This document shows positions 1 through 64,000 of a stretch of DNA of 64,000 bases, piece by piece. The number at the start of each line of letters is the position of its first letter. Position 1 is the stretch's first letter. The DNA comes from Trifolium pratense. Lineage: Eukaryota > Streptophyta > Magnoliopsida > Fabales > Fabaceae. Below the pieces are notes generated by a model that was given only the letters and a program-made list of their open reading frames with translations, was not told the DNA's origin and ran no database searches. The translations under genes and the position numbers were made by a program. The DNA is taken from assembly GCF_020283565.1 (NCBI RefSeq), contig NC_060059.1, positions 45,962,572 to 46,026,571 on the forward strand, written 5' to 3'.

Positions 1-2
1 GG

Positions 3-566
3 GTACCAACTAAGCATGCAACCAATGTTGCAACCAATCTGGGTAGATTTATATATGCTGTAGGAACCAAGGTTGAATATGATTATGGGACTTTTATCTT
101 TGATCAAACCATTAAGCATATTAGATCCACTGCTGTGAAAATGCCAATAGCATTCCCATCTCTGTTATGTGGAATCATCTTGGCTAAATATCCATACATC
201 AAGGTTGTGACTGACACTCCCAAGAAGAGGGAATCTGGTTTTACTTTTCACCACAAGCTGTTTGGTAATCATCATGTTGCTGATAATGTTGGAACATCTG
301 CTGCTGGAGCTGGCACTATGACCAATAAGGAGATTATTGCTGGTTTGAAGGTTCAATGTCAGGACATTGATAAACAGCAGGCTGAGCTTGAGGAAAGAAA
401 GAAAATGTTCCTGAAGATGATTGAAGGACTGGAAGCTGATGAGGTGCCTGTCAAAGCTAGTGCAAATGTGGCTGCTGCAGGTGAACAGAACAATGCTGAT
501 GAGGATGAAGGATATGATACTGCTATAGATGAGGATGATGACTCTGATAGCAGTGATGATGAATGA
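3..566 (+). CDS. Envelope-like / 'putative plant transposon protein' ORF, C-terminal part
   Basis: An open frame runs from base 3 to a TGA ending at 566, continuous with sequence left of the window, so the true start is not visible. It resembles the envelope-like proteins of legume SIRE elements. About 100 residues of globular sequence (around FPSLLCGIILAKYP) are followed by a short helical, charged segment (KEIIAGLKVQCQDIDKQQAE) and a strongly acidic tail rich in Asp, Glu and Ser (ending DDDSDSSDDE). No clear membrane segment is visible in this part, so a true envelope function is unproven. The pol genes that should precede it are outside the window. The function of this family in plants is unknown; the call rests on context and general resemblance. 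Confidence 0.6.
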   Translation, partial: VPTKHATNVATNLGRFIYAVGTKVEYDYGTFIFDQTIKHIRSTAVKMPIAFPSLLCGIILAKYPYIKVVTDTPKKRESGFTFHHKLFGNHHVADNVGTSAAGAGTMTNKEIIAGLKVQCQDIDKQQAELEERKKMFLKMIEGLEADEVPVKASANVAAAGEQNNADEDEGYDTAIDEDDDSDSSDDE

Positions 567-1239
567 TTTTGTAATCTTTTTACTATTTGTTTTTACTGCA
601 CTTTGTTATTTGGTTTGTGGGTTTCTGTGCCCTGAATTTTAGCACCTTCTGAGTGCATGGTCTGTACCTTATTTTACTTCTGCACTTTGGATATTGTACT
701 TTCCTGCTTTGGCACATTTTGTGGCTAAAAAGGGGGAGTAGTACTTTGATTTGTTTGTTTCTGCTACATGTTGTTGTGTCTTTTGTTATGACATGTGTTA
801 AGTAGCAGTAAGCAAGTATTCAGGGGGAGTAAAATTTTTTTTATCCTGAGATGATGCACAAGCTGATGAATTCAGGGGGAGTTTGCTGCTGAATGGATGC
901 TGCCCTGATTGGACGAATATGTGCTAGAAGATGTGCTCCCATATGTCACAACTTCTTTGATGACATATGCTTTGATTGATCATTTGCTCTGATACCACGC
1001 TAAGACAAACATGTTAAAACATTTTTGCTAACACATGTTTTATTTTGCTCGAGGCTATTTGATGATGACTCCGCTGCTTCTGATGCATATATTTTTCACC
1101 TATGTGAAATTTTGTTTAAAAGATGCTCTAACATTCCTTCTTTTGTGTAATCATGGTGATTTGAAGAAGTGCGCTTTTTATATCTCTCAAAGGTAATGGC
1201 CTGAAATTGTTTTAGCCAAAAATTGCCAAAGGGGGAGAT
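567..1239 (+). other. Non-coding tail of SIRE-like element with polypurine tracts
   Basis: No ORF is supported. Four G-rich purine tracts containing GGGGGAG occur at about 732, 822, 874 and 1228. The last (AAAGGGGGAGAT, 1228-1239) directly precedes the LTR and is the likely plus-strand primer; the others resemble the extra tracts described in SIRE-type elements. Confidence 0.65.
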
Positions 1240-2485
1240 TGTTGGATATTTGAATTGGCTTAATTTTGCTAAAACAAATATACTAACAAGATGTTGGAAA
1301 ACATGTTACAACATCATACTCCCTCCGTCCCAAATTATAAGGGAAAAAAGTCCATTTTTTTTGTCCCAAATTATAAGGGAAAAAATCATTTTCAAGAATG
1401 TTTTTCCCTTATTCTCATAAAATTAAATGCAAATTGCATTTAATTTTCTCTCTCTCCCCTTTTCTCAATAAAAGGCAACCAATAAAAATTGGTTTTACAT
1501 CTTCCTATGCAACTTATTCCAAGAAAAACCCACAAAAACATATTTCAAATTATCATGTTTTACTTTTTCTTAATAAGTGTGATTTTTTTATTTTCCCTTA
1601 TAATTTGGGACGGAGGGAGTATTTGCTAAGGAAATCTCGCGCATTTAATGAGAGCATCTGCTATATATGGAAATCCACTTAAGAACACGCTTATTGAAGA
1701 TTTGATCTGATCAGGAGCTTTAAGGATAAGACAAACTTAATGGAATAGCTGGATGACTTATCCTATCCTCTAAAGTCCCTTAAACATTTTGGAAAGTTTC
1801 TATACATTCTTGATGAAGATCAAAAGAGAATCAGATCACCTTTTATGACTCTCAAGGAGCGTCCTATTGATTCTGAAGCAAGAGGAGCATGCTAGTTCAT
1901 TATATATATGAAGACCAAGTTCAAGACTAAGTATCTCATTGAAAAATATTAAAAACACATATTGAGTCTTTGTTGAGTCTTTGTTTGTATTTGTTAATTG
2001 TAATTCTTACTTGTGGATTCTATAACACGAGTTAAGAAGTAAGTTTATTATTGTAAGGTTACTCCTAAGCTTTGAAGTACGGAGTTTACCGTGTGTGATT
2101 CACTTGAAGCTTTTAAGCAAGAGTGAAGTAGTGTCTTGGTAAGTTGTTGCCACATCATTCCCAACATTGTTTAAACAACACAGGTTGTGTTGTGTGAGTG
2201 GAAGTGAGATGGGATCTCATGTCTAGGAGTTCCTAGGCAGAAGTTGCATGAGTAGTGTCGAGGTTAAAAGGCGTAAACTAGGGGTTTGCTGGAGGTCTTA
2301 GTTTAAGGCGTAAATCCTAGGGTTTGCTGGAGGTCTTAGTAACTAGAACTATTAGTGGATTTCCTTCCTGGATTGGTATCCCCCAGAGTAGGCAGTTGGC
2401 TGAACTGGGTTAACAATTACCTGTGCAATTTATTTATTCTCTGACAGTATTTTATATGTTATATGTTATACAAGATGTGCCAACA
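1240..2485 (+). repeat. 3' LTR of SIRE-like copia element
   Basis: It begins TGTTGG after the polypurine tract and ends CCAACA, a 6-bp inverted terminal pair, giving 1246 bp including a 301-bp MITE. A TATA-like CTATATATGG lies at 1661-1670. The 5' LTR is outside the window, so the right boundary rests on the terminal pair only. A nearby inverted copy of the end (TGTTGGGACATCT at about 2514) makes the boundary slightly uncertain. Confidence 0.6.
1319..1619. mobile_element. Stowaway-type MITE inside the SIRE LTR
   Basis: Terminal inverted repeats start CTCCCTCCGTCCCAAATTAT and end with its reverse complement (…GGGACGGAGGGAG), flanked by TA at 1317-1318 and 1620-1621. This is the hallmark of Tc1/mariner-type Stowaway MITEs. 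Length is 301 bp, with no coding capacity. A second internal copy of the CCCAAATTATAAGGG motif lies near 1366. The insertion is younger than the LTR it sits in. Confidence 0.9.
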
Positions 2486-2782
2486 ATAGAAACAACATTA
2501 TTCATAAAGTAGTTGTTGGGACATCTTGGGCAACATCATTCTAGTGATACCAGAATTTCAGCTTTCTCTCGCCACGTGTAAAGGCTATCTAAATAGCACT
2601 CAAGTGGCTATTTACTTGAGATTTGAATCTCGAGGTCGTCGAAAGCCGTTGGATTTTCGCGCCTTTTCGTTTCTCTGGAGATTAAATCTGGGCCGCTTGT
2701 TTGTGATTGATGCGACTCGTTGGATTAAATCGACGGTCCAGATGGGGAGTGGCGCAAATTTTCCTGTACAGTCGCGTTGGCC

Positions 2783-3374
2783 TATATATAGGAGAGTGGT
2801 TTTCTCGTTTGAAACTTTACAGTTTCTTACTTACTTCCTCCATCGCCTTAGCTTTTCTGACTCTGATCCTTCCGGTGATTCACGTTTCTTTCGCTACTGT
2901 ACTTCAAGCATCCTTTTTCGTCTCCATTAATCAAGTAAGTGTTTTATCCTTAAATTTTGCTTTGGATTTTGCTTTAGCTGTTTGATTAAATAGGACGTAG
3001 TTAGTTCATGTAGTAGGTAGTTTGTAGTGTGTTTTCCATGTAGCATGCGTAGTTTTTTGAGTGTTATAGGTAGTGATTAGCACACTTTTCCCCCTAAACA
3101 AGGATTTTTACGCGTTTGGAGGCGAAAATTCGCTGTCTTACCAACTGACTTTTGGGTTTCCGCTTAAGAACAACGTCGAGCATATCATGCATTTCGTGCC
3201 CGGTTGTTTTATGAACTTAACGTTCGGAGGGGTAGCCCTGCCCCCTCTTTAGTTTCTCTGCGTAGTTTTCTAAGTTTATGTCGAGATCCTCGCCCTTTCA
3301 CTTGATTTGGCAGTGGAAGGGTGGATTTAAATGTCGAATTCACTTTTCCTTCCTCTGCTTTTTCAGGTTCTTGA
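2783..3374 (+). promoter_or_regulatory. TATA box and 5'UTR intron of the Tat-A antisense gene
   Basis: CTATATATAGGAG at about 2783-2795 is a good TATA box for plus-strand transcription. A splice donor (CAA|GTAAGT, intron from 2935) and a pyrimidine-rich acceptor (TTTTTCAG, ending 3366) give a 432-bp intron just before the ATG at 3375. The last 80 bases of the intron match the equivalent part of Tat-B (CCCTTTCACTTGATTT, GTCGAATTCACTT). Conservation between two copies supports a real intron. Confidence 0.65.
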
Positions 3375-5391
3375 ATGGCTGAAGGGTCTCCACGACAAGC
3401 CCCGCCTTTAGGTCCACAGCCGTCTTCTTCGGTTCACGTTCGAGTCGACCATTCGTGGGTGGCGGATGAACCTCGGGAGACGGAGTCAATTTATAAAAAT
3501 TGCCAGGACGATAACCCGGATTCTATGTGTACGGATATCCAGACCCCTCCTACTGAAGATTTCAAAGTACGGATCCCGATTGCTCGTCACAGGATTTGCA
3601 GTAATTGGGCGTGGGGGATAATTCCCATGTACGAGATTGCGTTCAAACACCTGGGATTGAGGCTACCATTTTCAGATCTCGAGGTGTCCATTTTCCACCA
3701 TCTTCACTTAGCCCCCTCCCAACTGCATCCGAACTCTTTAGCCTTTATCAGGGCTTTTGAGATGACTGCTGAGCATCTGTGTTTGGGTCCCACCTTGCCC
3801 TTGTTCTTCTATCACTTCGGTCTTCAACGAAGCTGTCCTTGCGGGGAGAAGGCGAAAGGGAAGCTCGTAAAAGGGGCCCCAAAACTCGACACCGAACACG
3901 GCTGGGTTTCTTTGATGCAGCGACAGCGCCTCTTTGACATGTATGCGGAATCGGTACGAGGATTCAAATCTACTTTTTATGGGGTCAGGGCGATAACGAC
4001 GAAAGGATGGAATAATTTTGTCCGCAGAGGACATCTTCTAGACGACCAGGGACGCGAAGTTCTTAATGACCAGGGGCATCCCATCGAGGAGGATTTCGCC
4101 AAATTCCCCATCTACTGGCGCAAAGAGCATTATTCTATGCCGACCAGTGAGTTTGTTTTTAAGTTGGGGGAGCTCACTCCCGAGGAGAGATTGGATTACA
4201 AGAAACTGAAGGAATTTGTGGAGGGCCTGCCTCCCTACCTTTTGTGCGATCCTGATGATGAGCCCTGGTTCGGGGAAGATGGTCAGAGGTTGACCAGTAC
4301 AAAAGTGATCGCGATGAAGGAGTTGATCGTTTGCGACACCCCAGAGAAATTAACCGCTTTTTGGAGTACGCTCGTAGCTAGCTTGTGTCTATCATTACGC
4401 TTTGCTTTTTACTTTGCGTGTTTTGATTTTTATTTGTATGTCTTATTTCGCTTGCTGACTGTTGATCTCATTTTCGCGCAGGTAAAATGACAAGTGCTTC
4501 TGCTGCTCTTCGCCAAGCCCGTGCCGCGAAAAATAAGAGGGAAGCGAGCAGTACTGCGGCGACTTCCTCAGCTCAGCAGTCCCCGACAGCTTCTGCTGCG
4601 GACCATTCCAAAAGAATCCGGTTGGTTGGGGAGGAGGACGCTTCTTCTCGTCGGGAGCAGGAGGTTGTGGACCTCGACGGTCAGGATGATTCTTCAAATC
4701 CCGGCCCTCACAGGTTGACTGCCGGTGTCCCCGCTGATGATTTCGTCCTCCCTCCCATCTATGCCCACGGCACCTTGCTGACTGGAGATACGAAGGTGAA
4801 GATCAACCCAGCGGATGAGGCAATCCTGACGGATATGGTTCCTGAAGCTCTGTGAAGTGAAATCGCCACTCAATCCATGGCTCTGCTCAAGTTAGTCGAA
4901 GTGACGACTTTCTTGAATGGCCGGGAGTGCAAATATCTGAAGGAAAGGGATGAAGCTCACAAGGAACTGTTGGTGCTGGAGCGGAGGTTAGCAAAGTCTG
5001 AGGCCTCCTGCAAGGGTTATAGAGAAGAGCACAAGACTCTTTCAACTAACCTCAAGGAAGCGGAGGATAGGCTCAAGACCGTGTCGGAGGAGAGGGACGG
5101 CGCCTTTCAGCAGGTTGAGAAGCAGAAAGCTACGATCAAGGAGCTGGAAGGGAAGCTAGTGGAGCTGCAGGCGACTGGAGTGGTCGAAGAGGGGGAGAAG
5201 GAGCTCGACCCTCAAGGGGTGTACGCTTCCTCCAGGAGTATGAGTCCAACATGGTTGCTGCAGCTACCTTCAGTTTCAACAACGCCGTGGCCCAACTTCA
5301 GATCCTCAACCCTGACTTGTCCGAGGAAGGTTTGAATGAGGATAAGGAAGTTATTGATGGCCGAATTTGCTCGCCTCCTGATTGTAATTAA
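3375..5391 (+). pseudogene. Tat antisense gene (aORF), gypsy-type transposon domain plus coiled coil, broken
   Basis: Two coding exons are inferred: 3375-4365 and 4482 onward, joined in phase 1 across a 116-bp intron (acceptor CGCAG at 4477-4481) so that the ATG at 4487 becomes internal. Exon 1 encodes the conserved domain called 'putative gypsy type transposon' in plant databases (core LRLPFSDLE, then APSQLHPNSLAFIRA). Exon 2 encodes a Ser/Ala-rich linker and a long coiled coil (heptads around 4900-5200). Breaks: an in-frame TGA at 4853-4855, after which the same frame continues, and a frameshift near 5215-5230. The shifted frame carries the family-like end to a TAA at 5389-5391. It runs opposite to gag-pol. 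Similar antisense ORFs are known in Grande and Retand; their function is unknown. The donor GTACGC is less typical, so the exact junction is an inference. Confidence 0.75.
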
Positions 5392-6031
5392 ATTTGTGTG
5401 CTTATTTGACCTGCTTGGGCTTTATGTTTGCCCTCTTTTGATGTAATCGACAATTATGGCCCCTCGCGGTCTTTTTATCTCAGCACTTTTTATTTATTTG
5501 CTCGCTTTTTTACCTTTATCTTCGTATTTAGATTTAGGTTTTATGTGGCGATTTTTGTGCGATGTTTTTGTTTCTAGCCTTCACTGTCTTTGCTTGTAAC
5601 TTTAACTTAAGCAATTTTCCAAACATTCTATACGCCGAGCTATTCGTGTCTTCGCGCTAGTGTGTGTTCGGACGGTGGTCATCGTTATGATAGCTGGTAC
5701 CATTGATGCCGAGCTTAGAAGGTGCGGGGAACCATTCTAAGTGTTTGGAGATGTTTATCCAAACTAGTAACGAGGAGAAGGGTTGTTGTTATGCTTTCCT
5801 CCTCGGGGTGTGAACATCCCATCGCGAGCTGGGGTTCTACCAGGCGTGTACTGAGGCGATGGCGTTTCGTGGTCTAGAACTTTCCTCGCCAACATCATCG
5901 AGCCCCTAATGTTTCGACTTTGTTTTATACTTTAAGATTTGTGCCCGTACCTAAGCACTCCTCCATTGTATAGGCGCGCTTCTCATTGACGAAGACACAG
6001 CCTTCGTCGAGGGACGGCTTTTGAGCTTCCC
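5392..6031. other. Shared 3' region between converging genes of Tat-A
   Basis: No ORF is supported. The plus-strand antisense gene ends at 5391 and minus-strand gag-pol ends at 6032, so this 640-bp segment holds both 3' untranslated regions. It is T-rich on the plus strand at its left end. Confidence 0.6.
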
Positions 6032-9000
6032 TCAACTATAGTACTGTTTGAGCTTTTCGGCATTCCAAGGTCGGGGAAGTTCTTTTCCATAAAGGTCTTC
6101 CAAGTAATACGCGCCGTTTTCGGTTTTGGCTCGGACTCGGTAAGGTCCTTCCCAATTCGCCGCGAGTTTACCCTCGTGGGAGTCTTTTTGATTGCGTCAT
6201 AGTACTAATGTACCAACGTCGAATTCTCGTTTGATGACCTTTTTATCGTGCCGTTTTGCTATTTTTTGTTTTAAAGTTGCTTCTCGGAGGGCCGTGCCTT
6301 CTCGAAATTCTTCCAAGATGTCGAGCTCTTCTCTAAGCATGTCTTGGTTATCCCCTCTTTCGAGGGGTATCTCTGTTCGGAATGAAGATGCCCCCGTTTC
6401 TACCGGAATCACTGCTTCTGTTCCGTAAGTTAATCGGAAAGGCGTTTCTCCCGTCGTAGAGTGCGGGGTTGTTCGGTAGGACCAGAGCACGCTGTGTAGC
6501 TCTTCTGTCCATTTACCCTTTGCTTCATCTAATCTCCTTTTAAGCCCTCGTAATATAACCCTGTTCGCAGCCTCGGCTTGGCCGTTTGTTTGAGGGTGTT
6601 CGACAGAGGTGAAATGCTGAGTTGTGCCTATCTTCGCCATAAACTCTAGCACTTTCTTGTCTGTGAATTGAGTCCCGTTATCTGTAATGATAACTTGAGG
6701 GATCCCAAATCTCGCAAGTATATTGCGTTTGAAGAATCGCAGCACATTGAATGTTGTAATGTTGGCGAGGGGTTCGGCTTCGATCCATTTCGTGAAGTAG
6801 TCGACAACTACTATTAGGTATTTTTTTTGTCCTGCTGCCGTCGGAAACGGTCCTAGGAGATCCATCGCCCACCAAGAAAAGGGCCACGGGGACGAGAGTG
6901 CCTTTAGCTCGTTTGGAGGGGCCAAATGCATATCCCCGTGTTGTTGCATTTATCGCATTTTTTGACATGCTCTTTTGCATCTGCTTGCATGGTGGGCCAG
7001 TAGAATCCTGCTCGCAAAGCCTTTCTGGCGAGGGAGCGTCCACCGATGTGTTGGCCTTTTATTCCCTCGTGGATTTCGCGGAGGATCGAGCTTACCTCGC
7101 TTTCCTCGACGCATCTCAGCAGAGGGATGGAAAATCCTCGGCGATACATTTTCCCATTAAGGATTACGTATGCGCAGGCTCTTCTTTTGACTTTAGCAGC
7201 CTCTTTTTTGTCAATTGGGAGGTTTCCCGTGTTCAAAAATTCGAACACGCGTGTCATCCAACTGTTGGCGTCGATTTCGTATATCAGGAATACCTCGGAA
7301 GGTTTCACTATACTCGGTTTGGATAGCGTTTCCTGAATAAGCGATTGATTTCCGCCTTTCTTCTTCTCCGTGCTTGCGAGCTTTGATAGAATGTCCTCTC
7401 TTGCATTGTGTTCGCAGGGAACATGTTTGACTTCGGCCTGTTTGAACTTGGTTAGTTTTTCCTTGATCAAGTTCAAGTATTCCGTGAGTCGCTCATCTTT
7501 TGTTTGGTATTCCCCGGCTATTTGTGATGCGACGAGTTGAGAGTTTGTGAATATCTTTATCTCCTCGGCTTCCATATCCTGAGCCAACCTTAACCCCGCC
7601 AAGAAGGCCTCGTACTCGGCTTGGTTGTTCGTGGTTAGAAAGGCGAGCTCGAGTGAAACTTCTATGAGCACCCCTTCGCTGTTTTCGAGCATTATTCCTG
7701 CACCACTCCCATGTGGATTCGAGGATCCATCCACGAAGATGGTCCATTTATTTTTATCCGGGGTAGATGGTGTGGTCATCTCGGCTACGAAGTCTGCTAG
7801 CACTTGGGCTTTTAAAGCCTTTCTGCTTTCGAAAAATATTTCAAATTCTGACAATTCGAGCGACCATTTCAGCATTCGTCCTGTCATATCTGGCCTCGCG
7901 AGGAGTTTCTTAATTGGTTGATCGGTTCGAACAAAGATGGAATGAGATAAGAAATAATGTCTTAACTTCCTCATGGCCATGACTACTGCTAAGGCCGTTT
8001 TTTCAATCTGTAAGTACCAGAGTTCTGGTCCTTGCAGAGCCTTACTCACAAAATAGACTGGTTTTTGCCCTTGCTCGGTTTCTCTTATGAGAACGGCGCT
8101 AATGGCCTCCGATGCTACGGCAAGGTATAGGTATAGGGTCTCCCCCTCGTTGGGTCGTGTTAGGACTAGGGGTTCGGATAATGCTCGTTTCAAGTGTTGT
8201 AGCGCGTCCTCGCATTCCTTCGTCCATTCGAATGCGGATTCTTTTCGAAGTAATTTGAATAAGGGTAGCGCGTGTTGAGCGGATTTTGCGACAAAACGAG
8301 ATAAGGCTGTGAGCATCCCGTTTAGTGATTGGATCGATTTTTTCGAGTCCGGTATAGGAAACTCAAAAAATGCTCTGCATTTATCGGGGTTAGCTTCGAT
8401 TCCTCTTTCGGTTAAGTAAAATCCGAGGAATTTCCCAGCTTTTACGCCGAACGTGCATTTTTCGGGATTGAATCTCATGTTATATTTTCTCGCTTGGTCG
8501 AACACTCTTTTCAAATGGGTTGTATGATCGACTTCCTCTTCGGATTTGATGATCATATCATCCATGTAAACTTCGAGCATGTCACCAATTTCATTACTGA
8601 AGACTTTGTTCATCATCCTTTGATATGTGGCGCCTGCGTTTTTAAGCCCGAAAGGCATTACGTTGTAATAATAATTACCGGATTCGGTCATAAATGCTGT
8701 TTTCTTTTTATCGATTTCAGCCATTTTTATTTGATTATAACCCGAGTACACATCCAAAAACGATAGTAATTTAAATCCTGATGAATTATCTACTAATTTG
8801 TCTATGTTAGGTAAAGGGTAAGCGTCTTTAGGGCAAGCCCTATTAAGATCGGTATAATCAACACACATGCGCCATTTTCCATTCGATTTCTTAACAAGTA
8901 CAACAATGGATAGCCAGGTGGTGTACCTGGCTTCCGAAATGAAATTTGCCTCGAGGAGGTCTTTTACAGCTTTTTCAGCAGCCTCCGCTTTCTCGGGAGA

Positions 9001-11458
9001 CTGCTTTCTACGCCGCTGGACAACGACACTAGCCCTAGGATCTAAAGTCAATTGATGACAAGCGACCTCAGGGTCGATTCCGGGCATATCTGCGGCGCTC
9101 CAGGCGAACAGTTCAGCGTTGTCCTTTAGGCAAGCGATCAGCTGCTTTTTGACCAAGTCGGGGAACCCAGTTCCAATCTTGATTCCTTTGAGGGGATCTT
9201 CGCCCAATGGCACCAGTTCGAAATCTCCGTCCGGAATTGGGCGGTAGATTTTCTTTTCAGCAACGGGGAGGTCCTTCTGCTTATCTTCGTGATGCTCCTT
9301 TTTTGTGAGTCGAGCATCGATGTCGACAGAAGTTCCAATAGTGTTTACCCCCGGGTTTTTCTTTGGTTCTAATTTCTTGGGGGTCACCACAGTGCTCAGA
9401 TTTTTCGCCGCAGCTTCAAAACATCTTCTAGCAGCAGCTTTATCCCCGTTGATGGTTGCGACCTGATCATCTTGGGTGTAGTATTTCAGCTTCAGATGGA
9501 TGGTGGATGACACAGCGTACATTACGTCGCACGAGCTCCCCTGATCTACGAGGATGCAGTGGACGTCGAAGTTCGCCATGCGAGCTCTCACCAGCAGTGG
9601 TATTTGGTAGTTTGGCGAGCCTCCAGGAACTTCTTCTTTGTAGAAGGTCAGTGGGTTGGAGCCTTCCTCGGGCTTAGAGACTGCGATGGGGTTCACCGAG
9701 CAAATGCTCTCCAGCTCTTCAAACTTTCTTTTCACTGACCTGATGGTGACTTTGCTGATTCCTCCCCCTGTTATTACCATTGCTTTGGGGAAATTTTCCC
9801 ATGAGCCATTCATATGTGCGTTGAAATGCCTCATGAGTGCTTCTTCGTCCGACCCTGGGGAGGGAAGGGGAATTTTTGGTGCTGAAATGGCGAGAGCCTG
9901 TGGGACTACGGCTCGGTTATTTTCCTGCTCGGAAACATCAATGGCAATGGTGACCTCTTGAGGCTCCCGTTGTTGTACTTGTTCGTTGTTCTGAACGTAT
10001 TTTCGGGCGTAGCCCTTCTGTATCAGAATCTCGATGGCGTCTTTCAGGTGGACACAGTCTTCGGTGACGTGTCCATGGCTTTTATGATAGCGACAAAATT
10101 TCGTCCTATCAGTATTTGCCTTCATGGGCTGCTACCTTGGGAAATGGATTCCGGCTTTTTTGAAGTCCGCAGCGGAGACTTCTGCAAAAATGCGATCTCT
10201 GGGAGCATTTAATGGGGTGTATGTTGTGAACTTTCCGCGTGGAGGTTTGGACTCTTTGATCTTATCCTCCCTTCCTTTCTCGTTACCTCTTCGCGAGGTT
10301 CCAACTTCATCCTTTTCATGGTTCCTGGGTTTTTCCTGAATTTTAGGCCTCCTCAAATCTATGGCCTTCTGTTTTTCCTCGTAGGCGGTGTATTTCTTTG
10401 CCTTTTCGAAAAAAGCGTCCAACGTTTTTTGCTCTTCGATCCCGACAGCTTTGGCAAAGTCGCTGTCTCGACGAAGTCCCCTGTCGAGGAGGTACAGTTT
10501 CATGCTCTCTTCGACCTTTACCTCGACAACTGCTTTGTTGAAACGCTCGAGATAGGACCTGAGGGGCTCCGTTTCGCCTTGAATGATGGCTTCGAGTGTC
10601 GCTTCCGTTTTTGGATGGCGCCTCGAAGATGTGAAATGGGCCCGGAAGCGGGCGCAGAGATCCGACCAGTAATCTACGGATCCCGGCGCCAAGCTCTTAT
10701 ACCAAGCCATAGCGCCTTTCCTTAGGGTCGTGGGAAAGAGCCTCTAAATTCTCAATGTGCTCGTCTGGATCCAGCGAGCCATCGTAAGTATCCATTGCCG
10801 GTGGTTTTTCGAGACCGACCGGTAGAGGGAGTTCCCGGATCCTACGGGAGAGGGGGCCTTGGTGGTTGTCCCTTTCTTCCGGGGAACGGTGTCTTTGGTG
10901 GCGAGGAGGATTGTCCCTCCTAGGGGAGTGTCTCCTCGGTGGGGTGCAGTTTCGAGATACTTCCTCGTTTCTCCTCGGACTCATCCTCCTCTCGCTTCTT
11001 CTGTGAGGTGGTGAGCGTGACCTGGAGAAGGTTCTGCTCCTCGCAGGTGTGGGTGAACGGTGAGCTCGGCGGGCTTGCATCGTCACCCTCGATTCAGCAA
11101 TTGCGTCGATTCGACGGCTTTGGGATTCGAGCCTTTGGTTCTGCTGCTCGAATCTTTGGTTTTGCTGCAGGATTAAGTCCGACTGGCGATTGATTGCATT
11201 GACCAGCGCAGCCATAATGTCCTGCACGGGAGCACCCGGGGGAATAGCCATTGCCGGAGTCGGTTGTGGCGGGGTGGCCACAGGGATCTGCGGTTGTTCT
11301 GGATTGTAGGGCTCATCATGCATGTTTTGCCCTCCCTGGCTGTCTTCCGTAACGGAGTCGAACTGGCCGTCCTGCGGGTGGTACGGCGAGTAGTCCATTG
11401 GTTGAGCGTTGTTCTCCGCCACGTGCTCCGGAATTTGGTGGTTATTGACGCCAGCCAT
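6032..11458 (-). pseudogene. Tat-A gag-pol polyprotein, multiply disrupted
   Basis: It reads from an ATG at 11458 down to a TGA at 6032-6034. Recognisable parts in order: Arg/Ser-rich gag N-terminus; Retrotrans_gag core (AMAWYKSLAPG, near 10.7 kb); CRYHKSHGHVTEDC (near 10.1 kb); protease remnant (DQGSS instead of DPGSS); reverse transcriptase with YMDD (near 8.56 kb); RNase H; archaeal-type RNase H (IFVDGSS, near 7.7 kb); integrase with HHCC, DNGTQF and an E-containing HPQTNGQAEAANR. Breaks seen against Tat-B: a small deletion with frameshift near 10.72 kb, a stop near 10.13 kb, a 231-bp in-frame deletion removing most of the protease near 9.52 kb, a 1-base loss after the integrase CDKC motif (near 6.95 kb), and a CGA-to-TGA stop at 6197. 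The C-terminus (GKLAANWEGPYRV) is still readable beyond that stop. Confidence 0.9.
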
Positions 11459-11524
11459 TGATCGCAAAGTGGTTGTTTTTGAAGGAAGTTTTTAGTTTTG
11501 GTTTGGGAAAACAGGGAAACTAGA

Positions 11525-11542
11525 TCCCCACAGACGGTGCCA
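11525..11542 (-). other. Primer-binding site of Tat-A
   Basis: On the minus strand TGGCACCGTCTGTGGGGA lies one base from the right LTR. It equals the Tat-B site except for one base (GCACC for GCGCC). The end TGGCGCC fits a tRNA 3' end; it resembles tRNA-Asp only partly, so the primer identity is uncertain. Confidence 0.6.
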
Positions 11543-11543
11543 C

Positions 11544-11713
11544 TGATCGTGTTGACCAGGAGAATGCGACTGCACCGGCGTTGAAGGTGGTTGAAAGCGT
11601 TGAAGGTGGTTGAAACCCCTGTTGGAGCGGAGGGGGGTTGTGTACCTGCAGGCACTCCGACGCTCAAGTCAGTTTGTGTGTGAGTAGGTTTTCTTTGCTA
11701 AAAATATGCATAC
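11544..11713 (-). repeat. Right (5') LTR of Tat-A, first segment
   Basis: It starts TGATCGTGTTGACC, comparable to TGATCTAACCTGTTGATC of Tat-B, and shares TGTACCTGCAGGCACTCCGA with small changes. It is cut at 11713 by the nested Tekay-like insertion and resumes at 14767-15047. Confidence 0.75.
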
Positions 11714-11731
11714 TGTAACAGCCCCCGGGCC

Positions 11732-12008
11732 CCATCATGGCGATCCCGGAGCTGCCACCTCACGATCTTCTCCACCCCCCTCTCTAGTGGAGTTTTTGCC
11801 TTCCGTGGGAATCGAACCATGTACCCTGGGGTTCAAATATGTGTTCAATCCATTCCCACTACCAATTGAGCTATCAATTGGTAGTGGGAATGGATTGAAC
11901 ATGTACTTGAACCCCAGGGTACATGGTTCGATTCCCACGAAAGGCAAAAACTCCACTAGAGAGAGGGGTGGATAAAGTCGTGAGGTAAAGCACCGGGATC
12001 GCCATGAT
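11732..12008. repeat. Palindromic repeat with tRNA-like A and B boxes
   Basis: Two arms of about 138 bp face each other around 11875. Each arm carries, in outward reading, an A-box-like TAGCTCAATTGGTAG and a B-box-like GGTTCGATTCCCAC, the spacing and sequence seen in tRNA-derived SINEs. The arms differ by roughly 10 percent. The short ORFs on both strands are artefacts of the palindrome. Confidence 0.6.
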
Positions 12009-12647
12009 GTGAAGAATAGAAAAGTGATTGAGTTTATGGAGTTGAAACAAGGTAACATGTCTGTTGCAGAGTATTCCGTTAAGTTTCAGTCCTTATGTAG
12101 GTTCGCACCACACTACAACACTGTTGAGGCCGAGCATGATAAGTGTGTGAAGTTTGAGAGTGGTCTGAGGCCTGAGATTAAACATTTGATCGGATTTTCT
12201 GAGATTAGAGACTTTCCAACATTGGTAAATAAGAGTCGTATATGTGATGAAGATGGAAGAGCTAGAGCGAACCACTACAAGATGACTAATGAAAAAAGTG
12301 GCAAGGATGGGAACCGTTGGAAACCCTATGATAACAAGGGGAAGAAGCATGCTGAGAATAATAGTGGTAAGAAAGACGTGAAATGTTTCAAATGTGGAGT
12401 TTGGGGGCACAAAGCAGATGAGTGCAGGAGTCAAGGTTCAAAATGCTTTAGGTGTGGGAGATTCGGTCACAAGTCTAAGGATTGCAAGAACCCAATCACT
12501 TGTTTCAACTGCAATGAGGAGGGTCACATTAGTCCCGATTGTAAGAAACCAAAGAAGAGTGGGGGAAAGGTTTTTGCTTTGGATGGTGGTGATGCAGCGG
12601 AGGAACCGCTGGTGGAAATGCAACTTGGGAGTTGGAAAGCAAGATGA
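12009..12647 (+). pseudogene. Chromovirus gag fragment with three CCHC zinc knuckles
   Basis: About 210 codons are open, but the N-terminal half of gag and all of pol are missing. It begins inside the Retrotrans_gag domain (VIEFMELKQGNMSVAEY, then LRPEIKHLI) and continues through a basic linker to three CX2CX4HX4C knuckles: CFKCGVWGHKADEC, CFRCGRFGHKSKDC and CFNCNEEGHISPDC. Triple-knuckle gags of this type occur in Tekay/Del chromoviruses, where gag packages the RNA. The frame ends shortly after the start of the protease linker. No start codon in a normal context is present, so this is a relic. Confidence 0.85.
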
Positions 12648-12716
12648 GAAGTTCTTATCTGAAGTTGTTTTTAGGTAAATTTTCGAGGGCGAAAATTCTT
12701 TTTAGGGGGATAGAGT

Positions 12717-14766
12717 TGTAACATCCTTTTTTTTTATTATTATTAGTATTTAATTATTATTATTATTATGTGATTAATTGTGTTTATGTGTTTTTGGAGG
12801 TATAATAGTAATTAGTACTTTTAGTTGGTTATGAGTTTTTAGATTGATTAGGATTAAGATATCTAATTAATTAATTAGGATTGGTGGGCTTAGTGTGTTT
12901 TGGGCCTAAACATGAAAATGAGAAATTAATAAATAAAAAGGGTAGTTTAAGTAGTGAGGTAATGAAATTAGGTTTAGATGAGAAAGTTAATAAATATGAG
13001 TATTTGGTCATAAAAAGGGAAAAACGTAAAAGAAGGGTTTTGGAGAGTTCTTGAAGAAAAATCAAGAGTGGGAGAACAAGCTTAGGAATTGAAGAGGAAG
13101 ACCAAAGTTTCCAACAAATTGTTAAGGTAAGAGAGTGGTTATGAAATTCTTTGAGACAAGCTTAATGAGAGGGGAGGAAACCTTTTCCTCCATTCCCAAA
13201 CTCTCTTCATCTTATTTGGGTTTTGGTTGGGGATTTGGGAATATGATTTAATTCCAAAGCTTTATGTGTTGATATGTGATTCTTCATGCTTTATTATGAC
13301 TAATAAGTAAAAATCCATGAATTAATGAGTTGTTTGATGATTTTAAGTTGTTTTAAGTGCTTTTGAATAAGCTATAAGTTAACTAATTGATTGGTATGTG
13401 TTTTAGAACCTTTAAACTTCATTTTCGTGGGTTTTAAGTGATTATTTGAGGAACCCCAGGTCCAAAACGCAATTCTGCAGATTCGCGTCGAAAACTGGCC
13501 GACGCTATGATCGACGCTACTGTTTGTTTGATTTTTTTTAACTTTTGTTGACGTATGCACCCGGAACTTATTTTCCACAGTTTTTCGCGTAGATTCCATT
13601 TCCGGGGTTAGTTTTCTGAGATAAGACTTGGTTTATATAGTTTGCTTATATGTTGATATACTTTATATATATTTGATGTATTTCGTATGCTTATTTGATT
13701 GAATTTACTTCTCATTCATTGAAGCATGACTTGGGAGTATTTATTAGGTTTCGAAAAGATGTATATGAGCAATTTAATAAGTGTATACTTGTTAATTGTT
13801 TTGAAATAATTGATTGTTGTGTTGATGAACGAGATATTATAGTTGAGACATGATGATGAGTATTATTGGATTATGTTATCCATTTATCATGATGATTTAT
13901 AGTTGAGTAGTATCATATGTTTGGTACTTGATCATTCGTGCATTCCATTGATGCATTTTAGTTGAGCATCCTTTGTGATGATATTGTTGAGATAGTTGAG
14001 ATTTGGATTCGGTTGGTCCAATATAGTTGAGCTAGACGGTACCACATGCACTTAGTAAATGTTAAGAGAACATTTCATTATTGTGACATTAGTTTGCATT
14101 TAGGAGATGAATGATATTGACATTAATCAATTGTACTTGATTATTTGTGATTTAATCTTGTATTTAATTGTGATGTGAGACAATTGTAGTTTTTGTGCTT
14201 AATTAATTAAGGTGTTTTGTATGCATGATTACTTACACTTTATGTGAATTTCGATAACTAACTCTCTGTTTTGTGTATGTGCTGAACCGTTGGGGGTTCA
14301 GGTTCCCAGGTCAAGGATACTGCTGTCAGGGAGTAGTTGCTTGCTTGCTTATTTTAGCGAGGAGATTGGCAAGATGCTTCTCCGTTTATTTTGTTTTATT
14401 TATTTTGGGATGTAATAATAGTACTTAGTGTCGCTCTGGTAGTGTAACACCGGGACAAGTTGATATTTACTTTATATCTTATATATGTCGGATGTATGTG
14501 GTTTTGATAGCCTTACTTTCATATGTGAAATTTATTTTATGAAATGCATGAGTAATTCATATGATGAGTATTATGAAAAATGGTTAATTGGATATATGAG
14601 ATAAATGCATGATTAGTCTTTAGGACATGTGTTTTTCATTCCGCTGCTTTGTAAATGAATATATCATGTATGATCGTATGTTCTCATTTAAAATGTAATA
14701 CTCTAAATGTCCACATGTTTATTTATTTAAGTTAATAAGTACGCGTATGGGGTTTAGGGTGTTACA
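12717..14766 (+). repeat. 3' LTR of the nested Tekay-like element
   Basis: TGTAACATCC at the start follows the purine tract; GGGTGTTACA is at the end, next to the TSD. Length 2050 bp, AT-rich, no coding sequence seen. GGGTTTAGGGTGTTACA at the right end is similar in style to the solo LTR at 15612-18870. Confidence 0.75.
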
Positions 14767-15047
14767 CATACCTTGTGAATGAAGTGGAGTCACATATATA
14801 TAGCCCCCAGCGCAGGGCCAAGGCCCTTGATGGCATTAATGGTCATCAAGTGGCTGCCGGAAAACGGCTTGGGAGCCTTGATGTGCAGTAAATGCCCATC
14901 ATTCCAGTTTACGGCCGTTATGATACGCGAGAGTATCAGACCGTTGGAGAGTCGAGCAAGTCTCGCGGGCTCTTCATGTTAGGCTTGCTCGGGGCGTATT
15001 TGTTCGACATCCTCTGGTGCTCGAGCATCTATGCTCGGCCCAGAACA
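14767..15047 (-). repeat. Right (5') LTR of Tat-A, second segment
   Basis: It continues the LTR after the nested insertion: a TATATATA box (14792-14800), then AGCCCCCAGCGCAGGGCCAA, matching the AGTGCCCCCAGCGCTGGGCC block of the Tat-B LTR. It ends CCCAGAACA at 15047 like Tat-B. Without the insertion the LTR is about 450 bp. Confidence 0.75.
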
Positions 15048-15611
15048 CTTTTGATTTTTTATTGTGAGTTTATTTTGTTAACGAAAACAACTTCGGAAAA
15101 TTAGATCGAAAATGCCTATGTTCGGAAGATGCAATCCAAACTCACTTAGGCTCGGAAGCTGCAATCCAAACTCGTTTCCTGAAACTCCATTTGCTTCCTC
15201 AAACTTCATTTTGCTTCTTGAAACTCCATTACCATAGAAGATATCGAGCTTTGTTCTCAAAGTTTGTTTATATTATACTATTGAAATATCTTGTGTTCGG
15301 CAAAAACTTGTCCTCAAACTGTCATGGCACATTAGTTATTGTCCCGTCTAAGATTTGTTTATGTTAGAGTTGGACAGTTGGGGATTTATTTGCTTCCTGA
15401 AATGCAATAAAGCTTCCTAAAATTGGACAGTTTCAATAACAGTATTCTTCAAAAGTTCTTTGACAAGGCTAGTGGGATTGATGTTCCTCTATCCCAACTC
15501 CTTCAGGTGAAGGCAACTTCAGATTTGCTTCCGAACATTGGAGTGTGGCAACAAAGAGCTGGAACACATTCTGATTCTAATTGGGTCATGAGAGTTGAAC
15601 TTGGCGGGAAG

Positions 15612-18600
15612 TGTAAGACCCTTAATTTCACAGTTTATTTTGTGTAAGGAAAATAAATATTGGATAAAAGTTTTAGGGTTTTGTTTAAGTCGTTTTGTAA
15701 GTATCGTTGTAATAACGGCATTTTTGCTGAGTTTAAGTCTGTTTTGTACTCGTGCGCTGAAAAGGCACATACTTTTGGGCTGTAATCCTCTTTTATGTAT
15801 GAGAAGGTTTATGCAAATTCAGAATGACGAGTTTTGGATTATTCTCGCTTTTGGAAAAACGAGTAGAAATTTTACCCGCTGACGTAAAATTTTACGGTTT
15901 CTGAATTCAGTAGAATTTTGGGTGGAAGTTTTATATATCTGCGCGAGTTAGGATATGTCCTGAGAATAATTTTCGAGAGTGTGGAAGAAAATTACAGTCG
16001 CGGAAAAAGATTCGGCGATAAGTTTTGGAAATCGTTTACGGAGGACTTTTAGGTTATAGATTTTCTGTCTGTGCAAGTTTGGTCCGTAACCGAAGCGTGA
16101 CTCGTCTGTGAGGCGAAGACTTTTAGAACCATATGAAAATATCTAAAGTGGATGGGATTTGTTTGATCCATTGGCTAAGGTTCAACATGGCTTATGGTGC
16201 ACCTTTGATCCAAGGGCTAGGAATGCTTATGACCAAGGTATAGTAAGGAGGTTTAGGAACTTGTGGACTTAGCAAAAATCAGAATTTTCACTCACCTCTC
16301 TTCTCTCTCAAACCGTGAACCACTCCCCCATTTTCTATTCATCACCAAATTCTCATTTCTTCACCAAATCCTTCCATTCAAGGCTTGTTGGATCATAAGA
16401 ACTTGCAAGGAATCACTTCACTTAAGGTAACTAACCTCCTCCTTTCTTTTAGTTGGTTGAAACTCATAGATTTTAGGATTTGTTATGAATATGTTCTTGA
16501 GCAAATATTCTAGAAATTTAGTTTGGTTCCATGGGAGTGTTTATGGGTAGTAGACTAGCTTGTTTAAGCTTAGCATGTGTTGATTTCCATGGTGATTAAA
16601 GTTTTCACAAGATTTTTGTTAGGGTTTGAAAAATTGATTTGAATTGCTCATAACTTTGAAAATTTGTGTTGTGCTTTTATTTTTGGTGTTGTTTATGAGC
16701 ATTGTAGTGAAATGGATGTTAGAAAATGGCTTTAATTTTGTGAAACAAGGAAAAATAATTTTGAGTGTGTTCTTGAGGATTTTATGAACAAATTTTTAGA
16801 AATTCTTGTTTTGACCCTCAAAATGAATTAGTTGATCATTTCCATAGGCTTGTGAACTATTAGAGGCTTGCTAGTTATTAGCATTGGAAAAATTTTGGGT
16901 GTGGTTCACATTTTCAAAACTTTTGGTCATGAGAAATTTCGGAAAAGTGTGGTAGAGGTTTCAAAATTGGTTAGGGCTTTGAGGGAGGCACAATGGTGGC
17001 CTAGGGCGAATTACCATGCAAAAATTTTTGGGAAAAAAATGGTTTTAGTGTTGTATGTGTGTTAAAGAACCTAAAATTGAATTTTCGAAATTTGAGGCTT
17101 TGCCCGGAAAATTTTTTGGGGCTTGGATTAGTAACTCGGGGGTATTATGGGATATTACCATGCCCTCGGAAGCGAAAAATTTTGAGCGGAAGTGCCACTT
17201 CCATTTTGGATGGCCGAACCTAGCTTGTGTGGGGGGGGGGGGGGAATTTGTGAAATTTTTTCTAAGTCCACAATTTTGTGAAAAATGAGCATGCTTTGAT
17301 AAAATGATCATAGGTGGGTCAAAGTTTGATTATAGGATTGTATTTGGAAAGAAAAACTTGAAACTTGCGACGCAAGAAAAACTCGATTATTTTGTCGAGA
17401 TATTTTCGTAAAATTTTTAGGTTGTTTTCAAGTGTTTTGGTAGTGTATGAAAGTGTCCTTTGAAGTTTAAAACCATAGAGAGCAATGGTATGCTTTGAAA
17501 ACGAAAATGTTTTGTTTTGTGAAAAATAGTGTATTTAACTTCGGGAATTTTTAATCGCTATGGGGAGGACTCGGAAATAATATCCGAGAGTGTTAGGAAG
17601 TGCCTTAGACACCTCTAGACCTTTGTTGATAGGTTTAGTTTCGATAAGATAATTTGGGAGAAACTTATTCATTGTCCGCTCGTTATTTTTAGCAAACGCG
17701 AAACGGTAGATAGTGCGAAACGTTGTGGTTTTTGGTTGGAAGCATTGTCGAGGTAAGGGCACCTTTCTATTTATGCCTTCCTTCCGTCGATAACATGAGT
17801 GTATGTTTGTTGTTTGTGCACTAATTGGTGAGTGCTTGGTATGTTTTGTGTTATGTATTCTCGATATGAGATCGTGGTGAATACATGTTTGATTGTCTTA
17901 CATATGTTTGGTGTAATATATGTGTTGACATGTTGTTGAGATTACATTTAATGAGAATATGTAAGTTGTTTGCATTAGTATATGTAGAGAAGGCGTATGC
18001 TCATGCACTCATTGTGGGTATTTGATCTGAGTGATTGTACCTGGTGATACTCCCGCCTTTAAGTGAGCCGGTATTTGATCTGAGTGATTGTACCCGCCGT
18101 TAATGGAGCCGGTATTTGATCTGAGTGATTGTACTCGGAGTATTCCACCAATTGAGTCGGTGTTTGATCTGAGTGATTGCACCCGGTGTTATTCCACCGT
18201 TGAAATTTCCGGAAATCATGCATGTGACGATCCTGTGACGGGGTGTCACACTCATTCATTAGAGGTTTGCATTAGGCTATGTGCGCATTTTATTTATTAT
18301 GCGTGTGTTGAGGAAAATGATAAGTGTTTAGCCGCTTTCTATTTGGTATTTGGTATTTGTATTACTTGTTTCCAGTTGGTGACCCTTATTTTGCATGCCA
18401 TATCGCGGGCTCCTCCCACCCCCAGACGATGGAGCGCCATCTGAGACCGTAGGTCGTGTGGATGGCGAGGACTTCGTGGACTATCCCGGAGTGTAGAGAG
18501 TAGCGCTTGTTAGGCTACATTTTGGTTAGGCTTAGGGCCTAGTTTGTATTTTGGGATGACTTTATGTCTTATACATTTATACTCAGACATGTTTAGTGCC

Positions 18601-18870
18601 TTTTGGCCTTGTGATATATTCGGTTCATAACTCGTGTCTTTTGGTTGATGAACTTAATGTATCCGCTGTATGTAAATTATTCAGGTACACACTTTGCTTC
18701 GAGGAAGCCCTGTAATATAATGTGTTGATGTTATATTTATTTTCTATTGAATGACGAATTGCCGAGATAGCTGCGGGCGTTCACGCGCGCCATTTTATTT
18801 AAGCGTGTTGATTTTTTAAATAAAAAAATAATAATACCCCTTTTTATGCTTTGAAAAACGGGGTGTTACA
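15612..18870 (+). mobile_element. Solo LTR (Tekay-like), 3259 bp, in a host exon
   Basis: Starts TGTAAGACCC, ends GGGGTGTTACA, and is flanked by perfect duplications GGAAG (15607-15611 and 18871-18875). No gag or pol is present. Long LTRs starting TGTAAGACC and ending GTTACA are usual in Tekay/Del chromoviruses. A four-copy tandem repeat sits at 18018-18200 and a run of 14 G at about 17230. Solo LTRs arise by recombination between the two LTRs of a full element, which leaves the TSD intact as seen here. The strand is arbitrary. Confidence 0.8.
18018..18200. repeat. Four-copy tandem repeat in the solo LTR
   Basis: The core TTTGATCTGAGTGATTG recurs four times at about 18020, 18071, 18115 and 18164, with GC-richer linkers of varying length (period roughly 45-51 bp). 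No function is visible. Confidence 0.8.
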
Positions 18871-19007
18871 GGAAGAAAAAAATTGTAGAATCAGAGATAG
18901 GCTCAAAAGAAGAAATTATTGATGGTGGTTATAATAATGGTAATGTTGCTGATGATGATATTCAAAATGTTGAAGAAGAGGAAAAGAGTTGCTTTACAAA
19001 TGATTGA

Positions 19008-19698
19008 AGTTACTTAATATGAATTATCCATGTGGTTCAACTTCAAGTAATTAACTATTAGAAGGAAGAAAATAGGAACATTTCATGTCATGGTTGGTTC
19101 TTAAAATTGTAGCAAATCCATGCATGCCATTTTCTGCTATATTTTTCATGTACTTTTCTGTTTTCTGTAAAATATATATATATGTATATGATGTCTAGGA
19201 CTCATAAATTCTTGCTTCTAATTTGATTTAGTCTCTTATTTGACATGATTTGTTGTTTTCTTTTGTTTGCTGTTTAAAAAGAGAGGTGAAAGATGCAAAT
19301 TTGTGATGAAGAGCCATGTGGGTTAGTGAAGAATGTGAGAGAGACACAAAAATCGATCCAAAGTTGTTCAATTTCGGATTTTACGGTCCAACACATTCTT
19401 AGGGATAATTTTGTCAGTTTGAGGGGACTGGGAGCAATATAGGAGGTCTAGAAGAGCAATTTTCCTTGCTCCTTACTATCATAATTCATGATACTTATGG
19501 TGTTGGTGTCAATTTCAATTGTTGCATTATATACAAATAAAATGATAGTCAAACCTAAAGATTGTTGGAACTTGATTAGAAGTACATAAGAAATTTCATA
19601 GCATTTCTATTACACACCTTTTGATTTGATTCGCACCTAAGGGTGAAGAAAAAACTGGTCCATGATGAACCAATTTTTTTACTGGTTCATTTTATACG
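19008..19698. other. 3' flank of the split host gene
   Basis: AT-rich sequence after the TGA at 19005-19007, probably 3'UTR and downstream intergenic DNA. No ORF or RNA gene is seen. The five bases ATACG at its right end are the copia target site. Confidence 0.5.
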
Positions 19699-22600
19699 TG
19701 TTAACTAACATTGAGGATTCATAGAGAGAAAACATAAAGTGGCTAGGGTTTTCATTAGGAATAATCAAAATTAATAGAGTACAAAATAATAGAATGGTAT
19801 AAATACTAGAGTATAAAAGACTAAACTACCCTTAATATAATATATTATTTATATATTATGTAACATCCCCCCTCAAACTCATGATGCATTAATAGGAAGC
19901 ATCGAGAGTTTGTCAATCAAGAAATGAAAACGTTTAATAGAATGAGTTTTCGTGAACAAGTCAGCAATCTGCAAGGAGGAAGAAACAAATGGTAAAGTGA
20001 TAGTGCCATGTTGAAGATGATGACGAGTGAGATGACAATCAATCTCAATGTGTTTGGTGCGTTCATGAAAGACCGAGTTATGAGCAATTTGAATGGCACT
20101 TTTGTTATCACAATACATAGGAGTAGCTTTAGACAGAGAAACACCCATATCAGAAAGAAGCCAACGTAACCACACTATCTCCGAAGTGGTAGTGGCCATA
20201 GCACAGTACTCAGCTTCTGTTGAAGAACGAGATATAATGTCTTGCTTCTTGCTCTTCCAAGATATAAGAGAATCTCCTAGAAAAATACAAAAACCTGTAG
20301 TAGACTTGCGATCAGTGGGATCACCAGCCCAATCTGCATCAGAGTAAGCATGTAACTCCAAAGAAGAAGATGAAGGAAAAAGAAGACTCTTAAATTGAGT
20401 TCCTCGAAGATAACGAAGAATGCGAAGAACAGCTGCCCAATGCACTGTAGTAGGAGAAACAACAAACTGACTAACAATGTGCACTGCATAAGCAATATCT
20501 GGTCTGGTAATAGTAAGATACACCAAGCTGCCAACCAAAGTACGATACAAAGTAGGATCCGATAAAAGAACGCCATCAGAGGGAGCATATTTCACATTAA
20601 GCTCAAGAGGGCTATCTGCTGATCTAGTATCAGAAATACGAGCTTGTTCAAGAATGTTGGCAATATATTTAGATTGTGAAAGAAGATAACCTCTAGGGGA
20701 GTATGCAACCTCAATCCCCAAAAAATATCGAAGAGTGCCTAAATCCTTCATCTCAAATTGTTTAGCTAACTGTAATTTCAACTCATCAATCCCATTAACA
20801 TCATAACCTGTAATAATCATATCATCAACATATAGGGATAATAGAATATGACCATGAGAATTGGTTCTAAGAAATAAAGCAGAATCATGATCACTAGAGC
20901 GGAACCCAAGAGATGTAATTACGGTAGAAAACTTCTCAAAACAAGCTCGTGGAGCTTGTTTCAGACCATATAAAGCTTTCTTCAACTTACACACTTCTCC
21001 CTTATTATGAGAAATACCTGGTGGAGGTACCATATAAACTTCCTCCTGAAGATCACCATTTAGAAATGCATTTTTAACATCCATTTGAAAAATATTCCAT
21101 TGACGAACAGAAGCAACAGCAATAAGAGTACGAATAGTAGTCATCTTGGCCACAGGAGCAAATGTTTCTTCATAATCCATGCCATACTGTTGAGAGAAAC
21201 CCTTAGCAACAAGACGAGCTTTGTATCGCTCTACTGACCCATCAGATTTGGTTTTGGTCTTGTATACCCAACGAGACCCAATAGCACGTTTTCCTGGTGG
21301 AAGAGGTACTAAATCCCAAGTATTTGTCTTATGCAAAGCAGCAAGTTCCTCTGCCATAGCCTGCTGCCAAAGAGGATCAAGAATAGCTTCTTTATAGGAA
21401 GATGGCTCAGACAAATTATGAATAGAGGTTAGAAAAGAGGCAAAAGAAGGAGAATAAGTGGAATAAACAAAATCAGGCAATTGAGTAGACTTACGATCAC
21501 GACAGGGATAACGAGGAGAAGGGGCTGTGGATGGCGTAGGATCAACAGTCGCAAGAGGTTGTTGGATAGCCGTGGGGACAGAGGGAGCATTTGTATCTGG
21601 AGTGGCAATAGTGTCAGTCCTGCAATTCTCAATAGTACAATCACTAGAAATATCATCATCAAAGGCAAAAGGATCAATATGAGCAAGCTCAGACCTGGTA
21701 GGAGTATGCGAATCAGAAGAAAGAGAGTAAAATGGTATGTGCTCAAGAAACACAACATGACGAGAAACATACAATTTTTTATTAATAGGATTATAACAAC
21801 GATAACCCTTTTGACCATCCCATAACCAAGAAAAACACATATTGCAGAGCGAGGACACAATTTACTACGTTCAACTTGTGGAAGAAGAACAAAACAAGTA
21901 GAACCAAATACTTTTAAATAAGAATAATCAGGAGCATGACCATACAAAACCTCAAATGGAGACAAACCTGAAGTGATAGATGATGGAATTCTATTAATGA
22001 CATGAACAGCTGTACGAATTGCTTCACCCCAAAATTCACTTGGAACTGCTGCAGACAACAAAAGAGAACGGGCAGTTTCAACAATATGACGATGCTTTCT
22101 TTCGGCAACGCCATTTTGTTGAGGAGTATCGGTACATGAAGTCTGGTGAATAGTACCATCATAAGCAAGCAACTCAGAGAATTTATTAGAAGTATACTCG
22201 CCACCTTGATCGCAACGAAAACACTTTATCACAGCATTATGTTGAGTTTTAACCGTAACACGAAACATACGATAGATATCATAAAATTCTGAACGATTTT
22301 TCATAAGATAAACCCAACAATAACGACTATAATCATCAATAAAACATACATAATATCTAGATCCACCTTTGGTAAAAACCGATGATGGACCCCATACATC
22401 AGAATGAACTAAATCAAAAGGTACATTAGAAACAGAAGTACTTTTATTAAAGGGCAAAGCAGAAAATTTTGCAAGTTTGCAACCACAACAATCAGAAATA
22501 TCTCTAGTTTGCAACTTTCCTAAAGCTCCGGTAGAAGCCAAGTACTTTAATCTAGAGGCAGAAACATGTCCAAGGCGAGAATGCCATAAATAAAAGCTAC

Positions 22601-24582
22601 TAGAAGACGAATTTAAACGAAAAGATGATAAGTCAACAGTCGAGGGAGACATTGAGGCTGCAGTATCTGGAACTCTCAACTCATCCAAAATATAAAGTCC
22701 CCCTTGTCTACGGCCTGTCCCAATCTTCCTCCCGGATTGTTGATCCTGCACATAACAAGAAGTGGAAGAAAATACAACTGAATAACCAGAATCACATGAT
22801 TGACTAACAGAAACAAGACTCAAAGTGAGGTTAGGAATATAATATACATTAGATAAAGACAAGTTAGTTGTGGAGACAGACCCAATGCCTGCTAGTGGCA
22901 TAGGAGTGCCATCAGCAGTCAAGACCGACATACATGATTTAGGATTTAAGGACACAAATGACTTATGATCATAGGACATATGATGTGATGCACCGGAATC
23001 AAAAATCCATATGGAAGAAGATATACCTGATAAGCTAGAGGGATTCAAACCTTTGATAGAGGAGGCAGACATAGCATGTGGCTGAGTTGCGAGAAACTTT
23101 TGAAACTGCTCAGCAAGATCAAATACATGTGAATTAGTCTCAGATGGGTATGCAGAACCAATACCAGAACCAACGGACGGAGGAGCAACAATAGAAGAAG
23201 TAGCAGCAGCAACATTAGATGAGGGAGGCTTAAAATTTTTTCTTCCTGCTTTCATCAATTGCGGACAATTTGATTTCCAATGCCCTTTTTGCTTGCAAAA
23301 AGCACATTCATCAATACCAACACCAACCCTCCCTTGAGGTTTTCCTTTGTTAAAAGGAGCAGCAAAGACGGATGGAGGAGATGTATAAGTTTCTTTATCC
23401 AAATGCGAAAGAGAGTGAGACTTGAGTCTAATTTCTTCTGCCAACAGTTCATTAACAACCGAGTCAACATTAGGAAGAGGAGTACGATGTAGAATACTCC
23501 CACGCAAGACCTCAAATTCGTCATGAAGAGCCATCAAAAATTGAACTAATCGTTGCTCTTCTCTATGGTCAAGGTATGCTTTGACACCTTTTAATTCAGC
23601 GGGTTCCATGAGAGCCAATTGGTCCCACAAATTTGTCATAGTCGAATAAAATTCTTGAATGCTCATATTATTTTGCTTAAGAGCTCTAATGTCACTTTCC
23701 AACTGATAACGTTTAGCAAAATTAGACTGCTTATACAACCGTTCCAAATGGTCTCAAACCTCTTTAGCAGTATCGTATTTTGCTAATTGCATACCTATTG
23801 ACTGAGAAACAGAATTATTGATCCAAGTAATGATTTTCGAATTACTAACCTCCCATGTATCTAACTCTTTTGCATACTTTGCTTCATCTTTTTTATCAGT
23901 GGGCTTAATAGAGGTTCCATCAACATAACTTCACACCCTTTTTCCTTTCAAAAAATTTCTCATTACATAACTCCAATAAGGATAATTTGGTCCTTTCAAT
24001 TGGACACTAATAGATTGAAGAGAATCATCTTTATCACTAGCCATTGCAATAAACTATGAAAGAACCAAAGGGAATCAACAATAAAAAAACTATTGCCAAA
24101 GAGAAGTGCACTCACAAAGATTTCCAAGTCTTCCACGTAACAAATTGCACACTAACAGAGAGAACAAAGTGTTCCAAAATACACTCTTAATACTAAATCA
24201 AAAACAAAGTGCCAACACTTAATTGTAAACAAACTAACATAGAGAACAAATCAAACCCACCAAACCCACCGAACGCGTAACAAACAACTTTCAATTGAGA
24301 AACATCAATCCAAAAAAAGAAGAAATCCAGGTAGAGAACAAATCAAACCTTATTGCAGAGATTGATTATCAAACTTCTAAGTTCTAATAGAATCAACCAA
24401 GCTCTTTGATACCATGTTAACTAACATTGAGGATTCATAGAGAGAAAACATAAAGTGGCTAGGATTTTCATTAGGAATAATCAAAAGTAATAGAGTACAA
24501 AATAATAGAATGATATAAATACTAGAGTATAAAAGACTAAACTATCCTTAATATAATATATTATTTATATATTATGTAACAA
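19699..24582 (-). mobile_element. Ty1/copia retrotransposon with 167-bp LTRs
   Basis: LTRs at 19699-19865 and 24416-24582 both start TGTTAACTAACATTGAGG and end TATGTAACA. Flanking duplications ATACG (19694-19698 and 24583-24587) are perfect. Four substitutions separate the LTRs by eye (2.4 percent), on the order of one million years if a typical plant LTR rate applies. Primer-binding site TGGTATCAAAGAGC (initiator Met tRNA type) is at 24402-24415 on the minus strand; the polypurine tract GAGTTTGAGGGGGGA is at 19866-19880. The short LTRs suggest the Ale or Ivana group, not resolved here. Confidence 0.92.
19879..24044 (-). pseudogene. Copia gag-pol polyprotein, nearly intact but broken
   Basis: It starts at the ATG at 24044. 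Domains in order: gag with CCHC knuckle (CAFCKQKGHWKSNC, near 23.3 kb); aspartic protease (IFDSGASHHM); GAG-pre-integrase and integrase (HSRLGHVSASRL, CCGCKLAK, then DQGGEYTS and an E-containing PQQNGVAERKHR); reverse transcriptase (VKNAFLNGDL and YVDDMIITG, near 20.8 kb); RNase H (SDADWAGDPTDRKS, RSSTEAEY). Disruptions: two TGG-to-TGA stops in gag (about 23.93 and 23.75 kb) and one frameshift near 21.84 kb between integrase and reverse transcriptase. One usually conserved Trp in the RT (PRAWFEKF in relatives) reads Cys here. All core motifs survive, so inactivation is recent, in line with the LTR divergence. Confidence 0.92.
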
Positions 24583-24587
24583 TACGG

Positions 24588-25336
24588 AACCCCAATCTAT
24601 AATTATTGGATGCACATAGAAGTAAAATACTAACGAATCCTCTTTATGATGCTTTTGAAAACTTCGAAGAGAATTGCGCAATCTCTTCAAGTCTATCATT
24701 CAATAGCATTTTATAGAAAAATATTTCTTTCACTTGCTCTCATGCACTAGAAATCAAAGAATGATAGTTTAGAGTATGAAAATGAGAGAGGAAATGGTGA
24801 TTATATTAATTAAATTTTGTGTCTTTTTCGAGTGTGTATGTTGTGCTATTTATAGAGCAAAAGACATCACTTCATATATTAAAAATAAGCTTTCATCATG
24901 GATATATCCATATATGTAGTTGTGTTTATTCACTTACAACCATGTTATATTCATGAAACAGCACATTTTAATCAAATCCATGAAGTGATTGATATATCCA
25001 TTGGAACCCAAAAACATGAGATAAACAACATCTAATATATGCTCGATCTCGGGTCATCCAATGTGTATTATATGATTCCACTATTTTGGAAATTACTCAT
25101 ACTAGCATGCCTAATTAGTAGTATTTCATTAACATGCCTAATTTTAGTAAAATCAGAAGCAAGAGAACATCAAAATTATGAGCAGCTGCACATTGAATGT
25201 AGTTTCTAGAGATCAAGAGGTACATAGATAACAGAGATAATATGATACAAATTTTTTATGATGACATGAAAAAAAACCTTAGGCTAGTAACTTCAATAGC
25301 ATGACAAGAGTTGGAATTACACTTAAATTGGTCTCA
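24588..25336. other. Intergenic DNA and psaE 3' flank
   Basis: AT-rich, without a supported ORF. The right end is the 3'UTR of the minus-strand psaE gene. The pre-insertion locus is continuous with the sequence left of 19699. Confidence 0.5.
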
Positions 25337-26438
25337 TTAAACTTCTTCAATCTCATCCAAAGCATAGTTATTTGTCGATACGTTTGCATAGTTGACTTTG
25401 TTGAATCGAACCACAACAGGGTAGCGAGTCTTGGGGTCCTGCACAACAAAGACAAATCAATGAAACAAGAGCTTAGTTACCAACGGATTATGGGAGAAAA
25501 TTGAAAGGGTTTGCTCGAAAATGAGTTTGAGGACACTAACTTGATCAACAGCAACAACAGAACCAGTTCCTTTGTACCAGTAGGACTCCTTCCTAAGAAT
25601 CTTCACCTGTTGAGTGAAAGGAAAAATCATAAGCTAAACTTGTTGCTAGAGAGCTAGTTCAATACAATATTCACCGTGTAGACTAATAATCATAAAGCTA
25701 AAATCATAGTTAGTTTAAATTATTAGACTAATCATCAATTCGACTGACTATAGTTAGTTGAAACTAAATTTTGCTATAGTTAGTCTACATAGTCGAATCG
25801 ATGATTAGTCTATCATTTATGAATCTACAAAGCTCAGATAAACAATAAGTCAATTCAAATCAAACCAATGTATAATTGTAGCAAGAAACTACCTTGTTAC
25901 ACATCTTATGACCATAGGTGCAATTTAGAAGTTAACAATTGACAAATGAAATAAGTGGGATCCTACCTAGTATATTCTTCACTTCTTCATTCATGTTGAT
26001 GTGATTAATGTGATTCAAATTTCAACAATTAATTAGACTTATATCCTAATAATATTTTATAACAAATTTTTAAATATTTTAATTCGATATTGTCTACCTT
26101 AATATGATGATAACCGACTATGAATCTATGCTATAACTAGTTTCTAAGGTTGAGAAACTGACCTTAGCACCTCTCTTGGGGCCAATTGGTGGTGGTTTGG
26201 GTTTAGGAGCGGCATCACCGGCCGGAGGAGCAGCAGCAGTGGCGGGTGCACCGGCGGCAGGCTCCTCGGATGCTCTGACAACAAGTCTAGAAGAAGAAGA
26301 ACCAATATTGTTGGATTTTATAGGGAACATCAACATGGCACTCCTGGAAGATGTTGCTGATGATGAGGTTGTGGTGGCAGCAACATTAAGTGACAACATA
26401 AATCCACAAGCTGCTGATGCCATGCTGCTGGTAGCCAT
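25337..26438 (-). CDS. psaE: Photosystem I reaction centre subunit IV (PsaE), nuclear gene
   Basis: A stromal subunit of photosystem I that helps dock ferredoxin and takes part in cyclic electron flow. Three exons on the minus strand: 26163-26438, 25541-25606 and 25337-25438, with GT-AG introns of 556 and 102 bp, together 147 codons plus TAA. Residues 1 to about 56 form a chloroplast transit peptide rich in Ser, Ala and Thr, with a likely cut near RLVVRA. A flexible Ala/Pro-rich segment follows, then [13 protein letters not shown], then the SH3-like core: [16 protein letters not shown] in exon 2 and [18 protein letters not shown] plus NNYALDE in exon 3. Length and exon phases fit a functional gene, and no stop or frameshift was seen. 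The longer ORF upstream of the chosen ATG is 5'[11 protein letters not shown] is the usual kind of start. Other copies may exist elsewhere in the genome. Confidence 0.95.
25607..26162 (-). other. psaE intron 1 with a hairpin-forming inverted repeat
   Basis: A GT-AG intron of 556 bp. Inside, 25723-25765 and about 25776-25816 form an imperfect inverted repeat (GACTAATCATC…GATGATTAGTC outermost; ACTATAGTTAG / CTATAGTTAGT inner). This may be a small MITE remnant. Confidence 0.6.
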
Positions 26439-26748
26439 AACTATTGTTGTGTGTGTGTGTGTTTTAGTAATCTTAAAAGTTGAAAAAAAGGACAAGATTA
26501 GATTGAAATCTGAGAGGGTTTGAGTGAGTGAAGTGTGTTAGTTTGGTTGTTTATTTTGGAGGAGAATTATCTCATCCTCAGAAACTTTAGTGTCAATCGT
26601 TTCCTCAAATAGAGTGATGACACTTGTGCACCATATCCCGTTCCTTTGGATAATGTTGTCACTACTCACAACTCATTCGTTTTACTATACTCACAAAAAA
26701 TCACCCAGTCAACTTAGTGGACTCACTCGGTGGCTGGCTATTCATTCA
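26439..26748 (-). promoter_or_regulatory. psaE: psaE 5'UTR and proximal promoter
   Basis: Read on the minus strand, the 100 bases before the ATG are pyrimidine-rich with a CA repeat just upstream of the start. No convincing TATA box is seen, which is common in nuclear photosystem I genes. GAGATAATTCTC (about 26563-26574) resembles a GATA/I-box light-response motif. Only about 310 bp separate the ATG from the Mutator-like insertion. Confidence 0.45.
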
Positions 26749-26757
26749 GCAAGGTTA

Positions 26758-28037
26758 GAGTAAACAGCCACTTTCGTCCCTGGAAGTGTCATTCGCTGTC
26801 AAATAAGTCCCTGAATCAATGAAAATTTTAAAAAACTCCCTAAATGTTAATTCTGTTAGTCAATTTAGTCCAAAACGTTAAACATATGTTAACTTATGAT
26901 GATGTGTCTTAGAACACCATGATGTGGCATGTTGACTGTATTATTTTAATAATTTGTTGAATTTTTATGTCCACTTGTCTTTTATTCTATTTAAGATTAA
27001 TTTTTAAAAAATAATAATACAAAATAAGTTAAAAGAAATTCATACCAACTATCTACCTTCAAACCTGGAAAATTCATCGATCCAAATCTGGGAAACATAA
27101 ATCTCCTAATTTGTAAATGAAATTGACACAAAATACTAGAAAAATCATCACAATAACAACAGCAATTCGGTTGAACATACATGAAGCAATATGGTGGGGG
27201 ACATATTGTAGCAATTTAGCAATAACCCATCACCCGTGGTTGGTTCTTCACAGTTCTAGTTTTCTGGGTTGGGTTATTTTTCTTTTAAAACTGGTAGGAT
27301 TAGTATTTTGAATGATTATGTTAAGAGCAAGCAACTGGAGGATGTGGTTGTTGTTTCTAGTAGCAGTTGGGTTTAGAAAATGGGTTCATTTCATGTGCAA
27401 GTTTGATTTAATTGTTTTTTGTTTTGATTTTTTTTAAGTTCCAATTTATAGCCTTTGTTGATGAATCTATGTGACGTCACCAAGAAAAAAAATGAGTTTT
27501 AGATTGTTTTGTTTTGCAGAAAAATTGGTTTGGAAAATATTATGTGTAAGTAAGTAAGAAGATATATTTTGTTCAAGATTATAGGTTGAATGTGGTACTT
27601 GAATAATTTGTTATATTCATTTCATAGAAATCGGGATTATGTTTTTTTTTTTTTCCAAGAATGTTTTTTAAGAAAATGGAAGATGGGTTTGACACTTCAC
27701 TGATGTTTGATGGAGATTTGTTAAGGAGAGATGAGGAAGAAGATGAAGATTTGTGTTTGTTCATTTTTAGTGTATTTGTTTTTATTTAGAAAATTTTGAT
27801 TTTCACTTTCAATTTGATCCTTGCATAGGTGGCTGTGAATTTGAATAGAAAATTGCAATATATTGGTCTAATATGTCAAAATTTTGGACAGATCATCAAA
27901 AACTAACAGAAAAATAATGTTAGGGACTGTTTTGACTAACGGAGGTTCGAATTAGGGACTTTTAAATATTTTTTGTTGATTCGAGGACTATTATGACAGC
28001 GAGTGACACTTTCAGGGACGAAAGTGACTGTTTACTC
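26758..28037. mobile_element. Non-autonomous Mutator-like element (1280 bp)
   Basis: Terminal inverted repeats of at least 110 bp begin GAGTAAACAGCCACTTTCGT on the left and the near-identical GAGTAAACAGTCACTTTCGT in reverse on the right. They are flanked by 9-bp direct repeats GCAAGGTTA (26749-26757) and GCAAGATTA (28038-28046), one mismatch. Long inverted repeats plus a 9-bp duplication point to Mutator. No transposase ORF is inside. It sits about 320 bp upstream of the psaE start codon. Confidence 0.85.
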
Positions 28038-28046
28038 GCAAGATTA

Positions 28047-28380
28047 CTTTCCAAACACATTTGATTTAGGCATGTGGGTGGGCTGGCTGGCTATCCATTT
28101 TCTTTTTCTTAATAAATAATTTTTTTTAAGAGCGAATATATTATTAACCAAATCTCTGCACAGGACGAACAAAGATCGGTAAAAAAGTAACTACATAACA
28201 GGGCGTCTTATATATGCGGAATGCTAAAAATAAACACCAAAACAAACACCACATAATAAAGGACCACCTCCTAAACCCAAAATCAGAAAGACACCCCTCA
28301 GATTTCAGGCCACCAAAGACACCAACTCAACCCCAAAGTTGCCACTAGATTGACACTAACTCCCGATCTCGAATCAAAAG
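28047..28380. other. Retroelement-like fragment, left part
   Basis: A T run (about 28122-28129) followed by GAGCGAATATATTATTAACC resembles a reversed LINE 3' end. It continues beyond the solo LTR at 30921-31090, which ends in another T run. No coding sequence is readable. The LINE assignment is tentative. Confidence 0.3.
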
Positions 28381-30920
28381 TTGAAGTGGAAAAAATAGTC
28401 ACAAGAAAGGGGGGTTTGAATTGTGACCCTTTTAAAAATTAATCATGCAATCTACTAAATTGATCTCAAGTGTATACTTGGATAAATGTTAGTGAATTAA
28501 AAATCAGATTGTTCTAAGAACAATCTCAGCTGCGTGAGAATTTCAAAGCAACCGTAAATGAAGTGTTTCGTGTGATGCGTATTTACAGAAAATAAAGAGT
28601 TAAAGGTTAGAGAGATTCACACACAAAGATTATACTGGTTCACCCAAATCTTGGGCTAGTCCAGTCCCCACGCCTGTGAGTTTTCACTATGATCTTGAGA
28701 TACTACCGATCTCAAATACAAATCTTCTTTGATCTAAACCAAGATCAAAAACTTCTAAGCCCTACAAGCTTGATCTACCTCAGCCTTACAGAGGTGTCAC
28801 TCAATCAATAGTTACGTATTGACTTGAGTCATCTTCTTTTACAAAGGGAATTGTTCTGGATCTAAGCTTATACACAAACTCAAAACTAGTTTGAGAAGCT
28901 TATACAAAATACACTCAATACACTCAGTAATATTGTGATCCAATATGTTGATAGAGAGCTGGAGTGTGAGTGGTAAAATTGAGAGACAAAGATACAACCA
29001 CTTAAAAGTGGGTTATGTTGAAAAGTGGTCTCTTGAGAAATTTGCTTGTAGAAACTCAAAGGTTGTTTGAGAAGCAAATAGAAACACTCAATAAACTCAG
29101 AAGTATGATGTGAATGAAGAGCCTGAGTTTGAGTGATGAAAGAAGAGCTTTAGGACTTGTAGACAAAAACAAGTAATTGATGATTTGTAGCTTGAACTCT
29201 TACTCTTTCTCTTGGATTTGCTTGCCTTTTATAGATGCAACCTTATGTGTGAGTCTTGGCCTTCAAGTATATCAGTTAGAGAGAAAATTATAGCTGTTAC
29301 TCAGTGCCAAAGATGCTTTAGACAGCTGCTGCAAAATTGCCAGATTCTCTGCTCATTCTTGAAACAGTCTTGAACTGAATTTTGCTTTGATCCACAAGAG
29401 CCAAAGAAGTGTGAGCTGTTGGCAAGTACAAATGAGTTGTTTCCTGCATCCTTCCAATGTCAGAGGTCAGATATAGCCGTTTGGAACCTCAGTAAAAGGA
29501 CTCATGACAGTTGGAGGTGGTTTTGCAAAACAGTGTGCAGGAACGTTCTTGAATCAGTCTTGAACCAGTCTTGACTATATCAGCAAGTGTGATGAAGCTT
29601 CATCTCTATTTCCTTTGTGATGTGCAACTGTTCAGTAGGCTTAAGGACACTTCAGAAATAGGTTTAGCTTGGGAATAAACCAGCTGGAAAAGTATCAAAG
29701 CATGTAGGACAAAAGTGTACTTGTTATGACACTTGCATTGAAGAATGTTTCTTCTCAAGTACAATACAACTCATAGTTCAAAGAGTGTTGTTGCAATCTG
29801 ATTGGCCTATGATATATGATCAGATATTTCAATTGGTTGATCAATACCATAAAAGATCATGAAAGATCAAACTCATAATCCTTTGCATGAATTATGACTA
29901 GGAAATCATATACTTAAAATTCCACCAAATGTTGTTGATCCCAAAAGAGATTATCTTCTGTAGAGATTTGATCCATATTTCCTTTGTAAAGTGCTTATTT
30001 GTTTTGTCCAAAGTTGACTTATAAAATCAGAAAGCACTTAATCCAAAATGTGCTTATATTCAAAAGTGCAGTCTGTCTGTTAAGAATGTTCTCAGATCAT
30101 TCTTGAAACAGTATCTCAAGATTTTCTTAAAGAGAGATCTTCATGTTGCTGCAAAACTTTCCACAATTCCTCTTGATGTTTTGCACACATTGTTGCTTGT
30201 TCATTGAGTACTTTGAGATGCTTTTAGTGGAGGCGTGGGAGTACTCATCATGAGGATTATCATTTTCTAGCTTAGACAATGATTGAAACTTTTATGCCTT
30301 GTGGTGCATAAGCTCCTTTATAAATTCATGGAAAATCATTCTTAGATCATTCTTGTCTTGAGAAGCTAAGATGAAACTTTGAGTAGGTTTTGAAGATCTT
30401 CAACATATGCATAATTTCCATTGATGCTAATTGTAGTAGTAAATCCTCAAAGCATGTAACAAAACTCAATGTGAGCTTTGACATGATAACATCAAATATG
30501 TTCTTTTGTAGCTCGTGATGCAAGTATTTCCATCAACTATGATCTTCATATTCTTCCTTGAATCTTTAATACTCATTGTGAACCTTGTGGTGATGAGAAA
30601 GACTATTAACCATGAAACTTGCTTTCTTGTTTGAATCTTCAAATGAAACCTCTTATGATTCAAACAACATCCTTTAAAAATCTTCATGAAGCTTGTGATG
30701 CTATTGTTATGATCATCTGATGCTACTCCGATTCTTTCATTGTTTGAGTATATAAAATGCACTTGTTGATGTGAGTGGCTTCTAGCTTGTCCACTTTTGT
30801 CATTACCTATCTTTCAACAAAAACTCAAATGCAAACATCAATAGATCACCATTCATAAAACTTAACATTTATTCCATAAGGTTTGTTGTCATTAAAACAC
30901 TAAAATGGATTTTGCCTCAA
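28381..30920 (-). mobile_element. Probable solo LTR of a copia (SIRE/Tork-type) element
   Basis: A 2540-bp block without ORFs, starting TTGAAGTGG and ending GCCTCAA (short inverted ends). Flanks are AAAAG at 28376-28380 and 30922-30926, with one extra A. On the minus strand a TATAAAAGG box (about 29228-29236) and a region with GAACCAGTATAATC resemble the LTR of the element at 32426, as do the ends (GACAACAAACC; GTCACAATTCAAACCCCCC). Boundaries are approximate and the extra A leaves doubt. Confidence 0.5.
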
Positions 30921-31090
30921 AAAAAGTGATCGGCCCATCAGAATCCAAAAAATAGCTCCTTCAGGCTAAAAGCTGATGAGACGACGGTAGAAAGAGAACC
31001 TATGCAGACAAGTCCCAACTCGAAGACACCCTACATTCCAGACGACGACAGAGCCAACACACATTATTGTTTTTTTTTTTTTTTGACAAA

Positions 31091-32425
31091 CCACGTTATT
31101 GGTTTTAAATTCTTAAAACTTGAGTATTTGTATAAATGGAGAGAATTTTCATTCATGTAAATATCCACTAACCAAGTCATTGAGCTCAAATAGTTAATAA
31201 ATTTTCATGGGACGATTTGTTCGTGAAAACCTAAGTTCTATTTCTCATGGAAACAATTCTTGACCAAATTTTATTTACCTTAAAAATGTGGATATCCGCT
31301 CGAGTTAAGAAGTCTGACTTTCATGGAAAAAAATTGAATTGAGTGAGTTTGTGTTTAACTTCTCTCAGATTTTACCAGACTGGAGCAAGATGAATAATGA
31401 AAATACTGATATACCCACTTTGAACTCTTCCTAAAACTTGCTATGGTTGTATCAAAATCTTTTTTTTTCCTTTAACTAAGTAAACTTTAAAACAAAAAAC
31501 TCTTCGCGAAAAAAATAAATTACATTCGTCTATTTTTTTTATGGCCTCAAACAAATCATTTTCTTTGTTTTTTGTTTTAAGAAAATATTTTTGTTTAGGA
31601 AAAAATATAAAATGTTTTTTTTACTCAATAAAAAATGTTGAAATAGACTTTTTACTCTCTTTTTCAATAATAAAAAAAAAAACAAAATACAATACAAGAA
31701 CCTGATTAGGTATGAGATTGAGATTATATTTTTTTTACCTCCGTCGAAGGATTGAGGCAAATACAAGGATACTCGAATCTCATCGGTTCGGCAATAGAGA
31801 AGGCAAACATTGTCTCATTCCCGTGTACAACATTTATTTTATTTGTGCACCATAGAACTGACATGAATGAAAGTTAAATAAAATTGACTTAAATGCAGTT
31901 TTACCGCTTATTTTGAATAAATCGGAATTTTACCCTCCCTATTTTATAATTTTTTGGATTTGCCCCCCCAAAAATTCTGCACAAAAATCTTCTTATGAGC
32001 CTCAACTTCAAAGCTTTGCACATAACTCAATTTTGATCAATTATTCACCAAAATGGTATCAAAATGACCGTAATCGAGTTATCTATCCACAAAATCAAAT
32101 CCCACTAAATTTAGAGTTACAGAGGGAGAGTATTTATCGATTTAGTGCAGACCTGTCCAATTACTAATTCTGCAGAAATATGCTTCTGACCTTCAAATTC
32201 AACATCGTCTACTGAACGCATCATAACTCCAAATTAGATGAAATTGAAATGCCAACAAGGTTAATTTCATTATCTTTCCAGACATGTAAATACTATTCAA
32301 AACGGAGCTACAGGGTGAATACATGACGAAAATATCAATAGTAGGTTCATACAATAATTAACTTGGACAAATCTTCACTAAAACGGTAATTAATCTCTCT
32401 GTAACTTCAAATTTAGTGGAATTTG
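31091..32425. other. AT-rich intergenic DNA with an inverted repeat pair
   Basis: No gene is seen. 32093-32130 (CCCACTAAATTTAGAGTTAC) and 32383-32420 (GTAACTTCAAATTTAGTGG) are inverted relative to each other, perhaps ends of an old DNA element into which the copia element at 32426 inserted. Confidence 0.4.
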
Positions 32426-33458
32426 TGTTGGAACAAAATTGATTTAAAATTGTTGCCCCCAAAATCCATTAAGGTTTTGATGATAACAAAGTATTAAATG
32501 TACAATTGGAGATACTAAAAATTTATTTTAAGTGTGCAGAACTATCATACAGGCAAGTTCTTAAGCAAGACCAGAAGTTGAGTTCTCAGAAGTTCTTGAT
32601 ATCTCAGAGGATATGAACTTCAGAAGTTATGTGTATTATCAGAGGTTGAAGACCTCAGAACTTGTTAACTCTGAAGCCAATCAAACTCTGATGATTATCT
32701 TGGATTGTGTGAAGATTCGAAATTGAGGGTCAACTCTTTTACCAATGAAGAAAAGGACCTTTCAACATTGATCAGAACAGCTTCTTACAATTTGCCTATC
32801 CATAAGGGAGAACGTGACTTGTCTGGTTTCTTAGCTGAATAAGGAAAGTCTTCTCTGCACCAGGTCAAAGTTACTGAAACTCTTACTCTGTTTTAGTAAC
32901 ATCCAAACTTCATCAAGACAGATACAAGAAGACAAAACTTTTCTTCATCAACGGTCATGTGCAATGACTCTATTCTTCAGTAATATAAATACTAGAAGAA
33001 GTGTATTGCAAAGCATCATCACACGCACGAACAAGCTTTCAATCTTACAATACAAGCTCTCAACCTTTGAACCAAGAAATTCATTTCTTATTCAAAATAC
33101 TTTGAAGTCTTTGTGTACTCATTGTATTTTATCTTTAAGGTTCTTTAAGAGTATTGTATTACAATCAACAAACTTTATTTACTTTCTTAAGTTTGAGAAG
33201 TCTCTTGTTGTGTGCTTGAGCATTGTAGTGAAGTCTCTTGCTGTGTGCTTGAGCAATTGTAATCTTGTGTGATTATAGTGAAATCCCTTGGAAGTGCAAG
33301 GAGACTGGACTACTCTCGTTTTGTGAGAGGAACCAGTATAAATCTGTTGTGTGCTTTCTCTCCCTCTGATCTCTATTATTGTGTTCGCTTATTTATCCGC
33401 TGCTATCTTAGTTAAGTTGAGAACTTGAAAAAGTTTTAACTTATCTAAAACACAATTC

Positions 33459-33489
<31 letters not shown>

Positions 33490-33511
33490 TTCTTGTGTTT
33501 TCACACCTTCA
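32426..33511 (+). repeat. 5' LTR of the truncated SIRE-type element
   Basis: Starts TGTTGGAACA (or TGTTGCCCCC 25 bp later), ends CACCTTCA before the primer-binding site; about 1.1 kb, the usual SIRE LTR length. It contains GTTTTGATGATAACAAAG near the start. A run of 29 C sits at 33461-33489. Confidence 0.6.
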
Positions 33512-33579
33512 ATTAGTATCTGGAGCTCTGGTCTGTTACTTTCACTTAACAATGACACAGTAAAGATCGTGAAAACATC

Positions 33580-36488
33580 ATGTCTGGAGAAGAAAGTACA
33601 CCTAGATCTGGCGCTAGTGGTGCAGGTGAAGGGAGTGGTGGTAAAGCTGCCTTTGGTCATGACTATTTGAATAATGAATCATATGAACACAGTGGCAATA
33701 AAAAAGCCCATGTATTCAATGGTGATGCTTCATTATTTGAATGGTGGAAGGAAAGACTTTACAGTAACATTACTGCCATTGATAATGAGTTATGGGACTT
33801 GGTTGAGCTGAGAGTAACTTTTGAGCATCTGAATGAACATGGAAGGTTATCTATTGAGCATAGAAAGTTACTTACACCAGCTACCCTGAAGCTCCATACT
33901 AAGCATCACAGGGTTAAGGACATCGTTGTTGGTGCTATCAGACATGAGGATTATGTCAGGATAGAGAACAAGTCGTCTGCTAAATCCATTTTTGACTCCA
34001 TGTGTGCAACATATGATGGTAACGAGAAAGTTCAAGAGGCTAAAGCTAGTCTCTTGATAAGACAGTATGAACTCTTCACCAAGGAGAAAGATGAAGATAT
34101 TGAAACCATGTTCACAAGGTTTCAAACTCTGGTATCTGGTCTCAAGGTGCTGAAGAGAAGTTACACTACTTATGACCATGTTCAGAAGATTCTGAGAAGT
34201 CTTCCTCTTGTGTGGAGACCTAAAGTCACTGCAATTGAGGAAGCTCAAAATCTCAAGAATATGAGTCTTGAGGTTCTGATAAGCAATCTCAGAAGCCATG
34301 AGATGGTTCTGAATGCTGTCAAGACTCAACTTCTTGATATTGAGGAGGAATCTTCTGCAGATGGTTAAGAGGAAGAGATGGGAGAAGATGAATTTGCTCT
34401 TTTCACCAAGTTTCAGCAATGGGCTAGGTTCAATAAGAAGAATTTCAGAGGAAATAGCTCAAGAAACTCTAGTGGTAAAAAGGAGGAACAGAAGAACTGC
34501 TTCAATTGCAAGAAGCCAGGACATTTCATTGCTGACTGTCCAGAAATGTCTTCCAAGGACAAGAGTAAAAGGTACAACTCCAAGAAGCAACAGTTCAAAA
34601 GTAAGTTGAAAAAGAGTCTGATGGCTACGTTTGAAGAGCTATCATCTGAAGAGAAAGTTGAAGAGGATGAAGAAGCAAATCTGGCACTTATGGCCTCAAC
34701 AGACTCAGATGTAGACTCAGATGATGAGCCAGAGTCAGACTCAGAAGTAGCTGATGAAGTATTTTCTGATTGCTCTAAAACTCAACTCATAATTGCTCTT
34801 ATCAAGGTTATTGAGAAGCATCACTACTAGAAAAACTAACTTCAGAGAGGGACGAAATCCGTCACTAATGTGTCAAATTTCCGTCGCAAACACATTTAGT
34901 GACGGATTTAGCGACGAATCAAAATCCGTAAACATTTTCAACGTCGCAAACGCTTAGTGAGGGAATTTTTAATCCATCACAATTTGCGACGGAAAAAATC
35001 GTCACAACCGATATACATCCGTCACAAACAACTGGCTACTATTTCCGTCGCTAGATGGTGACGGGTTTCAGTTCGCTCACTAATCTATGACGGATTTCAA
35101 ATTCCCTCACAAATATTTGTGACAGACCTGGGATTCCCTCACTAACATTTGTGACGGATTTCAAATTCCCTCACTATTTCTAATTTCCTCAATTTCTAAT
35201 TAATGAGGGATAAATTATGTCAACATCCCTCACTATATTTAATCTCATCAAATTTGTGACGGAATTGGTGACGGATATTTTGTGACGGATTTATCCACCA
35301 CAGATTCCCTCACTGATGTAAAATTACAATATTCCGTAACTAATTCCGTCACAATTAGTGAGGGATTTGGTTCCCTCACAAATTTCCGTCACTAATTTGC
35401 ATTTTTTTAGTAGTGCATCTCAAAGTATTAAGCAAACAAAAACTTTTGCAAGAAAAACTTAATACTCTGAATGCTCAGGAAAGCCACTTTCAAGGTCTGT
35501 ATCAGCAAACTCTAGACAGAGTGACTGATCTTGAAAAAGGTTGTGCTATTTGCCACAAACCCAGTGATGAGCAGGAAAAGGCTCTTAAACAGTTTGTGCA
35601 TCTCAATATTGGAAAGAGCAAGGCTGCTAATTTGGTTTATAATGTCATGAGACATCGTGGAGAAGGAGTTGGCTATGAATATGGTAGAACATATTCAAAG
35701 CTAAAACCTTTGCCAAAAGAGTTGGAAAATCATTGGTTTACTATGTAGTACCCCAAAGTGAAGAAGGAAAGAACTTTGGTGCTTTGAGGGATGAGACTGT
35801 TGACCTAAAAGTTTATGAAGCTGATGGCTCAGAGGAACCAAGTTCCTCAGGTTCTGGAAAGAGGAGCTCAGAAGATATAGGTTGTTCAGAGTCGGAGAAT
35901 GTTAAACCAGATGATCTGAACACTTCAAAATCTGATGCCTCAACTTCTGGAATCAAGGAGACTTCAGTACCTAAAGTAAATCAGCCTAAGAACTTAAAGT
36001 TTTTTAAAAGAAAAGAACCAAGTCTCAAACCTCAGAAGCAGTACAAAACTCAAATTATTTATGACTCTAGAATCAGAAGATACAACCAGTCAAATCATTG
36101 GATTGGTGATCAATACAGATTCTGGAATCATAAACAATCTAAGTCTTGGAATAATAACAATCATCAAACAAAACAAAAATTTCAAAAAGGTTATTATTCC
36201 AAACCAAGGTCCTCTCCTAATGTTCAACAACAAGGCAAGTACTTCAGAACTAACAAATCTTGACCCAGAAGCAAATGGGTACCAAAGACTGAAATTGTAT
36301 ATCATTCAGATCTGGCATCTAGGAAAGGTTATGTCTTACCTAAGATGTGGAAACAAGTCAGATTGAAAGGAAAGAAAGCATATGTTTTAGACATATGGCT
36401 TACAAGTCCTCAAGTATGCAGTCAGAACTTGAGAGAAGAAGAAGATGACTACTGGGATGATTTTATTATTTGTGAATATATGCTTTGA
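33580..36488 (+). pseudogene. SIRE-type gag, interrupted
   Basis: It starts at ATG 33580 after a short leader. The N-terminal half matches the UBN2/DUF4219-type copia gag (FNGDASLFEWWKERL, then RIENKSSAKSIFDSM and LRSLPLVWRPKVTAI). A TAA at 34366-34368 breaks the frame, but the same frame continues through a CCHC knuckle (CFNCKKPGHFIADC) and an acidic Asp/Glu/Ser stretch up to the CACTA insertion at 34822. Beyond the insertion the frame resumes in phase at 35416 (coiled-coil-like, with CAICHKPSDE), shifts near 35740, and meets a TGA near 36262. The segment ends before any protease. Gag would coat the RNA in virus-like particles; this copy is non-functional. Confidence 0.8.
34822..35415. mobile_element. 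CACTA-type MITE in the gag frame
   Basis: Ends CACTACTAGAAAAA and TTTTTTTAGTAGTG, flanked by 3-bp duplications CAT (34819-34821 and 35416-35418), diagnostic for CACTA/EnSpm elements. The 594-bp body is made of many subterminal motifs in both orientations (GTGACGGATTT, ATTCCCTCACTAA). No transposase is encoded. Confidence 0.92.
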
Positions 36489-37359
36489 CAGGAACGTTGT
36501 GGTTTTTGATGATTGACAAAAGAAGTTTAAGAATGACAAAGAATGCAAAAAGCGGAAAAGTGGAGTAAACTTTCAAGACTTGGATTATAGAATTATTGGA
36601 TTGTAATCCATCTATTTTTAGGATCCTTATGTGAGTAGTAGAAAAAGCTCTCTTGAAAATATATCACACACTCACAAATCACAATGATCTTGAAAATTGC
36701 ATATTTTTCTTATCCATTAAAAATATTGTTGAGCATGATAATTACATTATACCAAAGGCATTGTTGAGTTGATATTACAACTGGTATAATAAATCTCAGG
36801 ATCAGGATTTGCTGTTTCTTAACGTTTATGCATTAAATTGGTTTCATCAAGTTCTTCAAAAGAATGCATAATCCGATTATGCTATTTGGTATAATTAAAC
36901 AATTATGATGCAAAATTAATTTCAGCATGCCAACATGTTTTTGAAGTTACCGTTGGTATATATTTGGAAACTCATAATAGGTATATCAAATCAAATTGCA
37001 ACGGCTATTTTCTTTAAACACCTCACTCATATTTTACACGATAAATAGGTGCTTTGTTGCAGCATTTTAAACAACAAAATTTTGCTTTGAAATTCTATTA
37101 ACAAATAATACTTATCATTCTCATTATTTCTACACTTGATAATATATTTACTTGAGAGATTTTTTTATACTACATAGTTTACTTGTAGTACTTGTGCTTC
37201 AATTTGTTTTATCTACACATATGGTGTAATATCTTGTAACTTAATTTATTCCACTTGTATTGGGTGTGATCCCAAGGTTTTCAAGAGAGGTGATATCTCT
37301 TGGTTTAGAGGCTCTTGAAACTTTGAAACACTTTGAAACACTCTTGAAACACTTGTATA
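36489..37359. other. LTR-like fragment, unresolved
   Basis: It begins GAACGTTGTGGTTTTTGATG, a typical copia LTR opening, and ends with a stretch (GGTTTTCAAGAGAGGTGATA) like copia LTR 3' parts. No TSD, primer site or ORF was found, so it is listed only as a likely LTR remnant. Confidence 0.35.
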
Positions 37360-38446
37360 TGAAATTTTTCTAAATTTTTTTTATTATCGGAACACTTTGA
37401 AAAAAATGTTCAGATATATAAAAAAAATTTAATTTTTTTTTATTATCGGAACACTTTGAAAAAAAGTGTTCAAGTATATAAAAAATTTCTAAATTTTTTT
37501 TGTTAGCTGAACACTTTGAAAAAAAATGTTCAGGTAAGGTATGTAAATTTATCTTTTTTTTTTTTAACAGAACACTTTTTTTTTTGTTACATAAAACGAA
37601 TATATATGGAAGGACTTGGCACAGGAGAAACCTTGGAGAGGTTTACACATAATCTCACTAGAAAAGTTCATTCATTGCAGCATCAGAATAAACCAACTTC
37701 TTCACTTTACTGGCTAATATGAAACCTCAAATTCAACATGTTAACTGGATCTAATTCTCTTATGGTTGATTTTTCCATCAGATTTGAGAGTTCCACTAGA
37801 GTCTCCTTCAGACGAAGCTTCTCGCGACTTGGTAAAAGAACTCGAAAGATCAGCATAGAGATCAACTGCCATTCTGATATTACTATTGAGTCTCTAATCA
37901 AACCAGCATTTCTGCTCAAAATATCCGGCATCCTAGACTCATGATTTTGGTTAATCTCGTTGATTAAAAGCCGATTTTGATTCAAAATATCTTGTGCCCG
38001 CACTAAACTCTTCTGAAATACCTGTAAAACTCTACTATCTACTTGACTTGTATCACCTCATTCGAAGTTTGGGGCATCACAAGCAGACATGTTTGCCGAG
38101 AACAGTCATAAGTTTTTAGAAAAATTTTACATACCTAAATATTTTTTTCCAAAGTGTTTTGTTAACAAAAAAAAATTTAGAAAAATTTTGCATACCTGAA
38201 CACGTTTTTTCAAAGTGTTCAGATAACAAAAAAAAATTCAACATTTTTTTCCGAATGTTCCGGTAATAAAAAAAAAATTATAAAAATTTTATATACCCGA
38301 TCACTTTTTTCTAAAGTGTTCCGGTAATAAAAAAATTTAGAAAAATTTCATATACCTAAATATTTTTTTTCAAAGTGTTCCGGTAACCAAAATAAAATTT
38401 ACATACCAAAACATTTTTTTTCCAAAGTGTTCCGGTAACCAAATAT
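37360..38446. mobile_element. Fold-back-like element carrying an ELF4-like pseudogene
   Basis: The left arm (37360-37590) consists of about three units of roughly 60 bp, each with GAACACTTTGAAAAAA and a T run. The right arm (38110-38446) has about six units of the inverted form (TTTTTTCAAAGTGTTC, GGTAAC). The same units build the palindrome at 38611-39491. Between the arms lies host-derived sequence (about 37591-38105). The right end (GTTGGGATAGATGAACAATT) resembles the end of the second fold-back. No TSD was identified and the left end is uncertain. Confidence 0.55.
37741..38090 (-). pseudogene. ELF4-like (EARLY FLOWERING 4 family) pseudogene
   Basis: On the minus strand the frame from ATG 38088-38090 to a TAA at 37741-37743 spans about 116 codons, the usual length of ELF4-like proteins. 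The family signature is clear: DILNQNRLLINEINQNHES, then LSRNAGLIR, then, in the next frame, VDLYADLSSSFTK and EASSEGDSSG. ELF4 proteins work in the plant evening complex with ELF3 and LUX, regulating the circadian clock. Breaks: a TGA at 38058-38060 (codon 11) and a one-base loss near 37890. The lack of introns matches ELF4 genes, which are usually intronless. Both sides are bounded by fold-back repeat arms, suggesting capture of a gene copy by the element. Functional protein is unlikely. Confidence 0.8.
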
Positions 38447-38610
38447 TGTTCTTCAGGGTTTTAGATGTTGGGATAGATGAACAATTATTGGGATAAAAAG
38501 AAAAAATTTAATCTTTACATGCAAAGCAAAAAATGTTCAACTTTATAATAAATGTTGTCTTAGTGCAAAGGGCCGAGTTAGGACGCTGATGTAGTATTAT
38601 AAAGGAGAGA

Positions 38611-39491
38611 AAATTTTTTTTCTACCCCAACAATTGTCAATCTACCCCAACATTAATTTTGAATGGACGAATTTACCCTCATATATATATAAACTAAAAC
38701 TTTGAAGAAATTTTTTCTATTTTTTTTACCTGAACACTTTGAAAAAAAGTGTGTAGGTATGTAAAATTTTTCCAAATTTATTTTGTTACCTACACACTTT
38801 GGAAAAAAGTGTTCAGGTATGTAAAATTTTTCTAATTTTTTTTTTGTTACCTGAACACTTTGAAAAAAAGTGTGTAGGTATGTAAAAATTTTCCAAATTT
38901 ATTTTGTTACCTACACACTTTGGAAAAAAGTGTTCAGGTATGTAAAAATTTTCTAATTTTTTTTTGTTACCTAAACACTTTGAAAAAAAGTGTGTAGGTA
39001 TGTAAAAAAAAATTACTTTTATTCCAAAGTAATAGGTAACAAAATAAATTTGGAATTTTTTTGTTACCTATTACTTTGGAAAAAAGTAATTTTTTTTTTA
39101 CATACCTACACACTTTTTTCCAAAGTGTGTAGGTAACAAAATAAATTTGGAAAAATTTTACATACCTACACACTTTTTTTCAAAGTGTTTAGGTAACAAA
39201 AAAAAATTAGAAAATTTTTACATACCTACACACTTTTTTTCAAATTGTTTAGGTAACAAAAAAAAATTAGAAAATTTTTACATACCTGAACACTTTTTTC
39301 CAAAGTGTGTAGGTAACAAAATAAATTTGAAAAAATTTTACATACCTACACACTTTTTTTCAAAGTGTTCAGGTAAAAAAAAAATTAGAAAAAATTTCTT
39401 CAAGGTTTTAGTTTATATATGAGGGTAAATTCGTCCATTCAAAATTAATGTTGGGGTAGATTGATAATTGGTGGGGTAGAAAAAAAAATTT
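38611..39491. mobile_element. Fold-back element (881-bp palindrome of short tandem repeats)
   Basis: Outer arms match over about 90 bp (38611-38700 against 39403-39491; CTACCCCAAC… and its complement). Inside each arm, roughly 60-bp units (TTACCTGAACACTTTG / AAAGTGTGTAGGTATG) repeat four to five times, inverted around a centre near 39045. ORFs here, such as 39147-39422, are translations of the repeat. Confidence 0.75.
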
Positions 39492-42382
39492 CATCCGTAT
39501 ATTAAACGGGGCGAACAAGCCCGTCGGCAAATATAAACGAGTTATAGTATTAAGCCCGAGTCCGGTCCGCCCCACGGGTTAAACGGTTAACCCGCAGACT
39601 ATTACAAAAAAAAATAAAAAATCTTTTTTTTTTGGTGATGAAAAATCATTTTTTTTAAAAAATAAACTAAATTAATAAAATATTGATATAATGAAAGCTT
39701 AAAAAAATATATTATTAATAATTTTATGTTATAACATATAAATTGTAACGGACAAATAAAAATAAATAAAGTTTGTGATATCGTTGAGTTTATATATCTT
39801 CTCTTTGTAAGTAATGTAACTAAAATCAAATTCAACTGATTCTTATCGTCATTTTTGTACCGTCCACTTTAGTGAGAAAAACTTTCTACATGTACCCAAA
39901 AAAGCATAAAAAGATTAATAGATTCAACTTAACTAAATTACATCAAGGTGACCAAATTATTCAAAACATAATAGCGGAAAATACCCCCAAAAAAATAACT
40001 ACCCATTTGGACATGTATCTTTTAAATTCTAGCAAATATATATACAGCTGAGACAAAGTAAAAGATAGTGAAAAAGAACAAAAGATTATAAGTAGAAGAA
40101 CATGCCTGAATCCTAATGTTTTGTGTTGTTGTCTACTTGATTAAAATTGGAGTGTGTTATTGCTTTTTATAATTAGGGTTTAGACTAAGTCTTTTGTTTT
40201 TTTTTTTTTTGTGGTTAAAAAAGTTGAATTTAGACATGGACCAAATTATTTATATCTGATAAATTTTGTAATTAATTATATAAAAAAAGAAGGTGGGCCA
40301 CGGGCTAACCCGTGAACCAAGGTTATTTGTCTTTCTCTCTCCTCTCCTCATTCAACCTCATTCCTCATGCATTTGACATTTATTGTGATTAATAAATCTA
40401 TAATATAAAAAGTCAAGCTTATTTAAAACCCCATGAATTGTTTCTATTTTATAAAGTTGTTTTGGCATGTCAGTATGAGCCATCACCGCCAGTGCAACAT
40501 GAATGGATTCCAACGCAGCAAAATTGTATGTTTTTTTTTTGCATTATTACAAAAGAAATTGTTCTAAAGTGCTGTATATAGCAAGCAATAGTCATTATTT
40601 TTGTTACTGAATTGCAATTATTTTGTTTAATAAAAAAGGAAACATTTTATATAAAAAAATAAAAAAGGAAACATTCAAATTCAAATATTAATCTTCGTAT
40701 TTAAAATATGTCAACAAAAAAATAAATTATTATTATTTCAAATTAAAATAATTTTAAATTGAAATTAATATATTATTTTCGTGCAAGTTTTTTTTTATAA
40801 AAGTTTTTTTTTTCAAATATAAATTAAAATAACAATAGATTTTAAAATATTTTATAATAAATTTCGAAATTGTTATTATTGTTATTATTATTTTATTGGA
40901 AGGAATTATTATTATTATTTTTTATATTCTACTATTTTTATTATTATTTTATATTTTATAATGAAATGGAATACATATGTCTTTCATTAATAGTGAATTA
41001 ATAGTGAATTAATGTGTGTAAAAGTCAAATAATTGTTATCCTTAAAAAAAATCGTTATTTTTTAAAATTAGAAAAGAAATCAATATATTTGTTTTTAATG
41101 AGTTTAATTGCACATGCCCATTTTTTTCTCTATAAATATGATCTTTGTGTGAGCATTTCATCTCATTCATTTTCTAACTCTTTTCTCTTTCTAACTCATA
41201 TTTGTTGTGTTTACTTTTATTTTCTTCTTTCTTTTATTTTTTTTAATCTTTTGATGATTTTTTCTTCATCTATTTTTTCGGGAATATCAAGAACATCTTG
41301 GGATGAGTTACAAAATTGAAAACAATAATGACATACTGTTAATCTATATTTTTTGTAGAAAAATATTTCTTATGTAGATGTTAGTGAAAAAAGTGGTTAT
41401 GAGAAGATGAACAATCAAGCCTTTTGATTGATAATATATTGTTTACTGCACTATAAACTAACCATTTTGTTGCTAAATATTAATTAATAAAATAATTTAT
41501 GTATTATGTATTTTTCTTTTTTAAAAAATAGAATAAAATAATATATACAGTTTCTATTTACTAATTTCTAATAAAATAAAACAGGTTTTGTGCTAATGTT
41601 GAGTGTTTTTTCATTTTAATATAATAATATGTTCCTCGGTTGAATAAAAAAAGAGTTAAATCTATTGACACTAAATGTTAAACCAACCTCAAAAGAGTTT
41701 TGTGTGTTGAAACATAAAAATTGAGACATGGAATTAAAATTGACAGAATTCAAGTGAAGTTATTCCCATTTTACTTGCAAAAAAACTATAAGTACAACGA
41801 TAATAAGAAAAAAGAAAATGCATCACCAATAAAATAAGGAAATATTTAAAAGAAAATATTTGAAATTGAGGTGATGTGTATAACGAGAAATAAAATTGGT
41901 AACAAAAAAATTGAGATTATTTAGCAAATTATTAATGTGAAGAATTATATACGACATAAAAAAAATACTATGCTATATATAGTATATATAAATATGGTAT
42001 TGTAGGTGATCATATATAATTGAAAAAAAAATAAATTGAATATCATAAACATATTAAATTGGAAAATAGATGACAACGAATTAAATTAAAATATATTATT
42101 ATATTATTTGGGACCATTTTTTCAAAGAAATTTGTACACATGACATTGTAAAAATGATTCTCTTCTCTTGTGCATTTTACAATTAATTCTCACTTAGTCA
42201 AAAACAAAACAATTAATTATCATATTAAATTAATTTCACCCAATGAATTATTTTCGGTTTTAACAATTATTTTTTGGTTTACAATTAAGGTATGTTTTAA
42301 TTAGAATATGTCTGAAAATTCTTTAAAAAAAAAGTATGTAATTTAAATTTAAGGAAGAGCGATGTTGATAATTAGTGTATTA
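39492..42382. other. AT-rich intergenic DNA
   Basis: About 2.9 kb with no supported gene. GC-rich islands CCCCACGGGTTAAACGGTTA (39572-39591) and GGGCCACGGGCTAACCCGTG (40295-40314) look like ends of an old mobile element, unassigned. Many A and T homopolymers. Confidence 0.5.
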
Positions 42383-42758
42383 ACTAGACTATTACCCGTG
42401 CAATGCACGGGTCTTATGTAATGTTTTATACTGTAACATCAAACAATTATTTGTATAGATAGTAAATTTAAATCCAAACAATAGGTATTATCAAAATAAT
42501 AAAATGAACGGTTGCGCAAGGCAGGTTTGTCAAAAAAAAAAATCAAAATAATAAAATGAACAAAAAAAAATTAAAATGAATAGTAACCCAAAATCCAAAA
42601 CAACAAATAATAATAATAATAATAATTAGTACCACACATTAAATGAATGTAAGTGGATGATGTGGCTAAATGAAAGGTTTTCATTGATTTAAGTGAGTGA
42701 TGTGGATTAGGGTTTAGATAGTCAATTTGGATAACTATCTAGAATTTATATATATAGA
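42383..42758 (-). mobile_element. Short non-autonomous Helitron
   Basis: On the minus strand it starts TCTATATATATAAATTC and ends, after a hairpin (ACCCGTG-CATT-GCACGGGT, 42394-42412), with CTAGT. The flanking bases are A and T, fitting Helitron insertion between A and T without duplication. 376 bp, no coding. Confidence 0.65.
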
Positions 42759-42980
42759 TAGATAGATAGATATTCTTCTCTTCTACCACATGGCATGCTT
42801 GCAGTAATCCTCTCTTCTCCTTGATTTGATAATTAGTGTAATAATATTCACAATTATTACATGTTGACCGACCTAGCATTCCACCATATCTCAACTCCTT
42901 AATTTATGCTATCAGTAAAAAATGATTTATTGATTGCATATTTTAAAATTTTAAATTTTAAATTGGTAAACATTTATATC
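42759..42980. other. Intergenic DNA left of Tat-B
   Basis: AT-rich sequence without features. The last five bases, ATATC (42976-42980), are the Tat-B target site. Confidence 0.5.
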
Positions 42981-43569
42981 TGATCTAACCTGTTGATCAG
43001 AAAGGTTGATGGCCGGTCCGTTGAGCAAGCGTCCACACCGAAGGGGGGGTTTGTACCTGCAGGTGCTCCGATGCCTAAGTCAGCAAGGTGAACAAGAGAG
43101 ATACAAAGAAGAGAGAGAAAGTATAGTGAGAATGAATCAGAATACCTGGCTCTCCTGTATAGGAGAGCTTATATAGTGCCCCCAGCGCTGGGCCAAAGGT
43201 TGGTCTATTGGGCCTGGATAACCGGCCCAATAGGCTCAACTGCCAGGATAGTCCCTGTATCGTAGGGGAAGGCCGTTATTTGCTTCTATCCTGGTTGGAG
43301 TCGTTCCGCTATTGGCGGGTAATGGATGACTCCGTGACAGATGCGGTTGGATAATGGAGCACGTGTTAAACGTGCTGCTTAGCTGTTAAGCTAAGGCTGA
43401 ATTAGTCATCGCGCATGGATAGACGAGCACGTGATTAGCGTGGAGCTAATCCGTTATGTCGAGCAGGACACGTCATTGGCTGACGTGTCGGGGGGGTCTC
43501 CCCTTGTTGGGCCATGCCCCAAATGTCGGGCATAAGTGATTGGGCCAGCTCTTGGCCCAGTCCAGAACA
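42981..43569 (-). repeat. Left (3') LTR of Tat-B
   Basis: Begins TGATCTAACC, ends GTCCAGAACA. Minus-strand TATA box CTATATAAG at 43169-43177, next to a perfect short palindrome (GCTCTCCTGTATAGGAGAGC, 43150-43169). Same length and sequence as the right LTR by eye. Confidence 0.95.
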
Positions 43570-43584
43570 GGAGCCCCCCAAGTC
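43570..43584 (-). other. Polypurine tract of Tat-B
   Basis: On the minus strand CGACTTGGGGGGCTCC directly precedes the 3' LTR. It is the expected position of the plus-strand primer. Confidence 0.7.
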
Positions 43585-44312
43585 GTTGCTCCTAGCTATA
43601 GGAGTAATGACTTAAGATCCATGCCCGTGTGTCGAGGAGTTGTTTTCCTCGCCAATCCTAGGAGGACTTCATAATTCATGGATTATGACTGTTGCTTGTT
43701 TGCGCGAGGAGCGCATTTGTATGTTGCTCGTAAATTCCTCCTTGGCACGACGAGGAGAATTATCCAAGGAGGAAGCTTCCTTTTGCTCGTGACGCGTGCC
43801 AGGATGTCCGTGGAGGACATTACGGGGAAAGAATTTGCCTTTATAGGTCATTTGCTTTTACGTTCCTCGACGGGTTGTCGAGGAGGTGTTGTGTTAAGTG
43901 CATCTCGTTGATGCTGCCTGTTTTTGCGGGCATGTTTATTTATGAAGATTGTTTCAACTGCCCGCGATTTTCGCTTGATCGCGATGTCGAGGAGATAATT
44001 ACGTTGGTGATAACGATGAGCCCCTCGAGAGACGCGTGGTCTGTTCGATGGGATGTGAAAAGACAGACGTTTCGTCTGATCTTGACACGTGTTACCTTTA
44101 TTAGAAAGTGTAATTATGACTTGGGGAAGCGTGATGGTTGCTTCGTTTTACGAGGAGGCGTGTAAGCCGTTGGATCCATCGTGACCTTTGGTTTTTAACA
44201 AGATTGAATCTTAGCCATTTGATGACTTTGATCGTGGCCGTTGGATTTGATCAACGGTTGTGGAGCGATGGGGCGCATCATTCTGTGATGCAGGTGCAGG
44301 GTCTTGGCAAGT
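43585..44312 (+). other. Upstream region of the Tat-B antisense gene
   Basis: No supported ORF. GC content is higher than in the surrounding DNA, with many TCGAGGA/CCTCG motifs as elsewhere in the element. It probably holds promoter elements for the plus-strand gene. Confidence 0.45.
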
Positions 44313-45368
44313 CTATAAATAGAGGAGAAGCATTTCATTTTCACTTTTCTCTTCTCTCTCCATTTACGCTGCTGCTGCTGCTTGCTTATTTGCTCCTTTC
44401 TCAGAGTTCAAAGTTCCCAAAGCTCCACTTTTTCTTCTTGACAAAGGTAAATTCTCTTTGCTTTTACCTTCGTTGTTGTGTAGATTTATGCTTCTACTTT
44501 ATGCCCATTTTGTTTGTGTTAGATCCGGGTGTTTGCATTCCTGTATTGTGTTTGGTAGTTGTAAAGCTTTTAGTTTGGTGAGGTTTAGTGTTTGATAGTG
44601 GCAAGACCATCACTAAACGCCACTTTCTGCTGTGATTTTAGGCGTTTGAAACTCTGGGTTCCGCGAGGAACACCATGAGTGTTGTTTGAATGATGTTGAA
44701 TTTTCTGGAAAAATGATGGATATTGATGCGTTTCTGGAAAATGGTGATGAACACCATGAAGATGATGAACAGCATTCATAGATTTCATAGATTTCTGGAA
44801 TTCTATGTTTTTCGTCGGGGAGGAGAATGTTGTTTCCTCTCCCCGTTTATTGTAGCAAAAGCTAGGTTAGTTGATCCTTATGTCGGGGAGCTTCTCCCCG
44901 TTTTTCGTCTTCGCGAATATTTTGAGTGTCCTTTGGAACATTATGGATGTCGGGGAGCTTCTCCCCGTTTTTAACATAAGAATTTAGCTGGAAAATGAGT
45001 TTGTAAAAACTCTGTGTCGGGGACCTTCTCCCCGTTATTTCGCTGGGAAATTTGTGGATAAATGAGTTTGTAGAAAACTCTTTGTCGGGGAGCATCTCCC
45101 CGTTTTTAACTTTGGATTTTACGCAAATTTATTTGCTTTTAAGTGTCGAGCCATGTCTTGTGTCGGGGATCGTCTCCCCGTTTTCAGGCTTTGTTACATA
45201 GTTTCTCCCCGCTTCCTCTGTTTTGTTTGTTTGCCATTTTGATAAGGGCTTTTGGTCGGGGACAGCGTCCTCGTCCTAATCTACACCCTTTCACTTGATT
45301 TGCGGTGAAAGGGTGGATTTGATTATTGTCGAATTCACTTTATTTTCGCTGCTTTTCAGGTACTCAAA
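44313..45368 (+). promoter_or_regulatory. TATA box, leader and 5'UTR intron of the Tat-B antisense gene
   Basis: TATA box CTATAAATAG at 44313-44322, followed about 25-30 bp later by a pyrimidine-rich start region. A donor (AAAG|GTAAAT, intron from 44447) and acceptor (GCTTTTCAG, ending 45359) give a 913-bp 5'UTR intron ending nine bases before the ATG. Tat-A has the same arrangement with a 432-bp intron. The intron contains a hairpin repeat array (44815-45180). Confidence 0.7.
44815..45180. repeat. Array of hairpins in the antisense gene's 5'UTR intron
   Basis: CGGGGAGCTTCTCCCCG and close variants occur at 44884, 44951, 45018, 45086 and 45164 (spacing 67, 67, 68, 78), plus a longer-looped form at 44815-44845. 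Each can form a 7-bp stem. The spacers also resemble one another (GAGTTTGTAAAAACTCT), so this is a degenerate tandem repeat of about 67 bp. Confidence 0.85.
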
Positions 45369-47449
45369 ATGTCTGACGTGGAGGAAGTAACGGGGAGCCA
45401 AGCAACGTCGAAACACAAGCTGGTCGACACCATTACTGACCCAGAGCTGGATTGGGTTGCGCCCGAGCCCCGGGGGATTGCTTCGACGATTACCGCCCAG
45501 GATCCGCGGCTTTTTACTGTTGTCGAGGAAGCTGGTTCGGGGAACTGGGAGGTTCATATGCCCGCCGAGGGGGAACGGGTTTGTTCGTCGTACGCGGGCT
45601 GCAGCTTTACTATGTACGAGATGGCGTTCAAGGAGTTGGGATTTCGGCTGCCCTTCAACGATCTAGAAGCCGGGATTTTTGGTCGGCTAAAAGTGGCTCC
45701 TTCCCAGCTTCATCCGAATTCACTAGCGTTCATCCGGGCATATCAGATCCTTTGTCGGTATCTGGAGGTGGAGGCTACTGTTGCCCTATTCTTTTATATC
45801 TTCCAAATCCAACGTCAGAAAGTCGGGGATCGGCAGGGTTGGATTTCCTTGAAGCACCAGTCGAGCAAGATATTTAGGATGTTCGTTGAGTCTGCTCGGG
45901 GCTTCAAGGAGAGGTATTATGTGGTGAAGCCGGTGACGGAGTTTGCTTTTGATTCTCTGCACATGGAGAAGCCCGTGTTCCTCGAGGATGGGTCTCCTCA
46001 GTTGGACGAGGAAGGGGAGCAAGTAGTGGAGTGGGTTCTTCGATTCCCACTGTCGTGGTCGTCGGAACATTTTGTACTGCGAACCGACGAGTATCTGACG
46101 CCTGTCGAGGACCTGACCCCGGCGGAGATGGCAGGCTTTGAGAAGCTTAAGGCCTACGTAGATGGCTTTAAGCCTTGTAAAGTTATAACCAGTCTAGGGG
46201 ATGTTGCCGTAGACAAGCATGGTAAACCGAGGATCGAACCTCGTTTTGTAAATACAAAATTATTACTGTCGTGCAAGACTGTCTCTGCCGAGGACACTTT
46301 GTTGGGTATCTGTTTTAATTCCTGCCCGTTTTTTACTTGTTTTACATTCAGCATTTGATGTTTTGAGTGTCTCCCCGTGTTTCTGACCACGTTTGTGATT
46401 TTGCAGGTAGAATGGCTGATCTTGCTTCCGAGCTGATGAGGATAGCTGCTGAGCAAAAGGGGGAGAAGTCAAAGAAAAAGGCGAGGAGGGCCAAGCCAAC
46501 CATTTTGATGGGCGATCAGGGTGCTTCGGGGAGCGTCTCCCAATCTTCCCCGGTAGGCAGTTCAGCTGGGACTCCGGGTGGTCGTTCGAAGAGGCAGCGG
46601 GAGGAGCAGATGACGCCTATCGTCGACTTGTCAGAGGGGGACGGTGGCTTCGTTCTCCCCGCATGTTTGAGCGACCAGAAATACTTCGACAAGAATCCCC
46701 TCCAGGTGCCCGCTTCAGAGAAGGCTTTTATACTGGGCGCTTCTGCATCTGCCCGACAGAAGCAGCTTAATGAGGATGTTGCTGCTGTCATCCGTCTGGC
46801 GGAGACAGCCTTGGTGCTCAATGAAGGGGGACCAACTCTCGAGGCTGAGAAGCTGGCCGCTAAAAACAGGAAGCTGGAGGCTGAGATTGCTTTGTTGGAA
46901 AATGATCTGCTCGACCTTAGGAGCAAGCAGGAAAATTATTTCAAGAATATGGAGGAGGCCCGACTTACTGCTGAGCAGCTGGAGAAGACGAATAAGGTGC
47001 TCGAGGACCTGAAAGTCAGCAGTGCCGAGCAGAGGGGTAAGCTGATGGAAGAAGTGGCTATGTTGCAAGCCAAGTGTGCCCCTCTTGAGGATGAGAAGGA
47101 GGAAACTCTCAAGTTTGTAACTCGAGGAGACTTGGTGAAGGAAATCAAAAGGCAAGGGGGCTTGATGTTGGCGAGTATGGTGCACGGGTGGAAGAATGCG
47201 ATCGCCCAACTCAGGGTTGTGAATGCCGAGCATGGCTTGATTACTGATGGCATTCACAAGCTCAAACGGGTTGAGAACGGGCAGATTGTTATTCCTGAGG
47301 AGTATAAGCAAATGGAGCTCGAGGAGGAAAAGTTGGATGAAGAGGCGGTTGATGATGAGGACGAGGAGGATGAGGAAGTCGAAGAGGAGGTTGTCGGGGA
47401 GGAGAGGGCACCGGAGGGCAACCCAGAGGGTCATGATGAAAGCTCCTGA
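45369..47449 (+). CDS. Tat antisense protein (aORF), two coding exons
   Basis: Exon 45369-46305 and exon 46407-47449 join in phase 1 across a 101-bp GT-AG intron (donor G|GTATCTG, acceptor TTTTGCAG), giving about 660 residues with no internal stop. The N-terminal half carries the plant 'putative gypsy type transposon' domain (FRLPFNDLE, then APSQLHPNSLAFIRA, then LFFYIFQIQR). The second exon has a basic stretch (KSKKKARRAKP), a long coiled coil of about 150 residues, and an acidic tail (DDEDEEDEEVEEE). A nuclear protein that dimerises through the coiled coil is plausible but unproven. It is transcribed opposite to gag-pol and ends 0.73 kb from the gag-pol stop. Antisense ORFs of this class are known in Tat elements such as Grande and Retand; no role has been established that I know of. 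The in-frame start at 46367 is inside the intron, so that ORF alone is not the product. Confidence 0.8.
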
Positions 47450-48181
47450 TCCTCCCCGGTTTTTATTTGGGCCTGCGCGCCAATGACTTGTACTTTATTC
47501 GTCTCTTTTGTTTCATGACAATTTGCTTTTGGTGGCCTGCGTGCCCGGTTTTTGTACCATTCGGACAAATGGGTTTTTATGCCCGGTATTTATAACAATG
47601 ATTGTTTTATTCATCCTGCTCGTCTATTCTATCTCCTCGTTTGTATGTTTAAATTATTGTTTTCGTTTTTCCTAAGTTATGCCTGCGTGGAATATGCATG
47701 TCTTTATGCTTGCTCGTTTTTAACTTAACAACTTTTTGGTTTTGATATTCGTGTACTTGCTCGACATTGTTGTATGCCTGCTCGACAAAACCGTTTTTAT
47801 ATTTGTAAGTTTTTTGTTGCGAGCGCGTTTCGTCGAGGAGGTCGTCCTCGGATTTAACTTAGAAAGTTTAGGGAACTAACTAAGCGCCTAGAGTTGTTTT
47901 CTGAGGCTAATACGGACGCCGACACGTTGTTGTGCCCGCCCCCGCGGCTTGAACTTCCCATCGCGAGCTGGGCGTTAAGCCTTGGCACGAAGACGAGGAG
48001 CTTGTCTCAAAGGTCATCCTTGTCGGGGAGACGCTCTGCCCTTCCTGAGCTAGAGTATCTCCTTTTCAGTTATTTGGATCGAGCACGTGTGCCCGCGTGC
48101 TTTCCGTTGTCGAGGTGTCGGGCTCGTTGCTGGAGGATCCGAGCAGCCTTTTAGAAGTGTTTTTTTTACTTTGGCAATAAC
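47450..48181. other. Shared 3' region between converging genes of Tat-B
   Basis: 732 bp without a supported ORF, between the TGA of the antisense gene and the gag-pol stop. If either transcript runs past its stop by a few hundred bases, the two would overlap as complementary RNA. Confidence 0.6.
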
Positions 48182-51100
48182 TTAGCTATAATATTGTTTT
48201 AATTTTTGGGCGTTCCAAGGTCGAGGAAGTTTCTTTCCTCGAAGATCCTCGAGATAATACGCGCCATTTTCTGTTTTGTCAATGACGCGATATGGTCCTT
48301 CCCAGTTGGCCGCCAATTTACCATCCTGGGAGTCCTTAGCATTTCGTCTTAAGACGAGGCTGCCCACTTCAAATTCTCTTTTGATGACTTTGACGTCGTG
48401 TCGGGCAGCTATTTTTTGTTTAAGGGTGGCTTCCCGAAGGGATGCCCCCGTGCGGATCTCTTCGACGAGATCAAGCTCTTCACGGAGAGCTTCGTCGTTC
48501 ATTTCTTCTTCGAGCGGTTGCTCGGTTCGGCGAGATGGCTCGCCCACCTCCACGGGGATGACTGCTTCTGTTCCGTATACCATTCTAAATGGAGTCTCCC
48601 CGGTTGTGGAGTGTGGTGTTGTGCGATAGGCCCAAAGGACGCTTTCGAGCTCCTCGACCCATTTCTTTTTGTTCTGGTCCAATCTTCGACGTAGGCCGCG
48701 CAGGATTACTCTGTTGGCGGCCTCGGCTTGCCCGTTAGTTTGGGGATGTTCTACGGAAGTGAAATGTTGCTTAGTCCCCAGGGCAGCGAGGAAGTCTTGG
48801 AAACCTTTGTCCGTGAATTGTGTCCCGTTGTCCGTGACGACGGCTTGTGGTATCCCAAACCGGCAGAGTACGTCGCGTTTGAAGAAACGGAGTATCCTGA
48901 ATGACGTTATGTCGGAGAGAGGTTCAGCCTCTACCCATTTGGTGAAGTAGTCCACGGCGACTATTAGAAATTTATTTTGGTGAAGTCCCTTTGTGAAGGG
49001 GCCAAGTATGTCCATGCCCCACCAAGCGAAGGGCCATGGTGACGACAAAGATTTGAGTTCGTGGGGAGGAGCCAGGTGCATGTCCCCATGTCGTTGACAT
49101 TTGTCGCACTTCTTCACATGGTCCTTTGCGTCTTGCTGCATGGTGGGCCAGTAGTATCCTGCTCGGAGAGCTTTTCTGGCCAGCGATCTTCCTCCCAGGT
49201 GCTGGGCGTTGATCCCCTCGTGTACCTCGCGCAGGATGTAGTCGACTGTTTCCTCGTCGACGCATTTTAGGAGTGGGATTGAGAATCCTCTTCTATATAA
49301 CTTTCCGTCGAGGACGACATATGCGCATGCTCGACGCCTAATTGTTGCTGCCTCTTTCTGATCGTCAGGGAGGGTTCCATTCGCGAGGAAGTTGTACACG
49401 GGGGTCATCCAGCAATTTTGGTCGCCAATGACATTTATGTCGAGGACGTTGCTCGCCTTCTCGATGCTTGGTCGGGGGAGTACTTCCTGAATGACGGATT
49501 TGTTTCCGCCTTTCTTTTTTGTGCTCGCCAGTTTAGACAGGATATCTGCCCGTTTGTTGTGTTCGCGTGGAACGTGTTGCACCTCCACGGATTCGAACTT
49601 AGTGATTTTTTCCTTCACTAATGCTAGATATTCAGAGAGATTATCATTTTTGGCTTGATATTCTCCCAATACTTGTGAGGCAACAAGTTGTGAGTCTGTG
49701 AAAATTTTTACTTCTTTTGCCTCCATGTCCTCGGCCAACCGTAGCCCTGCTAGGAAGGCTTCGTATTCTGCTTGGTTATTTGATGTCGGGAAGGATAGTG
49801 CTAGGGACACTTCGATGATGATCCCATTTTCGTTTTCCAGGATAATTCCTGCTCCTGCTCCCGTGGAGCTTGACGCTCCGTCGACGAATATTGTCCATTT
49901 GTCTGCCTCGCTTGCTGAGGAGGCTGGACTCGTCATTTCGGCCACAAAGTCTGCTAGGACTTGTGATTTTAGCGCTTTCCTGCTTTCGTAACGAATGTCG
50001 AATTCGGAAAGCTCGAGGGACCATTTGAGCATCCTGCCCGCCATATCTGGTCGACCAAGCAATGATTTGATGGGTTGGTCGGTTCGTACTATGATCGTGT
50101 GTGCTAGGAAGTAGTGACGTAGTCTTCTTGCTGCGTTGATCAAGGCGAGGGCCACCTTTTCGATTTGTGTATATCTGAGTTCGGGCCCCTGTAGGGCCTT
50201 GCTCGTGAAGTACACTGGTTTTTGTCCTTCCGTTGTTTCGCGGACAAGGGCTGCGCTGACGGCCTCGGATGCGACGGAGAGGTAGATGTATAACACCTCC
50301 TCGACATCCGGGCGCGAGAGGACTGGGGGTTCGGACAGGGCCTTCTTAAGATGTTGGAGGGCCTGCTCGCACTCGTCCGTCCATTCGAACACAGCTTCTT
50401 TCCTTAGTAATTTGAAAAGCGGTAATGCGTGTTGAGCAGATTTTGCTACGAAGCGAGACAATGAGGTCAGCATTCCGTTCAGGGTTTGTATGGATTTTTT
50501 GTTGCTCGGAGTTGGGAGCTCCGTAAAGGCACGACATTTGTCGGGGTTGGCTTCGATTCCTCGTTCTGTTAGGTAGAATCCGAGGAACTTTCCTGCTCGT
50601 ACCCCGAAGGTGCACTTTTCTGGGTTGAATCGCATGTTGTGTTTTCTGGCCTGCTCGAAAACCTTACGTAAGTGGGCGGTATGGTCGATTTCCTCATGGG
50701 ATTTTACGATCATGTCGTCCATGTAGACTTCGAGCATGTCGCCTATTTCTGCCCGGAATACTTTGTTCATCATCCGCTGGTATGTAGCACCAGCGTTTTT
50801 TAGACCGAAGGGCATTACGTTGTAGTAATAGTTGCCCGACTCGGTCATGAAAGCTGTTTTTCCCCTGTCGGCCACAGCCATTGGGATTTGGTTGTATCCT
50901 GAATATGCATCCATAAAAGACAATAATTTAAAGCCAGAAGAATTATCGACTAATTTATCAATGCAAGGTAAAGGATAGGAATCTTTAGGGCAAGCCCTAT
51001 TGAGATCGGTATAGTCAACACACATGCGCCATTTTCCATTAGATTTTTTAACTAGTACAACGTTTGACAACCAGGTAGTGTATCTGGCTTCAGAAATAAA

Positions 51101-54100
51101 ATTTGCCTCTAGGAGGTCTTTTACAGCTTTTTCAGCAGCCTCCGCTTTTTCGGGAGACTGCCTACGCCTACGTTGCACTACGGCACTAGCAAGTGGGTCG
51201 ACAGTAAGTTGATGACAAGCGATATTTGGATCCAGCCCGGGCATGTCGGCAGCGTGCCATGCGAACAAATCAGCATTTTCTCTAAGGCAGGCTTTCAGCT
51301 GCTTCCTCGCCAACTCGGGGAGCCCTGTCCCAATCTTGACTCCTTTTTCTGGATCCTCGCCAAACTGGACTATCTCAAAGTCTCCATCTGGGATGGGGCG
51401 ATAATGCTCTTTGCTCGCCTCGTCGTCCTCCTTCTCCTCCTTCCTCAGCTTTTTCTCCTCCTTATGCTCTTTCTTGGAGGTGCGGCTGTCAAGATCAACA
51501 GAGCTCACACTTGGACCGGGCAGACTTGGTGGTGCTTCCGGGGATGGTTTTGGTGGTGTTTCCGAGGAAGGCTTTGGCTTCTTTGCTTCAGGAGCTTTGC
51601 CGATGAAGTTGTTGCCTTTGGATGCTGCGTCAAAGCACCTCCTCGCGGCTTCGATGTCCCCGTGCAAAGTAGCAACCTGCCCCTTATGAGTGTAATATTT
51701 CATCTTCAGGTGGGCGGTGGAGGGGACAGCCATCAGGTCTGCTATAGCCGTCCTGCCGATGATGCACTGGTAGAGGCAGGGGCAGTCCACGACCAAGAAT
51801 TTCACCCTGATTGACTTAGCAGTCTCTTCGGAGCCAAAGGTGACGATCAGGTCGACATAACCCCAAGGCCTAGTAGTTGCTCCATTGAATCCTGTGAGGT
51901 CTGAGCCCATGTATGGGGTGAGGTGTGTCTCGTCCAGCTGTAAGGTCCTGAACAAACTGGCGTACATGATGTCGCAAGAGCTCCCCGGATCGATGAGGAC
52001 CCGACGAACGTCCATGTTGGCCATGTCTGCCCGGACGAGGAGGGGAATTTGGAAATTGGCTGTCCCACCGGGCAGCTCTTCTCGATAGAAGGCTAAAGGC
52101 ATTGATCGCCCCTTCGCCTTGTCCAGCGTTGCGTTCATATTTGAGGATGTGTTGATGAGATCCTCGAATTTTCTTTTTATTGATCCGACGGTGTGCTTGT
52201 CCATGTGACCGCCGGATATGACGAGTGAGTCTGTGAAGTAGTCCCCCGTGCTAGGTGTAGGACCAGTATAGGTGTCCCCAAAGTTGCTGGGGATATTAAA
52301 ATCTTCTGGCCGGGATACGCTCATGGCGATCTGCTTGGTGCCACTCGGCCCGGCTGGTGGGGGAACTACCTCCTCGACGGCGCGAGTCTCCGCGGCCTCT
52401 GGTCGAGGGTCATTGTTTCTCTTTACGAACTCTCGTAACTGTCCGTTTCTTATCAATATTTCGATAGCATCCTTCAGCTGGATGCAATCGTCGGTCCTGT
52501 GACCATAACTCTTGTGGTATCTGCAATACCTATTCTTGTCTTGGCCGGGCTTCAGGGGAGTCGGCTTGGGCTGTTTTACATTCGCTCTGTTAAACTCAGA
52601 GATGTGAACCTCAGCAAATATTTCTCCCCGTGATTTGACGAGGGGGGTGTATGTGGCGAATGTGCTTGGAGGGCCACGAGATTCACGCCTGTCGCCCCTC
52701 CTTCTGTCTCTGCCCCTCTCGCCGCCCCGATCGCCGCCTCTATCGTGTCCCCGGTCGCTTCCCCTGTCGTCGTGCCTGTGGGAGGGCTCACGGGCAGGGT
52801 GGCTGCTTCCAGGTCGGGCAAGGCGAGCGACATCAGCTGCCTGGACCTCCTCGTAGTCGATGTACTTTTGAGCTTTTAGGAGGAGGTCGTCCCAGGTGGG
52901 TGGTTTTTCTATGCCCACAGCTTTAGCAAAATCGCTGCCCGGGCGAAGGCCCCTCTGCAGCAAGTATTTCTTCATGTCGTCGGTCGTTTCGACCTGCACA
53001 GCCTCTTTGTTGAATCTCTCGACGAAGTTGCGGAGAGTTTCGTCTTCAGCTTGGTATATGGCCTCCAAGGCATGCACAGTCTTTGGGTGCTTGCGGGAAG
53101 CGGTGAAGTGTCTGGAAAACTGTTCAGTAAGATCCCTCCATGAATGGATGGATTGAGGGGGCAGGCTTTGGTACCATGCCATTGCTCCCTTTCTCAGCGT
53201 GGTTGGGAACAGTCTGCACCTAATGGCACCGCTAATGTTCCTGAAATCCAGGTTCGCGTTGACATTGGCTATGTGATCGTCGGGGTCGGTCAAACCATCA
53301 TACGCGGGGAGCGTAGGAGGTCTCTCGAAACCCTTTGGAATATGTTTCTTTAAGATGTCTCTGGAAAGAGGGCATCGGGGATCGCCCTCGTCGCTCCCGT
53401 TGGGAGAATGGTCCTCGGAAGACCGGGGAGAATAGTCGCCGGGCATGGGCGTTGGACTGCGAGATTTGCGAGGACGGTAGCTGCCCGACGCGCCATGCTT
53501 GGCCATGTTCGTCAACCCTTGAGGTGAATGGCGGCGCGGAGCTTCGTGTTTTCCTTTCTTGCCCGGGGAGAGCCTACCCTCGCGATGTGGAGGAGTACGG
53601 TCCCTCTTCCGAGGAGTAACTTCGACCCTCTCTAAGTCGGGGCGTCGATGTTTGACGGCCGCCGGTCGAGGAGGGGAAGGATTAGCCTGGTGTCTCCGCG
53701 GGGGAGAGTTGGTCTTTCTGCGACGCCGGCTTTTCTCCAGCGCGGCGATTCTTTCGCTCTGCTCGTCCAGTCGACGATTTTGAGCCTGCATGGCCTCCGT
53801 TGTTTGTTTGAGGGCAGCGATCAAGGCTGCGACCTCAGAGTTGGCCAAGACGGCGGGCTGTTCGGCGTTGTTTGCCGGAGCTTCTTGCTTGAATTGCGGG
53901 CGTTTGCCCATCCGACGATCGGTTAGGATCTCGACGTCTTCTTCATCGGAAGAGAGTGAGGCCTCCCGTCCGTCGCGGGAGTCGGTTTCTGGACCGCGTG
54001 TCACGGTGGTATCGTCACGCACCGGTGATAGCACGGTGTTATTCTGCGGCGGCGGAGAGGATGGAACGTTGAGCGCGTTGTCGTCGCCGGCGTCGGTGTT

Positions 54101-54124
54101 GAGTGGCTGCGAAGAACTGGCCAT
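48182..54124 (-). CDS. Tat-B gag-pol polyprotein, intact (1980 aa)
   Basis: A single frame from ATG 54124 to the stop at 48182. Approximate residue positions: acidic then Arg/Ser/Pro-rich gag N-terminus (1-260); Retrotrans_gag core (about 280-400, GAMAWYQSLPPQ at 316); CRYHKSYGHRTDDC (538) in place of a classical knuckle; protease with DPGSS (715); reverse transcriptase with YMDDMIVKS (1137); RNase H (about 1240-1360); second, archaeal-type RNase H (from 1410: IFVDGASS, NNQAEYEAFL, FTDSQLVAS); integrase zinc finger (HLGG…CDKC, to 1671), DDE core (VDYFTKWVEAEPL, VVTDNGTQFTD, NGQAEAANRVIL), and GPY-type C-terminus ending KLKQYYS, without a chromodomain. The dual RNase H marks the Tat lineage. 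All catalytic residues I can check are present. The ATG sits 77 bp inside the primer-binding site. Confidence 0.96.
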   Translation of the reverse strand: MASSSQPLNTDAGDDNALNVPSSPPPQNNTVLSPVRDDTTVTRGPETDSRDGREASLSSDEEDVEILTDRRMGKRPQFKQEAPANNAEQPAVLANSEVAALIAALKQTTEAMQAQNRRLDEQSERIAALEKSRRRRKTNSPPRRHQANPSPPRPAAVKHRRPDLERVEVTPRKRDRTPPHREGRLSPGKKGKHEAPRRHSPQGLTNMAKHGASGSYRPRKSRSPTPMPGDYSPRSSEDHSPNGSDEGDPRCPLSRDILKKHIPKGFERPPTLPAYDGLTDPDDHIANVNANLDFRNISGAIRCRLFPTTLRKGAMAWYQSLPPQSIHSWRDLTEQFSRHFTASRKHPKTVHALEAIYQAEDETLRNFVERFNKEAVQVETTDDMKKYLLQRGLRPGSDFAKAVGIEKPPTWDDLLLKAQKYIDYEEVQAADVARLARPGSSHPAREPSHRHDDRGSDRGHDRGGDRGGERGRDRRRGDRRESRGPPSTFATYTPLVKSRGEIFAEVHISEFNRANVKQPKPTPLKPGQDKNRYCRYHKSYGHRTDDCIQLKDAIEILIRNGQLREFVKRNNDPRPEAAETRAVEEVVPPPAGPSGTKQIAMSVSRPEDFNIPSNFGDTYTGPTPSTGDYFTDSLVISGGHMDKHTVGSIKRKFEDLINTSSNMNATLDKAKGRSMPLAFYREELPGGTANFQIPLLVRADMANMDVRRVLIDPGSSCDIMYASLFRTLQLDETHLTPYMGSDLTGFNGATTRPWGYVDLIVTFGSEETAKSIRVKFLVVDCPCLYQCIIGRTAIADLMAVPSTAHLKMKYYTHKGQVATLHGDIEAARRCFDAASKGNNFIGKAPEAKKPKPSSETPPKPSPEAPPSLPGPSVSSVDLDSRTSKKEHKEEKKLRKEEKEDDEASKEHYRPIPDGDFEIVQFGEDPEKGVKIGTGLPELARKQLKACLRENADLFAWHAADMPGLDPNIACHQLTVDPLASAVVQRRRRQSPEKAEAAEKAVKDLLEANFISEARYTTWLSNVVLVKKSNGKWRMCVDYTDLNRACPKDSYPLPCIDKLVDNSSGFKLLSFMDAYSGYNQIPMAVADRGKTAFMTESGNYYYNVMPFGLKNAGATYQRMMNKVFRAEIGDMLEVYMDDMIVKSHEEIDHTAHLRKVFEQARKHNMRFNPEKCTFGVRAGKFLGFYLTERGIEANPDKCRAFTELPTPSNKKSIQTLNGMLTSLSRFVAKSAQHALPLFKLLRKEAVFEWTDECEQALQHLKKALSEPPVLSRPDVEEVLYIYLSVASEAVSAALVRETTEGQKPVYFTSKALQGPELRYTQIEKVALALINAARRLRHYFLAHTIIVRTDQPIKSLLGRPDMAGRMLKWSLELSEFDIRYESRKALKSQVLADFVAEMTSPASSASEADKWTIFVDGASSSTGAGAGIILENENGIIIEVSLALSFPTSNNQAEYEAFLAGLRLAEDMEAKEVKIFTDSQLVASQVLGEYQAKNDNLSEYLALVKEKITKFESVEVQHVPREHNKRADILSKLASTKKKGGNKSVIQEVLPRPSIEKASNVLDINVIGDQNCWMTPVYNFLANGTLPDDQKEAATIRRRACAYVVLDGKLYRRGFSIPLLKCVDEETVDYILREVHEGINAQHLGGRSLARKALRAGYYWPTMQQDAKDHVKKCDKCQRHGDMHLAPPHELKSLSSPWPFAWWGMDILGPFTKGLHQNKFLIVAVDYFTKWVEAEPLSDITSFRILRFFKRDVLCRFGIPQAVVTDNGTQFTDKGFQDFLAALGTKQHFTSVEHPQTNGQAEAANRVILRGLRRRLDQNKKKWVEELESVLWAYRTTPHSTTGETPFRMVYGTEAVIPVEVGEPSRRTEQPLEEEMNDEALREELDLVEEIRTGASLREATLKQKIAARHDVKVIKREFEVGSLVLRRNAKDSQDGKLAANWEGPYRVIDKTENGAYYLEDLRGKKLPRPWNAQKLKQYYS

Positions 54125-54200
54125 GATGAAGTTTCTTGAGAGGTTTGGTTTTTTATCTTTGTTTCTTTGAGGAAAGGTTAAAGAATGGGGAAGAACTCAG

Positions 54201-54218
54201 TCCCCACAGACGGCGCCA
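54201..54218 (-). other. Primer-binding site of Tat-B
   Basis: On the minus strand TGGCGCCGTCTGTGGGGA, one base from the 5' LTR. TGGCGCC…GGGGA fits a tRNA 3' end (closest to tRNA-Asp, imperfect in the middle). Confidence 0.75.
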
Positions 54219-54219
54219 C

Positions 54220-54808
54220 TGATCTAACCTGTTGATCAGAAAGGTTGATGGCCGGTCCGTTGAGCAAGCGTCCACACCGAAGGGGGGGTTTGTACCTGCA
54301 GGTGCTCCGATGCCTAAGTCAGCAAGGTGAACAAGAGAGATACAAAGAAGAGAGAGAAAGTATAGTGAGAATGAATCAGAATACCTGGCTCTCCTGTATA
54401 GGAGAGCTTATATAGTGCCCCCAGCGCTGGGCCAAAGGTTGGTCTATTGGGCCTGGATAACCGGCCCAATAGGCTCAACTGCCAGGATAGTCCCTGTATC
54501 GTAGGGGAAGGCCGTTATTTGCTTCTATCCTGGTTGGAGTCGTTCCGCTATTGGCGGGTAATGGATGACTCCGTGACAGATGCGGTTGGATAATGGAGCA
54601 CGTGTTAAACGTGCTGCTTAGCTGTTAAGCTAAGGCTGAATTAGTCATCGCGCATGGATAGACGAGCACGTGATTAGCGTGGAGCTAATCCGTTATGTCG
54701 AGCAGGACACGTCATTGGCTGACGTGTCGGGGGGGTCTCCCCTTGTTGGGCCATGCCCCAAATGTCGGGCATAAGTGATTGGGCCAGCTCTTGGCCCAGT
54801 CCAGAACA
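54220..54808 (-). repeat. Right (5') LTR of Tat-B
   Basis: The promoter-bearing copy for minus-strand transcription, with TATA box CTATATAAG at about 54408-54416. Identical by eye to the left LTR over 589 bp. Confidence 0.95.
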
Positions 54809-54813
54809 ATATC

Positions 54814-55813
54814 AATTATAAATCACAATTATGTCAATTTTTTTTGTTAATTATAAATCGCATTGATGCACAATGAAAACTGTATCACATGTAATTGTAA
54901 AAAAAATTGATTCGATCCCTTCTCATCATGATATATATATATATACACATATATTACCTGAGTGCAGTTCCCTATTGCAAAGGTTCAATATCCATTGGAT
55001 TTATTTTTGTAGGAGTTATAGGATTATCTATGTGATTTAGTTTCTTTTTTACAATTATGTAATGTAGTTTATTATAGGATTATTTATGTAATGTAGTTTT
55101 TTTTTTCTACCAATTATGTAAAGTTTATGGATATATATAATTGATAATTTTATAATTGATAATTTGGTTCTCTATTCAGAATTTTGTTTGGATTTGTCCC
55201 TACAATTTTTAATGAGGTTGATGATAAAATAACTAGACAAAAACCAAACGTCCCATAATAGATATCATGTAAAAAAATTATTGGTCAACACATAATTTGG
55301 CCCCAGCAGTACAATTTGAAAATCTTAAAGTTTATTAGGGTGGACTTTGGTTATTTCTTATTACCATAGCTCCTCAGAGCCATTTGTATAAGCAAGAACC
55401 ATTTATTTTTACGTTAAAAAAAACCATTTATTTTTCTTTTTTCGCAAAATTGGTGCTGATTGATATCAATTAATTGATTCACTCATCAATACATTTTTTT
55501 TATTTCAATTAAAATCATATATGGCAATAATTCAAAGAATTTTTTTTTGGGTACATATAATTCAAAGAATTCTAATTCTAATAAATGTTTACTAGCTCAT
55601 TTTTTTTCAGCAAATAAAATAATGAAATTGAAATATATTAATATATTTGGGCGTAAATTAGCCACACGTTTTGTTTAATAAAAATGGAAATATCAATCTA
55701 TATAATTATAGCAAATTCGAATTAAAAGTATGAATAAAAGAAAATCCTCTAAAAATAATTTTATATTAATCTTTGGCATAAAATAAAAAGCTAATTGAAA
55801 GAAGTATTTATCT
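54814..55813. other. AT-rich intergenic DNA
   Basis: No gene or assigned repeat. It continues the target sequence interrupted by Tat-B. Confidence 0.5.
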
Positions 55814-56267
55814 AAATGATTTTTTCATATTTTAAGGAAAAGGATTTTAATTTTTGTATTGTAAATAAAAGCTTTTTAATAATTTTTATTTTTTAAAAAC
55901 TATAGGACATTAAAACGAAATAAATTTTTTTAAAATAAAATATTTTTTATAAATAATTATAGCTACACTAATTTCTTTTTATGAATACATTAAAAAAAAA
56001 TTGACTGTAGTATATATATTTATTGACTGTAGTATATACATTAAATGATTTTTTTTATATTTTAAGGAAAAAGATTTTAATTTTTATATTGTAAATAAAA
56101 GCTTTTTAATAATTTTTATTTTTTAAAAACTATAGGTACATTAAAACGAAATAACTTTTTTTAAAATGAATTTTTTTTTTATAAATAATTATAGCTACAC
56201 TAATTTCTTTTTATGAATACATTAAAAAAAAATTGACTGTAGTATATATATTTATTGATTGTAGTAT
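55814..56267. repeat. Tandem duplication, unit about 229 bp
   Basis: 55814-56042 is repeated at 56043-56267 with a few changes and indels (both include AAAGCTTTTTAATAATTTTT and AATTGACTGTAGTATATATA). The second copy ends exactly at the target site of the Mutator-like element. Confidence 0.85.
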
Positions 56268-56833
56268 GGTGAGCACTCCGGTACACATCTTATGTGGCCG
56301 TGTACCGGTACACAGTTAAGGTGTATAATTTTAATTGGTCCACATGTAATAATAATTTAACATGTCATTTCAAGACTTCTTTAAATAGAAATTTCCTAAA
56401 TTACTCTTTTAATTTACAAAAATTTTAAAATGGAAATTAAAGAAATTTCCTAAATTGCTTTTTGTCAAAATAAATAGAGATGTTTTGTAAAAAAAAAAAT
56501 AAAATAAAAAGAGATGAGATGTTTTAGATGAGATGAGATTTTTAATTTACAAAAATTTCAAAATGTTTTTTTTTTTACAAAAGGTTTTTTTTTTGTGAAA
56601 TTGACAAAAGGGTTTTAATATGTGTTTTTTTTTGCTTTTCATCAATTTCTATTATTTTTTATACTTATAGCATCACTCGTTTTGAAGCATTTCTTTCAAT
56701 TTCTCGTAAAGTTCATATTTTTGTTTCATATATGCAATTTTGAGGTTTTTCAATTTCCGGCGGTTGGTTTTTTTTGTTTTAGGTTGTGGGTATCATTCTT
56801 CTCTTTCTTGCATCAAAAAATTCTTACTAAATA

Positions 56834-56979
56834 CCCCATCCGATCCTATATATAAGAAAAAGTTTATTTTTAAATTCAATGTAAAGTTGATGTATCTAGA
56901 CTATAATGTTATCTAGATACATCAATTTTACGATGAATCTAAAAAATAAACTTTTTCTTATATATAGGATCGGATGGAG
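56834..56979. mobile_element. Stowaway-like MITE, 146 bp
   Basis: Ends CCCCATCCGATCCTATATAT and (reversed) CTCCATCCGATCCTATATAT, flanked by TA at 56832-56833 and 56980-56981. The whole element folds into one hairpin around GTTATCTAGATACATC. Confidence 0.85.
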
Positions 56980-57047
56980 TAACATTTTCCTTTAGAGTAT
57001 GTTTGTTTCGAAGTAGATGGAGTGAATGGGAGGTGATGAAATATTTG

Positions 57048-57158
57048 TAATAAAGGGTAATTTTGGTAGAAATGCTCAAATATCTCAAATGTTATATATT
57101 TTTTAAAAAACTCTCTCAAATATTATATACATGGTACCTTTTTTTTTTTGAAAACTCT

Positions 57159-57233
<75 letters not shown>

Positions 57234-57303
57234 AGAAACTCTCAAATATTTTTTTTGTACAATATTTAAGATATTTGAGAGTTTCTACCAAAATTACCCT
57301 TTA
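57048..57303. repeat. Inverted repeat with central TA microsatellite
   Basis: AAAGGGTAATTTTGGTAGAAA at the left and TTTCTACCAAAATTACCCTTT at the right (about 57053 and 57281) enclose a TA run of roughly 65 bp (57163-57229). A small MITE-like structure; the tyrosine-isoleucine 'proteins' here are translated microsatellite. Confidence 0.7.
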
Positions 57304-57398
57304 CTAAAAATATTCCTTCAAATTTTTTTTAGTTTTTAATCAAACAAACTTAACGCCTTTCATTAACTAGTAAATGTTCAATACATAAGAGAATAATC

Positions 57399-57636
57399 TC
57401 AAATCTATGGAAACTAGCCCAAGAATTGGCCGCCCGAGCAAGTGAATGAGCAACCATATTCACTTGTCTCCCAACAAACTTCACTTCAAAGTTTATACAC
57501 GATAACATAATTTGGATAATATCAGCAACAATTAAACTAAATTCCGAATTATCACTATGCCTCGTTCGAATAGCTTTAGTTAAAACCTGCGAGTCGCTTT
57601 CAAATTGAACCCTATCCAGACCTCTATTAGGTAAAT
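57399..57636 (-). pseudogene. RNase H-like (RVT_3) domain fragment
   Basis: Minus-strand reading gives about 80 codons resembling the RNase H-like domain of plant non-LTR retrotransposons: RVQFESDSQVLTKAI, then FEVKFVGRQVNMVAHSLARA. The D of ESDS and the H of AHSLAR are the usual landmarks. It lacks the beginning of the domain and any reverse transcriptase. It lies inside the Mutator-like element, so it was either captured or inserted there. Confidence 0.6.
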
Positions 57637-58249
57637 GAATATTTTTCCGATATATTAGATCATTATATTATTAGGTAAATGAATATTTTTCCAAAATAAA
57701 TCATTTTTTATCATTTAAAATATTATAATAACTAAATACTATTTATCAAAATTATAAAAAAAAAAAAAAAAAATTTATCACTCATAATAGTCAATATTGA
57801 TTTTTTTTTTTTATGAAAAAATGTAAAAATGTTTGTGTATTGCTTATAAAACATTGAAATTGTGTCTTTTCTTATGAAATTATTATCTCTGAAATACAAT
57901 AATCGGCAACTAATTTTTTTATTTAATAAATAATTATTAATTAATTGATCTAATGTACCGGTAGATTGAATTTTTTCATATGTACCATAGAAGCCCCCTA
58001 ATAAGTTTGAGGGCTTTACTTACTTAAGTCCTCAACAAGTTTTATTAGAAAATTGAGGTTTTCATGTAGTGTGTGATTCTTAAAAAAAAAGATATGCTAA
58101 AACTTAAGGGACTTGACAGGACAACTTCAGTTGTATTGTACGTGTTTGATTTTAATTTTTTTCTCAAACAATTCAATACCACCTAATTGGAACGAGACCC
58201 ATGACATTTAAATTTTTAGCAATATAATATTTCGATGTCAACTAATTGA

Positions 58250-59100
58250 ATTACCTGTTAATCAAACACCTAGTTATCAGAAAAGGATTATTAAGTTGCT
58301 ACCAATTCTGTCGGACCTAAGGTCGGATACCAAGTTTTTAAAAAAAAAAAGTTGCTACCAATTCTACCGATAAGAACCAAAGAAATAAGTTGACCAAATT
58401 GAAATGTAAAACACTTAAGAATTTAAATGTCGACAATGTAACAGTTCAACATCAACTAGTTAGATTAACTATGACTCAAGAAACGTAATTCATATTAAAT
58501 GAGTGTTAAGTCTCAACTAATTTTCTCAATTGTGACATAGGGAATCAATTCATCTCAGTTAATCTATTCAACTTGACCTAATTGAAATGATAAACACTTA
58601 AAAAGTTGAATTTCAACATTCTAGCTAACAGTTCAATCTCATATTGTTGAACGAACTATTACACTAGAAACCTAGTTATTATGAAATGATTGTTAAGTCA
58701 CAATCAATTAGACTGAAAGGAACTAAGGAGATCAAAGATTCTCAATCTCACTATTCAACTTGACCAAATGGGAATGTGAAACACTTAAGAATTCAAATTC
58801 TAAAATCAAACAATTCAACCTCAACTAGTTAGATTAACTATGACTTAAAAAAAACATAGTTCAAATGAAATGACTATTAAGTCTCGACTAATAATGTCAA
58901 TTGTGTCAACAGAAATAAAAATTTTAGATCAAACCCTTCAACATGAAACATAATTCATATGCAAACTTAACTAATTATACTTACTTTATTAAGGAATTCA
59001 ATTTTTCTCAATCAAGTCGTTCAATATCACTTAATTGGACTAACAATAACTTATGAATTTGAATTTCGACAATTAAGCATGTCTAGAACAATGTCAAAAG
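58250..59100. repeat. Degenerate tandem array, period about 180 bp
   Basis: A block like TTGACCAAATTGAAATGT followed by AAACACTTAAGAATT recurs at about 58391, 58572 and 58760. Companion motifs between them (TCAACTAGTTAGATTAACTATGA, AAATGACTATTAAGTCTC) recur at similar spacing, with partial copies on either side. Copies are 70-85 percent similar by eye. Confidence 0.65.
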
Positions 59101-60010
59101 TTCATTTACAAAACTTTAGTATTTTTTAATATGAGACGAATTAAATATGAATTTTGTAAATCAAAATATCAAGATAAAAGTAACGAATATTTTGACCTAG
59201 AAATCAAATTTTGTGCTCCTTACTTTTGGACAAACTTTTTATAATGCGCTATACATATTTGCAAAATCATCAGAAATATACATCAACTTTACAACATGAC
59301 CAAAATTGCATGCATAAACATTTTGTGGGAATCAAAACATGACATTTTCTTATGAAGATGAAAAATTAAATTTAGTAATTTTGTATCAATAACAAACTTA
59401 TTTAACCCTGTAAAATATAACGAATCACTAAAAATTAACAATATTACAATAAATATATAAACATATTAAAAAATTTAAGTTTTTTTTACTAAAAAATAAA
59501 TATTTTTTAATAATTATATGCACTAATGATTAGGTGGTAAATGAATATTAATCTTTATAAACTAATAATATTAAAAAAAAAATTGAAAAGTAATAATATT
59601 GAAATATTAAAATCGTAGTTGGATCAATCATATTAATAATTTTAAAAGTTTTTTTTGTTTGAATAATTAAAAAAGTTATTAAAATCATATTTTAATTTTT
59701 AAGAAAATACAAAATACTAAAATAATATTATTTATAAGATATTAGAATAATATTAAAATATTTGAATTTGTCGAAAATCATATATAAGTTGAAAGATATG
59801 ATGCATGGCTTGATTTATTGTGGAAGGATACATTTGTCAATATTAAAAAGTAGTGTTTAATATAAAAAACTTAATAAAGAAACAAAATCTGCATTAATTT
59901 TTTTTTTTGACAAATCTGCATTAATTACTATATTACTTGTTAACCACATCAGCGATGTACCGGTACACATCCACATAATATGTGTACCGAAGAATTCACC
60001 TTGTAGTATA

Positions 60011-60594
60011 TTTAAAATAGTTGGAAAATATATGGTAATGCAATATATTTTTGGAAATGTCAAATATTGGATGAACCCCATAAATTAAGGCAATTTCAAA
60101 AATTAAGGGATTAGTAAAAGCTTGTGGTGGTAAACAATTTCTCTATCATAAATTCATATTACTTTTTTTCATCAATGGTTGAGATGTAGAAAACCTTGCA
60201 TTTATACATTTTTTCTTTGCCCGGGGGCTTTATTTTAACACGTTTATACAGGATTTTATACTTTTACTCATATATTCATATATTGACCTATTTTTTTGTA
60301 TTTTTTTAATGGGGCTCGTGTTCATTTTTTTTTGTTATTTATATATGACTTTTTTTTTGTTGTTGATTTATATGAAGACTATAAATTTATATTCATATAT
60401 TAAGACAATAATCTATTTTTATTCTATAATTTATGTGAGACTTTTGTATTTATAATTTATATGGGCATATATTTTTACACATGTATTATTTTGGGGCTAT
60501 ACTTACGTGGCGGTCGAACTCTGGATTATCAGATAATTATTCCATGAGAAGAAGAGGGTTAATATCAAAAAAATATATTACTATAAGGACTATA
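60011..60594. other. AT-rich flank of the Helitron
   Basis: No gene seen. TTTGCCCGGGGGCTTTATTTT near 60216 and GGGGCTCGTGTTCA near 60312 look like parts of an old repeat that resumes after 61898. Confidence 0.4.
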
Positions 60595-60900
60595 TCTATA
60601 TATATAATTCCTAGATAGTTCTCCTACTATCCATCTTAACCCTAATCCACATCACTCACTTGCATCCAATTAAATCCCACAATAATGCCACATCACTTCC
60701 TTATATTATATCATTCTCATCTCTATTTTTTTTATATTATATCAATCTCATAATAAATAATAAAGAATTATGCTTCTCTAATTATCCAAAAATTGATGTT
60801 ACAAGATGTTATAGTTTTGATTAACAAAAAACAATAAAATACACAAAATAAAAAAAAAAAATTAAAATGGATAATAACCCAAAACAACAACAACAACAAC

Positions 60901-60978
<78 letters not shown>

Positions 60979-61756
60979 CTATATATATAATTCCTAGATA
61001 GTTCTCCTACTATCCATTTTAACCCTAATCCACATCACTCATTTACATCCAATTAAATCACACAATAATGCCACATCACTTCCTTATATTATATCATTTT
61101 CATCTCTATTTTTTTTGTTTCCACATCATTTCCTTATATATTTTTTCAATATAATCAATATTATATCATTCCCATCTCTATTTTTTTTTTTATATTATAT
61201 CAGTCTCATAATAAATAATAAAGAATTATGCTTCTCCAATTATCCAAAAATTGATGTCACAAGATGTTACAATTTTCTACATTATTATTGAATTATACCT
61301 CTCCAATTATCCAAAAATTGATGTTGTGATGTTACATTTTTCTACATTATTATAACATTTCTTAGTGACAATGAAGATGAACATGGTTGGATTCTCTTTC
61401 AATATTTATCTCATTTAAATGTCAACCGTTTTTATAGAAACAACAAAGAGTTTATAATTTAGTCACACAAAAAAAATACGAAGATATACATTATTGACTT
61501 AATTACATTATAATTTTAGAGAAGAGTGAAGGTTATGCAAAAAGTTAGGTTATGAGATTGAAATATATAATAATCATTATCATTATCATATTTCATTCAA
61601 TTTTAGTGTATTGCCTATGCGTTGCACTATTGCATTGGCTGGCACACCCCACCAAAAAAATAAATATATTTCATTCAATTTTGATGGTCCGTACTCATTC
61701 TCTATACATATAGGTATATATATTGGTTGGAGGAAGTGATAAGTACATCACTTTTA

Positions 61757-61793
<37 letters not shown>

Positions 61794-61897
61794 TTCATTT
61801 TATAATACTTATTGTTACAATTTATACTAATAATTTTTCAACATTATAATATAAAATACCACATAACACCTGTGCATCGCACGGGTGTGGGACTAGT
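60595..61897 (+). mobile_element. Helitron with duplicated 5' end
   Basis: Starts ATCTATATATATAATTCCTA (TC at 60595, preceded by A) and ends with a hairpin (CACCTGTG-CATC-GCACGGGTG, 61867-61887) and CTAGT at 61893-61897 followed by T. A second 5' end begins at 60978 (same TCTATATATATAATTCC), so a 383-bp segment is tandemly duplicated with an AAT microsatellite at 60899-60978 between. No Rep/helicase ORF, hence non-autonomous. Confidence 0.65.
60899..60978. repeat. (AAT)n microsatellite
   Basis: About 26 AAT units, preceded by an (AAC)n stretch (60882-60900). It joins the two Helitron 5' copies. Confidence 0.9.
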
Positions 61898-62556
61898 TTG
61901 TATTTGTATTTATATATTAACACAAAGACAATTTTTTTTTTAATTTATACTATATTCTATATTTATTTTATTTGGAGGATATTGATGTGAAAATTAACTA
62001 ATATAAGATATATTCATATAACCTTTTTAGGGTATTTTTGTTTCATATTTATTTTACTATGGATATTATGACTTTAGTTTAACTTTTTTTGTTTGTTTGG
62101 CGGGCGATTTTTTTTTTAAAGTTTACACACAAGTCTATATTTTTTTTTGTCTTAGATGAAGTGATAATCCACTGAAATTAAACTCTCATATAATTGTGAG
62201 ATCCCGGATTCAAATCCGGGTCACGACGTCCGACGTAACAATTTTGACATTTTGTCAGTTGAACTAGCTAGGACTTATGGGACCACAAGTCTATATTTTT
62301 ACGTATAAGAGAAATGATTTATTTTTTTGTAATTTATACGGGGCCAACTTTTTTTTTGTGATTTACACAGGAACTATATTTATATATTAATACATGATCA
62401 TATTTTATTTAACTTTTGACAAATACGGGATCCTACTTTTTATTTTATTTTATTTATTTATTTATTTTTTTATGTTATAGCTTTTCATTTTTCATTCTTT
62501 TTATTTGAGAATTATGAAAATTTTAATATTAAAATATTAAATTTTTGTTTCATTTT
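61898..62556. other. AT-rich DNA with tRNA-like short repeat
   Basis: No gene. At 62160-62280 a B-box-like stem (CCCGGATTCAAATCCGGG, 62203-62220) suggests a SINE fragment; the rest is degenerate. Confidence 0.4.
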
Positions 62557-62587
62557 ACCCGTGCTTGGCACGGGTCCAGATACTAGT
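62557..62587 (+). mobile_element. Helitron-type 3' terminus
   Basis: Hairpin ACCCGTG-CTTGG-CACGGGT (62557-62575) followed by CCAGATACTAGT, then T. The matching 5' end was not found, so only the terminus is reported. Confidence 0.5.
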
Positions 62588-62828
62588 TTAAGTTAAATGT
62601 GATGAAAATTGAAAATGAATACAAATTGCAAACTTGCAATTAATCTCTTAAATTATTAAATAAATAAATAAAAGCATACGGGTTATTAAGAGAAAATGGT
62701 ACGTGAGCTATAAAAAAAAGAACAAAAATGGTACGTGAGCTTAGTTCAATTAACAAACATTATATTGTATACATAGAGGTTAAAGTTCGAACCTCAGTCA
62801 TCTCATTTATTAAAAAAAAAAATGAAAC

Positions 62829-62831
<3 letters not shown>

Positions 62832-62922
<91 letters not shown>
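62832..62922. repeat. (TA)n microsatellite upstream of the tetraspanin gene
   Basis: About 45 uninterrupted AT dinucleotides, ending roughly 100 bp before the tetraspanin ATG. Confidence 0.95.
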
Positions 62923-62925
<3 letters not shown>

Positions 62926-63024
62926 TGGGTAATATTGGTGAAGAGTAATCGACGAGATCAGAACTGGTTGTTTCTAAATCGAAATTAGGGAGAAAAAAAA
63001 AAGCTAAGAACAAAAACCCTAAAC

Positions 63025-63245
63025 ATGCGAATCAATTGTTGCCATTTTTCTTTAGCTTTCGTTCTCAAGTTTCTGAATTTTCTTCAAGCATTTGTTGGTG
63101 CTTCAATTCTTCTCTATTCCATATGGATGCTCAATCACTGGGATCATTACATTCCTCAACCACCACCTCTTCCCCATTTTTACATCTCTCTCCCTCGTTC
63201 CTTTTCCCCTCTTCTCACTTCCAATATCAACCTTCCCGCTCCTTG
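63025..63245 (+). CDS. Tetraspanin (tetraspanin-18/19 type), first exon
   Basis: Tetraspanins are four-pass membrane proteins that organise membrane microdomains. The exon starts at ATG 63025 ([20 protein letters not shown]), runs through the first membrane segment (about residues 9-35, [17 protein letters not shown]) and a Pro-rich outer loop, and ends at LPAPW, where a donor (CCTTG|GTTCGT) begins an intron at 63246. The N-terminal Asn-Cys-Cys, [10 protein letters not shown] and the later LPAPW match plant tetraspanin-18-like proteins as I remember them. The remaining exons lie beyond the window. The leader is short and A-rich, with a TA microsatellite about 100 bp upstream. The exact splice site is an inference. 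Confidence 0.72.
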
Positions 63246-64000
63246 GTTCGTTTCTTTCTTTTTCACTAACAATTCAATCAAATTTCTTTTATTTATTGTT
63301 TTTATTTTATAGATAGATAGATAGATTTAGTGTACTAATTGTAATATTTATTTATTTATTTATTTATTTATTTTTGTCAATTAGCCTCGTGGTTATAATT
63401 TTGCACTAGTGAATAAGTGGAGAATCCATGTTCAAATCCCAATCCCCTGCATATATAGTAAGGTGTTTCTACCAATTGAGTTATATTGACGTCGCTAGTA
63501 ATACTATAGTAATCAGTGAAATGTTTTTTTGTATTGTCAGGTGTATTAAATGCTTTATTATTAAATGGTTCCTTACTATCAACTACTTTGACCCTTGGAG
63601 TAAATTCTCAAAAGTGAATTCACATTTAAGTTTCTATTATTAATTTTTCTTTTAATTCTATTTTGTGAATTGGGTGATCATGGAAGTTTTATAATAAATC
63701 TTGGTTACTACCAATTGAGGTTGGTCTAGTTAGTAATGAGTTGATTCATGCCCCGCAGAGACGTGAGATCAACTCCCACTGTCACTGTCGGCGGATGTAT
63801 CTCAAGCAGTGGTAGGGGATCGGATCGTTTAAGCAAGAGGTTCAGAGTTCAGTTCCTGATGCTTATGAATAGAGAAAAGTATGTTGAAAGAGGTCCCCAT
63901 TGTTCTTGATGGTACTTCGAGGGATTAGTCTCCAAAGTTGAGGGTGGAGAATACCGTAGTTTATCAATTAAAGAAATGTTGCTATAGTTATAATTAGATT
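63246..64000 (+). other. Tetraspanin intron 1 (part) with SINE-like insertions
   Basis: No coding exon is seen to the window end. Microsatellites (TAGA)n near 63312 and (TTTA)n near 63345. Two tRNA-like repeats are likely: 63372-63490 (TAGCCTCGTGGTTATAA as A box, GTTCAAATCCCAATCCC as B box) and 63680-63960 (GGTCTAGTTAGTAATGAG, then GAGTTCAGTTCCTG). Both are tentative SINE calls. Confidence 0.45.

Follow-up and report, generated by a model that had tools for sequence, protein, structure and literature searches.

Does the strand opposite gag-pol in a Tat-clade retrotransposon of Trifolium pratense carry separate antisense ORFs, or a single spliced gene with a promoter and a product of its own? 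The stretch of DNA analyzed here (64,000 nt, hereafter the window) contains two diverged Tat copies, Tat-A and element B, in both of which a first-pass annotation had predicted such a gene. Its premise, that antisense ORFs in Tat elements are known, agrees with the excerpted text of two sources reporting antisense TRP28 ORFs (PMC11963269, PMC7264820). The former, as excerpted, reports them for 97% of the Retand clusters that were recently active and calls their role unknown, and an excerpted survey gives the PF04195 domain in 23% of the Retand elements that it covered (PMC6317226).

Our reading, to which we assign a probability of roughly 0.78, is that the locus is an antisense accessory gene of a Retand-lineage Tat retrotransposon, predicted from the DNA to be spliced, protein-coding, and driven by its own internal TATA promoter. 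Comparison of copies shows that the predicted anatomy (TATA box, ATG-free leader, 5′UTR intron, TRP28 exon, phase-1 intron, and coiled-coil exon) is kept across many of them. The predicted transcript would run from about position 44346 to beyond 47449 and would be spliced, and its 659-aa product, probably nuclear, would help or regulate the element's own cycle.

The Host Retrotransposon

The features of element B that define the host retrotransposon are the following.

42981–54808: element B, an intact Retand-type Tat retrotransposon with identical 589-bp LTRs and a 5-bp TSD
42981–43569, minus strand: 3′ LTR, 589 bp, TG...CA ends, identical to 54220–54808
54220–54808, minus strand: 5′ LTR, identical to 42981–43569
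48182–54124, minus strand: gag-pol, single frame, 1980 aa

The LTRs of element B are identical and have TG...CA ends, the element is flanked by the TSD ATATC (42976–42980 and 54809–54813), and its 5′ LTR adjoins TGGCGCCGTCTGTGGGGA, a stretch that we take, from its position, to be PBS-like; these features together indicate that element B was inserted recently. The domains of its gag-pol follow the order gag, RT, RNase H, RVT_3, integrase, with RVT_3 (aRH) at 1414–1532 flanked by RT_RNaseH (1275–1375) and the integrase H2C2 domain (1622–1679). A second RNase H-like domain (aRH) between RH and INT is described as a Retand trait, common to Ogre, in the excerpted part of PMC6317226. The domain order is thus consistent with Ogre/Retand, and the presence of an antisense TRP28 ORF favours Retand, so that, on these two sequence traits, element B fits the Retand lineage (Tat clade, Ty3/gypsy). 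Its POL–3′LTR region (43570–48181) measures 4.6 kb and carries a PF04195 ORF on the opposite strand, much like the Retand elements with antisense TRP28 ORFs in the excerpted text of PMC11963269, where the mean length of this region is 4,616 bp. No relative of the element B gag-pol was found in viral_contigs.

Within intron 1 of element B, positions 44948–45111 form a ~67-bp tandem repeat whose units hold a palindrome like CGGGGAGCTTCTCCCCG; tandem arrays in the POL–3′LTR region are a known habit of Retand elements, and in element B the array lies inside the 5′UTR intron. Elsewhere in the window, minus-strand frames at 19879–23747 lie in two overlapping pieces and presumably resemble Ty1/copia gag-pol, judging by their motifs, and 38721–39397 is taken up by arrays whose ~60-bp AT-rich units contain palindromes similar to ACACTTTGAAAAAAAGTGT, recognized by eye.

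Anatomy of the Antisense Gene

The predicted antisense gene of element B consists of the following parts.

44314–44325, plus strand: TATA box TATAAATAGAGG, 745 bp inside the 3′ LTR edge
44346–44446, plus strand: predicted exon 1, ATG-free leader, 101 nt, its start placed at TATA + 32
44447–45359, plus strand: predicted intron 1 (5′UTR intron), 913 nt, AAAG/GTAAAT ... TTTTCAG/GT
45369–46305, plus strand: exon 2, the TRP28 (PF04195) exon, residues 1–312 plus one base, ATG at 45369
46306–46406, plus strand: predicted intron 2, phase 1, 101 nt
46407–47449, plus strand: exon 3, with an NLS-like basic stretch, a long coiled coil, and an acidic tail, stop included

The interval given in the first-pass annotation, 45369–47449, takes in exons 2 and 3, with the promoter and leader located upstream of it. 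Several of its structural claims were borne out: GT...AG ends are present at all four proposed introns, TATA boxes are found in both copies (at 44314 in B and 2783 in A), the 5′UTR intron ends just before the ATG (in B, intron 1 ends at 45359 and the ATG stands at 45369), and both intron-2 junctions are phase 1 and fall at the same aligned residue. The T content of intron 2 is 48% in both A and B, compared with 20–26% in the flanking exons. Intron 1 contains 21 ATGs in B and 7 in A, and the leaders (101 nt in B, 120 nt in A) contain none.

The corresponding parts of Tat-A are as follows.

2783–2794, plus strand: TATA box
2935–3366, plus strand: predicted intron 1, GT...AG ends
3293–3371, plus strand: hairpin element, 82% identical to that of B over 82 columns (E = 7e-14), ΔG −30.2, z −5.0
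3375–4365, plus strand: exon 2 (TRP28), open, PF04195 E = 1.4e-7
4366–4481, plus strand: predicted intron 2, GT...AG ends
4482–5332, plus strand: exon 3, broken by an early stop and a later frame break, as compared by eye with P0106

The three-exon plan that had been ascribed to both copies can be followed in Tat-A through intron 2, but its exon 3 is broken; P0106, used for the comparison with the Tat-A type of exon 3, is a related annotated protein with an unbroken frame. Within the window, the complete antisense gene is found in B only.

It had also been proposed that splicing fuses two ORFs. The spliced exons of element B do give one 659-aa frame, but an open fusion alone is unspecific: over the ranges tried, 89 GT-AG pairs in B and 72 in A produce one, and the proposed intron-2 pair ranks 5th (B) and 8th (A) by a crude consensus score. 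With so many solutions, the open frame was rejected as proof of splicing, and the intron-2 pair was therefore settled by comparison of copies.

Conservation among Copies

B-type copies from the same genome were drawn from 317 candidates, of which 40 were scored and the best 30 taken, the window's own copy included; they were chosen by closeness to exon 2, which biases the set toward intact copies. The A-type set comes from 141 candidates and comprises 20 of 40 listed copies plus that of the window (21 in all). The exon-2 ATG, a 937-nt exon 2, the GT donor, and the CAG/GT acceptor are present in 30/30 B copies (best 30 of 317), and in this same best 30 of 317 candidates intron 2 comes in seven lengths (95–106 nt), the full fused frame is kept in 23, a stop lies in exon 2 in four, and an early stop lies in exon 3 in three. 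The intron-2 GT donor, its AG acceptor, and the exon-3 ATG are found in all 21 A-type copies (20 of 40 listed, plus the window); exon 2 is 991 nt long in 12 of the 21, and 10 of those 12 are stop-free. Among 62 protein matches, 23 are T. pratense proteins of 654–663 aa, whose junction residues agree with the predicted splice; Trifolium pratense also supplies the closest proteins. The conserved three-exon plan of the first-pass annotation is thus supported both by the copies and by those public gene models that share its intron-2 junction.

These comparisons make it very unlikely that the TRP28 region and the coiled coil are two separate antisense ORFs with no splicing between them. Separate antisense ORFs are what a published survey lists, in its excerpted part (PMC11963269), exon 3 does have its own ATG, and intron 2 forms an open, in-frame stretch in P0041, P0050, and P0115. 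However, intron 2 is T-rich (48%) and indel-bearing whereas exon 2 is indel-free in the 30 B copies (best of 317), the intron-2 donor and acceptor are retained in 51/51 copies, and a retained intron 1 would place 21 ATGs ahead of the gene.

Four gene models (P0028, P0029, P0030, and P0036) drop the TRP28 core and join varied upstream points to exon 2 before (K)(V/I)GDRQ or IVGERQ, which reflects either a common prediction artefact or a cryptic acceptor within exon 2. Recursive splicing at CAG/GTA was considered and set aside, since several models imply AT rather than GT after the acceptor (DNM type, as deduced from the proteins).

Selection on the Coding Exons

The ratio dN/dS in recent copies, a check proposed in the first-pass annotation, is not near 1; ω lies well below 1 in both exons. 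For exon 2 we used all 30 B copies (best 30 of 317) with stop codons skipped, and 426 of 435 pairs fell within the dS limits; here and below, pairs of copies are not independent. Median ω was 0.31 for the 4 youngest pairs (dS 0.005–0.05), 0.135 for 32 pairs (dS 0.05–0.15), 0.084 for 129 pairs (dS 0.15–0.4), and 0.071 for 261 pairs (dS 0.4–1), with pooled values of 0.313, 0.156, 0.098, and 0.103 in rising dS classes. For exon 3 (23 intact B copies, 245/253 pairs within the dS limits), the medians in rising dS classes were 0.182 (4 pairs), 0.186 (10), 0.165 (66), and 0.211, and pooled ω ranged from 0.174 to 0.289. The 45 pairs of A-family exon 2 had a median ω of 0.112, and dS among them is high (median 0.86). 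Judged by these ratios, both coding exons are under purifying selection in lineages that multiply, and exon 2 is under stronger constraint than exon 3, the four youngest pairs excepted.

We disregarded the pairwise ω between A and B (0.25; pol 0.056), since dS between them is saturated. Intron-2 divergence in B is 0.150, compared with 0.242 at exon-2 4-fold sites, so intron 2 offers no clean neutral yardstick; the intron (46306–46406 and its copies) may be constrained, or shared among copies by recombination.

An alternative use of the locus would be as RNA, with the antisense transcript forming dsRNA with the genomic RNA, triggering siRNAs, or serving as a sponge, and the protein incidental. 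The antisense mRNA and the genomic RNA are indeed complementary in the 3′ portion of the latter, and the possibility is named in the excerpted text of a review (PMC7264820), but a median ω of 0.07–0.31 in both exons and all dS classes shows that selection acts on the protein, and we regard an RNA-only role as highly improbable.

Predicted Protein

The PF04195 (Transposase_28) profile matches exon 2 of B with E = 2.4e-7 (31.3 bits) and that of A with 32.0 bits, against a curated cut-off of 26.2, and it matches 43/43 members of alignment A4 at E up to 10. Structure prediction, which the first-pass annotation had put forward as a check, gave an AlphaFold model of exon 2 with a pTM of 0.80 and a mean pLDDT of 81.5, with residues 1–23 and 34–56 below 50; we are fairly confident, on this model, that exon 2 folds as a domain. 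The model of P0002, a close relative, has a mean pLDDT of 70.3 and a pTM of 0.50, and in its exon 3 a low-confidence basic stretch (318–379) and a helix (456–535) can be distinguished. An NLS-like pattern occurs in 20/31 representatives. A fold search with the TRP28 domain alone returned no solved or viral match, which does not imply a new fold; the whole-model search returned rows of long helices, nearly all in residues 454–620, and a PDB sequence search returned mostly generic coiled-coil chains.

Predicted Promoter and Leader

A TATA-like box is present 927–1246 bp before the exon-2 ATG in 27/30 B copies (best 30 of 317) and in 10/10 A-type copies examined. A simple rule chose a donor in 22 of the 27 B copies (none in five), which gave 20 distinct leaders, and ATG is absent from all 20. 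The mean p-distance among the B leaders is 0.50 (about half of sites), with 0.01 for the closest pair. Shuffled B leaders have a mean chance of 0.55 each of being ATG-free, with a product of 10^-5.5 if they are independent, and 28 of 669 overlapping windows of leader length in intron 1 are ATG-free. The A leaders, taken from the window and from those 9 of 20 fetched copies that lie on the plus strand, share TATATATAG and the donor CAA/GTAAGT in 10/10 cases and are ATG-free over 108–126 nt. ATG-free leaders are what is expected of a real 5′ UTR under scanning ribosomes, and they therefore back intron 1 independently of the protein.

The B leaders (L017–L046) differ at half of sites while the hairpin downstream is nearly fixed. 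Promoter and leader seem, on these alignments, to be quickly replaced among subfamilies.

A Hairpin at the Intron-1 Acceptor

The acceptor of intron 1 lies at the base of a long hairpin.

45286–45364, plus strand: conserved hairpin element of B, in which the acceptor UCAG/GU (45356–45361) pairs with ACUUGA (45293–45298)

In B, the plus strand folds at −32.6 kcal/mol (z −7.7) and the minus strand at −13.8 (z −2.1); in A, the values are −30.2 kcal/mol (z −5.0) and −17.1 (z about −2), respectively. The best DNA match between A and B in their 3′ internal regions is noncoding and falls on this end of intron 1 (82% over 82 columns, E = 7e-14), compared with 68% for a 137-bp match in the TRP28 exon. 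All 51 copies (30 B, best of 317; 21 A) contain the stretch, which in each is more stable on the plus strand, with energies of −23.2 to −36.2 (plus) and −5.0 to −17.1 (minus). Mean p-distance in B is 0.041 for the hairpin, 0.150 for intron 2, 0.118 for the adjoining upstream 300 bp of intron 1, and 0.242 at 4-fold sites, the hairpin being below the 4-fold sites in 424/435 pairs and below upstream intron 1 in 408. For A (12 copies), the hairpin, intron 2, and 4-fold sites give 0.020, 0.238, and 0.316. Hairpin divergence is thus ~6-fold (B) and ~16-fold (A) below that of 4-fold sites.

Fold energy alone was rejected as proof of uniqueness because other windows of the region fold as well: among non-overlapping windows scanned in 5-nt steps, folds equally strong occur elsewhere in 1/875 (B) and 3/688 (A) on the plus strand, and in 2/907 (B) and 4/720 (A) on the minus strand. 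Covariation was likewise too weak to serve as proof. A plain MAFFT alignment gave a covariance term of +1.13; a blastn-based A/B alignment has 17 shared pairs with no double changes, and B's 28 pairs are, in A, unchanged in 20, changed on one side in 3, and lost in 5 (2 mismatches, 3 gaps). A structure-guided alignment of 24 distinct sequences has 25 shared pairs with 595/600 cells paired, 1 double-change and 6 single-change pairs, and an RNAalifold term of +0.64, which is no net support. With covariation this slight, the evidence for the hairpin structure comes from its energy, its position, the asymmetry between the strands, and its conservation. A bistable switch between the CCCUUUCAC 5′ arm and GUGAAAGGG is also disfavoured, the forced form being 8.8 (B) and 12.9 (A) kcal/mol worse.

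Translated remains of the hairpin precede the TRP28 start in P0041 (T. subterraneum) and P0164 (a JGI record), whose best matches in a comparison with the whole window are element B and then A. No Rfam family matched 44200–46600 at E ≤ 1. An exact 16-mer scan of viral_contigs for the hairpin gave 16 loci, one of them also with a looser pattern, and neither viral_contigs nor genome_contigs contained a match to a longer pattern.

The hairpin lies within the transcribed internal region and could instead be a signal in the genomic RNA or DNA, for packaging, dimerisation, or protein binding, unrelated to splicing; signals of the packaging or dimerisation type are often conserved. We consider this unlikely, as the RNA of the antisense gene is far more stable (−32.6 versus −13.8 in B, −30.2 versus −17.1 in A, and so in 51/51 copies), and the hairpin ends exactly at the acceptor whereas the other splice sites tested sit in weaker structure (−7 to −14).

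A Possible Second Start Codon

Exon 3 carries near its beginning an ATG of its own.

46412–46414, plus strand: conserved ATG (Met315 of the fusion), 5 nt after acceptor 2

An ATG at this distance past acceptor 2 is found in 29/30 B copies (best 30 of 317) and 21/21 A copies, 50/51 in total. Met occupies the site in 134 of 138 junction-covering proteins (chosen by rule from 186 aligned, two of them from the window) and in 32/33 representatives at 75% identity, which makes it the sole exon-3 position at 90% or more; the next best is K336 (29/33), and exon 2 has 33 positions at that level. Seven gene models start exactly at Met315, some of them from short contigs, including P0070 (769 bases) and P0179 (1,384), in which the upstream exons may just be missing.

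One model, P0038 (LOC123896533), was placed on C7, with exon 3 at 47601834–47602889 and the first 81 residues read exactly; its exon 3 also matches three other loci. Joining the leader, up to CAAACAG/GTAATG, to acceptor 2 reproduces the first 139 residues of P0038 (the readable part), and the intron so defined encloses a stop-free 937-nt exon 2 with its ATG. P0038 thus consists of leader plus exon 3, and at least one public annotation already joins the leader to acceptor 2. The model may be ab initio, since its CDS extends past the TATA box on the upstream side, a part that a transcript starting at this box would lack.

Taken together, the exon-3 ATG (50/51) and the P0038 model suggest that the antisense gene may give two proteins by alternative splicing. 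The next most likely step after transcription would be joining of the leader either to acceptor 1, giving the TRP28–coiled-coil fusion, or to acceptor 2, giving the coiled coil translated from the exon-3 ATG, and the ratio or the efficiency would be set by the hairpin at whose base acceptor 1 lies. We propose only tentatively, at well under even odds, that the gene is such a two-product unit, in which the ATG-free leader is spliced to acceptor 1 (fusion) or acceptor 2 (coiled-coil protein) and the acceptor-1 hairpin acts as the regulator, to which the gene's product may itself bind, whereby the element would tune the two forms.

A hairpin that merely eases intron-1 splicing is the more cautious reading. 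The same spliced gene would then make the fusion protein only, Met315 would be an ordinary residue, and the hairpin would act as a "downstream stem" that shortens the distance from branch point to acceptor for efficient removal of intron 1. The hairpin joins UUGAU (within ACUUGAU), a possible branch point judged by the consensus, to the AG. Most junction-spanning models are fusions (136 pass the coverage rule, not all of them checked by eye), and yeast introns use such stems, which have been proposed, in the excerpted text of PMC12350175, to ease splicing. However, Met315 alone reaches 90% in exon 3 (next K336, 29/33) while neighbouring codons vary, seven models start at Met315, and P0038 skips an intact exon 2. 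We hold a fusion-only gene to be quite possible, at somewhat less than even odds.

Relation to Known Systems

The survey of antisense TRP28 ORFs in Retand elements scores, in its excerpted part, single ORFs of at least 600 bp, whereas the gene in element B is predicted from its sequence to be spliced and multi-exonic (PMC11963269). The word "intron" has 0 occurrences in the main text of that paper, and the leader, introns, fused coiled coil, hairpin, and second start codon were not found in its excerpted text. In a literature search, in which sources were covered in part, no antisense TRP28 gene was found described with introns, an ATG-free leader, a hairpin, or a second start; key papers of 2011 and 2013 fall outside its scope, so that absence is unproven. 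Within this scope, the acceptor-1 hairpin and the conserved exon-3 ATG with its leader-to-acceptor-2 gene model are newly described here.

The maize Grande gene23, compared by description in the excerpted PMC7264820, resembles the gene in B in being antisense and lying between pol and the 3′ LTR; it is transcribed from its own promoter, which would match the predicted promoter of B, and the antisense product of Grande is reported to be nuclear, and no exon structure of gene23 was found in that account. The likeness to HTLV-1 HBZ is confined to the logic: HBZ, in the excerpted text of PMC1459196, is also encoded antisense in a retroelement and undergoes alternative splicing. Transcription of HBZ begins within the 3′ LTR, whereas the predicted promoter in B is internal; its TATA box lies 745 bp inside the LTR edge, which would speak against an LTR start. 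Plant LTR retrotransposons are generally without introns, with Ogre and EVADE as exceptions, according to the excerpted part of a 2025 review (PMC12786077). In Ogre and EVADE, as excerpted (PMC6317226, PMC12786077), the introns serve to make more than one product from gag-pol transcripts, whereas those of the gene in B are on the opposite strand.

This orientation offers a simple reason why introns could persist in a retroelement: antisense introns are unspliceable from the genomic RNA, so the spliceosome cannot remove them and a gene with introns survives retrotransposition. Element B, a recent insertion, retains both. Single-ORF surveys would overlook both the fusion and the leader. Antisense TRP28 ORFs thereby gain a gene model, with a predicted promoter, a leader, two introns, a 659-aa product, selection on the protein, and two candidate control points, the hairpin and the exon-3 ATG.
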